Below are positions 1 through 64,000 of a stretch of 64,000 bases of DNA, in pieces (position 1 is the stretch's first letter; each line of letters opens with the position of its first letter). Made by a program: the position numbers and the translations under genes. Source of the DNA: an uncultured Eisenbergiella sp. GTDB lineage: Bacteria > Bacillota > Clostridia > Lachnospirales > Lachnospiraceae. The notes beneath the pieces are model-generated. The model made no database searches and had not been told where the DNA came from. It saw nothing but the letters and a program-made list of their open reading frames with translations. The stretch lies in assembly GCA_947626995.1 (NCBI GenBank), contig CANQUI010000001.1, positions 59,234 through 123,233 on the forward strand, in the 5' to 3' direction.

Positions 1-582
1 GATCCCCAGGTCCTGACCCGGGAGCCCGCTCTGCTTTTGGGCTGTTTCCAGTCGGAAAAATATTTTTCGGATATCGCCGACCGGGTGCGGGAGGCCTTCC
101 GGTTTCGGAATTTCGTCCCCGACGCCAGGACGCTTGACTGGGAGCGGCAGATCCAAAACAGCCTTTCGGTAGGGGTGCACATTCGCCGGGGAGATTATCT
201 GGACCCCAAATACAGCGCCCTTTATCAGGGCATCTGCGACGACGCTTATTATGAAAGAGCCATCGCGTATCTGAAAAAGTCGTTGACGGGCGCGCGGTTT
301 TTCTTTTTTTCCAACGACCCGGAATGGGTGAAGGCGCATTACCGGGGAGCGGACTATACGGTGGTGGAAGGAAACGGGGAGGACGCCGGGTACGCGGATC
401 TGTACCTGATGCGAAGCTGCCGGCATCAGATCATCGCCAACAGCTCCTTTTCCTGGTGGGCGGCCTGGCTCAACGACGATCCGCACAAGAAGGTGATCGC
501 GCCCGGACGCTGGCTCAATGTGGCGGGGCCCGTACGGGAGCCCTGCGTCGATATTTATACCAAAGAGATGATACGGCTGTAA
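1..582 (+). CDS. GT11 alpha-1,2-fucosyltransferase family protein, 5' truncated by window edge
   Basis: Frame 1 is open from base 1; motif HIRRGDYLDPKYSALYQGICDDAYYERA and C-terminal NSSFSWWAAWL typical of GT11. Confidence 0.88.
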   Translation, partial: DPQVLTREPALLLGCFQSEKYFSDIADRVREAFRFRNFVPDARTLDWERQIQNSLSVGVHIRRGDYLDPKYSALYQGICDDAYYERAIAYLKKSLTGARFFFFSNDPEWVKAHYRGADYTVVEGNGEDAGYADLYLMRSCRHQIIANSSFSWWAAWLNDDPHKKVIAPGRWLNVAGPVREPCVDIYTKEMIRL

Positions 583-607
583 ATCCGGTGAAAACAGGAG
601 AGAACAA

Positions 608-2368
608 ATGCTTGCGATATTACGAAAACTGATGGGAATTTTAAATAAAAAGCAAAAGGGAAAGGTAGCGGGCCTTCTGATCATGATTTTTATCGGGGCC
701 ATGCTGGAAATGATGGGCGTGGGGCTGATCATTCCCGTGGTGGAAGGCGTCATGGAGCCGAACCGGCTTTTGCAAAAGGAGTACATTCAGATTCTGGGGC
801 GGTTCCTGCCGTTTGAAAAGGCCGGAGACTGGCTGCTGTTTCTTATCGTGACCATCATCGCCATTTTCTTCCTGAAAAATTTTTATCTGCTGCTGCAGAT
901 CTATGTGCAGAGCAGATTCGTCAACCGCAACCAGTCGGACACCATCAGCTACATGCTGGAGGAGTACCTCAACCGCCCCTACGAATATTATCTGAACGCG
1001 GATATCCCTACGATCTTTCGGACCATTGACGGCGACGTGCCCAAGGTCTTTTCGGTTCTGATGGAATTTATCCAGCTTGCCACGGAGCTGATGGTCTCGG
1101 CGGTGCTGGTGGTCACGCTGCTGGTGGTGGACCCGGTGATGACCGTGATGATTATGGTGATCATGGTGGGCCTGACGATGCTGGTGATCACCGTGTTAAA
1201 GCCGACCCTGAACCGCCTGGGAACCGCTTCCCAGAAGCTGCAAAGCCAGATGGGAAAGTGGAGGCTGCAGTCCATCTATGGCATCAAGGACGTCAAAATC
1301 CTCAACAAGGAGCATTATTTCGCCTCCAGCTTCGGAAAGTATTCCGAGCGCAACGCAAACCTGCAGACCCGGTACATGGTGCTAAACAATATGCCAAGGC
1401 TTTTGATCGAGACCTTCAGCATCAGCGGGATTCTGGGATATCTGGCTTTTTGCATCATCAGCGGCGCGGATCTGTCGGAACTGGTGCCGCATATTTCCGC
1501 TTTCGCCGTGGCGGCGATGCGGCTGATGCCTTCCGTGAACCGGATCAACACCCACATGAGCAATATTGCCTTTTACGAGCCCAGCGTCAACTATGTCTAT
1601 GAGAACGTGGACTTTACGTCCTACCGGCTGCACGGAAAGTACCAGAGGGAGGAAACGCATCGGGCGGAGCCCATGGCTTTGCATACGGAGATCCGGATGG
1701 AGGACGTAAGCTATGTGTATCCCGGGACGGATAAGCTGATTTTGGACCATGCGCAGATGGTGGTGCCCATGGGCAAGTCCGTGGGGATCATGGGCCCTTC
1801 GGGAGCGGGAAAATCCACGGCGGTGGACGTGCTTTTGGGGCTGCTTTCCATCCGCGGCGGACGGATCCTCTGCGACGGCCGGGACATTTTTGAGAATTAC
1901 GAATCCTGGCTGTCCCATATCGGTTATATTCCCCAGACCATTTATCTGACGGACGATTCCATCCGGGAGAATATCGCCTTTGGCGTGGGACGGGATCAGA
2001 TCGACGATAAGAGGATCTGGGAAGTATTAAAAGAGGCGCAGCTGGAGGAATTTGTGCGGGAGCTGCCGGAAGGGATCCATACCACCATCGGAGATCGGGG
2101 CGTCCGTATTTCCGGCGGGCAAAGACAGCGGCTGGGTATTGCGCGGGCGCTGTATCACAATCCGGAAATCCTGGTGTTTGACGAGGCCACCAGCGCGCTG
2201 GATACGGACACGGAAAGCGCCATCATGGAGGCCATCGACAGCTTCCACGGCCGCAAGACGCTGATCATCATCGCCCACCGGCTGCGCACGATTGAAAATT
2301 GTGATATCATATATAAGGTGGACAAGGGCAAGATTACGGAGACTACCCTGAGCGCCGAGCAGCATTGA
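608..2368 (+). CDS. ABC transporter, fused permease/ATPase (PglK/MsbA-like glycan flippase)
   Basis: N-terminal TM helices; Walker A GPSGAGKST, signature ISGGQRQRLGIARAL, Walker B ILVFDEATSALD. Confidence 0.93.
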   Translation: MLAILRKLMGILNKKQKGKVAGLLIMIFIGAMLEMMGVGLIIPVVEGVMEPNRLLQKEYIQILGRFLPFEKAGDWLLFLIVTIIAIFFLKNFYLLLQIYVQSRFVNRNQSDTISYMLEEYLNRPYEYYLNADIPTIFRTIDGDVPKVFSVLMEFIQLATELMVSAVLVVTLLVVDPVMTVMIMVIMVGLTMLVITVLKPTLNRLGTASQKLQSQMGKWRLQSIYGIKDVKILNKEHYFASSFGKYSERNANLQTRYMVLNNMPRLLIETFSISGILGYLAFCIISGADLSELVPHISAFAVAAMRLMPSVNRINTHMSNIAFYEPSVNYVYENVDFTSYRLHGKYQREETHRAEPMALHTEIRMEDVSYVYPGTDKLILDHAQMVVPMGKSVGIMGPSGAGKSTAVDVLLGLLSIRGGRILCDGRDIFENYESWLSHIGYIPQTIYLTDDSIRENIAFGVGRDQIDDKRIWEVLKEAQLEEFVRELPEGIHTTIGDRGVRISGGQRQRLGIARALYHNPEILVFDEATSALDTDTESAIMEAIDSFHGRKTLIIIAHRLRTIENCDIIYKVDKGKITETTLSAEQH

Positions 2369-2393
2369 GCAAAGGAGCGTGCGAAACGATCGT

Positions 2394-3950
2394 ATGGATT
2401 TTTGGAACAAGGGATGGATGCGAATCAAAAAAGAACCGGACAAACGGATCATGAGGCTGTGGGCGCTGGCGTTTTTGGGCAGCCTGATCCCGCTTTTGTA
2501 TCTGGCGCGATACAGTGTGCCGGGCTGCGACGACTATACCTACGGAATCCGGACCCACGGCGCCTGGCTGGCCGACGGTTCCCTTTTGTCGGTGGGCAGG
2601 GCGGCCCTTGAGACCACCGCAGAATACTGGCACAACTGGCAGGGAACCTATTCTTCCATCTTCCTGATGACGCTTTCTCCGGGGATCCTGGATGAAAGGT
2701 GGTATTTTCTGACGACGTTTCTCATGACGGGGATGCTGTGCGTAAGCCTTGGGACATTGCTGCGCACCGTCTTTGAAAAATATGTCTGCAAGCGGCCTGA
2801 CGGAGAAGAAAAGCCGGAACGGAACCGGGCGCAGTCCTGCCGCATTGCGCTGTGTATTCTGGTGCTTTGCTTTTTGTCGTTACAGACTATGGTGGCGCCC
2901 TCCGACGGACTGTACTGGTATAACGGCGCGGTGCATTATGTGTTTATGGAATCGGTGCTGTTTTTCCAGGCGGCGGTTCTTCTGACCTTTTGCAGGGCAA
3001 AAAAGGGAAGGGCCGGGTGGCTTGCGCTTTCCGTTTTTCTGGCCGCCGTACTGGGAGGCGCCAATCTGCTCACCGGGCTGCAGTCCTGTATCCTGACGAC
3101 GTTTCTGGTGCTGTTTTTGTTCGGGAAGCGCTGTAGGGAAAAACGGACCGCCTTTTGGCTCCTTTTGCCCTGGGGGGTCAATCTTTTGGGCTTTGCTCTG
3201 AATGTGCTGGCGCCCGGCAATGCAATTCGGGAAACGACGGCGCAGGGAATGGGGGCCGTGCGCGCCATCGCCCTGTCCTTTTACTGGGCCGCGGTTTTTG
3301 TGACGGAGTGGATGACCCCCATCGTACTGGCAGGATTTGTGCTGCTGCTTCCCGTGATCTGGAAGTTGGTGTCCGGCTCTGCAGCCCGGTTCTTTTCCCC
3401 GTTTTGGGCGGCGGCGGCCAGCGCCTGCGTCTTTGCCGCCATGTTTACCCCCACCTTGTTTGCCACCTCCAGCGAGGGACCGGACCGGTGTAAAAACATC
3501 ATGCGCATCGTCCTTTATTTGCTGGTGTTTTTGAATCTGGTCAACGATCTGGGCTGGCTTGGGGCAAACAGGCCCTCCCATCCTTTCTGCCGCCTGCTGC
3601 GGATCGTGGAGGAAAGTTACGCGGCCTGGCTTTTGTGCGCCAGCCTGCTGATCGGGCTGATCTTCCTGCTTCCCGCGGATAAAAACAGTTATACCTCTGT
3701 CTCCGCCCTGCGCAGCCTGCTCAATGGGGAAGCGGCGGCGTATTATGAGGAAAACGCGGCGCGGATCGAGCTGTACCGGGACCCGGCGCAGCCGGATGTG
3801 ACGATCCGGCCGCTGACGGCCAGACCCTATCTGCTGTTTAAGGCGGACGTGGGGAACGAAGGCAGCAACGATTACTGGATCAACCTTTCCATTTTGGGGT
3901 ATTATGGGAAAAACAGTGTGACGGTGATTGAGACCGACGCGGAGGAATGA
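2394..3950 (+). CDS. Polytopic membrane protein, DUF6056-like
   Basis: ORF with many hydrophobic segments; N-terminal PGCDDYTYG and EYWHNWQGTYSSIFLM resemble DUF6056 proteins; start uncertain (GTG 2379 or ATG 2394). Confidence 0.75.
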   Translation: MDFWNKGWMRIKKEPDKRIMRLWALAFLGSLIPLLYLARYSVPGCDDYTYGIRTHGAWLADGSLLSVGRAALETTAEYWHNWQGTYSSIFLMTLSPGILDERWYFLTTFLMTGMLCVSLGTLLRTVFEKYVCKRPDGEEKPERNRAQSCRIALCILVLCFLSLQTMVAPSDGLYWYNGAVHYVFMESVLFFQAAVLLTFCRAKKGRAGWLALSVFLAAVLGGANLLTGLQSCILTTFLVLFLFGKRCREKRTAFWLLLPWGVNLLGFALNVLAPGNAIRETTAQGMGAVRAIALSFYWAAVFVTEWMTPIVLAGFVLLLPVIWKLVSGSAARFFSPFWAAAASACVFAAMFTPTLFATSSEGPDRCKNIMRIVLYLLVFLNLVNDLGWLGANRPSHPFCRLLRIVEESYAAWLLCASLLIGLIFLLPADKNSYTSVSALRSLLNGEAAAYYEENAARIELYRDPAQPDVTIRPLTARPYLLFKADVGNEGSNDYWINLSILGYYGKNSVTVIETDAEE

Positions 3951-3954
3951 AGCG

Positions 3955-5004
3955 ATGATCGGAACGAAACTGACAAAAGGGCAGGGGCTGGGCAATCAGC
4001 TTTTCTGTTACGTGACCTGCCGGTGCCTGGCCATGAAAAAAGGCGTGGACTTTTCCATTTTGGGGAGCGATACGCTGGCCAACAATATCCACAGTCAGTG
4101 CGGCCTGTATTTCATGGATCTGGACTTTGGAAAGGAAGCGTCGGAACAGGATTTTGCCCGGGTGTATCAGGAACGGGAGGACCGCCTTTTTACAGGCGAT
4201 TCCCGGCACGATATGAAACACGGCTGTTATGTGACCGGCACGGATGAAAAGATGTTGGATGTGCCGGACGGCACGTTGGTGATGGGCAACATGCAGGCGG
4301 AGGATTATTTTTACGCCTATCGGGACCGGATCCGGGACTGGCTTAAGGTAAAGCCGGAATACGACTGCCGGGAATATTCCCGGGAGCACCTTTGCATTTT
4401 ACATCTGCGCTGTTCGGACTATCTGGATTTTCCGGAGATGTATCTGGAAAAAAAGTACTGGCGCAACGGCATGAAGCAGATGAAGCGGATCGATCCCAAG
4501 ATGGAGTTTCTCATCGTCACAAACGATGTGAAGGAGGCCTCCCGGATCCTGCCCGGCGTGGCCGCCTGTCATTTCGATCTGGCAAAGGACTATACCATTT
4601 TAAAAAACGCCCGTTATCTTTTGCTTTCCAACTCGTCCTTCGCGTATTTTCCGGCGCTGTGCTCGGATACGGTGCAGTATATCCTGGCCCCCAAATACTG
4701 GGCCCGGCACAATGTGTCCGACGGCTACTGGGCGTCCGAGCAGAATATTTATACGGGCTGGCACTATATGGACAGAAAGGGCCGGGTGTTTTGCGCGCAG
4801 GAATGTCGCCGGGAGCTGGAGGAGTACAAAAAAAGGTCCGGGCGGTACCGTAGTTTAAACCGGCGTCCCACCGGCGCCAGACGGCTGTTGTGGACGGCAA
4901 AGAGCCGGCTGCTGTACGGACGCTACCGGCTGCTCAGGCTCTACCGCGGCCTGATGCGCAAGGCGCGCATCGCACTGGGAAGGGGGCAGGACAATGGAGT
5001 ATAA
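3955..5004 (+). CDS. GT11-like glycosyltransferase
   Basis: GQGLGNQLFCYVTCRCLA N-terminus, HLRCSDY, LLLSNSSFAYFPA; ATG near stop of the previous gene. Confidence 0.75.
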   Translation: MIGTKLTKGQGLGNQLFCYVTCRCLAMKKGVDFSILGSDTLANNIHSQCGLYFMDLDFGKEASEQDFARVYQEREDRLFTGDSRHDMKHGCYVTGTDEKMLDVPDGTLVMGNMQAEDYFYAYRDRIRDWLKVKPEYDCREYSREHLCILHLRCSDYLDFPEMYLEKKYWRNGMKQMKRIDPKMEFLIVTNDVKEASRILPGVAACHFDLAKDYTILKNARYLLLSNSSFAYFPALCSDTVQYILAPKYWARHNVSDGYWASEQNIYTGWHYMDRKGRVFCAQECRRELEEYKKRSGRYRSLNRRPTGARRLLWTAKSRLLYGRYRLLRLYRGLMRKARIALGRGQDNGV

Positions 5005-5734
5005 AAACGGAAAGCTTCAGCTTCCCAATGTGACGCTGCTGGCGGTGACCAGCGTAAAGGTCCCGGAGACGATCCAGGCCATGCGTTACAGTATGCGGGG
5101 CATCGACTTTGGGGACTGCGTGCTGGTGACCCATAAAAGGCCGCTGTTTCTGCCCCGAAAGATCCGTTACGAAAAAACGAAGAAGCTTGACAACATCGAT
5201 TGCTTTAATTATCAGATGTTATACGAGATGGGCAAATACGTCCGGACGGACTTTGTGATGCTGGTGCATTACGACGGTTTTGTGGTGCATCCGGAAATGT
5301 GGCGGGACGAGTTTCTGGACTATGATTATATCGGCGCCCCATGGCCGGTGCCCGACGATGATTTTACCTATCGGGACCGGGACGGCAATCTCTGCCGGGT
5401 GGGAAACAGCGTGGGAATCCGCAGCCGGCGTCTGCTGGAATTTCCAAAGAAGGCCGGGATTCCCTTTGAGGCCGATCACGGATTTTTTCATGAGGACGGA
5501 TTTTTGTGCTGTAAGAACCGGCATCTGGTGGAGGCGGCCGGGATGCGCATCGCGCCGCTTGAGGTGGCGAAATATTTTTCCCATGAGACCATGATCCCGG
5601 AGATTCAGGGCATCACGCCCTTTGCGTTTCATAAATGGGCCGGAACCAACGCCGGGTATCCGAAGTTTAAGGGGACGCCGGAGCTTTTGCGCCGGATTGG
5701 GCGGCGGCTGTCGCGGCTTCAAAAAGGAGAATAG
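4994..5734 (+). CDS. DUF5672 family putative glycosyltransferase
   Basis: LPNVTLLAVTSVKVPETIQAMRYS...DFVMLVHYDGFVVHPEMWRDEFLDYDYIGAPWP; overlaps preceding gene. Confidence 0.8.
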   Translation: MEYKNGKLQLPNVTLLAVTSVKVPETIQAMRYSMRGIDFGDCVLVTHKRPLFLPRKIRYEKTKKLDNIDCFNYQMLYEMGKYVRTDFVMLVHYDGFVVHPEMWRDEFLDYDYIGAPWPVPDDDFTYRDRDGNLCRVGNSVGIRSRRLLEFPKKAGIPFEADHGFFHEDGFLCCKNRHLVEAAGMRIAPLEVAKYFSHETMIPEIQGITPFAFHKWAGTNAGYPKFKGTPELLRRIGRRLSRLQKGE

Positions 5735-5735
5735 T

Positions 5736-6617
5736 ATGGTATACGACTGCTTTCAGTTTTTCAACGAACTGGATATCTTAAAACTGCGGATGCATGTTTT
5801 GAAGGATGTGGTGGATCGTTTTGTCATCAGCGAATCCACGGTGACTTTTTCGGGGGATCCCAAGCCGCTTTATTTTCAGGAGAACCGGGAAATGTTCGCC
5901 GAATTTGAGGATAAGATCATACATCAGGTGGTGGAGGATACGCCCATGGACGTAAGCGCGTTTCTGCGGGACAGTCACCAGAAATGCGCGGTGGCCAGAG
6001 CCCTTGACGGGGCGCGGCCCGAGGATGTGATCCTCTTTTCCGATGTGGACGAGATTCCCAATCCGGAAGCGGTAAAACAGGTTCTGGCGCATTTTGACGG
6101 AAGTAAAATCTATGCCCTGGCGCAGCGGAATTTTTACTGCTATCTGGATATGGAGGAAACCTCGGGCAATCTGCTTTCCATCACGGGAGAATTTGACGGC
6201 TTTGAAGGAAGCGCCCGGAAATGGCTGGGCACCAAGATCTGTCAATACCGTATGCTGGAACGCTATACCACGGAACAGCTGCGCGATAAGGCGCAGAAAC
6301 CCCTGATGGTGCGCGTGCCGGACGGCGGATGGCATTTCTCCTATATGGGAGGGACAAAGGACGAGTCCGTGGAAGAACGGGTAAAATATAAGATCAAAAG
6401 CGCGGCCCATCAGGAATATAACAACCGCGCCACCCTTTCCCGGGTGCGGAAGAATATCCGCAGTCACCAGGATATTCTGGGACGGGAAAGCCGGTTTGAG
6501 ATCGTGCCCGTGGACGAAAGCTACCCGGTCTATCTGCGGGAGCACCTGGAGGAATACCGGTACCTGTTGTATCCGCAGAAGGCTTCCTTCTGGGACCGTC
6601 TGATGGGAAAGGGATGA
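5736..6617 (+). CDS. GT17-like glycosyltransferase (beta-1,4-N-acetylglucosaminyltransferase family)
   Basis: VYDCFQFFNELDILKLRMHVLKDVVDRFVISESTVTFSG...FSDVDEIPNP typical of GT17. Confidence 0.85.
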   Translation: MVYDCFQFFNELDILKLRMHVLKDVVDRFVISESTVTFSGDPKPLYFQENREMFAEFEDKIIHQVVEDTPMDVSAFLRDSHQKCAVARALDGARPEDVILFSDVDEIPNPEAVKQVLAHFDGSKIYALAQRNFYCYLDMEETSGNLLSITGEFDGFEGSARKWLGTKICQYRMLERYTTEQLRDKAQKPLMVRVPDGGWHFSYMGGTKDESVEERVKYKIKSAAHQEYNNRATLSRVRKNIRSHQDILGRESRFEIVPVDESYPVYLREHLEEYRYLLYPQKASFWDRLMGKG

Positions 6618-6621
6618 TACG

Positions 6622-7530
6622 ATGCCAAAGGTTTCCATTTGCATCCCGGCCTACGGCAATCCGGAGGGAATAAAACGGCTGCTTTCTTCCGTCAGGGAGC
6701 AGACCTATACGGATTATGAGGTGGTGGTGACGGACGATTCCCCGGACGATGCGGTAGAAAAGGCCGTGCGCCAGGCAGCGATCCCGGCTTTGCGTTATTA
6801 TAAAAACCGGACCCGGCTGGGCGCGTCCGCGAACTGGAACGAGGCGGTGCGCCGCTCGGAAGGCGCCTATATCAAAATGATGCACCATGACGACTGGTTC
6901 GCATCGCCGGACAGTCTTTTTCGCTTTGTGTCGCTGCTTGAGCAGACGCCGGGCTCTGTCCTGGCTTTTTCCGGTACCCGGCAGGTGGATCTGACGGGGC
7001 GGGAGGCGCCCTATGAACGCGGGATCGGGCAGGAACAGCTTTGCCTGATCCGAGAGGACTGGAGAAACCTGTTTCTGGGCAATTATATCGGCGCGCCCAG
7101 CGCGGTGCTTTATAAAAGAAACGGACAGGAATACGCGCCTGAGCTGACCTGGCTTGTGGATGTGGAATACTATATGCGGCTGCTCAAAGAGACGCCGCGC
7201 TTTGCCTGTCTGACAGAGCCTCTTGTCTGTATCGGCGTCAGCGAAAGCCAGCTGACGCAGCAGTGCCGGCGGGATAAGGATCTGAACCTGTATGAGTACG
7301 GGTTTCTCTTTCGGGAATTTTTCCTGCTGGGAAACAAAGCGTACGAAACGAAACTGATCGAGGTGGCGCTGACGTATGGCATACCGTATCGAATGATAGC
7401 GCCCTATGGCATCGAAAGAGGCGCGTATGCCAAAGCGGCCTGTCAAAAGAGACGGGCCGACATCCGATCCCTGGCCGGCGCAGCGCGGCGGAAGCTGTGG
7501 GGACGAAAGAATAACGGAGAACAAACATGA
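6622..7530 (+). CDS. GT2 family glycosyltransferase
   Basis: PKVSICIPAYGNPEGIKRLLSSVREQTYTDYEVVVTDDSP. Confidence 0.9.
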   Translation: MPKVSICIPAYGNPEGIKRLLSSVREQTYTDYEVVVTDDSPDDAVEKAVRQAAIPALRYYKNRTRLGASANWNEAVRRSEGAYIKMMHHDDWFASPDSLFRFVSLLEQTPGSVLAFSGTRQVDLTGREAPYERGIGQEQLCLIREDWRNLFLGNYIGAPSAVLYKRNGQEYAPELTWLVDVEYYMRLLKETPRFACLTEPLVCIGVSESQLTQQCRRDKDLNLYEYGFLFREFFLLGNKAYETKLIEVALTYGIPYRMIAPYGIERGAYAKAACQKRRADIRSLAGAARRKLWGRKNNGEQT

Positions 7531-8705
7531 CGGATACGGGCAGATATGACAGCAGAATAGAGAAGTTTGGCCGGATCTGTTTTACCATCGGCCTTTTTTG
7601 GGAGGTCCTGATCGTCATTCTGGACAAAAGCTCCTGGATCAACGGGGTGGAAGGGCAGATGTTCCGCGTCACATTTCTGTTGTTTGCGCTCAAGGCATGC
7701 TGTACAAAATATACGGCAAAGGAATGGGGCGCCATCTTATTGGCGGGCGCCGTCGCGGCGCTCTGTTATCTGATCTCCACCCGGGACGAGGCGGTGCGGG
7801 CCGTGGTCTTTGTGGTCTCCATGAAGGGGATCGATCATAAAAAGGCCATGAAGCTGGTCTTTTGGGGCACGATAGCAGGTATGGCCGTCCTGGCGGCGCT
7901 GGCCTTTGCCGGCATACTGGGAGAAGTGGTAGACGCGGGGGCAGGCTATGGCTTTAAGGCGGATATTCCCAGGCTGTGTCTGGGCGTGGGCAACGCCAAC
8001 GCGCTGGCATGCATGATCTGGGCGCTGATGACGCTGGGAATTTATCTGTATCATGAAAAGATGCGCTGGCAGCATTTCGCCCTGCTGTTTTTGCTGTGTG
8101 CGGCTGTGTACGCGGCCACGGTGACCAGGACGGCGCTGGTGGTCATGCTGGCCACGGTGGCGGGAGCGGCGCTTTTTCACTATGTTCCCCGGCTCCGAAA
8201 CGCCGCATGGGTCTATCGGGGCGGCATCGTCCTGCTGCTGGCCGGAGTCCTGTTTTCCGTATACGCCGCCCATATCTCCACCTGGTACGAATTTCTGGAG
8301 GACTGGCAGGTAACGCTGGATCGGATCCTGACGGGAAGGATCACCAGCATCTATGCGTATGAAAACGGCGGCGGCGTGTTAAGAAACTGGAAACTGTTCG
8401 GGGATCCGGACTATGTGCAGTATTTTGATATGGGCTACGTGCGTCTGTTTTACTGGTACGGGATCATACCGGGAATCTGCTGTATCCTGCTGCTGTGTCT
8501 GCTGATTTATCAGTGTCAAAAGCAGGGGGACTACATGGGATTTTTGCTCGTCCTGTCCTTTTGCGTCTATACGGTCATCGAGGCGCACGCGGTTTCCGTT
8601 TATCTGGCAAGAAACTACGTCCTGCTTTTGCTGGGCGCGTATTGGACGGCAATTGTGAACACGGGTCCAAAGAAGGGAGCGACTGTTTATGCGGTTGGTG
8701 ATTGA
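7527..8705 (+). CDS. Polytopic membrane protein, Wzy/O-antigen polymerase-like
   Basis: Many TM segments; location in glycan cluster; GVGNANALACMIWALM and TRTALVVMLAT typical of polymerase/ligase-like proteins; 4-nt overlap with previous gene. Confidence 0.6.
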   Translation: MTDTGRYDSRIEKFGRICFTIGLFWEVLIVILDKSSWINGVEGQMFRVTFLLFALKACCTKYTAKEWGAILLAGAVAALCYLISTRDEAVRAVVFVVSMKGIDHKKAMKLVFWGTIAGMAVLAALAFAGILGEVVDAGAGYGFKADIPRLCLGVGNANALACMIWALMTLGIYLYHEKMRWQHFALLFLLCAAVYAATVTRTALVVMLATVAGAALFHYVPRLRNAAWVYRGGIVLLLAGVLFSVYAAHISTWYEFLEDWQVTLDRILTGRITSIYAYENGGGVLRNWKLFGDPDYVQYFDMGYVRLFYWYGIIPGICCILLLCLLIYQCQKQGDYMGFLLVLSFCVYTVIEAHAVSVYLARNYVLLLLGAYWTAIVNTGPKKGATVYAVGD

Positions 8706-9792
8706 CTGTTACAAGCTGGTAAAGGGCGCGGGAAAGAGCATTGGAATTTATAACCTGACCAGGAGCCTGGTACAGAATCTGGCGCGTTCGCAGGAAGTTC
8801 GTCTGCGGACGGACGAGATCGTGGTACTGGGCAATTCCTACAACCGGGACGATTTTGCAATAGAAGGCGTTCGTTTTGTGCAGGTGCCGGGCAACCCGCT
8901 CAGCAGAGGCAACGTTTTGCTGTGGGAGCTGTTTGGCGTGGTCTTTTGGGGCAAAAAGGAACGGGCGGACCGGATCCTGTTCCCCCGAGGGTTCCGGCCG
9001 CTTTTCTGCACGATCCCGGACGCGATCATCGTACACGATCTGATCCCCTTTTATTATCATGAGACGTTTCCCCACACGCTTAACAGGCTGGAAAACGCCT
9101 ATATCATGAACCGCCTGAAAGCGTCCATCAAACGGGCGGATCGGGTAATTACCATTTCGGAATTTTCCAGAAAGGAGATACAGAGGATCTGTCCGGGATG
9201 TATGGAACGGGTGCGGGTCATTCATAACGGATATAACGATGTCAGCTGCGGAACGCCGGACAGGACGGCGGCGCCGTATCTATACGCTACCACGACCCAA
9301 ATGCCCCACAAGAACGCCGGAGGAATCCTGAAGGCATATCAGGAGTACCGCAGGATCAGCGACCGGCCTTTGGATTTGGTGGTGGTGGGGATTCCCGATA
9401 CAAAACCGTATGGGATCGACGAGGAGACGGCGGCGCATATCCGATGTTATCCCTATATCCGGGAATTTGAGACCATGTGTAAACTCCTGAAGGGAGCCAG
9501 CGCCTTTTTGTTTCTTTCTTTGATGGAGGGGTTTGGATTTCCCCCTCTGGAGGCGATGCAGCTGGGAGTCCCCGTGGTATGTTCCAATTCCAGCTCTCTG
9601 CCGGAAGTCACGGCGGATGCGGCGCTTCTGGTAGATCCCCAAAAACCGGAGGAGGCGGCAAGGGCGCTGCAGCGGGTTCTGACGGACCAGGCGCTCCGGG
9701 AGGAACTGATTCAAAAGGGATATGAGAATATCGGCAGATTTTCCTGGGACAGCCGGGCAAAACTCTATTGGAAGGCGCTAAAGGAAGCATAA
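8689..9792 (+). CDS. GT4 family glycosyltransferase
   Basis: IVHDLIPFYYHETFP, SLMEGFGFPPLEAMQLGVPVVCSNSSSLPEV. Confidence 0.92.
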   Translation: MRLVIDCYKLVKGAGKSIGIYNLTRSLVQNLARSQEVRLRTDEIVVLGNSYNRDDFAIEGVRFVQVPGNPLSRGNVLLWELFGVVFWGKKERADRILFPRGFRPLFCTIPDAIIVHDLIPFYYHETFPHTLNRLENAYIMNRLKASIKRADRVITISEFSRKEIQRICPGCMERVRVIHNGYNDVSCGTPDRTAAPYLYATTTQMPHKNAGGILKAYQEYRRISDRPLDLVVVGIPDTKPYGIDEETAAHIRCYPYIREFETMCKLLKGASAFLFLSLMEGFGFPPLEAMQLGVPVVCSNSSSLPEVTADAALLVDPQKPEEAARALQRVLTDQALREELIQKGYENIGRFSWDSRAKLYWKALKEA

Positions 9793-9794
9793 AA

Positions 9795-10955
9795 ATGGCC
9801 GGAAGACTGATTTTATACGATACCAGCAATTTCAGAGATTATCCCATCGGCGGACAGCTTACCAGTATTCGAAATTTTCTGCGCTATCTGGCGGAAAACA
9901 GGAGACAGGATCTAAAGAAGGTCCTTCTGGTGGGCGCCTCTCAAAATGAGGACGAGGTGGGACGAATATGCGAGATTCGGATCGAAGACGCCCCCTTTTC
10001 GTTTTTGGCGGTGACAGGGCTGGAAACGGATCTGAGCAATGTCAAAAAGTCCCTGCGGATGCAATATGTGAAGGGACTGTGGAAATACAGGGCTTTGTAC
10101 CGGCCAAAGAAAGCGGACTGCTGCTATTTTCATACGCCGGAGGCTTTCGGCGTGGTGAAGCTGATTTGTCCTGGGGCGTACTGCTGCGTTATGTCCCACG
10201 GCTCCTATATCGGAATGTGGGAAAAACTGCGGTTCTTTCGTTCTATGCCCATTGTTCGAAAATTGTTTCAGCAATATCTGATCCAGGTGATCAGACGATG
10301 CGACAAAAACTTCGTACTGGATCAGAAAACGGCAAACGAATACGCCAGATACAGCCAATCCGTGACGCAGGTGAGCAATTCCATCCGCTGCCGGGCGTTT
10401 TTGGAAAAAGAAAAACCGGCGGGGAAAATCCGGCTGCTCTATGCGGGCCGGCTTTCGGAGGGAAAAAATCTTCTTCCCGTTATCCGGGCCGTACGGGAAT
10501 CGGAGCGAATCTCCCGTTTTACCATCGTAGGGGACGGGGAGGAGCGCGGCAGGCTGGAGGCGGAAGCAAAAGGGGACGACCGGATCGTGTTTACGGGCGC
10601 CGTGTCCCCCAATCAGGTGGGAAATTATCTGCAGACCTCCGACGTGATGATCATGAATTCCAAATATGAAGGGATTCCCATGACGATCCTGGAAGCGCTC
10701 AGTTATGGCCTGCCCGTGATCAGTACAAACGTGGGAGGCATCGGCGAGGTCCTTCATTTCGGGGAGGATTCGGAATGTACGGACGGGACGGAGGAAAGCA
10801 TCCGCCTGGCGCTGGAACGAATCGAGAAAGACTACAGAAAGTATGAACGTGCGGCGTATCAGACCTCCCTGGCCTATGATTACCGAACGGTGAACCAAAA
10901 AATATTCCGCGTGCTCAACGAACAGCTCAGATGGCAGGAGGGGGATCCCGTATGA
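9795..10955 (+). CDS. GT4 family glycosyltransferase
   Basis: LLYAGRLSEGKNLLPVIRA, NSKYEGIPMTILEALSYGLPVISTNVGGIGE. Confidence 0.92.
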   Translation: MAGRLILYDTSNFRDYPIGGQLTSIRNFLRYLAENRRQDLKKVLLVGASQNEDEVGRICEIRIEDAPFSFLAVTGLETDLSNVKKSLRMQYVKGLWKYRALYRPKKADCCYFHTPEAFGVVKLICPGAYCCVMSHGSYIGMWEKLRFFRSMPIVRKLFQQYLIQVIRRCDKNFVLDQKTANEYARYSQSVTQVSNSIRCRAFLEKEKPAGKIRLLYAGRLSEGKNLLPVIRAVRESERISRFTIVGDGEERGRLEAEAKGDDRIVFTGAVSPNQVGNYLQTSDVMIMNSKYEGIPMTILEALSYGLPVISTNVGGIGEVLHFGEDSECTDGTEESIRLALERIEKDYRKYERAAYQTSLAYDYRTVNQKIFRVLNEQLRWQEGDPV

Positions 10956-11968
10956 AACAGGTGAGCGTGATCGTGCCGGTTTACCGGACGCAGGCGTGGC
11001 TGGATCGCTGTGTGGAAAGCATAACCCGGCAGACCTTTACGGATCTGGAGATCCTTTTGATCGACGACGGTTCTCCCGACGACTGTCCGGCAATCTGCGA
11101 CCGGTGGGCGAAAAAGGATGCGCGTATCCGGGTGCTGCACAAAAAAAACGGCGGCCTGATGGCGGCCTGGATGGACGGGGTGCGCATGAGCACAGGCAGA
11201 TACCTGTGCTTTGTGGACAGCGACGACTGGATCGACGCCTGTATGGTGGAAAAGCTGATGGAGGCGGCGTCGGACGGCGTCAGAGAGATCCTCTGCGGCA
11301 ATTACGTGCAGGAAGAGAAAAACCGGAGCCTTTGCATAATCCAGCCCATGCCTCCGGGCGTATATGAGGGGGAGGCGTTAAAAACCCGGCTGTTTGGCAG
11401 GCTGCTGGGGGAGGAAAAGCGTCCGGTTACGCTCTCCCGCTGTATGAAGCTGTTTTCCCGGGAGCTCATCGAAGAAAATCTGCAATGGTGCGATCCGGCT
11501 CTTGTCATGGCGGAGGATGTAAACATCACCCTCCCGGCTTTTCTGGACGCGCGCCGGGTTGTGTTGTTGGAAGGCGCGTGTTATTATCATTATCTGTATC
11601 TGCGCGAATCCATGGCGCACCGGTATGACGCAGGGCTGGCGGACAACGTGGAACGGTTCTGCAACACGGCGGAAAAAATCCTGCGGGCAAAGAACGCCCC
11701 CGACCGGGAGGGGCAGCTGGCGCGAGAAAGACTTTTGATGACCTTTTTGGTGATCAAAAATGAGGCGAGGGGCAGGCGACCGGGCTTTCGGAAACGGCTG
11801 TGCGCCATCGGCCGAAAGGACTCGATCAGAAAAGCGGTGGAAACCTATCCGCTTTCCCTTGCCACCCTTGAAAACCGGATTCTGTACCTGGCGCTGCGTC
11901 ATCCCACTCCGGCGCTGTTTGAGGGAGTGGCGGCGCTGCTTTGGCTGCGTGATCTGAGAAAACGGTAG
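10952..11968 (+). CDS. GT2 family glycosyltransferase
   Basis: KQVSVIVPVYRTQAWLDRCVESITRQTFTDLEILLIDDGSPDD; FVDSDDWID. Confidence 0.92.
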   Translation: MKQVSVIVPVYRTQAWLDRCVESITRQTFTDLEILLIDDGSPDDCPAICDRWAKKDARIRVLHKKNGGLMAAWMDGVRMSTGRYLCFVDSDDWIDACMVEKLMEAASDGVREILCGNYVQEEKNRSLCIIQPMPPGVYEGEALKTRLFGRLLGEEKRPVTLSRCMKLFSRELIEENLQWCDPALVMAEDVNITLPAFLDARRVVLLEGACYYHYLYLRESMAHRYDAGLADNVERFCNTAEKILRAKNAPDREGQLARERLLMTFLVIKNEARGRRPGFRKRLCAIGRKDSIRKAVETYPLSLATLENRILYLALRHPTPALFEGVAALLWLRDLRKR

Positions 11969-11992
11969 GCAGCGGAAAGGAAAGAAAGCGGC

Positions 11993-12985
11993 ATGGAAAA
12001 TGAAACGATCAGCGTCATCCTGCCGGTTCGAAACGGAGAGAAGTGGATCGGCGCGTGCCTGGAAAGTATTTTGGCCCAGACGTATGACCGCTTTGAGGTG
12101 CTGGTTTTGGACGATCATTCCCAGGACGGCACCCGGGATATTGTGGAGGCGCTGTGCAGAAAGGACGGGCGGATCCGTCTTTTGCAGCCGGAGAAACGAG
12201 GCGTTTCCTGCGCGCGCAACCTGGGGCTGGAGGAGGCAAAGGGAGCGTACGTCACATTTGTGGACGCCGACGACTGGCTGGATCCGGGAATCTTTGCGCT
12301 CTGGCGAAAGATCCTGCACGAATCCGGCGGGGATATGGTTTTGTGCGGCCATGCGATGTGCACGGACAACGGCCCCAAAAAAGCAGAGCCTTTTGGCCTT
12401 TCCGCCCACGACGGGGAAAATATAAGCGCGAAGGAATATTTATCCCGGTATCTTCTGCACGGCAATTCGCACTGCTGGGGGATTCTGTACCGGCGGCCTG
12501 TCATCGGAAGCGTCCGTTTCCGGGAAAACCTGACCATCGGAGAGGATCTGATGTTTTTGGTGGATCTGCTGCCTGCCCTGCGGCGGGTGAGCGTTACGGA
12601 TGCCTGCGGATATTATTACCGGATCAATCAGAGCGGGGCCATGCTCTGTCCCTTCCTTCCTGCCTATATGAACGAAATGGAAAGCTGGCGGCTGGCGGCA
12701 GAGAGGATCCAAAAGGATTATCCGGAGCTGTACGGCAGGGTCAGCGCAATCCTGGCCGTTTCCGCCGTTCTGACGGCAGGCAAGCTGGCTTTGCTGAGCC
12801 GAAAGGAACGAAGGCGGTACGGCGATTTTGTGCGCGTCTGCCAACAAACGGTGCGGGAGGCGTTAAAGACTGCGGGAGCAAGGAAGGAGCTGCCCAAAGG
12901 ATACGGGATCAAGACCGCCCTGGTGAAACGATGCCCCAAGTTGTATATGAGCCTGTATCATGCCTGGAAGCTGGCAGGAAAGTGA
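11993..12985 (+). CDS. GT2 family glycosyltransferase
   Basis: ISVILPVRNGEKWIGACLESILAQTYDRFEVLVLDDHSQDGT; FVDADDWLD. Confidence 0.92.
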   Translation: MENETISVILPVRNGEKWIGACLESILAQTYDRFEVLVLDDHSQDGTRDIVEALCRKDGRIRLLQPEKRGVSCARNLGLEEAKGAYVTFVDADDWLDPGIFALWRKILHESGGDMVLCGHAMCTDNGPKKAEPFGLSAHDGENISAKEYLSRYLLHGNSHCWGILYRRPVIGSVRFRENLTIGEDLMFLVDLLPALRRVSVTDACGYYYRINQSGAMLCPFLPAYMNEMESWRLAAERIQKDYPELYGRVSAILAVSAVLTAGKLALLSRKERRRYGDFVRVCQQTVREALKTAGARKELPKGYGIKTALVKRCPKLYMSLYHAWKLAGK

Positions 12986-12994
12986 GAACCGATC

Positions 12995-14173
12995 ATGAGA
13001 GAGGACCAGACTGTTTTATATATGCATGCGGGGAGCAAAAACCACGGCTGCGAGGCCATCGTCAACGGTCTTTGCACGCTGCTGGATAAGCCGCCGCTGC
13101 TGCTGAGCACCCGGGCGCAGGAGGACGAATGTTATTCTCTCCGGGGGCGATGCCAACAGATTTTGCAGGAAAGAAATCTGGAACAAAACCCGGCAGCGCA
13201 CGTTTTTTATTATGCGCGGCGAAAGCTGTTTGGCGATTCGGAGGGCGGGATGCGCTACCGTTACCGGGACGTATGCGGTAAAAACGCCCGGCTTTTGAAT
13301 ATCTCCATCGGCGGCGATAACTACTGTTATGAAAATATGATAGACCGGTTGCTTACCGCCAACCGGATGTTCCACAGACAGGGCGGCAGGACGGTGCTTT
13401 ACGGCTGTTCCATCGAGCCGGCGCTTTTAAAAAGAGCGGAGATTCTGGAGGATATGAAGCGGTACGATCTGATCGCAGCGCGGGAAAGCATTACCTATCA
13501 GGCGCTCCTTAACGCCGGGGCAGATCAAAACACGGTCCTGTGTCCGGATCCGGCGTTTCTGATGGAGAAAGAAGAGCTGCCGCTGCCCGACGGATGGGTC
13601 GAGGGCAGGATGCTGGGCGTGAACGTCAGCCCCATGATCGTAGACAACGAGACCAGGACAGGCATCACCATGGAAAACTACAAAGAACTGATCGCGCATG
13701 TGCTGCGGGATACCGATCTTTGCGTGGCGCTGATCCCCCACGTGGTATGGGAAAACAACGACGACCGAAAGCCGCTGGAAGAGCTGTATGGGACCTTTGC
13801 GCAGACCGGGCGGGTGGTCCGTATCCCGGATGCCTCGGCGCCGCAGTTAAAGGGGTATATCAGCCGCTGCAGAATGTTTGTGGGCGCCAGGACGCACGCC
13901 ACCATCGCCGCGTATTCCAGCTGCGTTCCCACGCTGGTGGTGGGCTATTCGGTCAAGGCCCGGGGAATCGCCCGGGATCTGTTTGGTACGCAGGAACATT
14001 ACGTGCTGCCCGTGCAGCGTCTTGGACAGGCACAGGAGCTGGCCGACGCCTTTGACTGGCTGGCGGATCGGGAGACAGCGACGCGGGATTTGCTGCGCCG
14101 GAAGATGCCGGCGTATCTGGACAGAGCGGCGGCGGGCGCAGAATGGATCGAAAGGGTGAGAACAACGGGATGA
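12995..14173 (+). CDS. Polysaccharide pyruvyl transferase family protein (CsaB-like)
   Basis: HAGSKNHGCEAIVNGL, ISIGGDNYCYENM, ISRCRMFVGARTHATIAAYSSCVPTLVVGYSVKARGIA. Confidence 0.88.
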   Translation: MREDQTVLYMHAGSKNHGCEAIVNGLCTLLDKPPLLLSTRAQEDECYSLRGRCQQILQERNLEQNPAAHVFYYARRKLFGDSEGGMRYRYRDVCGKNARLLNISIGGDNYCYENMIDRLLTANRMFHRQGGRTVLYGCSIEPALLKRAEILEDMKRYDLIAARESITYQALLNAGADQNTVLCPDPAFLMEKEELPLPDGWVEGRMLGVNVSPMIVDNETRTGITMENYKELIAHVLRDTDLCVALIPHVVWENNDDRKPLEELYGTFAQTGRVVRIPDASAPQLKGYISRCRMFVGARTHATIAAYSSCVPTLVVGYSVKARGIARDLFGTQEHYVLPVQRLGQAQELADAFDWLADRETATRDLLRRKMPAYLDRAAAGAEWIERVRTTG

Positions 14174-15303
14174 ACGAGCTGAAGCATATGATGGAGAACG
14201 CGGAGGAGCAGCTGTTTTTGTATCCTGATCTATCGGCTTGTGAAAAAGGGAAACGGATGCTCAAAAAGGCGCTGCTGCACCAAAAGATCGCTCCCATAGA
14301 CCGGTATTCCTGGCCCAACGCCATGCTGGCGGAAGGACTGCTGGCGGCGTTTACGGCCACCGGAGACCGGCAGGCGCTGCTGGAGGTTTGCGCCTACCTG
14401 GAACGCTGGGGGAAAAAAGAATACCGGATTCATACGGCGGACAATATCATGAACGGCTCGCTGGCTTTGTGGATCGAAGGGCTGATGGATCCCGGCCTGA
14501 TGTTGGAGGAAGCCAGGCCAAAGGCCGGGGGGCTGCAGCAGACCTGCGAACAGGCGCGGGAGCGCTGCGCGGACTGGCTGAGAAAGGCGCCCAAAACCAC
14601 CGGGGGGCTGCTTGCGTACCGAAACTGGCATCCGGACTGGCTGTTTGCGGATACCATAGGGATGATCTGCCCTTTTTTGTGCCGTTACGGCGCCCGGATG
14701 AAAGACGAGGCGCTTCTGGATCTGGGGATTGCACAGCTGGAAGGCTTTTTGGAGCGGGGTATGGACCCGGACACGGGACTGCCTTATCATGGATATGATG
14801 AGAAGACCGGCGAAAAATACAGCATTGTGGGATGGGGAAGGGCCTGCGGCTGGCTGTTAAAAGGACTTTCCGGAAGCCTGCCCTGGCTGATCGGGCGGCC
14901 GGCAGCGTTTCGGCGGCTGCTGGACGCTTATCGAAAGCTGACGCGCAGCGTGCTTTCCTATCAGCGTCCGGACGGAGGTTTTTCCTGGCAGCTGCCCGCG
15001 CGGGAAGGACACCGGGATACCTCTGCGGAAGGAATGATCGGCGCGGCGCTTGCTTTTGGGCTGCGGATGGGGTATGATCAGGAGAAAGGGACGGCAGAGG
15101 AAGCGATGCAAAGGCTGTTTTTGGCCATGCAGACCTCTCTGGAAAACGGGGATATTACAGACTGCCTGGGAGAGTGCCGGGGGTTTGGAGAATATCCGCA
15201 GAGCTATCGCGCCTATCCCTGGGGGCTTGGCAGCGCCCTTTCCTTTTTCGGGGAAAAGCTGGCTTACGAAAAAACAGTATCAGAGCAAAAGGCAGACAAG
15301 TAA
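14170..15303 (+). CDS. GH88/GH105-like unsaturated glucuronyl/rhamnogalacturonyl hydrolase family protein
   Basis: WPNAMLAEGLLAAFTATGD, FADTIGMICPFLCRYG, LPYHGYDEKTGEKYSIVGWGRACGWLLKGL; 4-nt overlap with previous gene. Confidence 0.72.
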   Translation: MNELKHMMENAEEQLFLYPDLSACEKGKRMLKKALLHQKIAPIDRYSWPNAMLAEGLLAAFTATGDRQALLEVCAYLERWGKKEYRIHTADNIMNGSLALWIEGLMDPGLMLEEARPKAGGLQQTCEQARERCADWLRKAPKTTGGLLAYRNWHPDWLFADTIGMICPFLCRYGARMKDEALLDLGIAQLEGFLERGMDPDTGLPYHGYDEKTGEKYSIVGWGRACGWLLKGLSGSLPWLIGRPAAFRRLLDAYRKLTRSVLSYQRPDGGFSWQLPAREGHRDTSAEGMIGAALAFGLRMGYDQEKGTAEEAMQRLFLAMQTSLENGDITDCLGECRGFGEYPQSYRAYPWGLGSALSFFGEKLAYEKTVSEQKADK

Positions 15304-15308
15304 AACGA

Positions 15309-16844
15309 ATGGAACGACAAATGGGCCGGGTGCGGTACGCAGCGAAAAACATCATATTCGGAATGGGCGGCAACGTGATCACCATGTTGCTGCGCTTTGC
15401 GTTACGCACCATTTTCATCGCCAGGCTGGGGGAAACGTTAAACGGCGTGGAGGATCTGTACACGGAAGTGCTCACCCTCCTTTCCCTGGCGGAGCTGGGC
15501 GTCGGGACCGCTTTAAATTTCAGTCTGTACGGCCCCGTGGCCAGAGGGGAAAAGGAAAAGGTAAAGTCCTATATGCGCCTCTATCGGCAGGCGTACCGCG
15601 TCATTGCCCTGGTCATTGCGGCGGCGGGACTGCTGCTGGTGCCGTTTTTGCCGTATATCATCCGCGACCCCGGAAGTCTGACGCTGTCCCAGCTGCGGAT
15701 TTATTATCTCGTCTTTTTGTTCAATACGGTCAGTTCCTATTTTGTGGCGTATAAATACAGTCTGGCCAATGCGGAGCAAAAAAACTATATCCAGACCAAT
15801 ACCATCACCGTGACCAAAATGGTCTCTGTGTCGCTGCAGATCCTGGGGCTTTTGCTTTTGCCCAATTACATGCTCTATCTTCTGACCCAGGCGGCGGTGG
15901 AGCTTTTCCAGAAGATTTTTATCAGCCGGTACTTAGACCGGCGCTATCCTCTGTTAAAGGAAAAGGATGTGCAGCCGCTTTCGACGCGGGAGCGCACGGA
16001 AGTCGTAAAAAAGACCAAGGCGCTTTTGCTGCACCGGATCGGGGATATGGCCCGCCTGCAGACGGACGCGGTGATCATATCCGCGTTTCAGAACGTGGCG
16101 GCGGTGGGTTTTATCGGAAATTATAAGCTGGTGGTCAACTCGGTTTCCAATTATGTGAACGTGATCTTTAATTCCGTGATCTCCAGTTTCGGCAATCTGA
16201 TCGCCACGGAAAGCCGGGAAAAACAATTCGCGCTGTTTAAGGTGTACCGTTTTTTTGCAATCTGGATCTACGGATTTTCGGCAGTGGGCTTTTTCCTGCT
16301 GCTTTCGCCGCTGATTGAAATGGTGCTGGGAAAAAGCTGGGTGCTGTCTTCTTCCATTATCTCCTGGTTTTTGATCGATTACTTTCTCAAAGGGGAACGG
16401 ATCGTGCTTTCCAATTTCAAGACGGCGGCCGGCGTATTTGAGCAGGATAAATACCTGACCCTGATCCAGGGGATTGTGAACCTGGTGGTTTCCATCGCGC
16501 TGGTCCGTCCGCTGGGGCTGGCCGGCGTGTATATCGGCACCGTGGTTTCGGGACTGATCGCCAATATCACAAAGCCCATCATCATTTACCGGGTCTGCTT
16601 TGAACGGGCCGCCTGGTCCTATTTCAGGGATTTTGTCAAATATCTGGCCGTAATCGGCGCAGCGCTGCTTTTTTTGATCCCGCTTGAGAACCTGCTGATG
16701 CCGCGGGTGAGTCTTGCAGGCTTTCTTTTGATGATGGTTGTGATTACAGTGGTGTTTAACGGCCTGTTTTTACTGGTCTTTAGCCGGACAGAGGAATTTC
16801 GGTATTTGTATCATATGGTAAGCGACAGATGGAGGAGCCGGTAA
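15309..16844 (+). CDS. Wzx-type lipopolysaccharide/oligosaccharide flippase (MOP superfamily)
   Basis: YAAKNIIFGMGGNVITMLLRFALRTIFIARLGETLNGVEDLYTEVLTLLSLAELGVGTALNFSLYGPVA; about 12 TM; internal ATG 15309 preferred over ORF start. Confidence 0.88.
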   Translation: MERQMGRVRYAAKNIIFGMGGNVITMLLRFALRTIFIARLGETLNGVEDLYTEVLTLLSLAELGVGTALNFSLYGPVARGEKEKVKSYMRLYRQAYRVIALVIAAAGLLLVPFLPYIIRDPGSLTLSQLRIYYLVFLFNTVSSYFVAYKYSLANAEQKNYIQTNTITVTKMVSVSLQILGLLLLPNYMLYLLTQAAVELFQKIFISRYLDRRYPLLKEKDVQPLSTRERTEVVKKTKALLLHRIGDMARLQTDAVIISAFQNVAAVGFIGNYKLVVNSVSNYVNVIFNSVISSFGNLIATESREKQFALFKVYRFFAIWIYGFSAVGFFLLLSPLIEMVLGKSWVLSSSIISWFLIDYFLKGERIVLSNFKTAAGVFEQDKYLTLIQGIVNLVVSIALVRPLGLAGVYIGTVVSGLIANITKPIIIYRVCFERAAWSYFRDFVKYLAVIGAALLFLIPLENLLMPRVSLAGFLLMMVVITVVFNGLFLLVFSRTEEFRYLYHMVSDRWRSR

Positions 16845-18341
16845 ATGCTTTTTAATTCATTCCCTTTTCTTATTTTTTTCCCCATTGTGGTACTCGTCTA
16901 TTATGCGATCCCTCATCGTTTCCGATATCTTTGGCTCTTGGTGACAAGTTATTATTTTTACATGAGCTGGTATCCCAAATGGGCGATCCTGCTGTTGTTT
17001 TCAACCGTCATAACCTGGTTGAGCGGACTGATTTTGGAGCGGATCAAGTGTCAGGACTGGGAGGAATCCAAAAAGACTTTCTGGAAAAAATGGTGCGTTT
17101 TTTTCAGCTTTGGCGCCAATCTGGCCATGCTGGGCGTGTTCAAGTACACGAATTTCGTGTTGGAAAATCTCAATCGGCTGCTGGCCGTATGCCGGATGGA
17201 GGCGCTGGACGTCAGCTTTGGGCTGGCGCTGCCGGTGGGAATTTCCTTTTATGTCTTTCAGGCGTTAAGCTATACGATGGACGTCTATCGGGATGATATT
17301 TACGCCGAGAAGAATTTCCTGAAATATGCGCTGTTCGTTTCCTTTTTTCCCCAGTTGGTAGCCGGCCCCATTGAGCGGTCGAAAAATCTGCTCCGTCAGA
17401 TCGACACGAAAAAACGGTTGACCCGGGACCGTTTTTTAGAGGGGATGTTGTTGATGCTGTGGGGGTATTTTCTAAAGCTGGTCATTGCGGATCGGATTGC
17501 GCTTTTTGTGGATCCCGTATATGAACAGGACACGGTGTTTACGGGCTGGTATCTGATCGTGGCCAGCGTGCTGTTTGCGTTTCAGATCTACTGTGACTTC
17601 GCGGGTTATTCCACCATCGCCGTGGGAGCGGCGAAAGTGATGGGATTTGAACTGATGGAAAATTTTGACTGTCCTTATTTTTCCAGAAGCGTTGCGGAAT
17701 TTTGGAGAAGATGGCATATTTCCCTCACCAGCTGGTTTCGGGACTATCTCTATATCCCGCTGGGCGGCAGCCGGAAAGGGAAAGGGAAAAAATACAGAAA
17801 TATTATGATCGTGTTTCTGGTCAGCGGATTGTGGCACGGCGCCAACTGGACATACGTAATCTGGGGTGGGTTAAACGGCGTCTTTCAGGTTCTTGGGGAA
17901 CTGACAAAACGGTTTCGCAGGAAACTGGGAGCGGTTTTTGGGGCCAGGCCGGACACCACAGGACATAAGCTGCTTGAAGCAGGCATTACCTTCGCGTTGG
18001 TGGATTTTGCCTGGATCTTCTTCAGAGCGGAATCGCTGCCGTCCGCGGTTCGGATCTTAAACAGTATTTTCCATGCAAGGAATATCTGGATCCTGTTTGA
18101 CGGTTCGCTCTATGAGGCCGGTCTGGATCAGAAAAATTTCTGGATCCTGCTGCTTTCTCTGGCGATCCTGTTTTTCGCAGACGCCCTGAAACACCGCGGC
18201 GTCCGGCTGAGCAAGTCGCTTTTGCGGCAGGAATGGTGGGTTCTGTATGCGGTTTTCTTTGTGGGTGTTTTCAGCATTTTGGTATTCGGCATCTGGGGTT
18301 CGTCCTATAGCGCCGGAAGCTTTATTTATTTTCAGTTCTGA
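16845..18341 (+). CDS. MBOAT family O-acyltransferase (AlgI/PatA-like)
   Basis: LFNSFPFLIFFPIVVLVYY, FVSFFPQLVAGPIERSKNLL, EFWRRWHISLTSWFRDYLYIPLGGSRKG, SGLWHGANWTYVIWGGLNG. Confidence 0.95.
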   Translation: MLFNSFPFLIFFPIVVLVYYAIPHRFRYLWLLVTSYYFYMSWYPKWAILLLFSTVITWLSGLILERIKCQDWEESKKTFWKKWCVFFSFGANLAMLGVFKYTNFVLENLNRLLAVCRMEALDVSFGLALPVGISFYVFQALSYTMDVYRDDIYAEKNFLKYALFVSFFPQLVAGPIERSKNLLRQIDTKKRLTRDRFLEGMLLMLWGYFLKLVIADRIALFVDPVYEQDTVFTGWYLIVASVLFAFQIYCDFAGYSTIAVGAAKVMGFELMENFDCPYFSRSVAEFWRRWHISLTSWFRDYLYIPLGGSRKGKGKKYRNIMIVFLVSGLWHGANWTYVIWGGLNGVFQVLGELTKRFRRKLGAVFGARPDTTGHKLLEAGITFALVDFAWIFFRAESLPSAVRILNSIFHARNIWILFDGSLYEAGLDQKNFWILLLSLAILFFADALKHRGVRLSKSLLRQEWWVLYAVFFVGVFSILVFGIWGSSYSAGSFIYFQF

Positions 18342-18343
18342 GG

Positions 18344-19711
18344 GTGGATGCGATGAGGAAAGTGAGAAAGAGGATCCAAACAGCGGTGTGCCTGGTAGTC
18401 TGTCTGGCGGTCGCCTGGCTTGCGTTTCTTCGCGTTACGGCACTGGTACAGCGCAAAGACAGCCTGGAAAAATATCAGCCGTTTTATGAGCAGAAGGAGG
18501 ATTTCGACGTACTGCTCATCGGGACCAGCCATATGATCAACGGCGTTTTCCCGATGGAGCTGTGGGCGGATTACGGTATTGTTTCCTATAATTTCGGAGG
18601 ACACGACAATCAGCCGGCTACCACATACTGGGTTTTGCAGAACGCGCTGCAATACACGAACCCCAAAATGGTGGTGCTGGATGTGTTCGGCGCCGCGTCC
18701 CAGTCGAAAGCCTCGGATGATCTGTCCTATCTGCATCTGTCTACGGACAGTATGCCGTTTTCCGAGGTAAAGGTAAAGATGCTTCAGGATATTCTGCCCG
18801 AATACGGAAATATTACGGATTTCCTGTTCGATTTTTCTCTCTATCACAACCGATGGAACGAACTGGAAGAACGTGACTTTTTCCCCAATATCACCCGGGA
18901 AAAAGGAGCCGAATCCAGGATCAACGTGGGCGAGCCCCAGGTGTCCGCCAGGGTGGGTATGCAGGAGCGGTTTGAAGACGAAAGCCTGGGGAAAGAATAT
19001 ATTGAAAAGATCGTCGCGCTATGTCAGGAGAGAGGGATTGAAATCCTTCTGGTCAATCTGCCGTTTCCCGCCAGCGTGGAAAAGCAGAGAAATGCCAACA
19101 GCGTGTATCCCATTGCGGAAAAATACGGGGTTTCTTATGTGAATTATCTGTATCAGGACGGGATTGTAAACTATGACACGGATGTCTACGATTCCGACGC
19201 GCATCTCAATCCATCCGGCGCCAGAAAAGTGACGCGGGACCTGGGACGGATTTTATCGGAAGAGTATCATATGCCGGATCACCGGCAGGACGAAAAATAC
19301 GCGGGCTGGTGGGAGGACTATGAGGCATATCTGGAATTCAAGGCCGAAAAGCTGAAGGAACAGAACTTAAAGGAGTATCTGATGATGCTTTCGGACGATG
19401 ATTACGACTGTTATCTGTATCTGCCCCGGGGGCTGAGCTGGGATGAGACCGGAATCTTCCAAAAGCTGCTGGGCAATATTGCCGAAATCAACGAGGCCGA
19501 TCTGACGGGAACGGACGCCGTCTATCTTTCTTTGAAACGCAGCGACCGTGCTTCTTTTCAGAGCGGAAAAAAGGAAATCCCCAGGGAAATTTTGCAGCGG
19601 TTGGAAAAGGAAACGGACGATATTCTCACCGCCGTGGTGGTAGACAGCAAAAATGGGACCATTGTGGATGAGACAGGTTTTGACGAGAAAAAAAGGAGGG
19701 ATCCCGCTTGA
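18344..19711 (+). CDS. SGNH-hydrolase-like acyltransferase partner (DltD/AlgJ-like)
   Basis: N-terminal TM; FDVLLIGTSHMINGVFPMEL and DSDAHLNPSGARKVTRDLG blocks; directly downstream of MBOAT. Confidence 0.72.
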   Translation: MDAMRKVRKRIQTAVCLVVCLAVAWLAFLRVTALVQRKDSLEKYQPFYEQKEDFDVLLIGTSHMINGVFPMELWADYGIVSYNFGGHDNQPATTYWVLQNALQYTNPKMVVLDVFGAASQSKASDDLSYLHLSTDSMPFSEVKVKMLQDILPEYGNITDFLFDFSLYHNRWNELEERDFFPNITREKGAESRINVGEPQVSARVGMQERFEDESLGKEYIEKIVALCQERGIEILLVNLPFPASVEKQRNANSVYPIAEKYGVSYVNYLYQDGIVNYDTDVYDSDAHLNPSGARKVTRDLGRILSEEYHMPDHRQDEKYAGWWEDYEAYLEFKAEKLKEQNLKEYLMMLSDDDYDCYLYLPRGLSWDETGIFQKLLGNIAEINEADLTGTDAVYLSLKRSDRASFQSGKKEIPREILQRLEKETDDILTAVVVDSKNGTIVDETGFDEKKRRDPA

Positions 19712-20715
19712 TCTTGATAGAGGTGATGGGCGGACTGGGCAATCAGCTTCAGCAATACGCGCTCTTTCGGAAAATGCAATATCTGGGAAAAGAAGCGAAA
19801 CTGGATCTTTCCTGGTTTGCAGACCAAAAGCGGCAGGAAAATGTGCTGGCGCGCCGCCGGTTGGAGCTTTCCCGGTTTCCGGGCCTTTGGATGGAGGTCT
19901 GTACAGACCGGGAGCGCAGCGCGCTTTTGGGAAACGACAGCGGTTGGAAACGACGGCTCAAGAGCGCGTTTGGCGTGAAAGGGCCGCGGTTTTATGAAAC
20001 CGGGATGTATCATCCGGAAATCTTTTCGTTTACGGACCGATATCTGACAGGTTTTTGGGCCTGTGAGAAATATTACGCGGATCTTCTTCCTCTGCTGCGC
20101 AGGGAAATCGTGTTTCCGGGATTTAATTCCGCCGATCCGGGGGATCCTTTTGCGGGAATGAAGTCTGAAAACTCTGAAAACTCAGTTAATTCTGGTAATT
20201 CTGGAAATAAAACAAATAATACAGGAAAAGAAAACAACAATAAAAATAGACAGATAATGGAAGAAATGAGGCGCGAAATGTCTGTCAGCCTGCACGTCAG
20301 AAGAGGGGATTATCTGGATCCCCAAAACGCCGCGCTGTTTGGCGGGATCTGTACGGAGGCCTATTATGAGGGAGCGATCCGTTATCTTTTAGAGCGGTAT
20401 CCGGAGGCGCATTTTTATGTATTTTCCGATGACAGCGAATATGTACGGGAAAAATACGCGGGGGAGCGGTATACCGTGGTGGACTGGAACCGGGGCGACG
20501 ACAGCATTTATGACATGCAGCTTATGAGCTGCTGCAAGCATAATATCTGCGCCAATTCCACGTTCAGCTTCTGGGGAGCGCGCTTAAATCCCAATTCTGA
20601 CCGGATTGCGATTCGGCCCGCCAGACACAAAAACGGCCAGCCGGCGGATGCCGCCCTGCTGCATGAGCTGTGGGAGGGCTGGGTGATCGCAGATGAGGCC
20701 GGACGTATCCTTTGA
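19708..20715 (+). CDS. GT11 alpha-1,2-fucosyltransferase family protein with Ser/Asn-rich insert
   Basis: GGLGNQLQQYALFRKM; SLHVRRGDYLDPQNAALFGGICTEAYY; ANSTFSFWGARL. Confidence 0.92.
   Translation: MILIEVMGGLGNQLQQYALFRKMQYLGKEAKLDLSWFADQKRQENVLARRRLELSRFPGLWMEVCTDRERSALLGNDSGWKRRLKSAFGVKGPRFYETGMYHPEIFSFTDRYLTGFWACEKYYADLLPLLRREIVFPGFNSADPGDPFAGMKSENSENSVNSGNSGNKTNNTGKENNNKNRQIMEEMRREMSVSLHVRRGDYLDPQNAALFGGICTEAYYEGAIRYLLERYPEAHFYVFSDDSEYVREKYAGERYTVVDWNRGDDSIYDMQLMSCCKHNICANSTFSFWGARLNPNSDRIAIRPARHKNGQPADAALLHELWEGWVIADEAGRIL
20164..20208 (+). repeat. In-frame 9-bp minisatellite, 5 imperfect units encoding (Ser-X-Asn)x5
   Basis: TCTGAAAAC TCTGAAAAC TCAGTTAAT TCTGGTAAT TCTGGAAAT read directly from the sequence. 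Confidence 0.9.
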
Positions 20716-20733
20716 CGCGGGAACCGAAAAGGA

Positions 20734-22188
20734 CTATCGGAGATAAAGCATATTTCCGGCGTCCGGAGAGGATTCCCACAAAAGACGGTATCCGTGATCG
20801 TTTAAAAATGCGAGGATCCGCTCGTCCGCGTATCCGCCCTGGACAACGATCATGCGCGGCAGTTCCTCCTGCAGTTCTTTCATATATTCGTCCATGATCT
20901 CCGGCCTGATCCGGCCGATCGGAAACTGGTAGGGGAATCGCGTCGCATGTTTTCTGTGGGAGGCCACATAGACGTCGCCCCAATTGCCGTAAACGGAAAT
21001 GGATTCCTCCTCCGGCACGTTTTCCATAACGTAGCGGGATACGGTTTCGATCATCCCGGACCGGTGCGTTTCGTTGCGGGTCTGATATCGCCGGGGAACG
21101 GTCCCAAGCAGTCTGCCCCATCCCGGAAGAATCAAAAGGAGGATCGCCAGAAGGAAAAAGGCCCGGGAGACAACGGGATTATTTGTCCGCTCCATTTTTG
21201 AGCACAGCAGCGCCATCGGATAAATTACGGCAGGGACCAGGATCATTCCATAGTGTGGGAACAAATAGCCCGACAGGGAAAGGAGCAGGAGATCGAGGAT
21301 CAGATAGAGCAAAAAAACACCGTTTAGAAAACGGTCTTCTTTTTTCAGAAAGAATAAAAGGCTGAGAAAGGAACCCAGACAGACGGGAGTGAAGAAGAAA
21401 AAGGAGAAGACATGCCATCTGTCCTGCAGACTGGCTGCGCTGTACGTCATATTAAACAGGATATAGGCGTCAAACCAGTCGAAAAGAGCGTTGTGGACCG
21501 CGAAATAGAGGAACGCAGGGCAAAGGATAACCGCCATACCGAGCAAAAACCACAGGACAAACTGCAGCAGCCGCGGCCAATTGCGTTTTGCCAGCGTCTG
21601 AAAGAATATTGCCGGACACAGAACCGCCCAGAGGGCGATCATATTCGGGCGCAGCAACAGTACGGCGCCCAGACAGGAACCGCATAACAGCAGTCGGAGC
21701 GGGCTGATCTTTTCTCTTTTGAGGTAATCCAGAAAAAGAAACAGCGATCCGGCCAAAAACGGCAAAGCGTACTCCTCCACCAGATTGCCGCCTTCAAAGT
21801 ATTGGAACAGCAGCGAAAGAGAAAGAAAAGTGGCCACGGCTGCGGCGCCCTTTTGGCAGAAAAGCCTGGCTGTCCGATAAAGCAGAAAAATGGTGACCGT
21901 CAAAAAGAAAAGCTCGATCACCCATACGCCCCGGTATGCAGAGATCCGATCCCCCAGCCAGTTGATCAGGTAGATCAGCGGTCCTTTATGATCGAAGGAA
22001 TCCCGGTAGGGTACGGCTCCCTTTTCGATCATCATCGAAATCGCTTTGAGCATGGCGGAATCCGTACCGGGATCTTCGCCCCTCCACGGATGAAGGGGGC
22101 TGTTCAATAAAAAAAATCCTGCGGCCAAAAGTGCGGCGGACAGTGCGGCTATATTCTCCAGAGCGTGATTCTTTTTTATCCGGTTCAT
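20734..22188 (-). CDS. GT-C/GT39-like polytopic glycosyltransferase (only minus-strand gene)
   Basis: PGTDSAMLKAISMMIEKGAVPYRDSFDHKGPLIYLINWLG with about 10 TM segments. Confidence 0.82.
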   Translation of the reverse strand: MNRIKKNHALENIAALSAALLAAGFFLLNSPLHPWRGEDPGTDSAMLKAISMMIEKGAVPYRDSFDHKGPLIYLINWLGDRISAYRGVWVIELFFLTVTIFLLYRTARLFCQKGAAAVATFLSLSLLFQYFEGGNLVEEYALPFLAGSLFLFLDYLKREKISPLRLLLCGSCLGAVLLLRPNMIALWAVLCPAIFFQTLAKRNWPRLLQFVLWFLLGMAVILCPAFLYFAVHNALFDWFDAYILFNMTYSAASLQDRWHVFSFFFFTPVCLGSFLSLLFFLKKEDRFLNGVFLLYLILDLLLLSLSGYLFPHYGMILVPAVIYPMALLCSKMERTNNPVVSRAFFLLAILLLILPGWGRLLGTVPRRYQTRNETHRSGMIETVSRYVMENVPEEESISVYGNWGDVYVASHRKHATRFPYQFPIGRIRPEIMDEYMKELQEELPRMIVVQGGYADERILAFLNDHGYRLLWESSPDAGNMLYLR

Positions 22189-22230
22189 TTGAATTTCCTG
22201 AATTCCTTCGTTATTTTTATTTAAAATAAT

Positions 22231-22259
22231 ATTATAATCAATTCCGGGTTTTGTGTCAA
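22231..22259 (-). promoter_or_regulatory. Consensus sigma-A-type promoter for the minus-strand gene
   Basis: Minus strand reads TTGACA, 17 nt spacer, TATAAT; -35 at 22254-22259, -10 at 22231-22236. Confidence 0.8.
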
Positions 22260-22295
22260 TGGCGGCGCAGGCTGTGACAATGCTGTGAATTTAAG

Positions 22296-22324
22296 TTGAA
22301 TCTTGTCCTGATTTTGCATATAAT
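22296..22324 (+). promoter_or_regulatory. Sigma-A-type promoter upstream of 22365
   Basis: TTGAAT (22296-22301), 17 nt spacer, TATAAT (22319-22324). Confidence 0.75.
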
Positions 22325-22364
22325 AAACACAGTAAAAAAGGATGGATGAAATGGGGACGTACGG

Positions 22365-23963
22365 ATGAGACAAGGGCCGGAGGCAGATCATATCATTTTC
22401 ACCAGGAGCGAGATCCTGTTTTACGTGTTTTTTTGCGTGATGCTGTTTTCCAAAGGGATGGGCTGGTATGACGGGATGCCGCAATATCGGATCTGTCTGC
22501 TCATCGGCGCCGCATGTCTGATGGCGAAGCTGCTTTTGTCGCGTTACACGCTGCAGCAGTTTTGCATGGCGGCGGTTTTGGGGGGCCTGGGGCTGATCAG
22601 CTATCTGCTGTCTGGGGAAAAGGGAATGTTCGTCTGCATGATGGTCGTCATCGGCATGAAGGATGTGCCCGTGCGCCGGGCGTTTCTGGCGGGAGGCCTG
22701 GTATGGGGCGGCGTGTTTGCCTGCCGCGTCCTGCTTTTTTTGACCGGCATACAGCGGGGCATCCCGTTGGTGCACAATAAGCTGGGGCTGGGACATATTT
22801 TCCGCTGGAGTATGGGATATCCGCATCCCAATGTGTTTCATATCTCTTATGTGATCCTGACGGCGTTTTTGTTCTACCTGATCCGCTGGAATCAGAAAAA
22901 GAAATTGTTCGCGGCCGTTCTCGCCGCCTTTTTGGGCAATTGCCTGATCTTTCTGTACTCGGTAAGCTTTACGGGGTTTCTCCTGACTGGCATCTATCTG
23001 GCGGGAGTGGCCTATTTTGAACTGCGGCCGCGGTTTTTGAAATGGGAAAAACGGGGGATCCTATGCGTGTTTCCCCTCTGTCTGATATTTTCCCTGGCGG
23101 CGCCTTTTCTGCCTCAGGGCCGGCTGTTTGAGCTGCTCAATAAAATGATGAATACCAGGCTTTCCCTGTCCCGGTATTTTTTGTTTACCTATCCGGTTTC
23201 GCTCTTCGGACAGCGGATCACGGTGCAAAATTCGGATCTGACCATGGACAACTCCTATGTGTTTGCGCTGATGACGTATGGAGCGGTGCTCTTTCTTTTG
23301 TTGATGGGAATTTATTTCTTCCTGATCCGGTATATGGTAAGGGAAGAAAAAAGAAAGGAACTGGCCATTACGCTGGGGTTTCTGATCGCCGGCATTTCGG
23401 AACCGTTTTTGTTTAATACGTCGTTTAAAAATATCAGCCTGCTCTTTGTGGGACATTATCTCTATCATCAGGCGGGATATTTAAAGACCGGGCTTCCTGC
23501 CGTGCAGATCGGGATTTGGGACTGGGACAAAAGCACCGTCCGGATGCCGGAGACAGCGGCCGCATGGCTTTTTCGGCAAAAGGAGAGAGGAAAACAAATC
23601 CGGCGCGGGGCGGCAGGGCATAAGGCTCTTGTGACGGCCTTTTGCCTGACGGCCGGTCTTTGCGGCGGGCTCTTTTATGCAGAAAAGACGGAAGCGCCCC
23701 GCTCCTATCTGGTGCCTGTGGAGCTCTGTGATTTTTCACAACAGAAGCCTTTTAAGCTGACACAGCAGGAAAGAATCCGGGAGGAAGAGGCGGGCGCTTC
23801 GATCCCGGTTTTGGTGGATGACAAAACGCGATTGTATCGGTTCGACGGAAATCTGATCCTGCTGGAACGGCTGCGCGGAACGATGGGAGCCGTCCTCTTG
23901 TCCGGCCTGTGCGGTCTGATACCGGGCGTGGGCGTTTCGCTTTTACTGGAAAAAAGAAAGTAG
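22365..23963 (+). CDS. Polytopic membrane protein, O-antigen polymerase/ligase-like
   Basis: Many TM segments, GHIFRWSMGYPHPNVFHISYVILTAFLFYLIRW; C-terminal soluble region then TM. Confidence 0.65.
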   Translation: MRQGPEADHIIFTRSEILFYVFFCVMLFSKGMGWYDGMPQYRICLLIGAACLMAKLLLSRYTLQQFCMAAVLGGLGLISYLLSGEKGMFVCMMVVIGMKDVPVRRAFLAGGLVWGGVFACRVLLFLTGIQRGIPLVHNKLGLGHIFRWSMGYPHPNVFHISYVILTAFLFYLIRWNQKKKLFAAVLAAFLGNCLIFLYSVSFTGFLLTGIYLAGVAYFELRPRFLKWEKRGILCVFPLCLIFSLAAPFLPQGRLFELLNKMMNTRLSLSRYFLFTYPVSLFGQRITVQNSDLTMDNSYVFALMTYGAVLFLLLMGIYFFLIRYMVREEKRKELAITLGFLIAGISEPFLFNTSFKNISLLFVGHYLYHQAGYLKTGLPAVQIGIWDWDKSTVRMPETAAAWLFRQKERGKQIRRGAAGHKALVTAFCLTAGLCGGLFYAEKTEAPRSYLVPVELCDFSQQKPFKLTQQERIREEEAGASIPVLVDDKTRLYRFDGNLILLERLRGTMGAVLLSGLCGLIPGVGVSLLLEKRK

Positions 23964-23971
23964 GGTATGGG

Positions 23972-25867
23972 ATGGAAGAAGAACTGAAATACTGCAGGAT
24001 ACTGGGGACAAAGATCCACGTAATCACCATGGATAAGACCGTGGAATATCTGGACAGGCATCTGGAGCGGATACGGGGCGGATATGTGTGCGTCTCCAAC
24101 GTGCATACCACCGTTATGGCGTTTCGGGATCCGGATTATCAGAAAATCCAAAACGGCAGCGTACTGAATCTGCCGGACGGCAAGCCCCTGTCCATCGTGT
24201 GCCGTCACAGGGGATTCAAAGAGGCCGCCCGGGTGCCGGGACCGGATCTGATGCCGCGGATCTTTGCGCTTTCCGAAAAGAGGGGATACCGGCATTACTT
24301 TTACGGCAGTTCGCCGGAGACCTTAAAAAAACTGCGGGAGATGCTTCAAAAAACCTATCCGGATATGGTGATCGCCGGCATGGAATCCCCGCCTTACCGG
24401 CCGCTTTCCAGGGAGGAAGACGAAGCGGCGGTGGAGCGGATCAATGAAAGCAGACCGGATTTTATCTGGGTGGGGCTGGGCGCCCCCAAACAGGAAATCT
24501 GGATGGCCAAACACATGGGAAAGGTATCCGGCGTGATGCTCGGCGTGGGAGCGGGATTTGACTTTCTGGCAGGGACCGTGAAACGGGCGCCGAAATGGAT
24601 GCAGGAAGCCTGTCTGGAATGGCTGTTTCGGCTGCTGCAGGATCCCAGACGGCTGATCCCCCGATATGTGGACACCAATTTTACGTTTCTTCATGAGGTG
24701 GCCAGGGAAAACCGACGGCGCAGGAAGGAAAAGCCGTTTCGGATCGCCATGATCGGGCATAAACGGATCCCTTCCCGGGAGGGCGGCGTGGAAATGGTGG
24801 TGGATGCGCTGGCCACCCGGCTGGTGCGCATGGGATATCAGGTGGACGCCTACAATCGCTCCGGATATCATGTCTCCGGGAAACAGTTTGATAAGAGAAG
24901 GGGAAAGTATTATAATGGGATCCGGGTCTATACGATCCCGACTTTTAATTGCAGCAGCCTAAACGCCATCGTCTATGCGGCGCTGGCTTCCGTCCGGGCG
25001 CTGTTTGGCCGCTACGACGTGATCCATTTCCATGCGGAAGGCCCCTGCATTATGCTCTGGCTGCCGAAACTGTTCGGGATCCGGACGGTGGCGACGATAC
25101 ACGGGCTGGACTGGCAGCGTTCCAAATGGGGGAATTTTGCATCCGCCATGCTGCGGCGGGGGGAGAAAACCGCGGCGCGCTGTGCGGATGAAGTCATTGT
25201 GCTTTCCGAAAACATGCAGCGGTATTTTTGGGAAACCTATGGGCGCCGGACCGTTTTTATCCCCAACGGGATAGAAAGACCGGAGCGCAGAGATCCGGAA
25301 TTCATCCGGGAAACCTACGGCCTGAACGGACGGGATTATATTCTGTTTCTGGCGCGTATCGTGCCGGAAAAAGGACTGCATTACCTCATCGAAGCCTTTT
25401 TGGGCATCGAGACGGACAAGAAGCTGGTGATCGCCGGCGGCAGCAGCCATTCCCAGGAATATATGAAAAAGATTACGGATATGGCGACGCAGGACGAACG
25501 GATCCTTATGACCGGCTTTGTACAGGGAGAAATGCTGGCGGAGCTGTATTCCAACGCATACTGTTTTGTCCTGCCCAGCGATGTGGAGGGAATGGCTTTA
25601 AGCCTTCTGGAGGCCATGAGCTACGGAAACTGCTGCATCGTCAGCGACATCCGGGAAAATACGGAGGTCGTGGGAGAAAAGGCGCTGCGCTTTGAAAAAG
25701 GGAATGTAGAATCCCTGCGGGCGGTTTTAAAAAGGGCGCTGGACGAGGAGCGGCTGTGCGAACAATACCGTTTGGAAAGCGCCGACTATATTTGTCAGAA
25801 ATACGATTGGGATAAAGTCGTCTTGCAGACGGCGGCGCTGTATGCGGGAAAGGATAAAAACGCATGA
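23972..25867 (+). CDS. Bifunctional glycosyltransferase: N-terminal GT26 (WecG/TagA/CpsF) fused to C-terminal GT4
   Basis: N-terminus: VSNVHTTVMAFRDPDYQKI, WVGLGAPKQEIWMAKHM, GVGAGFDFLAGTVKRAPKWMQ; C-terminus: IPSREGGVEMVVDALATRLVRMG, LPSDVEGMALSLLEAMSYGNCCIVSDI. Confidence 0.93.
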   Translation: MEEELKYCRILGTKIHVITMDKTVEYLDRHLERIRGGYVCVSNVHTTVMAFRDPDYQKIQNGSVLNLPDGKPLSIVCRHRGFKEAARVPGPDLMPRIFALSEKRGYRHYFYGSSPETLKKLREMLQKTYPDMVIAGMESPPYRPLSREEDEAAVERINESRPDFIWVGLGAPKQEIWMAKHMGKVSGVMLGVGAGFDFLAGTVKRAPKWMQEACLEWLFRLLQDPRRLIPRYVDTNFTFLHEVARENRRRRKEKPFRIAMIGHKRIPSREGGVEMVVDALATRLVRMGYQVDAYNRSGYHVSGKQFDKRRGKYYNGIRVYTIPTFNCSSLNAIVYAALASVRALFGRYDVIHFHAEGPCIMLWLPKLFGIRTVATIHGLDWQRSKWGNFASAMLRRGEKTAARCADEVIVLSENMQRYFWETYGRRTVFIPNGIERPERRDPEFIRETYGLNGRDYILFLARIVPEKGLHYLIEAFLGIETDKKLVIAGGSSHSQEYMKKITDMATQDERILMTGFVQGEMLAELYSNAYCFVLPSDVEGMALSLLEAMSYGNCCIVSDIRENTEVVGEKALRFEKGNVESLRAVLKRALDEERLCEQYRLESADYICQKYDWDKVVLQTAALYAGKDKNA

Positions 25868-27066
25868 AGGTATTGATCGTCAATAAATTCCTGCATCCCA
25901 ACGGCGGATCGGAAACCTACATTTTCGAATTGGGCAGACAGCTTGCGCGCATGGGCCATTCGGTGCAATATTTCGGGATGGAGCATGAGGGGCGTATCGT
26001 GGGCAACCGCATCGGCTGCTATACGGACGACATGGATTTTCATTCGGGGAAATGGGAAAAGCTTTTCTATCCGTTCCGGATCCTGTATTCCCGTCAGGCG
26101 TCGGCCCGGATGAAAAAAGTGCTTTCGGATTTTGATCCGGACGTGGTGCATCTGAATAATTTTAATTTTCAGCTCACGCCGTCGGTGATCTATGCGGTGC
26201 GCAAATACGAAAAACGCACCGGAAAAAAGATTCGGATCGTCTATACGGCTCACGACTATCAGTTGGTTTGTCCCAATCATCAGCTGTTGGTTCCCGGCAC
26301 GGGGGAGTTGTGCACGCGCTGTCTGGGAGGCAGGCAGTGGAACTGCGCCAAATACCGCTGCATCCACAATTCCCGGGTAAAGAGCCTGCTGGGGAGCCTG
26401 GAGGGGAGGCTGTACGAGCGGCTGAAAACATACCGTTATCTGGATGTGATCGTCTGCCCCAGCCGCTTTATGGAAGGAATGTTGCGGCAAAACAGCACGC
26501 TTTGCGGGCGGACGGTGGTGCTGCACAATTTTATCGGCGCCATCGAACCTCCTGTAGCCGACAAGAAAGATTATGTGTTGTATTTCGGACGGTATTCCCG
26601 GGAAAAGGGAATCGATACGCTGCTGGAGGCCTGCCGGCGGCTGCCCCACATTCCTTTTGTGTTTGCGGGGAAGGGGCCGTTGGAGGAGCAGGTGAATTCC
26701 ATGGAGAATATCGAAAACAAAGGATTTTTAAACGGCCCGGAATTATACGCCCTCATCGCCGGTGCCCGCTTCACCGTTTTTCCGTCCGAGTGGTATGAAA
26801 ACTGTCCGTTTTCGGTGATGGAGTCCCAGGTCTGCCGGACGCCGGTGATCGCCTCCCGTCTGGGCGGGACGCCGGAACTGCTTTTGGAAGAAAAAACCGG
26901 GGAATTTTTTGAAGCGGGGAACGCAGCGCAGCTGGCGGAACGCATCCAAAAGCTCTGGGAAGACCGAAAGAAGCTGGCGCGGTATACGGAAAACTGCCGG
27001 GCGGTTTCCTTTGCCGGGGCGCCGCAATACTGTGAAAAACTGCTGCAACTCTATCAGGAGGGATGA
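25864..27066 (+). CDS. GT4 family glycosyltransferase
   Basis: GGSETYIFELGRQLARMGHSVQYFG; FGRYSREKGIDTLLEACRRLP; PSEWYENCPFSVMESQVCRTPVIASRLGGTPE. Confidence 0.94.
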   Translation: MKVLIVNKFLHPNGGSETYIFELGRQLARMGHSVQYFGMEHEGRIVGNRIGCYTDDMDFHSGKWEKLFYPFRILYSRQASARMKKVLSDFDPDVVHLNNFNFQLTPSVIYAVRKYEKRTGKKIRIVYTAHDYQLVCPNHQLLVPGTGELCTRCLGGRQWNCAKYRCIHNSRVKSLLGSLEGRLYERLKTYRYLDVIVCPSRFMEGMLRQNSTLCGRTVVLHNFIGAIEPPVADKKDYVLYFGRYSREKGIDTLLEACRRLPHIPFVFAGKGPLEEQVNSMENIENKGFLNGPELYALIAGARFTVFPSEWYENCPFSVMESQVCRTPVIASRLGGTPELLLEEKTGEFFEAGNAAQLAERIQKLWEDRKKLARYTENCRAVSFAGAPQYCEKLLQLYQEG

Positions 27067-27068
27067 GA

Positions 27069-28076
27069 ATGGCAAGAAGAACGTTATACGGAACCGTCAT
27101 CGTGACGTATCGCTGCAATGCGCGCTGTAATATGTGCGACTGTTTTAAGGATCCTTCCCGGCCGGAAGAGGAGATCACGTTAGAGGAGATCAAAAAACTG
27201 CCGGAGATGGCCTTTACCAATATCACGGGAGGAGAGCCGTTCATCCGGCGGGACATCCCGGACATCGTGAGGGAACTTTATAAAAAATCGGACCGGATCG
27301 TGATCTCCACCAACGGATATTTTACGGACCGGATCATCGCGCTGTGCAAAGAGTTCCCGCAGGTGGGCATCCGGATCAGCATCGAGGGCCTGCAGGAGAC
27401 CAACGATAAGATCCGCGGGATCCCGGACGGCTTTCAAAGAGGATATCAGACGTTAAAGACGCTGGTGGAAATGGGACACCCGGACGTGGGCTTTGGGATG
27501 ACCGTACAGGACATGAACTGCGAGGATCTGGTGCCGCTGTATCATATCGCCAACGACATGGGGATGGAATTTGCCACGGCCGCGCTGCATAATTCGTTCT
27601 ATTTTCGAAAGACGGACAATCGCATCGAAAACAAAAGGAAGGTGGCCGAAAATTTTGAGAAACTGATCAACGAGCTGCTGGCCAGTTCTTCCCCCAAAAA
27701 GTGGTTCCGCGCCTACTTTAATCACGGACTGATCAATTATATTTACGGGAACAAACGGCTGCTTCCCTGCGATATGTCCCAAAACGCCTTTTTTATCGAT
27801 CCGTTCTGCGACGTGATTCCCTGCAACGGCATGGAGAAAAAAGCGGTTATGGGCAATCTGCGCAGGCAAAGCTGGGAGGAGCTGTGGAATTCCAGGCAGG
27901 CGCAAAAGGTGCGCGAATGTACCAAAAACTGCGACCGGAACTGCTGGATGATCGGCAGCGTGTCCCCGGCCATGCACAAGTATATCTGGGTGCCGGGCTG
28001 GTGGGTGATCCGGCATAAGTTTTTCAAGGGAGGGAAATATTCATTAAATGAAAATGATTTCATACGGGAAAAATAA
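27069..28076 (+). CDS. Radical SAM/SPASM domain protein
   Basis: CNARCNMCDC (CxxxCxxC), NITGGEPFIRRD, C-terminal Cys cluster CDVIPCN...GNLRRQSWEELWNS...CTKNCDRNC; AGGAGG RBS 8 nt before ATG 27069. Confidence 0.9.
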   Translation: MARRTLYGTVIVTYRCNARCNMCDCFKDPSRPEEEITLEEIKKLPEMAFTNITGGEPFIRRDIPDIVRELYKKSDRIVISTNGYFTDRIIALCKEFPQVGIRISIEGLQETNDKIRGIPDGFQRGYQTLKTLVEMGHPDVGFGMTVQDMNCEDLVPLYHIANDMGMEFATAALHNSFYFRKTDNRIENKRKVAENFEKLINELLASSSPKKWFRAYFNHGLINYIYGNKRLLPCDMSQNAFFIDPFCDVIPCNGMEKKAVMGNLRRQSWEELWNSRQAQKVRECTKNCDRNCWMIGSVSPAMHKYIWVPGWWVIRHKFFKGGKYSLNENDFIREK

Positions 28077-29689
28077 GCTCCGTCTTATGGGGGAAGAACT
28101 GGGAAGGTATCAAAAGGAATTGGGGATCCTGTTTGTCGTCGCTTTTGTCGTTTATTTTCCTTTCTGGGGAGGACAGCTGAATAATGCGGACGGTTTTTTA
28201 TATGGAGTGATCCGTCATGGACAGAATTATGGCTGGGAGGATGCGCAGGGAAGATTTTTGCTTCGCTGGCTGGATGAATGGAGGGACGGATTTATCATCC
28301 CGCCCATGATAATTGGGATCAGCATCCTCTTGCTTTTGATGTCGGCTGTGCTTATCTGGCATATTTTTTCCTGTGAAAGTACCGCAGAACGTATTCTGGT
28401 CGGGGCTTTTGTGATTTTCTCACCTTCTGTGATGAACACATTTACTTACTATTACTGTGCGGATTCCTATATGCTGTCTTATTTTCTGGCGGTACTTGCG
28501 GCGGCGTTGCTGATTCGAGGGGGGGGGTAAAATCTCGCTGGTCATCTCCGTGCTTTTGCTGATCTGCTCTATGAGCATTTATCAGGCTTATTTTGTGGTG
28601 ACGGTAATCCTGTGCCTCATATGGACGATTCGGGAGATTTTATCAAATAGATGGGAATGGAAAGCGCTGGCGGGGAGGATCCTTCGACAGGTTTTTGGAG
28701 GAATTGCCGCATGTCTTGGGTATTTATTCTTGTTGTTTTTGCTGGAACGGACAGGCTATCTTGGACTTACAAAAACCCGGGGAATGAACAGGATGTTTCA
28801 GAATATGTTTCTATGGCTGCTGCAATCCGTAAAAGACGCCTATCGTGTATTTTATGAATACTATTTTACGGATGTCCTGATCTGCAATTCCTGGAGAAGG
28901 AGAGACTTTTTTAATGCGATTGTCCTGTTGCTGATCCTTTTTTCACTGGGGATCCTTTTCAAAGAAAGGAAAACACACTCTCTTGTCAATTTGGGGCTTC
29001 TGGTCTGTCTGGTGTCGTTTTTCCCGATCTCTCTGACGCTGATCGTGATTCTCGCTCCGGGAGCGTCCGTTTATGCGGAAACGGGCATGTTGATGCTGAC
29101 GGGAATGAATTATTTCTATATTTTTTTGCTGTTGCTTATGTCCGCAATCAAAAAGAAATCAGCCGGCTTTCGGTTGATCCAAACAGCCGCCGTAGGAGTA
29201 TGTTCGGTGCTGCTTTTGATTCAGATCGTTTTTGCGGGCGTTTTTGCGAAGTCGATTCAGATGGAGCAGACAAAGGTGCAGATGTTGGCGTATCAGATAG
29301 AAAACAGGATAGAAACTCTGGACGATTATGCGTCAGGACAGACGGTGCTTGTAACGGGGAGACCACAATGGGGCAATTATCCCGCAACGCAGGATCGGAC
29401 CGGCAATATTACAAAGGGTATGATCAGCGCCTATACGCTCACTTTTGGCGCGGATGAGCAGGTGAGCGCAGGTTGGATCAGTCTGTTTGCGTATTTTTGC
29501 GGAGTACGATATGAAGAATGTAATGCGGAGGACAGAAATTGCATTTTGGCCTCCAAGGAATTCGCCCGGATGAACGATTTCCCTGCAAAGGATTCTGTGA
29601 AAAGGATAGGGAATGTAATCGTAGTCAGGCTCAGTCCTGGGGTGGATACGATCCAGCGAAAGCTGAAGGAAGCGGAAAACGGAGTATGA
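28048..29689 (+). pseudogene. GtrII-like glucosyltransferase membrane protein, frameshifted at a 9-G tract (candidate phase-OFF gene)
   Basis: ORFs 28048-28530 and 28550-29689 are halves of one polytopic protein; removing one G from 28519-28527 joins them (RGGGKISLVISVLLLICSMSIYQAYFVV), predicted 546 aa. Confidence 0.85.
28519..28527 (+). repeat. Homopolymeric G9 tract inside coding sequence
   Basis: CGA GGGGGGGGG TAA read directly. Confidence 0.95.
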
Positions 29690-29690
29690 C

Positions 29691-30782
29691 ATGAAGGTTC
29701 TGATGCTGGTAAACTGGAAAATGGAATATAAAGACGCTGTGCCGGAGGACAAACAGCCGCCGGATTATTATGTGAAAGGCGTTCCCTACTGGTTTTTCCG
29801 CTATTTTAAAGACACAAAGGACTGGGACGTGGACGTGGTGGACTGCCGTTCGTTCGGGGCGCTGGAGCGCCTGGAACAAGAGAAGATCCGGTTTTATATC
29901 TGGCAGACGATAAAATGCCTGCCGCGGTTGAAGCGCTATGACCTTGTCCTTTCCCACGGCATGCAAAGCGGCATCGTCCTGTGTTTGTGGCGGCGTCTGT
30001 TTGGCAAAGGAACGTACCGGCATGTGGTCTTTGATATCGGGGCGTTTAACAGCGCCCGAGAATCGGGGGGCTCCTTGCGCCTCATGCAGTTTGCGGGCAA
30101 ATCCCTGGACGGCGTGATCTACCACACCAGAGAGCAGCGGGGCTATTATGAGAGATGTCATCCGTGGCTTTTGGATAAGATCCGGTATATTCCCTTTGGG
30201 ACGGATACGGATTTTTTTACGCCGGGCGCAGAAAAGAAAGCGGAGGGAGCGCCCTATATACTTTGTCTTGGTCATAACAAGCGGGACTGGGAGACGCTGC
30301 TTGCCGCCTACGCGCTCCTGCGCAAAAGATGGGACCACATACAGCGGCTGCCCGACTTAAAGCTGATCGGAAAAGGAAAGATCGACGCTGCCATAGACGG
30401 CGTGACTGCGCTGCCGTCCGTACCGGTGCGGCGTATGATGGAAGAAATGGAAAACGCCTGTTTTTGCGTCCTGCCCCTGCAGTCCTTTCCCTACTCTTTC
30501 GGCCAGATGACGCTTTTGCAGCAGATGCTTTTCCAAAAGGCGGTGATTGCCGCGGATGTGCCTTCCCTGCGGGACTATGTGCAGGACGGACAGGACGCCC
30601 TGTTATACGAACCGCAGAACGCGGCCATGCTGGCGGAACAAATGGAACGGCTCATTCTGGATCCAACGCTGTGCCAACAGATCGGCGGCAGGGCGGCGCA
30701 ATCGGTGCGCACCAAGTGGAACGAGCGGCGGATGGCCGGGGAAATACAGGAATATCTGACGACGGTATTGCAGTCGTCGTAA
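29691..30782 (+). CDS. GT4-type glycosyltransferase
   Basis: MLVNWKMEYKD, RYIPFGTDTDFFTPG, LPLQSFPYSFGQMTLLQQMLFQKAVIAADVPSLRDYV. Confidence 0.85.
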   Translation: MKVLMLVNWKMEYKDAVPEDKQPPDYYVKGVPYWFFRYFKDTKDWDVDVVDCRSFGALERLEQEKIRFYIWQTIKCLPRLKRYDLVLSHGMQSGIVLCLWRRLFGKGTYRHVVFDIGAFNSARESGGSLRLMQFAGKSLDGVIYHTREQRGYYERCHPWLLDKIRYIPFGTDTDFFTPGAEKKAEGAPYILCLGHNKRDWETLLAAYALLRKRWDHIQRLPDLKLIGKGKIDAAIDGVTALPSVPVRRMMEEMENACFCVLPLQSFPYSFGQMTLLQQMLFQKAVIAADVPSLRDYVQDGQDALLYEPQNAAMLAEQMERLILDPTLCQQIGGRAAQSVRTKWNERRMAGEIQEYLTTVLQSS

Positions 30783-30812
30783 CTACCGACGGTATCGGAG
30801 GGGGAGGACAGG

Positions 30813-31850
30813 ATGGAAGACCCTATCGTAAGCGTGATCGTGCCGGTCTACAATGTGGAAAAATATCTGGAAAGATGTATCCGTTCCCTGCAGAAACAGA
30901 CGCTCAAACAGATCGAGATCCTGCTCATTGACGACGGATCCACGGACGGCAGTGGACAACTTTGCGATACGCTGGCAAAGACGGACGAGAGGATCCATGT
31001 GCGGCATAAAAAAAACGCGGGACAGGGGCTTGCCAGAAACGACGGGCTTTTCGCCGCGAAAGGCGATTATGTGCTGTTTGTGGACTCGGACGATTATATT
31101 GAACCGGATACCTGCCTTCGCCTGTCCCGGGTGATGCGGGAGCAGAAGGCGGATCTTTGCTGCTTTGGCTACCAGATCGAGACGCCGGAAGGAGAGCTGT
31201 TTTATCGGGCGCGTCTGACGGCGGACTGCTATGAGGGCGAAGCGGTGCGCAGGCGCTTTGCGCTGCATTTTTTCGGAGACGATCCAAAAGACGAAAAGCT
31301 GCGGGGCGTCTCGGCCTGCATGACCATGTTTCGCCGCAGCATCATTCAAGAGCACGGAATCCGGTTTCCCTCGGAACGGGAGTTTTTAAGCGAGGACACC
31401 ATTTTCAATCTGGATTTTTGCCTGTACGCGCAAAAAGCCGTGGTGCTGCCGTCCTATTTTTACCATTACTGCCAGAATCCGGATTCTTTTTCCCATGCGT
31501 ACCGCCCGGATCGCTTCGCGCTTACCGTGGTGCTTTGCCGGACGCTGTTTTCGTACGCTGCGCGCTACGGAGTGGAGGAAGAAACCAAAAACCGCATCCG
31601 CATGTCGCTGTGGGTCAGCCTGATGGAGTGTATCAAACAGGAGACGAAAAGGATCGGGCAGGTCCCTTTAAAGACCGTCCGGCAGAGAGTGAAAGAATTC
31701 TGCGACGATCCGTTGACTCAGGATGCGCTGAACGGATTGTCCGCCGGGGAATTTCCGGCAAAACAGAGGATGTTCCGGATGCTGCTGCGCCGCCGGATGT
31801 TTTTGGCGGTGCTGTTTGCCGCATGGCTTCGTAACCGACAGGGATTATAA
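30813..31850 (+). CDS. GT2 family glycosyltransferase
   Basis: VSVIVPVYNVEKYLERCIRSLQKQTLKQIEILLIDDGSTDGS; FVDSDDYIE. Confidence 0.94.
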   Translation: MEDPIVSVIVPVYNVEKYLERCIRSLQKQTLKQIEILLIDDGSTDGSGQLCDTLAKTDERIHVRHKKNAGQGLARNDGLFAAKGDYVLFVDSDDYIEPDTCLRLSRVMREQKADLCCFGYQIETPEGELFYRARLTADCYEGEAVRRRFALHFFGDDPKDEKLRGVSACMTMFRRSIIQEHGIRFPSEREFLSEDTIFNLDFCLYAQKAVVLPSYFYHYCQNPDSFSHAYRPDRFALTVVLCRTLFSYAARYGVEEETKNRIRMSLWVSLMECIKQETKRIGQVPLKTVRQRVKEFCDDPLTQDALNGLSAGEFPAKQRMFRMLLRRRMFLAVLFAAWLRNRQGL

Positions 31851-31863
31851 GAAAGGACCGAAC

Positions 31864-32877
31864 ATGGGAAAAGAACCTTTGATCAGTGTGATCATGTCGG
31901 TTTATAACGACAGGGATTATATCCGACAGGCGCTGGACAGCCTGTTTGCCCAGACTGAACAGGACTTTGAGATCATCCTTGTGGACGACTGTTCCACGGA
32001 CGATACGGTTTCGATCATAGAGACATATCAGGACGAGCGGATCAGGCTGTACCGGAATGAAAAAAACCTCGGACTGACCCGAAACCTAAACCGAGCGTTA
32101 CAGCTGGCCCGGGGACAGTTTATCGCCCGGATGGACGGGGACGACATCTGCAGGCCCCGGCGCTTTGAAAGGCAGCTTGCCTTTCTGCGCGCCAATCCGT
32201 CGCTGATGCTGATCAGCTGCCGGACCCACATGTTTGGACAGCAGGATCTGATCTCGGATATATCCGGGAGCGGAGAAAAACTCAAGGCGATGATGCTGGT
32301 CCGTCCGGTGCTGGCCCATCCGGGCTTTATGATGCGGGCGGAGCTGATCCGCCGGGAGGGATTCTCCTATGATGAGACCTTTCGAAGCGCCCAGGATTAT
32401 GACTTCGCGGCCAGGGTAGCGCAGAAATTTCCCATCGGCGTGACGCAGGAGGTTCTGTTGGACTACCGCGTACACAAAAAGCAGGTGTCTTGTCAGGACG
32501 GCGAGAAACAGTTTTCCAACGCGGACCGGGTCAGGCAGATGCAGCTGGAGCGGCTGGGCGCAGCGCTGACTCCTTTGCAGTGGGCGGCCTATCGGGACTG
32601 GGCCGGGGAAAAAAGAAACTGCGCAAAGGACGTCTATCGGCAGGCGGCCTCCGTAATTGATACGCTGATGGCCGCCAATTCGCGGACAGGCCTTTACGAT
32701 CCGGACACGCTGGAGACGGAGCTGAAAAAACTGCTGTTTCAGTGGATGCTGCGAAGCCGCTCCTGGTCCGTCTGCCTGCAGGCCGTCACGGTATGCGGCG
32801 TTTCCGGACGGAACCTGAAGCTGCTTACGGAAAAGGCGGGGCAGATCCTGTCGCATAAGCGGAAAGGGGAAGCATAA
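31864..32877 (+). CDS. GT2 family glycosyltransferase
   Basis: ISVIMSVYNDRDYIRQALDSLFAQTEQDFEIILVDDCSTDDT; ARMDGDDI. Confidence 0.93.
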   Translation: MGKEPLISVIMSVYNDRDYIRQALDSLFAQTEQDFEIILVDDCSTDDTVSIIETYQDERIRLYRNEKNLGLTRNLNRALQLARGQFIARMDGDDICRPRRFERQLAFLRANPSLMLISCRTHMFGQQDLISDISGSGEKLKAMMLVRPVLAHPGFMMRAELIRREGFSYDETFRSAQDYDFAARVAQKFPIGVTQEVLLDYRVHKKQVSCQDGEKQFSNADRVRQMQLERLGAALTPLQWAAYRDWAGEKRNCAKDVYRQAASVIDTLMAANSRTGLYDPDTLETELKKLLFQWMLRSRSWSVCLQAVTVCGVSGRNLKLLTEKAGQILSHKRKGEA

Positions 32878-32878
32878 G

Positions 32879-33766
32879 ATGGAGAAGGAACCAATCTCGC
32901 TGAAACGAAGACTATATCGAAAACTCTGCCGGCTCTTTGGGAAACGGATGCCGGACCGGCTGTATCTGAAGCTGCTTTATCAGGTCCGCATGGGGAAACC
33001 CCTGCATCTGGATCCGCCGGAGGATTTTAACGAAAAGCTGCATTGGCTGAAGCTGTATGACCGAAACCCGGCCTATTCCAAAATGGCGGACAAGTACGAG
33101 GTCAGAAGCTTTGTGAAGGAAAAACTGGGAGAAGAATATCTGATCCCGCTTCTGGGCGTATGGGACGACGTGGACGAAATCGACTTTAACGCTCTGCCGG
33201 ATCAGTTTGTGCTCAAATGTACCCACGATTCCGCCAGCGTCTGTATCTGTAAGGACAAAAAGACGTTTGACCGCAGGGCGGTATCGGACCGGCTCAGACA
33301 GGCCATGGGCAGAAATTATTTTTATGCCGCCCGGGAATTCCCGTATCGGGACATAACCCCGAGAATCCTTGCGGAGACCTACATGGTGGATGAATCCGGC
33401 ACGGAGCTGAAGGATTACAAGGTATATACCTTTCACGGAGAACCCTACCTGATTCAGGTGGACTTTGACCGGTTTGAGAACCACAGGAGGAATCTCTATA
33501 CGACGGACTGGCAGTTTATTGATGAAACCATCGAATATCCCAAGGATCCTACGGTCCAAATTCCCAGGCCCCAGAGGCTTTCCGAAATGCTGGAATGTGC
33601 GAAAAAGCTGGCGGAGGGGACGCGCAGCCTGCGCACGGATTTTTACAGTATCAACGGGAAGATTTATTTTGGAGAGATCACCTTTTATCAGGAGGCCGGA
33701 TTCGCCCACTTTGAACATCAGGCTTACGCAAAGAAACTGGGAGAGATGATCCGGCTGCAGGATTGA
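32879..33766 (+). CDS. TupA-like ATP-grasp family protein (often annotated glycosyltransferase-associated)
   Basis: FNEKLHWLKLYDRNPAYSKMADKYEVRSFV, FVLKCTHDSASVCI, LRTDFYSINGKIYFGEITFYQEAGF. Confidence 0.85.
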   Translation: MEKEPISLKRRLYRKLCRLFGKRMPDRLYLKLLYQVRMGKPLHLDPPEDFNEKLHWLKLYDRNPAYSKMADKYEVRSFVKEKLGEEYLIPLLGVWDDVDEIDFNALPDQFVLKCTHDSASVCICKDKKTFDRRAVSDRLRQAMGRNYFYAAREFPYRDITPRILAETYMVDESGTELKDYKVYTFHGEPYLIQVDFDRFENHRRNLYTTDWQFIDETIEYPKDPTVQIPRPQRLSEMLECAKKLAEGTRSLRTDFYSINGKIYFGEITFYQEAGFAHFEHQAYAKKLGEMIRLQD

Positions 33767-33849
33767 GTGCACAGAATTACAGAAATCGTTTCATGGCGAT
33801 AATTTGACGGTCATAGAGTTCTAAAGTATCGGTTTTTTGTTATCTTGTA

Positions 33850-33878
33850 TTGAAAAATCATGGTTTCCTTGGTATATT
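33850..33878 (+). promoter_or_regulatory. Sigma-A-type promoter, copy 1 of a repeated leader
   Basis: TTGAAA (33850-33855), 17 nt, TATATT (33873-33878); near-identical to 49703-49731. Confidence 0.65.
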
Positions 33879-33959
33879 TAACTATGATTTTTAAGTTGCA
33901 AAGAAGATTTCGGAATCCTTTTGCAGATAACCCTACAAATGGGATCATATTACAAAGCG

Positions 33960-34230
33960 GGAAAAAAATGAAGAAGAAATCGTGAATAATTTCACCAAAA
34001 TCACTTTTTTTGGGGGTTGAGAAATGTTTAGAATTTATGCAATAAGCCTTGAAATTAGTATTTTATTTTGGTATGTTTATACCTGAACCGTACGGCTTTT
34101 TATTTTTGTGGCATGGGAAAGGGATACCATAACTAAGGTGAAGAAACGGGGATCCGATTTCTATTCGTCCTGCTTTTATTGGACGCCGGTTATTTTGTTT
34201 CGCGGACAAAACCCGACTATCTGGAATAAA
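33960..34230 (+). pseudogene. Degraded 5' relic of the GT-C-like paralog family (see 47474 and 49794)
   Basis: ATGAAGAAGAAATCGTGA resembles ATGAGGAAGAAACCGTGG at 49806; further on a frame reads GIRFLFVLLLLDAGYFVSRTKPDYLE* versus FLWIVVLICLGGGYYLSRTKPVYLEYK of the intact paralog. Confidence 0.6.
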
Positions 34231-34264
34231 AGCACAAAAAACAAGAGACAGGAGCAAAAGTAGA

Positions 34265-35242
34265 ATGAAAAAAGTACTCATTACAGGAATCACCGGATTC
34301 GCGGGAAGTCATTTGACAGACTATCTTTTGGAAAATACCGACTACGAGATCCATGGAATAAAACGGATGAACTCCAATCTGAGAAACATCCGTCACGTGC
34401 TGGACAGGATCAGCCTGCACGACGGGGATCTGCTGGACGAGAGCAGCCTGATCAACATCCTGCAAAACGTGCAGCCGGATCAGATCTATCATCTGGGCGC
34501 ATTGAGCTGGGTTACGCCTTCCTGGACCATGCCTGCGGTATATATGCAGACAAACGCCATTGGCACCATCAATCTGTTTGAGGCGATGCGTGTGACGGGA
34601 TGCCATGCACGGGTGCTGACCAGCGCCACGCCGGAAGAATTCGGGGATGTTCCTCCCGAGATGATCCCGATTACGGAGGAGACAAGGATTGCGCCCATCA
34701 ATCCCTATGCCGCCAGCAAGGCGGCGCAGGATATGGTCTGCATCACTTATCATGCCAGCTACGGGATGGATATTGTCAGGACCAGAGCGTTTAATCATGA
34801 AGGGCCGCGCCGGGATATCCACGGCGCCATCGCATCGTTCGCATATCAGATCGCCCGGATCGAAAACGGGCTGCAGGAGCCGGTCATCAAGGTAGGAAAC
34901 CTTGGCGCCACCCGCAATTTTACAGATGTAAGAGATACGGTCCGCGCCTACTATCTGGCGATGGAAAAGGGCGTGAGCGGTGAATTGTATGTGATCGGTA
35001 CGGATCAGATTCATACGATGAAAGAAATGCTGGATATGCTGGTGGCCTCTTCCGAGAGGGCGGCCGACATCCGGATCGAAGTGGATCCCGCCCGGGTAAG
35101 ACCGACGGAACTGATGACTTTTATCGGCGATTACAGCAAGTTCAGGTCCCTGACGGGCTGGGAGCGTCGGTACAGCCTGGAGGAGACATTAGAGAGCGTA
35201 CTGAACTATTGGCGCGATTTTGTCAAAAAAGGGATGTATTAG
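34265..35242 (+). CDS. GDP-mannose 4,6-dehydratase-like SDR (possibly GDP-heptose 4,6-dehydratase)
   Basis: GITGFAGSHLTDYLL, GDLLDESSL, TSATPEEFGDVP, NPYAASKAAQDMV, NHEGPRR; context with GDP-heptose genes. Confidence 0.82.
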   Translation: MKKVLITGITGFAGSHLTDYLLENTDYEIHGIKRMNSNLRNIRHVLDRISLHDGDLLDESSLINILQNVQPDQIYHLGALSWVTPSWTMPAVYMQTNAIGTINLFEAMRVTGCHARVLTSATPEEFGDVPPEMIPITEETRIAPINPYAASKAAQDMVCITYHASYGMDIVRTRAFNHEGPRRDIHGAIASFAYQIARIENGLQEPVIKVGNLGATRNFTDVRDTVRAYYLAMEKGVSGELYVIGTDQIHTMKEMLDMLVASSERAADIRIEVDPARVRPTELMTFIGDYSKFRSLTGWERRYSLEETLESVLNYWRDFVKKGMY

Positions 35243-35266
35243 ACAATGGACCCGGGAGGACGGCGC

Positions 35267-36181
35267 ATGAAAATACTGATCACAGGAGCAGGGGGATTTA
35301 TAGGCAAAAGACTGGCCAAAAGGCTGTCGGAAATACCGGGGATGGAAATTTACGGCCTTTCCCGGGAAGGAACAAATCTGTTTCCGGGCGTTGTGCCTGT
35401 CCGGTGCGATATACTGGATGCCGACGGAGTGGAACGGACGTTTCAAAACTGCCGGTTTGACAGAGTCATTCACCTTGCCGCCATTACGGAACATAAGGAA
35501 GTCGTAGACCGGAAGCTAAAAACGTTGGAAATCAATTTGCAGGGGACCATGAACCTTCTGGACAGTTTTAACAGACACTGTACGGGAAGCCAGTTCCTCT
35601 ATGCGTCCACGGGAAAGGTTTACGGAGAAACCGATGAAATGCCCATATCGGAACGGGCGCTGGTCAATCCCACGACCGTTCTGGGAAAGGCAAAGCGGAT
35701 TACGGAAAATATCGTGGATTTTTATGCGGTGCCAGCCAACCGATATTTAATTTGCCGGATCTTCAATATCTATGGGGAATTTCAGAAAAGGAATTTCGTG
35801 GTGCCGACCATTCTGGATCAGTTGGACAGTCCGGCGATCCACCTCGGGAACCTGCATGACAAGCGGGATTATCTGTATATTGACGATCTGATCGCTGCGT
35901 TTCTTGCCTGCATCCGTTCTCCTTTCAAATTTGAGAACGTGGACTATGTAAATATCGGAAGCGGGACGGCTGTCAGCGTGGCCGATATTCTGAAAGAAAT
36001 GGAGACGCTTCTGGGAAGAAAGCTGCAGGTGGAAACGGATGCTTCCCGGTTTCGTAAGGATGAGACATCGGTGGAGATCTGCGACCATGGCAGGCTCACC
36101 GAACGGACGGGATGGGAACCGGAGTTTTCGCTGCGGGAAGGGATGGAGAGAACGCTGAAAAAAGAGGGGCGTCTTCCATGA
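35267..36181 (+). CDS. NAD-dependent epimerase/dehydratase (SDR)
   Basis: ILITGAGGFIGKRLAKRL; STGKVYGETDEMP; RDYLYIDDLIAAF. Confidence 0.88.
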   Translation: MKILITGAGGFIGKRLAKRLSEIPGMEIYGLSREGTNLFPGVVPVRCDILDADGVERTFQNCRFDRVIHLAAITEHKEVVDRKLKTLEINLQGTMNLLDSFNRHCTGSQFLYASTGKVYGETDEMPISERALVNPTTVLGKAKRITENIVDFYAVPANRYLICRIFNIYGEFQKRNFVVPTILDQLDSPAIHLGNLHDKRDYLYIDDLIAAFLACIRSPFKFENVDYVNIGSGTAVSVADILKEMETLLGRKLQVETDASRFRKDETSVEICDHGRLTERTGWEPEFSLREGMERTLKKEGRLP

Positions 36182-36212
36182 CGTTTGGGATGCAGTGTGA
36201 AAAGGCGAAAAG

Positions 36213-38249
36213 ATGACCAAAAAGACAGGGATCCTGTGTATCCTGATTCTGATTCTGTCAGGCATCGGATATGGAGCAGCATGGATCAGGCCGGCCTATC
36301 TGGAATATCAGACGATAGGCGGGCAGGAGGGAGCAATCGTTTCTGCGGAAGACGGGAAACAAGAAAATGTCGTGTCATTTCGGATGCCGTATGATATTTT
36401 ATGCGGCGTAGTGACGGATTCGGATAACGGCGCCCAATCGTATACGATTGTAGAGGCAAAGACCCAAAAGACCCTTTTGAAAAGCAGGGCAGAGAATGGG
36501 GTTTTTGTGCAAAGGCTTACCCATAACGTGCCGGTAAAGAAGAATGAAATCTATGAACTGCATCTGGAGGCAGGCAAAGCTCCAAAACCGTCCGGGGTGG
36601 GGATCGGGGGCGGGCCGCTCCTTCGGATCTACGGGGGCGACCGCAGCCGGTGGTGGTTTGCATGGACGACTTTGCTTGCCGTCTTGCTGTTTGCCTTTGG
36701 ATTCTGCCGGATCCGACTGATGAAGAAGGGGCGGGATTGGAGACAGAGCCGGGTTTTTTGCAGTCTGCTTCTTTTCTTTCTTATTTTATCCCTTTGGTCC
36801 GTATTTGCCTTACAGGACCGCCATGGCGACGAAACCGCCGTGATTATGGAAGGCATGCTTCTGGCAAAGGGGAAGGTGCTGTATCGGGACTGCATTGAAC
36901 AGCATATGCCGTTGGCCTCCTATTTGTGCGCGGTCTTTGCCGGATTGGGGGCGGAAACAATTTTGCAGTTTCGTCTTTCCTGGTATCTGTTGTTATCCGC
37001 GATCTGGGGATGCCTGTACTGGCGTCATGGGGGCCGTTTCAAAAAAAGGATATTTTTTCTTCCCCTCCTGCATGCCCTGTTCGTTCCTTCCGGCGTGGTC
37101 CCCTATGGGTACGTGTTACTGGGAGACGGCATATTTGAGATCAGTATGATCGCTTTTATTCTGGAATTTCTCCGGTACCTGGAGGACCAAAGGCTGGGCT
37201 GGGGACGTTGCGCTATTTTCTCGGTCTGTTTCCTGGGATGTTTCGGTACGGAGTTTGTCAGCCTTTACGCCCTGTTTGGCCTTTTCCTGTTCGCGCTTTA
37301 TAAAGAGGCGGGATATTGGAAAGGGACAGGCCCCGGGATCCGAAAGGTGATCGGGCGATATGGCAGGCTGGCGATCTGCTTTTTGATACCGGCCGCTGCC
37401 GTTGCCGCATATTTTATGTCTCATCACGCCCTCCACGATCTGTATGATCAAACCTACCGGTTTAATACGGAAGTTTATTCCGCGTATAATGGAGGACTCG
37501 GGATCAATAAGATCACGCCGTTTTTTTACGGGATTCAAAACTGCCTCAAATTTGCGGTCATGCAGATCCGATCTTTTTTGAACCCGTACGGTCTGATGCG
37601 TCTGCTGATATTCGCGGGGGCTGCGTTCTCCGTATTTTCGCTGATAAAGAGCAAAAGATATGAGACCGCGACCTGTCTTGGTTTGTGTATTTGCCTGTGC
37701 GCCATCCGATTGATCAACAATAAGAATGATCTTTCTTATCACGGGGCCTGCGCGTGGGGGCTTATGATTCTTGCTGCGGCGCTTTATTGGAAGCCGTTTC
37801 CGGGAAGAAGCGGAAGGATTTTGACCGCCTGTGTTCTGCTTCTGGCGGTTGGGATTTATACGGGATCCTTTTATAAGGCGCTGTGCAACCCGGAACCGAC
37901 GGTCTCGGACCTTGAGCACGCGGTGGTGGAACGGACGGAGGAAGGAGAAGCCGTTTTTATGGACGCTTTTGATACCCTCTCCCCCTACCTGCTCTATCGG
38001 AACCGGTATCCGGCCAACCGGCTGCTTTGGATGCTGCCGTGGTACCTGGACCGGTATGAACAGACGGCGATCGACGATTTAAACGCGCATCAGCCCGGAC
38101 TTGTTATTTTTGATGAATCGAGAAGAATATGGGGATCCCCGGTGCGTTTCGATGCACTGCCGGATGCGCTGCGGGAGAATTATACCCAACTTTCCGATGA
38201 TGAGGCGGATGGCTGGAAGTATCGGGTCTGGGTGCGAAACGCTCCATGA
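36213..38249 (+). CDS. GT-C-like polytopic membrane protein, paralog 1
   Basis: HGDETAVIMEGMLLAKGKVLYRDCIEQHMPLASYLCAVFAGLGAETILQFRLSWYLLLSAIWGCLYWRH; same architecture as 47474 and 49794 genes. Confidence 0.72.
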   Translation: MTKKTGILCILILILSGIGYGAAWIRPAYLEYQTIGGQEGAIVSAEDGKQENVVSFRMPYDILCGVVTDSDNGAQSYTIVEAKTQKTLLKSRAENGVFVQRLTHNVPVKKNEIYELHLEAGKAPKPSGVGIGGGPLLRIYGGDRSRWWFAWTTLLAVLLFAFGFCRIRLMKKGRDWRQSRVFCSLLLFFLILSLWSVFALQDRHGDETAVIMEGMLLAKGKVLYRDCIEQHMPLASYLCAVFAGLGAETILQFRLSWYLLLSAIWGCLYWRHGGRFKKRIFFLPLLHALFVPSGVVPYGYVLLGDGIFEISMIAFILEFLRYLEDQRLGWGRCAIFSVCFLGCFGTEFVSLYALFGLFLFALYKEAGYWKGTGPGIRKVIGRYGRLAICFLIPAAAVAAYFMSHHALHDLYDQTYRFNTEVYSAYNGGLGINKITPFFYGIQNCLKFAVMQIRSFLNPYGLMRLLIFAGAAFSVFSLIKSKRYETATCLGLCICLCAIRLINNKNDLSYHGACAWGLMILAAALYWKPFPGRSGRILTACVLLLAVGIYTGSFYKALCNPEPTVSDLEHAVVERTEEGEAVFMDAFDTLSPYLLYRNRYPANRLLWMLPWYLDRYEQTAIDDLNAHQPGLVIFDESRRIWGSPVRFDALPDALRENYTQLSDDEADGWKYRVWVRNAP

Positions 38250-38315
38250 CCGGATGCCTGTCCCGGTTCCGGCATCAAACATTTTTCGAAGGAAGAGAAA
38301 GGAATATTCACCGAT

Positions 38316-38903
38316 ATGGAATATCAGGAGATGATCCGAAAATATATCGCAGATGAGATGGATGTGCTCAGCAGGCTGGATGTGGAGGCGATCAACGCCG
38401 TGATGCGGGAGTTAAAAGGCGCGTTTGACCGCGGCAGCACCGTTTACGTATTCGGCAACGGCGGCAGCAGCGCCACGGCCAGCCATTATCAGAATGATTT
38501 CAATAAAGGGATCTCGGAGCATACGGAGCAAAAATTCCGTTTCTGCTGTCTGAACGACAATATCGCCACGGTCATGGCGGTTGCCAACGATATCGGGTTT
38601 GAAGAGGTGTTTCGTTTTCAGCTGCGCGGGCGGTTAAAGCCGGGAGATCTGGTGTTGGCAATTTCCGGAAGCGGCAACAGCAAAAATGTGCTCAATGCGG
38701 CGGAATATGCCAAAGAGCAGGGAAATACCGTCGTGGCGATCACCGGATATGACGGCGGCAGGCTGGATGAACTGGCGGACTGTCATTTGCATGCCCCCGT
38801 TATGAGCATGCAGATCACGGAAGATATTCATATGATCTTTGATCATCTGATGATGAGTATATTCTGTAAAACCATGTGTCAGATCGATCATTTGAAAAAA
38901 TAG
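38316..38903 (+). CDS. gmhA: Phosphoheptose (sedoheptulose-7-phosphate) isomerase, SIS domain
   Basis: YVFGNGGSSATASHYQNDFNKG, LAISGSGNSKNVLNAAEYAK, MQITEDIHMIFDHLMM. Confidence 0.87.
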   Translation: MEYQEMIRKYIADEMDVLSRLDVEAINAVMRELKGAFDRGSTVYVFGNGGSSATASHYQNDFNKGISEHTEQKFRFCCLNDNIATVMAVANDIGFEEVFRFQLRGRLKPGDLVLAISGSGNSKNVLNAAEYAKEQGNTVVAITGYDGGRLDELADCHLHAPVMSMQITEDIHMIFDHLMMSIFCKTMCQIDHLKK

Positions 38904-39054
38904 ACGAAAGACGAAGACGGGAGATATTGTCTTTCCTGCTGTGTGGCAGCGCATATTTACCTATGATTATGGCCAGTCGGTTTTTTATCGTTAATTTGCG
39001 GGAAAATAATGATTGCGTCAGCACAATGCCAAATGAGAAAGGATGAGGGAAATC

Positions 39055-39798
39055 ATGGGAAAAAGCATTTCTATCGTGATGTTGGTTTATAACGAAGCAG
39101 AGATCATTGAGAAAGTCATACGCGAGTATTATGAAAAGGTTTTTGTAAAGCTGGAGGATGCGGAGTTTATCGTGGCGGAAGACGGCAGCCGGGACGGCAC
39201 AAAGGAGATTCTGGCCCGTCTGGCGCAGGAACTGGATATCCGTCTGGTCAGCGGCGAGGAACGCAAAGGATACGTAAAAGCGTACCAGGATTCCATCCGT
39301 CTGCCCCGGAAGGATTATATTTTTTTCACCGATTCCAGCGGGAAGCATCTGCCGGAGGATTTCTGGGAGATGTATCCGTTTACGGAAACGTATGACGTGA
39401 TTTCCGGGTATAAAGTCAAACGTAAGGATCCGTTTTACCGGATTGTGATGACGCGGGTGTTCAATACATTGGTCAATTTGTATTTCGGGACAAAGTTTAA
39501 GGATATTGACAGCGGCTTTAAGCTGATCCGGCGTGAAGCGATGCTGGATATCCTGCAGGACGACTGGATCTGTACGGATCTGATCTCGTTTGAAACGATG
39601 GTACGGCTTTCCTATCGCGGGTATCGGATTAAGGAGGTTCCGGTGCGGCACCGTCCCCGGGAAAACGGTCCGTCCAGAGGACTGCCTTTGAAAAAGATTC
39701 CCAAAGTGATTCGGATGGTGCTGTCCAATTTCGCCGCCGTCAAGAAAGACGCCAGAATCTGCGCGGCCAAAAGCAGAAAACAGGGGGACGAGAAATAA
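39055..39798 (+). CDS. GT2 family glycosyltransferase (dolichol-phosphate mannosyltransferase-like)
   Basis: SISIVMLVYNEAEIIEKVI, VAEDGSRDGTKEIL, DIDSGFKLIRREAM, KEVPVRHRPRENGPSRG. Confidence 0.9.
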   Translation: MGKSISIVMLVYNEAEIIEKVIREYYEKVFVKLEDAEFIVAEDGSRDGTKEILARLAQELDIRLVSGEERKGYVKAYQDSIRLPRKDYIFFTDSSGKHLPEDFWEMYPFTETYDVISGYKVKRKDPFYRIVMTRVFNTLVNLYFGTKFKDIDSGFKLIRREAMLDILQDDWICTDLISFETMVRLSYRGYRIKEVPVRHRPRENGPSRGLPLKKIPKVIRMVLSNFAAVKKDARICAAKSRKQGDEK

Positions 39799-40790
39799 TG
39801 ATTATTACCAGAACCCCGTTTCGCATCAGCTTCGCGGGCGGCGGCAGCGATCTCCCGTCTTTTTACCGGCGGCACGAGGGCTGCGTACTGTCCACTACGA
39901 TCAACAAGTATATGTATGTGATGATCCATCCTACTTTTAACCGGCTGGATACCGTGGTAAAATACAACCAGACCGAGACCGTGCAGGACATCCGCATGAT
40001 ACGCCACCCTATCGCCCGACAGCTTTTGCTGGACCATAAAGTATGTGGGGTCGAGATCGTCAGCACCGCCGACATCCCTTCCGGTACGGGCCTGTCCACC
40101 TCCAGCGCGTATACGGTGGGCCTGATCCACGCGCTGCATGCGTTTTCGGGCAAGTTCTGTTCGCAGGAGCGTATCGCCCGGGAGGCCTGCGAACTGGAAA
40201 TTGAAAAGCTGGGAGAGCCCATCGGCAAGCAGGATCAGTACGGAACGGCCGTGGGCGGCATAAAGTTCATCCGTTTCTGTCAGGACGATTCCGTGGAAGT
40301 CGATCCGCTCCCCGTTTCCCGCAGGACGTTAGAGGAGCTTGACAACAATCTGCTGCTGTTTTATACGGGAATCACCCATTCGGCAGGAGAGATACTCAGA
40401 GAGCAAAACGCCAACCTGACAGGCGAACAGGAAAAGTTCCGGAATCTCGTCCGCATGACGGAGCTGGCGTACGAGATGCGGGACGCGCTGCTGCGGGCGG
40501 ATCTGGACGGATTCGGCCATATCCTGAATGAAAACTGGCTGTTAAAACGCCGGCTGGCCAGTCAGATCTCCAATGATGTGATCGAGAAATACTACAGGCT
40601 GGCCCTGGATAACGGGGCGCTGGGCGGAAAGCTGCTGGGCGCGGGCGGCGGCGGGTTTTTGCTGTTTTATTGCCCGAAGGAGAAGCAGAAACGCCTGCGC
40701 AGCGCGCTGAGCGATCTGGTGGAGCTGCCCTTTCACATGGAGACCAGCGGCACGAAGGTAATCTATATCGGAGAAAAGGATTGGGACTGA
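39798..40790 (+). CDS. hddA: D-glycero-alpha-D-manno-heptose-7-phosphate kinase (GHMP kinase)
   Basis: ITRTPFRISFAGGGSDLPSFY, STADIPSGTGLSTSSAYTVGLIHAL, GGKLLGAGGGGFLLFY. Confidence 0.9.
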   Translation: MIITRTPFRISFAGGGSDLPSFYRRHEGCVLSTTINKYMYVMIHPTFNRLDTVVKYNQTETVQDIRMIRHPIARQLLLDHKVCGVEIVSTADIPSGTGLSTSSAYTVGLIHALHAFSGKFCSQERIAREACELEIEKLGEPIGKQDQYGTAVGGIKFIRFCQDDSVEVDPLPVSRRTLEELDNNLLLFYTGITHSAGEILREQNANLTGEQEKFRNLVRMTELAYEMRDALLRADLDGFGHILNENWLLKRRLASQISNDVIEKYYRLALDNGALGGKLLGAGGGGFLLFYCPKEKQKRLRSALSDLVELPFHMETSGTKVIYIGEKDWD

Positions 40791-42124
40791 TGGAGAAAAA
40801 GAAAGAGATACTGATTTTGGGCGCCGGCCTTTCCGGCATTACCACAGCGTATTTTTTACAGGACGATCCGTCGATCGGCTCGATCACGCTTCTGGAAAAG
40901 GAAAGCGTTCCCGGGGGGCTTTGCCGCAGCATCCGAAAGGACGGATACCTTTACGATATCGGCCCGCACATCCTGTTCAGCAAGGATAAGGAAATGCTGG
41001 AGCTGATGCTGAGCGTGCTGGACGAAGGGCGCAACGATCTGGTGCGCAGCAACCAGATCCTGTACCAGGGACGGCGGATCCAGTATCCGTTTGAAAACGA
41101 CCTGTCCAAGCTCCCGGAGAAGGATTTGAAATATTGCATCAACGCCTTTAATCATAATCCCTACGAGGCGTACGAAGCGGACAATATGATCCAGTTCTTC
41201 TTAAAGACCTTTGGCGAGGGCATCACCAATACCTATCTGCGTCCCTATAATGAAAAGATCTGGAAATATGATCCGGCTTTTATGAACACCAGTATGGTGG
41301 AGCGCATCCCCAAGCCGACACAGGAAGAGATCCGGCGCAGCGCCGCCGGAGAGACCGTGCAGGGGTATCTGCATCAGCTGTATTTTTCCTATCCGTCCCA
41401 CGGCGGGATCCAGGCGGTTCCGGACGGCTTTTTGCGGCGCCTGAAGCCCGAAAAGTGCAGACTGGTATGCAATGCCTGCGTGGAATCGGTGGAACCGGCG
41501 GGAGAACGGTATCGTGTGACGGCGGGCGGACAGGTTTACAGTGCCGATGAGATCATTTCGACCATTCCGGTGCAGGCGCTGACGGAGGCGTACGCTTTGG
41601 CGACGCAGGAACTGAAAGAACATGTGGACAAGCTGCGTTATAATTCGATTCTCATCAGTTTCGTGCGGCTGCCCTATGACCTTTGCGGCGAGAACTTTGC
41701 GTTTATGATTCCGGATAAAAACGTCATCTTCCACCGTATCTCCAAGATGGATTTCCTGGGCGAGGCTTATCACCATGCGCCGCAGGAGGCGACCTATATG
41801 ATCGAGGTGACCTACCGGAAAAACGATCAGGTAGACCGTCTGGACGACGCAGCGTTCCGGGATGCGATCTGTCAGGGACTGATAGAGATCGGTTTTGCGA
41901 GGCAAAAGGAGGATGTGGAATTTATTGATATCACCCGGTATCCGTACGCCTATGTGATTTATGATCTTTCCCATACCGACAATATGGCTTTTATACGCAG
42001 CTTTTATGAAAGCTGCGGGATCCGGCTGAACGGGCGTTTCGGCAACTTTGAATACTGGAATATGGACAGGATCCTGCGGGAAAGCCTGACGCTTTGCCAG
42101 AAGATTACACGGGAGGAATCGTAA
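40790..42124 (+). CDS. FAD-dependent oxidoreductase (protoporphyrinogen oxidase/UDP-galactopyranose mutase-like)
   Basis: EILILGAGLSGITTAYFL, LEKESVPGGLCRSIRKDGYLYDIGPHILFSKD; start ATG 40790 overlaps preceding TGA. Confidence 0.83.
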   Translation: MEKKKEILILGAGLSGITTAYFLQDDPSIGSITLLEKESVPGGLCRSIRKDGYLYDIGPHILFSKDKEMLELMLSVLDEGRNDLVRSNQILYQGRRIQYPFENDLSKLPEKDLKYCINAFNHNPYEAYEADNMIQFFLKTFGEGITNTYLRPYNEKIWKYDPAFMNTSMVERIPKPTQEEIRRSAAGETVQGYLHQLYFSYPSHGGIQAVPDGFLRRLKPEKCRLVCNACVESVEPAGERYRVTAGGQVYSADEIISTIPVQALTEAYALATQELKEHVDKLRYNSILISFVRLPYDLCGENFAFMIPDKNVIFHRISKMDFLGEAYHHAPQEATYMIEVTYRKNDQVDRLDDAAFRDAICQGLIEIGFARQKEDVEFIDITRYPYAYVIYDLSHTDNMAFIRSFYESCGIRLNGRFGNFEYWNMDRILRESLTLCQKITREES

Positions 42125-42125
42125 A

Positions 42126-43589
42126 ATGGATGTGAACAGTAAAAAACTGACCTTTGCAGCCGTATGCTACAGTTGGGCGGCGGTACTTATCTTCCTGTTT
42201 GGATGGCTGCGCTGGTATTGGGCGCTGGTCTCCATAGCCCTGTCTTTGGCAGCGCTGTACCGGTATAAAAGGGATCTGGACCGCCAGCCTGACAGAGAAC
42301 CCCTCAGGGTAAAGAAAAGTGTGCTCGTCTTTCTGGGAGTGTCGATGCTGGTCTGGCTGCTGATAACAGGCAGCGGCGCTTTTTTCGTACAGGCTTTTGA
42401 CTGGGAAAAACACAACGCCATTTTAAATGATCTGATCCAGCGGGACTGGCCGGTGTATTATCATAACGGCGAAGAAAACGCCATGCTGACTTATTATGTG
42501 GGGATGTATCTGATCCCGGCCCTTTTCGGCAAGATATTCCACAGTTTCCGTGCAGCGGAAATCGTCATGCTCTGCAATAACTGGATCGGCATGTGTTTGG
42601 CGGCGCTGCTTCTCCTGCGGCTTCTTGGAGCCCGCACGGCAAAAAAACAGATCGTCGCCATTTTGGTTTTTATGCTTTTTGGAACGGTAGCGTGGCCCGG
42701 TCAGAGTCTGTACGATGCGGTCAGAATCGCTTATCCGAATCATCTGTTTCAGTTAAAATGGGCTTTTCAGCAAACGATCGTTCCCTGGATTTTGACGGCT
42801 CTGTTTGTGGACAGCGAGGAAAAAAGCGAACACTATCTGTTTTTGGCGGCGCCCCTGCTGATTCATACCGTGTTTGGCCTTCTGGGAATCGCTCTTTTGA
42901 TGTTGGGCCTTTTCGGCTGGCGCGTCGTGACGGAAAAGGATCCCTGGAAGTGCATAAAACGCGCGTTCAGCATCCCTAATCTGTGCGCTGCGGGAACCAT
43001 GCTTGTTTTGTTTTTCTATCTGAGCGGAAATATCTTCAGCGAGAAACCGGAAATGGCGGGAATGGGGCTGTCCTGGATCGGAAGGGACAAAATGGCGATC
43101 TATCTGATTTTTATCACTACCTTCCTGTGCTATTCGGTGGTTATTTTCAGAGAGTACGAGAAAACCCCGCTGTATTATGTCACCAACGCGGTTTTGCTCT
43201 TTCTGCCCTTCTGGCGGGTGGGAATGTGGAACGATTTGTGCCAGCGCGCCTCGCTGCCGGCCATGTTTGTGCTGATGGTGCTGGTCCTCCGGGCGCTGTT
43301 TGCGTTTGTGCGGCGCGGGAGTACGGGCCGGACCGCCATACTGGTTCTTTTACTGGCTTTGGCCGCGTGGTTCCCGATTTTTATCGTTTTGCATCCCTAT
43401 TATGATACTTATGCGGGAACGCCGCTTGTCAGCGTGGACGGCAGTTCCAGATACCCCGGCGAAAGCCTGGAAAAATATGTGTGCAGAGACGGAAGCGTCC
43501 GGGATGATCTGGCCTATAATTATTATACCTATGACTATGAAGACAGCGTGTTTGTAAAATATTTTGCGAGACACGAAAGAGAAGAATAA
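42126..43589 (+). CDS. Polytopic membrane protein of unknown function, tandem paralog A
   Basis: MDVNSKKLTFAAVCYSWAAVLIFLFGWLRWYWAL; DWPVYYHNGEENAMLTYYVGMYLIPALFGKIFHSFRAAE; aligns with next gene. Confidence 0.72.
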   Translation: MDVNSKKLTFAAVCYSWAAVLIFLFGWLRWYWALVSIALSLAALYRYKRDLDRQPDREPLRVKKSVLVFLGVSMLVWLLITGSGAFFVQAFDWEKHNAILNDLIQRDWPVYYHNGEENAMLTYYVGMYLIPALFGKIFHSFRAAEIVMLCNNWIGMCLAALLLLRLLGARTAKKQIVAILVFMLFGTVAWPGQSLYDAVRIAYPNHLFQLKWAFQQTIVPWILTALFVDSEEKSEHYLFLAAPLLIHTVFGLLGIALLMLGLFGWRVVTEKDPWKCIKRAFSIPNLCAAGTMLVLFFYLSGNIFSEKPEMAGMGLSWIGRDKMAIYLIFITTFLCYSVVIFREYEKTPLYYVTNAVLLFLPFWRVGMWNDLCQRASLPAMFVLMVLVLRALFAFVRRGSTGRTAILVLLLALAAWFPIFIVLHPYYDTYAGTPLVSVDGSSRYPGESLEKYVCRDGSVRDDLAYNYYTYDYEDSVFVKYFARHEREE

Positions 43590-43591
43590 AA

Positions 43592-45094
43592 ATGAACATT
43601 AACAGTAAAAAAGTAACGTTTGGCGCGGTTTGCTACTGTTGGATTGGGATTGTCGTTTTCCTGTTGGGCTGGGTGCGTTGGTACTGGGCGCTGCCTGCCG
43701 TTGCGGCGATTGTGTTCGGGCTTTATCAGTATGGACGGAATCTGTGGGGACAGCCTGCAGGAGAGCCGCTGTACGTCAGCCGGAAAATGCTCGTCTTTTT
43801 TGCGGCGGTGATGTTTTTCTGGCTGATCGTCAGCGGAAGCGGCGGATTGATCGGCCAGGCCGAGGCCGTGGACTGGACGAAACATAATCTGATCTTAAGC
43901 GACCTGGTCGCCTACGACTGGCCGGTATACTATCATAATGAGCAGGAAGACGCCATGCTGTCCTACTATGTGGCGCAGTATCTGGTTCCGGCTCTTTTCG
44001 GCAAGGTGTTTCACAGCCTACGCGCAGCGGAGCTTGCGATGCTTTGTTATAACTTTATCGGGCTTTTTCTGGCGGCGCTTCTGCTGTTGCGTCTTGTGAA
44101 GGCCGTTACGCCGAGCCGGCAGCTGGTTGCAATTTTCATTTTTGTATTCTTTGGCGTGGCGCTGTTTTTGGGAAAGGCGCTGTACGGCGCTACGGCCATA
44201 GGCAGCACGGATATGCCACCTTCCTTTGAAAACGGTTATTGGATTTCCAACCATATTCCGTTACAGTATCCGTATAATTATTCTCATCTGCGATGGGCTT
44301 TCCCCCAGACCATCACGCCGTGGATTGTGACCGCCCTGTTTGCACAAAACAAAGAAAAATACGAATATTATCTGCTGTGGGCCGCGCCGCTTCTGCTGCA
44401 CGCCACGTTTCCGTTTTTGGGGATCGCGCTTTTCATGATCGGATATTTCGGCTTTTCAATGATTACCGGTAAGAATCCTCTTGCCTGCATCCGGAAGGCC
44501 TTCAGCCTGCCCAACATCTGTGCGGGGCTGGGAGGAATTTTGATTCCTCTTGTGTATCTCTACGGGAATTTCGGCGGCACAAAGCCTCCGATGACCGGGC
44601 TTACCATTATAAGATATGATGCAGATACGGTGCTGTATTTCTGTTTCTGCGCCTCTTTCCTGTGTTATTCGGTTGTTTTGTTTGACCGATACAAAAAGAA
44701 TATTCTGTTTTATCTGGTAAACGGTATCTTACTGTTTCTGCCTTTTTTAAAAGGCGGCAGTTATAATGACCTTTGCATGCGCGCATCGGTTCCGGCCACT
44801 TTTCTTTTGATGGTCTTTTGCATCGACGGACTGTTTGCTTTTGCCAGGGACAAGCAGAAAACCGGACGCGCGGTGATTCTGGCCCTGCTGTTGTGCCTTG
44901 GCATGTATTATCCTGTTTTTTGCATGCAGGATGTGCTGCGGAATGATCCAGGAGGAAGAAGAATCGACAACCGCTGGCAAAGCCTGTCGGAATGGGCGTA
45001 CAAAGACGGAAAGGTACCTGATGACTCCGCTTACAATTACTTTGCTTATGATTATACCTGGACTCATTTTTACAGGTGGTTTGCAAAAAAATAA
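43592..45094 (+). CDS. Polytopic membrane protein of unknown function, tandem paralog B
   Basis: MNINSKKVTFGAVCYCWIGIVVFLLGWVRWYWAL; DWPVYYHNEQEDAMLSYYVAQYLVPALFGKVFHSLRAAE. Confidence 0.72.
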   Translation: MNINSKKVTFGAVCYCWIGIVVFLLGWVRWYWALPAVAAIVFGLYQYGRNLWGQPAGEPLYVSRKMLVFFAAVMFFWLIVSGSGGLIGQAEAVDWTKHNLILSDLVAYDWPVYYHNEQEDAMLSYYVAQYLVPALFGKVFHSLRAAELAMLCYNFIGLFLAALLLLRLVKAVTPSRQLVAIFIFVFFGVALFLGKALYGATAIGSTDMPPSFENGYWISNHIPLQYPYNYSHLRWAFPQTITPWIVTALFAQNKEKYEYYLLWAAPLLLHATFPFLGIALFMIGYFGFSMITGKNPLACIRKAFSLPNICAGLGGILIPLVYLYGNFGGTKPPMTGLTIIRYDADTVLYFCFCASFLCYSVVLFDRYKKNILFYLVNGILLFLPFLKGGSYNDLCMRASVPATFLLMVFCIDGLFAFARDKQKTGRAVILALLLCLGMYYPVFCMQDVLRNDPGGRRIDNRWQSLSEWAYKDGKVPDDSAYNYFAYDYTWTHFYRWFAKK

Positions 45095-45127
45095 CGGTCG
45101 CCATGCAAAATAAAAAGGAGGCAGAAA

Positions 45128-46075
45128 ATGAAGGCACTGGTCGCGGGAGGCGCGGGCTTTATCGGAAGTCATTTGGTGGACGAATTGCTCAAACAGGGGC
45201 ATACAGTGGTATGCGTGGACAACTTTTTTATCGGGACGCGGGAAAACATCTCGCATTTGAAAGGAAATCCCGACTTTATCTTTTATGAGCAGGACCTGAC
45301 GGAGTTAGAAAAGCTCAAACAGATTTTCCGGGCGGAAAAGCCGGATTACGTATTTCATATGGCGGCCAACTCGGATATTCAGGCCAGCGCCAACGATCCG
45401 ACCATTGAATACGCCAATACGTATACGACCACGTTCCATCTGTTGGAATGTATGCGCCTATATGGGGTGAAAAGGCTGTTTTTCTGCTCTACAAGCGCGG
45501 TGTACGGAGACGCTCAGGGGCAGTACGTGGATGAAAATTATACGCCCATGCGCCCTATTTCCTATTATGGCGCGTGCAAACTGGGAAGCGAGGCGCTCAT
45601 CAGCGCCTATTCCTATATGAACGACCTGCACGCGCTGGTCTTCCGTTTCCCCAATGTGATCGGGCCCCGTCTGACCCACGGGGTGATTTTCGATTTCATC
45701 CGGCGTCTGCAGGCGGATCCTGCGCAGCTGACCATTCTCGGAGATGGGACGCAGTGCAAGCCGTACGTGCATGTGCTGGATCTGGTGGCCTGTATCGCGC
45801 ATCTGATGGACAACGTGCCGCAGGGCGTTTCGGTCTATAACGTGGGAGATATGAGCTTTAGTACCGTGACGCATATCGCCGAGCTTGTGGTACGCGGGAT
45901 GGGACTGGAAAACGTAACATTTCATTATACCGGCGGACGGGGCGGCTGGAAGGGAGACGTGCCGGTCTTTGGGTATCGGCTTGAGAAGATACATGAGACA
46001 GGATGGAAGGCCAGCATGACCAGCGATGAGGCGGTAGCGCGTACCGTTGTGGAATTCTTAAAAAAGAAGGTGTGA
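45128..46075 (+). CDS. NAD-dependent epimerase/dehydratase (UDP-glucose 4-epimerase-like SDR)
   Basis: ALVAGGAGFIGSHLVDELLKQGHTVVCVDNF; FCSTSAVYGDAQG; YYGACKLGSEALI. Confidence 0.88.
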   Translation: MKALVAGGAGFIGSHLVDELLKQGHTVVCVDNFFIGTRENISHLKGNPDFIFYEQDLTELEKLKQIFRAEKPDYVFHMAANSDIQASANDPTIEYANTYTTTFHLLECMRLYGVKRLFFCSTSAVYGDAQGQYVDENYTPMRPISYYGACKLGSEALISAYSYMNDLHALVFRFPNVIGPRLTHGVIFDFIRRLQADPAQLTILGDGTQCKPYVHVLDLVACIAHLMDNVPQGVSVYNVGDMSFSTVTHIAELVVRGMGLENVTFHYTGGRGGWKGDVPVFGYRLEKIHETGWKASMTSDEAVARTVVEFLKKKV

Positions 46076-46082
46076 ACAGAAG

Positions 46083-47387
46083 ATGCAGGCAGTGATCATG
46101 GCGGGCGGAAAGGGCACCCGCCTTCGCAGTATAACGGGGGATGAGATTCCAAAGCCCATGGCGACCGTTTCCGGGAAACCCATTTTGCAGTGGCAGGTGG
46201 AAACCCTGCGGGACCAGGGCGTCGACCGGATCCTTCTGGTGGTCGGTTATCAGGGACAGGTCATCGTCGATTATTTTGGAGACGGCGCTGACTTTGGCGT
46301 ATCCATCACCTATTATCAGGAGAAGGAACCGCTCGGAACGGCAGGGGCGCTGCCCGCCTTGCTGCCGGAGCTGGAGCCGTTTTTTTTGCTGGTATTCGGC
46401 GATGTGATCTTTGATATCGATCTTTCCCGAATGACGGCGTTTCATAAAGAACATCAGGCGCTGGCGACTTTGTTTGTCCATCCCAACAGCCACCCGTTTG
46501 ATTCCGATCTGATCCTGACGGATCCTTCCCATCGTGTCTGCGGCATCCACCGAAAAACCATGCCCCGAAATTTCTGGTACCCAAACTGTGTCAACGCGGG
46601 ATTTTATCTGTTTGAAAAGGATGTTTTTGCCCGGATTCCCGCCGGGAAGAAATATGATCTGGAAAAGGATGTGCTGCTGCCGCTGATTAAGGAGGGACAG
46701 GCGGTCTATGCCTATCGTTCCCCGGAATATATCAAGGATGTGGGGACGCCGGACCGGATTCAAAAAGCACAGGAAGAACTTGACCGCGGGATCGTAAAAG
46801 CACGCTGTCTGAAAAACCGGCAGAAGTGCGTTTTCCTGGATCGGGACGGTACGATCAATCAGTATCGCGGGCTCATCAGCCGGGAAGAGGATCTGGCGCT
46901 GGAGCCCTGCGCGGCCCGGGCGATCCGTCTGCTCAATGAAGCCGGGTATCTGGTGATTGTCGTGACCAATCAGCCGGTGGTGGCGCGCGGGCTGTGCAGC
47001 ATAGAGGATGTGGAGCGGATCCATAACAAGATGGAAACGCTTTTGGGTCTGGAAGGGGCGTATCTGGACGCGATTCGTTTCTGCCCGCATCATCCGGATA
47101 AGGGTTACCCGGAAGAAAATCCGCGCTATAAGATCCCCTGCACCTGCCGGAAACCCCAAACCGGCATGATCGACGACTGCCTGAAAAAATACAATATTGA
47201 CCCGGAAAAAAGCTGGATGGTGGGCGATACCACCATGGATATCCGGACCGGTCTTAATGCGGGCCTGCATACCGCCCTGGTACGCACCGGAGAGGCGGGA
47301 AAGGACGGAAAATATCCCGTCCGTCCGCAGATGGTGGGAGACGATCTGCTTTCTGTCGCGCAAAACATCGTACAGGGCCGCGTCTGA
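46083..47387 (+). CDS. Bifunctional HddC-GmhB fusion: heptose-1-phosphate guanylyltransferase plus heptose-1,7-bisphosphate phosphatase
   Basis: N-terminal nucleotidyltransferase AVIMAGGKGTRLRSITGDEIPKPM, LLVFGDVIFDID; C-terminal HAD CVFLDRDGTINQYRGLI, VVTNQPVVARGL, CPHHPDKG, CTCRKPQTGMI, WMVGDTTMDI. Confidence 0.88.
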   Translation: MQAVIMAGGKGTRLRSITGDEIPKPMATVSGKPILQWQVETLRDQGVDRILLVVGYQGQVIVDYFGDGADFGVSITYYQEKEPLGTAGALPALLPELEPFFLLVFGDVIFDIDLSRMTAFHKEHQALATLFVHPNSHPFDSDLILTDPSHRVCGIHRKTMPRNFWYPNCVNAGFYLFEKDVFARIPAGKKYDLEKDVLLPLIKEGQAVYAYRSPEYIKDVGTPDRIQKAQEELDRGIVKARCLKNRQKCVFLDRDGTINQYRGLISREEDLALEPCAARAIRLLNEAGYLVIVVTNQPVVARGLCSIEDVERIHNKMETLLGLEGAYLDAIRFCPHHPDKGYPEENPRYKIPCTCRKPQTGMIDDCLKKYNIDPEKSWMVGDTTMDIRTGLNAGLHTALVRTGEAGKDGKYPVRPQMVGDDLLSVAQNIVQGRV

Positions 47388-47403
47388 TATTTCAAACCTT
47401 CGG

Positions 47404-47421
47404 TATATTTAACAATAATTT
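47404..47421 (+). promoter_or_regulatory. Partial copy of the repeated promoter/leader (TATATTTAACAATAATTT)
   Basis: Shares TATATTTAAC-AT-ATTT with 33873 and 49726; -35 not recognisable. Confidence 0.4.
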
Positions 47422-47473
47422 CAAGTCTTCATATTTTGAGCATTGTTGGGAAAGGTACAAAAATAGAGAGAAA

Positions 47474-49640
47474 ATGACGAAAAAAATTTTGTGTGTTATA
47501 TGTATCATATCGGCTCTGCTGCTAGGGGGGGGGTATTTATATATCGCAGAGGCGGCCGGTCTATCTGGAGTATGAAACGGTAAATGATCAGAGAGATGCG
47601 ATCTTTTGTATGAACAGTTCGCGGCAGGAGATCATTCAGACGTTTCATATGCCGTACAGCATTTTATACGGTATTGCTTTCAGCTCGGATCTTTATGACA
47701 GGGTCAATCATTCTATCTGGCAGTGTGCGGTTGTGGAGGCAAAAACCGGAAAAACTGTCTGCCGGAAAACCTTTTTGGGCAACGATGCGGGATATTATTT
47801 TCCGATTTTGAAATTCAACCATTCGGTGCCGGTAAAAAAAGGTGAGATTTATGAATTGCATTTGTGGCCGCAGAAGGTTTCAGAGCAGAGTGCGTTGGGA
47901 TTCTTTTATTCTTTACAGGAAAGCGCGGAAGAGGAGCTGCTTTTGAACGGAAATCCTGTTTCAGGGCAGTTATGTTTTCGTATCTATGGAGGAGACGGTA
48001 GTTTCTGGTGGAGCGGGCTGGCGATATTGCTTTCCGCTTTTGTTGTACTTTTCGGATTACGGTTGTGCCGGCTTTTGGAGAAGGGGAAAAGCTGGCGCAA
48101 AGATCGTCTTTTAGGATGCATCCTGATTATTCTGTGTTCCTTCCTTATGTGGTCCGCTTTTTCTTCCCAGAATTTCTACGGTGATGAAACTGCCGCTATC
48201 ATAGAGGGCATGATCCTGTCTGAAGGCGGCGTATTGTATCGGGATTGTGTCGAACAGCATATGCCGGTTGTGTCTTATCTGTGTGCCGTTTTTTCCTGGT
48301 TGGGAGCAGAGACGGTTCAGCAGTTTCGGCTTTCCTGGTATCTGTTTTTGTCCGTAATATGGGGCGGCCTGTACTGGCGGCATGCGATGCGGTTTGGGAA
48401 AAGGCTGTTTTTTCTTCCTTTTTTGTATGCGCTGCTAGTTCCATCCGGAGTGGTTCCTTACGGATATGTATTATTGGGGGACGGAATTCAGGGAATTTGC
48501 ATGATTGCCCTCTTTTTGGAATTCCTTCGATATTGGGAGGATCAAAAATTGGACTGGGGACGGTCTGCTGTTTTGGCAGCATGTATCCTGGGATGTGTCG
48601 GTACAGAGTTCATAAGTCTTTATGTGCTTTTCGCCGTTTTTTTGTTTGCTCTTTGCCGGGAGATCGGCTGCTGGAAAAGGCGGGGTTTTTACGTTCGGAA
48701 TCTAATCGAAAGATATTATAAAATTGCGGTATTGATTCTGGTCCCGGTTCTGATTGCCTGTATTTATTTTGCGGCGAACCACGCTCTGAGAGAGATGTAT
48801 GAACAAGCGTATCGCTTTAATGTGGATATTTATTCCCAATATGTTGCGGACGGACTTGGGAACAATAAGATTGCGCCGTTTATATTAGGATTTCAGCAGT
48901 ATTTTGGTTGTTTCACAGCGCATCTGAAACAGGTTCTGTCGGGGCAGGCTGAGGTATCGGCATTTGTCCGACTGGCTCTGATGTTCGGAACCGGTTTTTC
49001 TGTTTTTTCGCTGTTTCGGACAAAAAAGTATGGGGTTGCCGCTTGCCTGGGGATTTGTATTTGCCTTTGTTCTATTCGGATTATGGAAGAACCGTCATAT
49101 CTTTCCGGAGTATGGTATTCTTTTCACGGACAGCCTGCCTGGGGACTTATGATCCTGACCAATGCGCTTTATTTGAGGCCTTCCGTTGTGAAAGGCGGGA
49201 AATTGATGACCTGGGGTGTTTTATTTACGGCGGTGGGAATCTTTGTTACATCTTTCTGCAGTTTTTGTTTGCAGCCGCAATCGGCGGTCGGGGAACTGGA
49301 GCATGCGGTAGTGGAACTGACGGATGCCGGTGAGGCTGTTTTTATGGATGCCTATGAAACCGTTTCTCCTTATCTGTTGTACAAAAAGCGTTATCCGGTC
49401 AACCGTCTGCTTTGGATGTTTCCATGGTATCTGGATCGCTATGAACAGCAAACGATAGACGATTTAAATACAGGGCTGCCCAGGATTGTTATTTTTGATG
49501 AATCAAGGCAGGTATGGGAATATCAGGATTATTTCGGCGCTCTGCCGGATGCGCTGCGGAAAAAATATATACGGTTTTCGGATAATGAAGAAGAAGGATG
49601 GCCGTATCGGATATGGATGCTGACGAACCCGGACGGCTGA
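47474..49640 (+). pseudogene. GT-C-like polytopic membrane protein, paralog 2, frameshifted at a 9-G tract (candidate phase-OFF gene)
   Basis: ATG 47474 reads MTKKILCVICIISALLLGGGYLYIAEAAGLSGV* ; with 8 G it reads ...LLLGGGIYISQRRPVYLEYETVNDQRDAIFCMNSSRQEIIQTFHMPYS, continuous with ORF 47610-49640; predicted 721 aa versus 720 aa for the intact paralog at 49794. Confidence 0.88.
47525..47533 (+). repeat. Homopolymeric G9 tract inside coding sequence
   Basis: CTA GGGGGGGGG TAT read directly. Confidence 0.95.
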
Positions 49641-49702
49641 GGTTTTCTCTGCAAAAGGAAGGGTCGGTATCCGTATAGCAGGAAGAAAATTGGTTTTCTG
49701 TA

Positions 49703-49731
49703 TTGAAAAATCAGGGCTTCCTTGTTATATT
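49703..49731 (+). promoter_or_regulatory. Sigma-A-type promoter, repeated leader copy
   Basis: TTGAAA (49703-49708), 17 nt, TATATT (49726-49731). Confidence 0.65.
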
Positions 49732-49793
49732 TAACTATGATTTTGAAATTGCGAAGAAGGGCACGGAACCAGTTTATGAAGGATAATACAAAA

Positions 49794-51956
49794 ATGGAAA
49801 AGAAAATGAGGAAGAAACCGTGGAACTGGTTTTTGTGGATCGTTGTCCTCATTTGCCTGGGCGGCGGTTATTACCTGTCGCGGACAAAACCGGTTTATCT
49901 GGAATATAAAACGGTAAACGACGAGAAGGAAGATACGTTTATCCTTGACGACACGCAGCAGGAAATTGTACAGACCTTTCGTATGCCGTATCATATTCTG
50001 TCCGGCGTTCATTTTTTTACGGATGATCGTGGGAAAGACAATAATTCTACCTGGCAGTGCACGGTCATAGAAGCGGACACACAAAAGACAGTTGCCTCCA
50101 TGACTTTTTTGGGAGATGAAAATGGTTCCGATTTTCCGATTCCGAGGTTTTCGCATCCTGTGCCGGTAAAAAAGGGCGCGATCTATGAGCTGCATTTGCG
50201 GGCATTGTCCGTATCCCAACAGACTGCGCCGGGATTTTTTTATACGAAAAATGAGGGATCGGATGGACCGCTGACTCTAAACGGAAAATCAGTGGGCGGT
50301 CAGTTGTGCTTCGAGATCTATGGGGGAGACGGCAGTTTTTGGTGGCTGGGCTTTTCCGGCGTGCTGGCCATTTTGCTGTATGCTTTTTTGCGGCGCCTGA
50401 AAAGGCTTGCTCTTGAAAGGGCGGACTGGCGCGGCGACCGCCTGCTTTGCAGTTTGGCGCTTACGCTGCTCACCTTTCTTATGTGGTCCGCGTTTTCTCT
50501 GTTTGAGGCGCATACGGATGAGATCGCAGCAATGCTGGAAGGAATGATCGTTGCAAAGGGCGGCATCTTGTACAGGGACTGTATTGAACAGCATATGCCG
50601 ATCATATCCTATTTGTATGGGTTTTTCACCCTGCTGGGAGCAAAGAACATCGTGCAGTACCGGCTTTCCTGGTATTTGCTTATATCCGTGGCCTGGGGTG
50701 GACTGTACTGGCGTCATGCAGAACGATTCGGAAAAAGGATGTTTATTCTTCCCCTGCTGCAGGCTTTGCTGATTCCGTCCGGGATACTTCCCGAAGGATA
50801 TTTATTGATGGGGGATATGATCTTTGCAAACTGCATAATCCTGCTTTTCCTGGAATTTATTCGATATTGGGAGGACGGAAAGCTGGGATGGGGACGTTCC
50901 GTTATTCTGGCGATTTCTGTCTTAGGATGTATTGGAACGGAATTTCTCAGTCTGTATGCGCTCTTTATCGTTTTTCTTTTTGGCTTGTATCGGGAAATCC
51001 GGTATTGGAAACAGACAGGCCTGCACCTTCGTAGTTTTCTGGAAAGATACTATAAACTTGTCGTTTGTATTTTTGGCCCGGTACTGATTGCATGTATTTA
51101 TTTTAAGGCAAACCATGCCCTGCGGGATATGTATGAACAGGTGTACCGATTCAATACGGAAGTATATCCTCTGTACTGCGGCGGATTGGGCAACAATAAG
51201 ATCGCGCCGTTTCTGCAGGGGATCAGGAACTGCTTTTATTTTATTCAGGTTCAAACGGAGCGGATCTTTTCTGCCCAATCGGATCTGGCGGGCGTCCTGC
51301 GGCTGGCAGTTTTGTTGGGCGCCGGATTGTCCCTGAAGAGATTGATCGGGCAAAAAAAATATGGGATCGCCGTCTGTTTGGGACTTTGTATTTGCGCCTG
51401 TGCCGTCAGGCTGATTAATGACCAGATGACGGTTTCTCTGCATGGTCAGCCGGCATGGCATTTAATGGTTCTGACAAATGTGTTATTTCTGAAGCCCGTT
51501 TCTGCGAAACCGGAAAAGATAGCGGCGGGGCTTTTCGGAATTATGTCCCTGGGAATCTATGCGGCAACTTTTTTCAACCTGTTGCTGCAGCCGCAGCCCG
51601 TAGTGAATGAGGTTGAGCATGCGGTAGTGGAGTTGACAGAGGAAGGAGAACCTGTTTTTCTGGATGCTCTTGCTGTGGAATCACCATATTTACTTTACAG
51701 GGACCGGTATCCGGTGAATCGGCTGCTTTGGATGATGCCATGGTACATGGATCGATACGAAGAAATCGCCGTAGATGATCTGAACGAGAAGCTGCCCGGA
51801 ATTGTTATTTTTGATGAGTCAAGACCAAGCTGGATATATGAACACTATTACAGTGCTCTGCCGGATGCATTGCGCAAAAAGTATACTCGGTTTTCTGATA
51901 ATGAAGAAGAGGGATGGCCGTATCGGATTTGGATACTGACAAATCCGAACGGTTAA
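49794..51956 (+). CDS. GT-C-like polytopic membrane protein, paralog 3 (intact frame)
   Basis: MEKKMRKKPWNWFLWIVVLICLGGGYYLSRTKPVYLEYKTVND; TDEIAAMLEGMIVAKGGILYRDCIEQHMP; here Gly-Gly-Gly is encoded by GGCGGCGGT, not a homopolymer. Confidence 0.75.
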   Translation: MEKKMRKKPWNWFLWIVVLICLGGGYYLSRTKPVYLEYKTVNDEKEDTFILDDTQQEIVQTFRMPYHILSGVHFFTDDRGKDNNSTWQCTVIEADTQKTVASMTFLGDENGSDFPIPRFSHPVPVKKGAIYELHLRALSVSQQTAPGFFYTKNEGSDGPLTLNGKSVGGQLCFEIYGGDGSFWWLGFSGVLAILLYAFLRRLKRLALERADWRGDRLLCSLALTLLTFLMWSAFSLFEAHTDEIAAMLEGMIVAKGGILYRDCIEQHMPIISYLYGFFTLLGAKNIVQYRLSWYLLISVAWGGLYWRHAERFGKRMFILPLLQALLIPSGILPEGYLLMGDMIFANCIILLFLEFIRYWEDGKLGWGRSVILAISVLGCIGTEFLSLYALFIVFLFGLYREIRYWKQTGLHLRSFLERYYKLVVCIFGPVLIACIYFKANHALRDMYEQVYRFNTEVYPLYCGGLGNNKIAPFLQGIRNCFYFIQVQTERIFSAQSDLAGVLRLAVLLGAGLSLKRLIGQKKYGIAVCLGLCICACAVRLINDQMTVSLHGQPAWHLMVLTNVLFLKPVSAKPEKIAAGLFGIMSLGIYAATFFNLLLQPQPVVNEVEHAVVELTEEGEPVFLDALAVESPYLLYRDRYPVNRLLWMMPWYMDRYEEIAVDDLNEKLPGIVIFDESRPSWIYEHYYSALPDALRKKYTRFSDNEEEGWPYRIWILTNPNG

Positions 51957-52063
51957 GGACAGAAAAGTTGCGGAAGATTTGATGATACTTCAGAGGACGT
52001 TACAGAAAGAAAAAGGAATCCGGTGATCAACTGGCATTTTGCATATCAAATTTGTGGATAACC

Positions 52064-52093
52064 GAGGGGGAGCAGGGATCCCCCTCCTTTTTT
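52064..52093 (+). terminator. Rho-independent terminator
   Basis: Perfect 8-bp stem GAGGGGGA/TCCCCCTC, 7-nt loop GCAGGGA, then CTTTTTT. Confidence 0.8.
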
Positions 52094-52288
52094 GCGGCAA
52101 ATTCGAGGATTTGACAATGAAACAGACTATTTTCTCATCCGGCAGATACGGATGAGCTGATGATTCTTTCACGGGCCGTTTTTCATTGACCGCCTCCCGT
52201 ATTTTCTCCGCAGAAAGCGTCCGGACAGGGGAATCCGGAAAAAGGCCGCATGAGAATCAAAAAAAGAGATGAAATCCGGGGGGTAAAA

Positions 52289-52297
52289 TGGTATAAT
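52289..52297 (+). promoter_or_regulatory. Extended -10 promoter upstream of rfbF
   Basis: TGGTATAAT; -35 region weak. Confidence 0.55.
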
Positions 52298-52349
52298 ATA
52301 AACGAGTGTGTATCGGATGGATTCTGAAGAAGAAAAGGAACAGGATAAA

Positions 52350-53132
52350 ATGAAAGTCGTAATCTTAGCCGGCGGGTTCGGCACACGGATCTCAGAGGAA
52401 TCTCAGTTTAAGCCAAAGCCGATGGTGGAGCTGGGCGGCAAGCCGATTCTGTGGCATATCATGAAGCTGTACAGCCATTACGGGTTTCATGAGTTTGTGA
52501 TCTGCGCCGGGTATAAGCAGCATGTCATCAAAGAGTATTTTGCCAATTATTACCTGCATACATCGGATATCACGTATGATTTCACCGACGGCCGGGGAGA
52601 GATGATCGTGCATCACAGCACGCCCGAGCCGTGGAAGGTGACTATTGTGGATACGGGGCTGCACACGCAGACCGGCGGCCGGGTCAGGCGGGTCCGCGAT
52701 TATCTTGACGGGGAGCCTTTTTTGCTGACGTACGGAGACGGGATCGCGGATCTGGACATCGGCAGGCTGGTGGCGTTCCATCAGTCCCATGGCAAAACCA
52801 TCACCATGTCCGCTTACAATGCCGGCCAGCGTTTCGGCGTGCTGGATATCGGAAAGGACGGACAGATCCGGGAATTTCGGGAGAAGACGCAGGGAGACGG
52901 CAACATGATCAACATCGGGTTTATGGTCTGTCAGCCGGAATTTATTGATTATATCGACGGGGACGACACGGTGCTGGAGCGCGAGCCCATGGAGCGGGCC
53001 GCCGCAGACGGCGAACTCATGGCGTATAAGCATGAAGGCTTCTGGCAGTGTATGGATACCCTGCGCGAAAAAGAACAGTTGGAAAAGCTCTGGAATACCG
53101 GGCGGGCGCCCTGGAAAGTATGGGAGGACTGA
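52350..53132 (+). CDS. rfbF: Glucose-1-phosphate cytidylyltransferase
   Basis: MKVVILAGGFGTRISEESQFKPKPMVELGGKPILWHIMKLYSHYG; YKQHVIKEYFANY; FWQCMDTLREKEQLEKLW. Confidence 0.95.
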   Translation: MKVVILAGGFGTRISEESQFKPKPMVELGGKPILWHIMKLYSHYGFHEFVICAGYKQHVIKEYFANYYLHTSDITYDFTDGRGEMIVHHSTPEPWKVTIVDTGLHTQTGGRVRRVRDYLDGEPFLLTYGDGIADLDIGRLVAFHQSHGKTITMSAYNAGQRFGVLDIGKDGQIREFREKTQGDGNMINIGFMVCQPEFIDYIDGDDTVLEREPMERAAADGELMAYKHEGFWQCMDTLREKEQLEKLWNTGRAPWKVWED

Positions 53133-54199
53133 TGGGAACGGCGGATTTGGAATTTTTCAGGGGAAAGCGGATATTTGTGACCGGGCATACCGGTTTTAAG
53201 GGATCCTGGCTGTGCCGGATCCTGACGAACGCGGGCGCTTTGGTCACCGGATACAGCCTTGCGCCGCCGGAAGAGGACAATCTGTATTGTCTGGCCGGTC
53301 TGGAGACAAGAATGTCCTCTGTGATCGGCGACGTACGGGACTTTGCTTCCCTGAAAACGGCTTTCGACGCCAGCCGTCCGCAGATCGTTCTCCATCTTGC
53401 CGCGCAGCCCATCGTCCGGGACAGTTACCGGGACCCCGCCTATACTTACGGGGTCAACGTCATGGGAACGGTGAATCTGCTGGAGTGCGTCCGTCAGAGT
53501 TCCTGTGTGCGCAGCTTTTTAAACGTCACCACCGATAAAGTATATCTGAACGACGAACGGCAGGCAGGATACCGGGAGGAGGATCCGCTGGACGGCTACG
53601 ATCCGTATTCCAATTCCAAATCCTGTGCGGAGCTGATTACGCACAGTTACCAGAAAAGCTTTTTTACCGCCTCCGGACCGGCCGTTTCCACCGCGCGGGC
53701 GGGAAACGTCATCGGCGGCGGGGACTTTGCCCACGACCGTATCCTGCCCGACTGTGTCCGTGCGGCCAGGGCCGGCCGGCCCGTGATGGTGCGCAATCCC
53801 CATTCCATCCGTCCTTATCAGCATGTGCTGGAGCCGCTGTTTGCGTATCTGCTGATCGCCCGACGGCAGTATGAGGATCCGTCCCTGGCCGGCTGGTACA
53901 ACGTGGGTCCCGACGAATGTGACTGTATCACCACAGGGGAACTGGTGGATCTGTTCTGCCGCTTCTGGAAGGACGGCGCGTCCCGGTGCGACCGGGCCCA
54001 GGAAGGCGCTCCCCATGAGGCGAATTCTCTCAGGCTGGACTGCGCCCGGATCAAATCCGTTTTCGGCTGGGCGCCCCGGTGGCATATTGATGAGGCCGTA
54101 CAAAAGACGGTGGAGTGGGAAAAGGTGAGAAACGCCGGAGGAGACGTGGCCGCCGAAATGGACCGGCAGATCGTTGCATACGGAAAGGAGACGGCATGA
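53132..54199 (+). CDS. rfbG: CDP-glucose 4,6-dehydratase
   Basis: FFRGKRIFVTGHTGFKGSWLCRIL; HLAAQPIVRDSYRDPAYTYGVNVMGTVNLLE; RAGNVIGGGDFAHDRILPDCVRA. Confidence 0.95.
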   Translation: MGTADLEFFRGKRIFVTGHTGFKGSWLCRILTNAGALVTGYSLAPPEEDNLYCLAGLETRMSSVIGDVRDFASLKTAFDASRPQIVLHLAAQPIVRDSYRDPAYTYGVNVMGTVNLLECVRQSSCVRSFLNVTTDKVYLNDERQAGYREEDPLDGYDPYSNSKSCAELITHSYQKSFFTASGPAVSTARAGNVIGGGDFAHDRILPDCVRAARAGRPVMVRNPHSIRPYQHVLEPLFAYLLIARRQYEDPSLAGWYNVGPDECDCITTGELVDLFCRFWKDGASRCDRAQEGAPHEANSLRLDCARIKSVFGWAPRWHIDEAVQKTVEWEKVRNAGGDVAAEMDRQIVAYGKETA

Positions 54200-55122
54200 G
54201 AACAGCCATTGTTTCCGGGGCCAACGGCTTTGTGGGAAGCGCGCTGGTACGGGAGCTTTTAAAGGAAAATTATGGCGTTATCGCGCTGGATCAGGAAGGG
54301 CACTGTGAGAATCTTCCCGACGATGCGCGCCTTGTTTTTGTCCCCTGCGATCTTTCCGAAACGGCGCGGCTGCCGGACAGGATCGCGGCAGCGGAATACG
54401 ACTTCTTCTTCCATTTTGCCTGGGTGGGGAGCGCGGGGCCAAAAAGGGCCGATACCGCGGTTCAGCTGCAGAATGCGCAGTGGACGGTGGACGCCCTGCG
54501 GGCAGCCAAAAAGCTGGGCTGCCGGCGTTTTCTGTGCGCCGGGAGCATCATGGAGCAGGAGGCGATGGCGGCGGCCTGGACGCAGGGCAACAGACCCGGT
54601 CCGGGATATATTTACGGCGGCGGGAAACTGATTGCGCACATGATGTGTATGTCCGTGGCGGCCCAGATCGGTATCGACCTGGTCTGGCCGCAGATCACCA
54701 ACGCCTACGGCGTGGGGGAAAGAAGCCCCCGTCTGGTAAACACCACGCTGCAAAAGTGCATCCGTGGGCAGATCCCTTCCTTTACCGCCGGCACGCAGAA
54801 TTATGATTTTGTTTATATCGACGATGTGGCCCGCGCCTTTTTACAGATCGCCCAAAAAGGCAAGCCCTTTCATTCCTATCTGATCGGCAGCGGACAAGCC
54901 CGCCCGCTGCGGGAATTTCTGCTGGAAATGAAGGAAGCCGTGGCGCCGGATCTGGATTTTTCTTTCGGAAGCGTCCCGTTTACGGGCATCAGCCTTCCCA
55001 GGGAAGTGTTTGATACGTCCGCTACGGAGGAAGACACGGGCTTTCGGGCCGGGATCGGGTTTGCCGATGGCTGCCGGCGGACGATGGCGTGGCTGAAGAC
55101 GCTGGAAGGAGAACAGACATGA
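54196..55122 (+). CDS. NAD-dependent epimerase/reductase (SDR), likely CDP-sugar reductase
   Basis: AIVSGANGFVGSALVRELLKENY; FVYIDDVARAFL; directly coupled to rfbG. Confidence 0.82.
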   Translation: MRTAIVSGANGFVGSALVRELLKENYGVIALDQEGHCENLPDDARLVFVPCDLSETARLPDRIAAAEYDFFFHFAWVGSAGPKRADTAVQLQNAQWTVDALRAAKKLGCRRFLCAGSIMEQEAMAAAWTQGNRPGPGYIYGGGKLIAHMMCMSVAAQIGIDLVWPQITNAYGVGERSPRLVNTTLQKCIRGQIPSFTAGTQNYDFVYIDDVARAFLQIAQKGKPFHSYLIGSGQARPLREFLLEMKEAVAPDLDFSFGSVPFTGISLPREVFDTSATEEDTGFRAGIGFADGCRRTMAWLKTLEGEQT

Positions 55123-55148
55123 ACGTCTGGGGAAAATGAGAGGCTGCT

Positions 55149-56009
55149 ATGGTAATTGTTGGGATGTCGGGAGGTCTGGGGAACCAGATGTTCCAATTCG
55201 CGCTTTATGAGAAACTGAGACATTTGGGAAAGGACGTATATTTGGATCGCAGTGCATTTGAAACAGGATGGAGTCCCTGCGATTTTGCACTGGACCCGTT
55301 TGGGATATCCTATCGCACCGCTGAAAAGAAAGACGTTTACAGATTGTCGGAACGTTCCTTCCATCCTGCCGATAAGCTCCGGCGCAGGCTGTTCGGAGCC
55401 AGAAAGAGCTATTATACGGAAGATATCCCCAAAGGGTATCAGCCGGAGATCCTGTCAATGGAAAATGTGTATCTGGACGGTTATTGGCAATGCGAAAAAT
55501 ACTTTCTGGATATCAGAGATGAGATTGTGAGGGATTTTTCTTTTCCGGGTGCGGTCAGCGCATCGGCGAAAGCGTGGGAAAAGCGGATCGACAGCGGGCT
55601 TTCGGTCAGCGTCCATATACGAAGAGGGGATTATCTTACCCCCGGCAATGCCAGGGTCTACGGAGGGATCTGTACGCTCGCATACTATAGGAAAGCGATG
55701 GAATGGTGCCGTCGGAAGTTTGACGCGCCGGTCTTTTATATTTTTACAAACGACGGTCCCTGGTGCGAGTCAAATTTTTCCGACGCGGATATCAGGATCA
55801 TCCCGCAGCAGGAGGGACGCGGGGACTATGAGGATATGTACCTGATGACCCGTTGTGCCCATCATATTGTTGCGAACAGCAGTTTTAGCTGGTGGGGTGC
55901 ATGGTTGGGGCAAAACCCGGGGAAATGCGTATTGGCTCCCGAAAGGTGGTTTGCACATCTTCCGGTTTCCGATGCGATATGCGATACATGGATACGGGTG
56001 GCCGGCTAG
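55149..56009 (+). CDS. GT11 alpha-1,2-fucosyltransferase family protein
   Basis: GMSGGLGNQMFQFALYEKLRHLGKDVYLD; SVHIRRGDYLTPGNARVYGGICTLAYY; NSSFSWWGAWLGQ. Confidence 0.95.
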   Translation: MVIVGMSGGLGNQMFQFALYEKLRHLGKDVYLDRSAFETGWSPCDFALDPFGISYRTAEKKDVYRLSERSFHPADKLRRRLFGARKSYYTEDIPKGYQPEILSMENVYLDGYWQCEKYFLDIRDEIVRDFSFPGAVSASAKAWEKRIDSGLSVSVHIRRGDYLTPGNARVYGGICTLAYYRKAMEWCRRKFDAPVFYIFTNDGPWCESNFSDADIRIIPQQEGRGDYEDMYLMTRCAHHIVANSSFSWWGAWLGQNPGKCVLAPERWFAHLPVSDAICDTWIRVAG

Positions 56010-56016
56010 AAAAATG

Positions 56017-56045
56017 TTGCGAAACAGAAGGGCGCATTTTATAAT
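56017..56045 (+). promoter_or_regulatory. Sigma-A-type promoter upstream of 56111
   Basis: TTGCGA (56017-56022), 17 nt, TATAAT (56040-56045). Confidence 0.5.
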
Positions 56046-56110
56046 ATTTGATGCAAATCATTATAAGGGAATGTTCTTTTATAAGGATATTGAAAGGATA
56101 CGGGAGATAG

Positions 56111-57862
56111 ATGCTATACAAATTCAACTATGTTCTCAAAAAAAAGGAGAAGATCAAATTATTGGTATTGACAGTGATGATGCTGATCGGAAGCGCATTG
56201 GAATTGCTGGCAGTTGCCGTATTTGAGCCTTTTACAAAGGTACTGATGCAAACGCCTATTAACCCTGATGACCATCTTCTGCTTTTTATATTTGATTATT
56301 TTCACTTTTCAGGAATAGAGGGATATTTGATTTTTTTTGCAGCGGTCATCGGTGTTGTTTATCTGATTAAGAATGTATACCTGGGGATACTGCAGAATGC
56401 GATTCTTTCATTCTCTTATAAGATGAGGATGGATCTTGCGGTGAAATTGCTCGTAACGTATATGAATGAACCATATACGTTTCATCTTTCTAAAAATATA
56501 GCGGAAATGCAAAGAAGCCTGCAGACGGATACCACCCAGTTCATGATGTTCGTTAATTCCATTCTTCAGATGATGGTTGAAGTGGCAGTCTGTATCGTAC
56601 TTGGCCTGTATTTGTTCCATACAAGCCATTCGATTACTTTGATTATTGTTGGCCTTTTATTATTCTGCGTGGGGATATTCGGCATGGTATCCAAAAAGGT
56701 GTCCTATCGTATCGGACAGCAGAATGAGGCCTATAATGCCAAGCTTTTCCAATGGATCAACCAGTCGCTGAGTGGGATCAAAGAAGTTAAAATATTGCAG
56801 AGAGAGAATTACTTTATCGATGCATACAGTTCCAACTATAAGAAATTGATCAAAGGGGCCAAACTGAACGAATTGCTGGCTGCGATTCCCAAATATATTA
56901 TCGAATCCGTATGTATGATCGGGCTTTTGGCAGCAATTGTCATAAAACTTTTGTTTGGACATGGGGAACTGTCAACGTTTATTCCGCAGCTTACGGCCTT
57001 TGCGATCTCGGCGATCCGCCTGCTGCCTTCTGTGGGAAAGATTAATGCGTATCTCAACAACATTATGTACAGCAGAGCATCCCTGGATATGATTTACGAT
57101 GATCTAAAGGAGATAGAGGGGAACCAGCCCATCTGCAAAAAACCAAAAGATACGGGCTTACAGGAGTGGCAATTACGTGAAGGAATTTATTTGGAAAATG
57201 TCTCTTATCACTATCCTGATACAGAAATTGAGGTATTACAACACATAAATTTATTCATTCCAAAAGGAAAAGCGGTAGCCCTGATCGGAGCGTCAGGCGC
57301 CGGGAAAACCACATTGGCGGATATCATCCTTGGCCTGCTTCCGCCTGTAGAGGGCAGGATATTGATGGATGATAAAAATATTTATGATAATCTGGAGATA
57401 TGGAGGAAAAAATTGGGGTATATTCCTCAGAATATTTATTTATCTGACGATACGATCAGAAACAACATTGCTTTTGGAGTCCGCGAGGAAGAGATTGACG
57501 ATCGGGCAATCTGGAACGCTTTGGAAAAAGCCCAGCTCAAAAAATTTGTGGAGGAACTGGAAAACGGTCTGGATACCTATGTGGGAGACCGGGGAGTGCG
57601 ATTATCAGGGGGTCAGCGTCAGAGGATCGGAATCGCGAGGGCCTTGTATCATGATCCGGAAGTGATCGTTTTGGATGAGGCTACCTCAGCCTTGGATAAC
57701 GAAACGGAAACTGCGGTGATGGAATCTATAGAAAATCTGCATGGTATGAAGACAATGATCATGATTGCGCACAGATTGACTACAATAAAAAAGGCTGATC
57801 TGTTTTATGAGGTTTCAAATGGAACTTTGGTGAAAAGAGACAGAACAGATATTTTTCAGTGA
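56111..57862 (+). CDS. ABC transporter, fused permease/ATPase (PglK-like flippase), paralog of 608-2368
   Basis: GASGAGKTTLADIILGLL, LSGGQRQRIGIARALYHDPEVIVLDEATSALD. Confidence 0.93.
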   Translation: MLYKFNYVLKKKEKIKLLVLTVMMLIGSALELLAVAVFEPFTKVLMQTPINPDDHLLLFIFDYFHFSGIEGYLIFFAAVIGVVYLIKNVYLGILQNAILSFSYKMRMDLAVKLLVTYMNEPYTFHLSKNIAEMQRSLQTDTTQFMMFVNSILQMMVEVAVCIVLGLYLFHTSHSITLIIVGLLLFCVGIFGMVSKKVSYRIGQQNEAYNAKLFQWINQSLSGIKEVKILQRENYFIDAYSSNYKKLIKGAKLNELLAAIPKYIIESVCMIGLLAAIVIKLLFGHGELSTFIPQLTAFAISAIRLLPSVGKINAYLNNIMYSRASLDMIYDDLKEIEGNQPICKKPKDTGLQEWQLREGIYLENVSYHYPDTEIEVLQHINLFIPKGKAVALIGASGAGKTTLADIILGLLPPVEGRILMDDKNIYDNLEIWRKKLGYIPQNIYLSDDTIRNNIAFGVREEEIDDRAIWNALEKAQLKKFVEELENGLDTYVGDRGVRLSGGQRQRIGIARALYHDPEVIVLDEATSALDNETETAVMESIENLHGMKTMIMIAHRLTTIKKADLFYEVSNGTLVKRDRTDIFQ

Positions 57863-57902
57863 AGGGGATAAGGCTTTAGAAAGGTGTGGAGAAAGAAGAA
57901 AA

Positions 57903-58478
57903 ATGACAAGTCGGTGGAAATTTCAGGAAACACAGATCGCAGGACTTTTTGAAATTGATTTTTTCCGGGCTGACGATGTGAGAGGTTCTTTTGTCAAGGA
58001 CTATTCCAAAGAAGTCTTTGAAAATAACGGAATCCGGCATGATCTAAAGGAAGTATTTTATACAATCAGCCATAAAGGGGTGATACGGGCCCTGCATTTT
58101 CAACGCGTCAAACAACAGTCGAAGCTGGTGCGGTGCGTTTCGGGTCATGTGTGGGATGTGGTGGTGGATCTGCGTAAGGACAGTCCGACCCATAAAAGCT
58201 GGGTCGCCTTTGAGTTATACGGGGAAAAGACCAAAGAAATTCTGATACCGGCAGGCTGCGCTCACGGGTATCTGGTGCTGGAGGATTCTGTTGTTTCCTA
58301 TAAATGTTCAGAATTGTTTTTTGCACAGTACGATGACGGAATTCTTTGGGATGATCCGGATATCGGGATAGAGTGGCCGTTAGAGCGGGTCGGCGGACGC
58401 GATAAGATCATACTCGCGCCAAAAGACCAGTCATTACAAACCTACCGAGAATTTATGGAGGCATATGGCGGATTTTAA
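57903..58478 (+). CDS. dTDP-4-dehydrorhamnose 3,5-epimerase family protein
   Basis: DVRGSFVKDYSKEVF, GVIRALHFQ, VSGHVWDVVVDLRKDSPT, PAGCAHGYLVLEDS. Confidence 0.92.
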   Translation: MTSRWKFQETQIAGLFEIDFFRADDVRGSFVKDYSKEVFENNGIRHDLKEVFYTISHKGVIRALHFQRVKQQSKLVRCVSGHVWDVVVDLRKDSPTHKSWVAFELYGEKTKEILIPAGCAHGYLVLEDSVVSYKCSELFFAQYDDGILWDDPDIGIEWPLERVGGRDKIILAPKDQSLQTYREFMEAYGGF

Positions 58479-58499
58479 AAACCGGGAAGGGTATCAGGG

Positions 58500-59453
58500 A
58501 TGAAGACGATTACGGTGGTAGTGCCGACTTATAATGAAGAGGCGAATATCATGAAGCTCTATCAGCGGACGAAAAAGGTGTTTGCCGAGCAGTTGCCTGA
58601 TTATATTTGCAATATTCAGTTTATTGATAACGCCTCCAAAGATGGGACGAGGGCATTGATCCGGGAACTTTGCAGGAAGGATAAAACCGTTACGGCTATT
58701 TTCAATGCCACAAACTTCGGGTTTGTGCGTTCTCAGTTTTATGGCCTTTCTCAGGCCATGGGAGATTGCGCCATAATGCTCTGCGCCGATATGCAGGATC
58801 CGCCGGAAGTGATTCCACAGTTTGTGAAAGAATGGGAAAACGGTTATAAAATTGTGGTGGGGATTAAAAATAAGAGCCGGGAGAATCCGTTTATTTACCA
58901 TGCGCGGGGATTATATTATAAACTGATTCGCAAAATTGCCAATATTGATCATATCAACCAGTTTGACGGCTTTGGTTTGTATGATAAAGCATTTATCAAT
59001 GTTTTGAAGGATATGCGCGATCCGCTGCCCTATCTGCGGGGGATTGTTTCAGAACTGGGATTTGAACGGAAAGAGATTCTCTACATGCAGGATCGGCGCA
59101 GGGATGGAAAAAGTAAAGAACTTCATTTTTTGTCGTTATATGATCTTTCCATGCTGGGGATTACCAGTTATTCGAAAGTCCTGATGCATATCTGTACTCT
59201 GTTGGGGGCATTTGTTTCCGGCTGTTCCATGCTTGTGGCGATCTATGTATTGATCAAGAAACTTTTCTTTTGGGATTTGTATGAAATGGGAGGTGCGGCT
59301 GTTCAGGTGGGGATCTTCTTTTTGGGTTCTCTGCAGTTGTTTTTTATCGGGTTTATCGGAGAATATATTGTCAATATGAATATCCGAATTATGCAGCATC
59401 CGATGGTGGTAGAAGAAGAAAGGATCAATTTCGGTACAGAGAAAGGGAAATAA
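58500..59453 (+). CDS. GT2 family glycosyltransferase with C-terminal TM helices (GtrB/DPM1-like)
   Basis: TITVVVPTYNEEANIMKLYQRTK, CADMQDPPEVIPQFV, two C-terminal TM segments. Confidence 0.93.
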   Translation: MKTITVVVPTYNEEANIMKLYQRTKKVFAEQLPDYICNIQFIDNASKDGTRALIRELCRKDKTVTAIFNATNFGFVRSQFYGLSQAMGDCAIMLCADMQDPPEVIPQFVKEWENGYKIVVGIKNKSRENPFIYHARGLYYKLIRKIANIDHINQFDGFGLYDKAFINVLKDMRDPLPYLRGIVSELGFERKEILYMQDRRRDGKSKELHFLSLYDLSMLGITSYSKVLMHICTLLGAFVSGCSMLVAIYVLIKKLFFWDLYEMGGAAVQVGIFFLGSLQLFFIGFIGEYIVNMNIRIMQHPMVVEEERINFGTEKGK

Positions 59454-59458
59454 TAAAA

Positions 59459-60415
59459 ATGTCGGTTATCAGTATGCTGGTGAAAGCAAGGGATAAGATT
59501 CGCAATTATCCTAAAATTATTAAAAAAAGAAGCCGCAAATATACATTTGAGGATCGGAGGAAAAACAGCGCGCATTTGATATATGTTTTGTCAGGGTATA
59601 AGGCCGAATTATGGACGAATGTATTTGGAAGATTGCGCGAGGCCGCACCGGAGGAATATGATTTTTGTATTGTTTCGGCCGGAAAATACGTTAAAGAACT
59701 ATCGGAACTCGCAGCGAATAACGGTTGGTCTTATCTGGCGACAGTCGCCAATAATGTGCCGTATATACAAAATCTGGTTATAGAATTGCATCCAAATGCC
59801 CGATATATCTGGAAATTTGATGAAGATATGTATATTTATCGTGATTATTTCAAAGATATGTTCCTGACCTATCAAAAGGCAAATGACGAGCTCAATTATC
59901 GGATATGTTTTACCGCTCCGCTGATTCCGATAAATAGTTATGGGTTTGTGAAGTTTTTAAAAGAGATTGGTAAACTGGAAGAATATGAAAATATTTTTTT
60001 GGGAGGGCATAAAGCGGTTATTGGAGATTCAAAAGGGAAATATAGCGGCGTCTTATGGACCGCGGACGCGCAAAAATATATCTGGGATGTTACCGGGAAT
60101 TTTGATGATATGGCCCGGAAAATCCAAAAAAACCAGATAGGTTATACAATTTGCCCGGTAAGATTCAGTATAGGCGCTATCATGTTTAGGAGAGATATGT
60201 GGAAGGAAATGGAGGGATTTTCGGAAACATATGCGCATCATTACAATGATGGCGAGGATGAAGTTACGATAAATCTGAATTGTATGAAGAATGCAAGAGT
60301 TATCGTGTGTTGCGATAATGTACTTGCCGCGCATTTTTCGTTTGGAGGAGTTTATGACGCCGTATTGGAACATTTAAGAAAACAGAATTATCTGGAGAGA
60401 AAAAATGGAGTGTAA
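59459..60415 (+). CDS. Putative glycosyltransferase, GT14/core-2-like or related GT-A
   Basis: HLIYVLSGYKAELWTNVFGRLREAAPEEYDFCIVSAG; IWKFDEDMYIYRDYF; cluster context. Confidence 0.5.
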   Translation: MSVISMLVKARDKIRNYPKIIKKRSRKYTFEDRRKNSAHLIYVLSGYKAELWTNVFGRLREAAPEEYDFCIVSAGKYVKELSELAANNGWSYLATVANNVPYIQNLVIELHPNARYIWKFDEDMYIYRDYFKDMFLTYQKANDELNYRICFTAPLIPINSYGFVKFLKEIGKLEEYENIFLGGHKAVIGDSKGKYSGVLWTADAQKYIWDVTGNFDDMARKIQKNQIGYTICPVRFSIGAIMFRRDMWKEMEGFSETYAHHYNDGEDEVTINLNCMKNARVIVCCDNVLAAHFSFGGVYDAVLEHLRKQNYLERKNGV

Positions 60416-61499
60416 ATATAAAGTTGCGTGGATCCCCTGGTCAAGTTCCCTGGTCAACGATTGTATTTTCAGAGGCGATGAGAACGACTACCATGTAAAA
60501 ATTGCCAGCGAATGTCAAAAAACAGGAATAGAAATCCATACAATCGATATGTATGAAGATTTGAATAAGGTTGATGCGTTTCTCTTTTCTGTGATTGATT
60601 ATAAATACTTACTTCTGTTGGACGAAAAGGGATTACTTTCTAAAACGATATATTTTTCGGGGGAGCCGCCTGTCGTTGAACCTCTCAATTCCCGAGAGGG
60701 GTATGAAGTTCTGAAAAAATATTTTGCCAACATTATGACATGGGATAAAAATCTTGTCGACAATGTCAGGATTTTTCACAGAAACATACCTTATTTCTTT
60801 ATTGAAAGATATGGAAACCCGAAGGGCCCCCAAAAGCTTCTTGTAAATATGTCGGGAAATAAACATTCTGAGCACCCGTTGGAATTATACAGTACCAGGG
60901 AAGAAATTGTCAGCTGGTTTGAAAAAAACCATTTGGATCAAATAGAATTATATGGTCCCGGATGGGATATAAAAACACATCCGTCCTGGAAAGGATGCGC
61001 GGAAGACAAATATGAAGTATATCATAATTTTAAATTTGCCCTGGCGCTGGAAAACACACATGGAGTAAGCGGATATTTGTCAGAAAAACTGCCGGATTGC
61101 CTGTGCGCCGGAATTGTTCCGGTATATTGGGGACCGGTAAACATAGATGAGTTTGTGCCATCTTCCTGCTATATAGACTATAGCAGATTTTCCAATCCCG
61201 AGGAACTTTATGACTATTTGGCCAATATGCCTGAGCGCGAATATTTGAATTATTTAAAGGAAATAGATCAATTTTTAAAAAGTGAAAAGAGCGAATTGTT
61301 CAGTCATAAGTATTTGGCAAAATGTATATGGAACGTCATTGAAAAAGGATATAAAGAAGATCTAAAATTGAGCCTTCATAGTAAAATTCGGTTCAAGATG
61401 AAGGTGGATTTACAACTGCTGTATCATCGTATGATAGATGTGAAGCACAGGCTGCTTGGCAATCTCAAAAAAGACCGGATAGGAAGACCGGATCGATAA
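60405..61499 (+). CDS. GT10 alpha-1,3-fucosyltransferase family protein
   Basis: FKFALALENTHGVSGYLSEKLPDCLCAGIVPVYWGPVNIDEFVPSSCYIDYSRFSNPEELYDYL, hallmark of the GT10 C-terminal domain. Confidence 0.9.
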   Translation: MECKYKVAWIPWSSSLVNDCIFRGDENDYHVKIASECQKTGIEIHTIDMYEDLNKVDAFLFSVIDYKYLLLLDEKGLLSKTIYFSGEPPVVEPLNSREGYEVLKKYFANIMTWDKNLVDNVRIFHRNIPYFFIERYGNPKGPQKLLVNMSGNKHSEHPLELYSTREEIVSWFEKNHLDQIELYGPGWDIKTHPSWKGCAEDKYEVYHNFKFALALENTHGVSGYLSEKLPDCLCAGIVPVYWGPVNIDEFVPSSCYIDYSRFSNPEELYDYLANMPEREYLNYLKEIDQFLKSEKSELFSHKYLAKCIWNVIEKGYKEDLKLSLHSKIRFKMKVDLQLLYHRMIDVKHRLLGNLKKDRIGRPDR

Positions 61500-61572
61500 A
61501 ACGCGGCGTGCGAGGTCTATGGAGTTTATGCGAAACGATAAAATTGAGGAAGGAACGGGGAGCGGCTGAACC

Positions 61573-62946
61573 ATGGTATTTCATTCCATCAATTATCTGT
61601 TCTTTTTTGCGGCGTTCGTCCTGATCTATTATCTGGTCCCGCCCCGGTACCGGTACGTACCGCTGCTTTTGGGAAGCTATTTCTTTTATGCCTGTCAGGG
61701 CGCTGCGTTTATCGGGTTCCTTTTGTATATCACCCTTGTCACTTATCTGGCCGCCCTGGCTGCGCGCCGGTTTTTGGGAAAAGGAAAGAGCCGGGTGCTG
61801 ACGGCGGTTTCCGCCTGTCTGACCCTGGCGCCGCTTCTCTTTTTGAAAGGGACGAAAGCAGCCGTACCGGTGGGCCTTTCCTTTTATACGTTTCAGGCGC
61901 TGGGGTATGTGTTTGATGTGGAGCGGGGAAAGACGCCGGTGGAAAAGAATCTGCCCAGGTATGCGGCGTTTGTTTCTTTTTTCCCGAATCTGCTTTCCGG
62001 CCCCATCGAGAGGGCGGATCGTCTTTTAACGCAGATCCGGAAAGGGGCCGTATGGAATCTGGAAAAGGTCCGGCGGGGTCTTTTGGAAATTGCCTGGGGG
62101 CTTTTTTTAAAAGTCGTCTGTGCCAATCACATTTCGCAGGCGGTGGATCCCATATTCGATCATTTCTCCAACTACAGAGGGATCGAGTTTGCGATTGCCA
62201 CCGGATTGTTCGCAATCCAGATCTACTGCGACTTTGCGGGATATTCCCTGATGGCGATCGGAAGCGCCCGGGTGCTGTCCATCGATCTGGCGGATAATTT
62301 CCGTCTTCCGTACTTTTCCGATTCCACGGGAGAGTTCTGGAGAAGATGGCACATCTCCCTGACCGGCTGGTTTCGGGATTATCTGTATATTCCGTTGGGC
62401 GGGAACCGAAAAGGGACGTTTCGCAAATATCTCAATACGATGATTGTATTTGTGGTCAGCGGTCTGTGGCACGGCGTCAGTTGGGGATTTGTTTTCTGGG
62501 GTGCCTTAAACGGCCTGTTTGTGGTCCTGGGGGATTTGAAAAAGAAGCTCCGGAAAACAAAGAGAGTTCCCCGCGTGGTTTCTGTCCTCCTTACGTTTGT
62601 GCTGGTGGATTATGCCTGGCTGTTTTTCCGGGCGGACAGCCTGAGACAGGGATTTGCCATGACAAAGGCGATGCTGGTAAACTTCTATCCGGCGGGCCTG
62701 TCGGGTGCAGATGTGATAAGGGAATTTGGCGGTACGCCGGCGGTTCTGTTTCTGGCGGCGATTCTGCTTTTCCTTTTCCTTGTGGATTTTTTGCAGGATA
62801 AGACGGGCGATCTGATCGGAAGGATTTTTCGCCTGCCTTTGGCGGCGCGTTGGGGAATTTATCTGGGCCTTTTGTTTTTGATCATTGTTTTTGGAATTTA
62901 CGGGTATTCGTATGAGCAGACGCAGTTCATCTATTTCGATTTCTGA
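61573..62946 (+). CDS. MBOAT family O-acyltransferase
   Basis: FHSINYLFFFAAFVLIYYLVPPRYRY, FVSFFPNLLSGPIERADRLL, EFWRRWHISLTGWFRDYLYIPLGGNRKG, SGLWHGVSWGFVFWGALNG. Confidence 0.95.
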   Translation: MVFHSINYLFFFAAFVLIYYLVPPRYRYVPLLLGSYFFYACQGAAFIGFLLYITLVTYLAALAARRFLGKGKSRVLTAVSACLTLAPLLFLKGTKAAVPVGLSFYTFQALGYVFDVERGKTPVEKNLPRYAAFVSFFPNLLSGPIERADRLLTQIRKGAVWNLEKVRRGLLEIAWGLFLKVVCANHISQAVDPIFDHFSNYRGIEFAIATGLFAIQIYCDFAGYSLMAIGSARVLSIDLADNFRLPYFSDSTGEFWRRWHISLTGWFRDYLYIPLGGNRKGTFRKYLNTMIVFVVSGLWHGVSWGFVFWGALNGLFVVLGDLKKKLRKTKRVPRVVSVLLTFVLVDYAWLFFRADSLRQGFAMTKAMLVNFYPAGLSGADVIREFGGTPAVLFLAAILLFLFLVDFLQDKTGDLIGRIFRLPLAARWGIYLGLLFLIIVFGIYGYSYEQTQFIYFDF

Positions 62947-63907
62947 CTTTACTTTTTTCCTAAAGTGTATTATTTTGTTGGTGATCCTTTTTCTGTTCTG
63001 TTTTGAGGGGATTATGCCGCAGTATCGGTACGGTTTTAACGCCGCGATACTGGATAAGACAAAACGGGCGGAAGAAATCTCATCCCCCAAGATCATCCTC
63101 TGCGGCAATTCCAATCTGGTTTTCGGGATCGATTCTGCCGAAATGGAAGAAAAGCTGGGGATGCCGGTGGTGAACATGGGCCTGCATGCAGGGCTTGGCA
63201 ATGCCTTTTTGGACCGGATCGCGCCTTATTATGTAAAGGAAGGGGATCTGGTGATCTACTGTCATACAGAATATGCGGACGACGACAGGATCCTAAACGA
63301 ACAGCTGGCCTGGATCACGCTGGAAAATCATTTTTCGCTCTGGAAGTTTTTGCGGCCGAAGGATATTCCGGGGATGATCAAGGCGTATCCCACTTATCTG
63401 AAAGGGTGCATTGACCTGTGGCTGGCAGGAGAGGGAAATCAGAAAACCGGAGAGGCGTATTCCCGGGAATATTTCAATTCCTATGGAGACAACGTCTTTC
63501 CGCGCCGCGAGCAGCAGATGGAATTTCAGGAGGGACAGATCCAGGTGCCGGTCATAAACGATCTTTGCGTAGACCGGATGAACAGGATTGAGGCGCAGAT
63601 CCGGGAAAAGGGCGGGACTATGCTGGTGGCCGCCTATCCCGTGGTAGACTGCGCGTACACGCCGCCCAGGGAAGAATACGACGCGTTCTGGAACCGGCTC
63701 AAAGAGGCGCTTTCGTGCGAGGTCATATCGGAGATCAACGATTACCGGCTGGATGAAACCTGCTTTTTCGATTCCGCTTATCACCTCAACGACCGGGGGG
63801 TCAGCCTGCGGACGAGGCAGTTGATTTCGGATATCCAAAACTGGAGGCGCGGCAAAGGAAAAGCGGAGGAGGATTTTTATGAATCTGAGAACAATGTGGA
63901 AGGATAA
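62912..63907 (+). CDS. SGNH-hydrolase-like partner of MBOAT
   Basis: N-terminal TM, ISSPKIILCGNSNLVFGIDSAEME, FFDSAYHLNDRGVSLRTRQL; directly overlaps MBOAT 3' end. Confidence 0.68.
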   Translation: MSRRSSSISISDFTFFLKCIILLVILFLFCFEGIMPQYRYGFNAAILDKTKRAEEISSPKIILCGNSNLVFGIDSAEMEEKLGMPVVNMGLHAGLGNAFLDRIAPYYVKEGDLVIYCHTEYADDDRILNEQLAWITLENHFSLWKFLRPKDIPGMIKAYPTYLKGCIDLWLAGEGNQKTGEAYSREYFNSYGDNVFPRREQQMEFQEGQIQVPVINDLCVDRMNRIEAQIREKGGTMLVAAYPVVDCAYTPPREEYDAFWNRLKEALSCEVISEINDYRLDETCFFDSAYHLNDRGVSLRTRQLISDIQNWRRGKGKAEEDFYESENNVEG

Positions 63908-64000
63908 GCGGGAAAGGACGGGCCTGGTGCTGGCGGCGGCGGTTTTAGGCGTCAGTCTGATCTTTTTTTACAGCTTTATCTATAACGACATTCTGGAGAC
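63879..64000 (+). CDS. Membrane protein N-terminus, truncated by window end
   Basis: Reads MNLRTMWKDKRERTGLVLAAAVLGVSLIFFYSFIYNDILE in an open frame to the window end. Confidence 0.55.
   Translation, partial: MNLRTMWKDKRERTGLVLAAAVLGVSLIFFYSFIYNDILE

Follow-up and report, generated by a model that had tools for sequence, protein, structure and literature searches.

A surface-glycan locus with a split GtrII-type gene

The window analyzed here is a stretch of 64,000 nucleotides from an uncultured Eisenbergiella sp. of the family Lachnospiraceae. It carries many glycosyltransferases together with enzymes for nucleotide sugars, including a set of the heptose type, and this part of the window was therefore taken to be a surface-polysaccharide locus (Table 1). 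The stretch from 30813 to 47387 includes group 2 glycosyltransferases, a TupA-like ATP-grasp protein, GDP-mannose 4,6-dehydratase-type enzymes and epimerases. The SIS, GHMP kinase and NTP-transferase/HAD genes found between 38316 and 47387 resemble a GDP-heptose synthesis set. The host lineage is of the Gram-positive type and is not known to have lipopolysaccharide O-antigen. Within the locus, a gene of the GtrII type shares an operon with the radical SAM gene starting at 27063 and with the group 1 glycosyltransferase gene starting at 29691. A scan for promoters and terminators gave results barely above those of shuffled sequences, and was given no weight.

Table 1. Features of the surface-glycan locus and of its two split genes (window coordinates).
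Feature	Positions	Strand	Basis
WecG/TagA and group 1 glycosyltransferase fusion, upstream	23909-25867	+	Pfam
Group 1 glycosyltransferase, upstream	25864-27066	+	Pfam
Radical SAM/SPASM protein gene, overlapping the start of the split gene	27063-28076	+	ORF, Pfam
GtrII-type glycosyltransferase, N-terminal part, 160 aa in the G9 register	28048-28530	+	ORF
G9 tract, proposed slippage site	28519-28527	+	Sequence
GtrII-type gene, remainder in the +1 frame (stop 29687-29689)	28528-29689	+	ORF, Pfam
Glycosyltransferase group 1 gene, beginning 2 bases past the stop of the split gene	29691-30782	+	ORF, Pfam
Remaining surface-glycan locus	30813-47387	+	Pfam
Intact paralogue of the 47474 gene (53%), without tract	36213-38249	+	Alignment
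Split 721-aa membrane protein gene, no Pfam family	47474-49640	+	ORF, Pfam
Second G9 tract, at the end of an N-terminal hydrophobic segment	47525-47533	+	Sequence
Intact paralogue of the 47474 gene (57%)	49794-51956	+	Alignment

The preliminary description of this DNA had reported nine consecutive G with a stop codon directly 3' of them, a first ORF ending there and a second one carrying the same protein on in the +1 frame. Both the sequence, in which TAA occupies positions 28528-28530, and a check of the ORFs bear this anatomy out. Between 28514 and its stop at 29687-29689 the +1 frame is uninterrupted, with a GTG at 28550 as the first listed start, and translation in the G8 register, that is, with one G fewer, yields a single protein of 546 amino acids in which the peptide quoted earlier is exactly contained. 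In the 386 codons 3' of the tract there are no further disruptions. The proposed assignment to GtrII was also upheld when the joined protein was compared with Pfam (PF14264, E 1.5e-34; 120 bits against a curated cut-off of 30), the match extending over residues 61-359, across the break at residues 158-160, and covering positions 20-311 of the 317 in the profile. By hydropathy, the joined protein is polytopic, with approximately nine hydrophobic segments, and the tract codes for part of an Arg-Gly-Gly-Gly stretch in a short polar loop flanked by two of them. The gene has a G/C tract of at least seven nucleotides (G9) inside its reading frame, and a change of one G in the length of this tract would exchange the full-length for the truncated product and vice versa.

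As neither gtrA nor gtrB was detected among the scanned neighbor ORFs of the locus, the gene is a member of PF14264 but not part of a gtrABC operon; the genome does encode two GtrA-family genes, both on other contigs. Searches for close homologues returned none in the GTDB genomes, none among 98 relatives, where the best match had 26% identity, and none among viral contigs; the PDB yielded no relatives. In the loci fetched for distant GtrII homologues, G tracts of at least seven were absent, while one of these genes has a C7. In a genome of the same genus (G002), a G9 near a contig end is out of frame with the next ORF, the C-terminus of which is weakly similar to the GtrII-type protein (23% over 130 amino acids; locus L033).

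A second gene broken at a G9 tract

A second frame-breaking G9, overlooked in the preliminary description, was found in the same glycan locus. This tract interrupts the 47474 gene 17 codons past its ATG; the displacement is +1, as in the GtrII-type gene. The product is likely glycosyltransferase-like, as judged by context only. It is one of three paralogous large membrane proteins without a Pfam family, and this three-member family was seen in none of 60 relatives. The joined reading of the 47474 gene aligns with both intact paralogues without interruption through the tract (LLLGGGIYISQRRPVYLEY versus CLGGGYYLSRTKPVYLEY), which shows that the joined frame is the right one. Moreover, the paralogue at 49794-51956 spells the same Gly-Gly-Gly as GGC GGC GGT, so that the G homopolymer represents a synonymous choice rather than something required by the protein.

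Long G runs in the window and in the genome

In the window, G5 occurs 45 times and G6 nine times, G7 and G8 are absent, and G9 occurs twice. Dinucleotide shuffles predict 7.6 matches to G8 per window, and four were observed; resampling synonymous codons of the window's own proteins predicts 0.50 G/C runs of at least nine, with a probability of 0.09 of finding two or more. The count of long G runs, which by itself does not exceed chance in either the shuffles or the codon resampling, was thus rejected as evidence. Other features do not look like chance: the gap in run lengths between G6 and G9, the position of the two G9 tracts, each of which breaks a gene of one glycan locus, the intact frames at A/T runs of 7-8 in the ORFs of the window, and the rarity of G tracts of at least eight in the genome. 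Genome-wide, the 2.5-Mb draft has eight G tracts of at least eight, four G9 and four G8. Two of the G9 are the frame breaks described above and the other two lie outside long ORFs, while all four G8 are located in ORFs that stay open through the tract, among them those of another large membrane protein and of a sugar-transfer ATP-grasp protein. One in-frame G8, at position 1501 of another locus of this genome (L006, G000:C2:79201-82208), lies within a 712-aa membrane protein, and this gene could be a third contingency gene, currently ON. The genome encodes MutS, which counts against a switching reading.

These counts bear on whether the G9 of the GtrII-type gene could be an error of assembly or sequencing, the true sequence being G8 and the gene intact. 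Both tracts of the window are G9 and both genes would be open at G8, the four G8 tracts that the genome has at other sites lie in open ORFs, and the assembly is a draft of 125 contigs, with homopolymers being the usual site of errors. However, none of the approximately 35 A/T runs of 7-8 nucleotides inside ORFs of the window is associated with a broken frame, and the named relatives are short-read SPAdes assemblies. Assemblies of this kind rarely get the length of a nine-base homopolymer wrong. A mere error of assembly is possible but not favored, the one fact that speaks for it being that both tracts would be open at G8, and we consider it improbable. Even then, with the PhasomeIt threshold set at seven or more (PMC6321876), the G8 would still count as a candidate contingency tract, with the gene ON.

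Poly-G tracts across the genus and in rabbit-gut relatives

Relatives were compared using one genome per species. G tracts of at least nine are found in 12 of the 13 genomes that their submitters labelled Eisenbergiella. According to ORF and Pfam analysis, the genes that contain them encode acyltransferase-3 proteins (PF01757; eight genes), MBOAT proteins (four) and FkbM methyltransferases (three), together with one methyltransferase, one sugar transferase, one epimerase and one DUF2142 protein; unrelated sites comprise a few genes (an ion channel and, on the C strand, a valyl-tRNA synthetase) and intergenic tracts. As the genus has some 107 acyltransferase-3 genes, only 0.14 such genes with a tract would be expected, against the eight found (Poisson P about 2e-12). 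Some tracts in glycan genes preserve the reading frame and others do not, with G10 tracts out of frame in two MBOAT genes (L027 and L043) and in the epimerase gene (L068), and for the acyltransferase-3 and MBOAT genes the tract recurs in homologous genes in both states. In the two relatives richest in tracts, 18 are in frame and one is clearly broken. A9 runs in these same two genomes also fall often in glycan genes (e.g., GT8 and flippase genes), which means that part of the association between tracts and glycan genes reflects locus composition, and the idea of a G-specific enrichment in glycan functions is weakened accordingly. None of ten A9-bearing genes tested encoded an acyltransferase-3 or MBOAT protein.

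A search of GTDB with four acyltransferases of the genus led to rabbit-gut genomes labelled Eisenbergiella, Clostridia, Oscillospiraceae and Ruminococcus. Among the 11 best matches, eight have a G9 or G10 and one a C8 in the same place, namely past the start codon but ahead of the catalytic domain (L079-L089), while more distant homologues free of the tract begin directly at the domain and lack these glycines. One of the genes (L079) is ON while its paralogue L080, 89% identical, is put OFF by a single base at the edge of the tract; similarly, L085 is OFF and its homologue L084, 78% identical, is ON. Judged from sequence, this is how a translational contingency gene is laid out. In a family-wide search, 46 of 120 genomes contained a G10, and the 30 loci examined were a mixture of intergenic and regulatory sites with two acyltransferase-3 genes; the pattern is thus clear in the genus and its rabbit-gut relatives, and patchy in the family. 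Three records of Prevotella and other Bacteroidales type (L124, L147 and L148) have a G9 inside acyltransferase-3 homologues, though elsewhere in the protein, and in two of the three the tract is out of frame.

The comparison helps to weigh two further explanations for the split GtrII-type gene. It might be a young pseudogene, in which a single slip caused an ordinary loss of function and no switch is maintained; the product in the present register is truncated, and neither the GTDB genomes nor the 98 relatives provided a close homologue that would attest to conservation of the gene. We regard this as unlikely, though less so than an assembly error: the codons past the tract have stayed free of other damage, another gene in this locus carries an equivalent break while the other ORFs are intact, and similar tracts are found in related functions throughout the genus and outside it, in genes that are ON and in others that are OFF. 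Alternatively, slippage during transcription, or a programmed frameshift of the ribosome at the G run, could produce some full-length enzyme from a fixed G9, which is long enough for polymerase slippage to be conceivable. Recoding at homopolymers is known, mainly at A/T runs (PMC3711429). A TAA directly follows the G9, and the relatives, whose tracts differ in length and lie in or out of frame, fit a change at the DNA level better. Recoding is the least probable of these explanations.

A putative phase-variable switch

Overall, the suggestion made in the preliminary description, that of a candidate poly-G contingency gene in the OFF register, is well supported by the second G9-split gene, by the paralogues of that gene and by the ON and OFF tracts found across the genus. 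We estimate at about three in four the probability that the G9 at 28519-28527 mediates translational phase variation by poly-G slippage, with the GtrII-type gene currently OFF. This reading builds on the anatomy of the gene, its register, the intact 3' parts and the recurrence of both states in glycan-modification genes of relatives. In the proposed mechanism, slipped-strand mispairing at replication would alter the number of G in the tract. The G8 register, and by periodicity also G5 or G11, would give the 546-aa GtrII-type enzyme, while the G9 register would bring the stop directly past the tract into frame and leave a 160-aa fragment without most of the domain; as this is the register of the assembled consensus, the gene is predicted to be OFF there. 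The 47474-49640 gene may switch independently by the same mechanism, and with two independent G9 switches the locus could therefore show up to four surface states. We infer that tract length changes reversibly within the population, and that glycan decoration would change along with it.

Stochastic surface switching in gut commensals has mostly been ascribed to invertible DNA. The present results suggest that these gut commensals flip surface-coat genes ON and OFF by poly-G slippage, as pathogens such as Campylobacter do. The mechanism itself is already known elsewhere, and the more interesting part is the set of tracts across the rabbit-gut Clostridia. Gut Lachnospiraceae and other rabbit-gut Clostridia appear, on balance, to share a contingency repertoire of poly-G and some poly-C tracts for surface-glycan decoration, similar to a Campylobacter phasome but with independently acquired tracts. 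With comparable confidence, we would count acyltransferase-3, MBOAT, FkbM methyltransferase and GtrII genes as its members, with the tracts inserted after the start codon, upstream of the catalytic domain. If poly-G slippage does switch glycan decoration in Lachnospiraceae, the ON or OFF state of each tract is already present in published metagenome reads, and selection on these surfaces by phage, antibody or diet would be measurable without culture. Split genes of this kind are liable to be annotated as pseudogenes or as two proteins.

Comparison with known systems

In the literature searched, which excluded most subscription papers, no report on poly-G switching in Lachnospiraceae or Eisenbergiella was found, and the candidate is best placed beside better-studied systems. 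The protein resembles GtrII of Shigella phage SfII (PF14264) in being a polytopic membrane protein that matches nearly the whole model; unlike SfII GtrII, it belongs to a host of Gram-positive-type lineage and has no close homologue. As in the gtr operons of Salmonella and phage P22, the gene subject to phase variation, here a candidate, encodes a Gtr glycosyltransferase that decorates glycans; there, however, a gtrABC operon is controlled by an epigenetic promoter switch involving Dam and OxyR, whereas here the tract lies in the coding sequence (PMC2909390).

The closest likeness in tract anatomy is with the poly-G genes of Campylobacter, where G8-G11 tracts lie within the reading frames of genes for surface-glycan enzymes and one base decides between ON and OFF, and where G9 is the commonest tract length (PMC6321876). 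In C. jejuni, tracts of at least eight mediate switching, with G9 making up 52% of the tracts in one large set (PMC6321876). The Eisenbergiella genome belongs to another phylum and has far fewer tracts (eight G runs of at least eight), and while the Campylobacter tracts are tied to experimentally demonstrated switching, that of the GtrII-type gene is known from sequence alone. The pilus genes of Bifidobacterium breve differ in that they concern the sortase pili of an Actinobacterium, with slippage measured by deep sequencing, whereas here glycan enzymes of a Lachnospiraceae member are seen in an assembly; nevertheless, they provide the example of a gut commensal in which slippage at an intragenic G tract decides a surface structure (PMC9187656).
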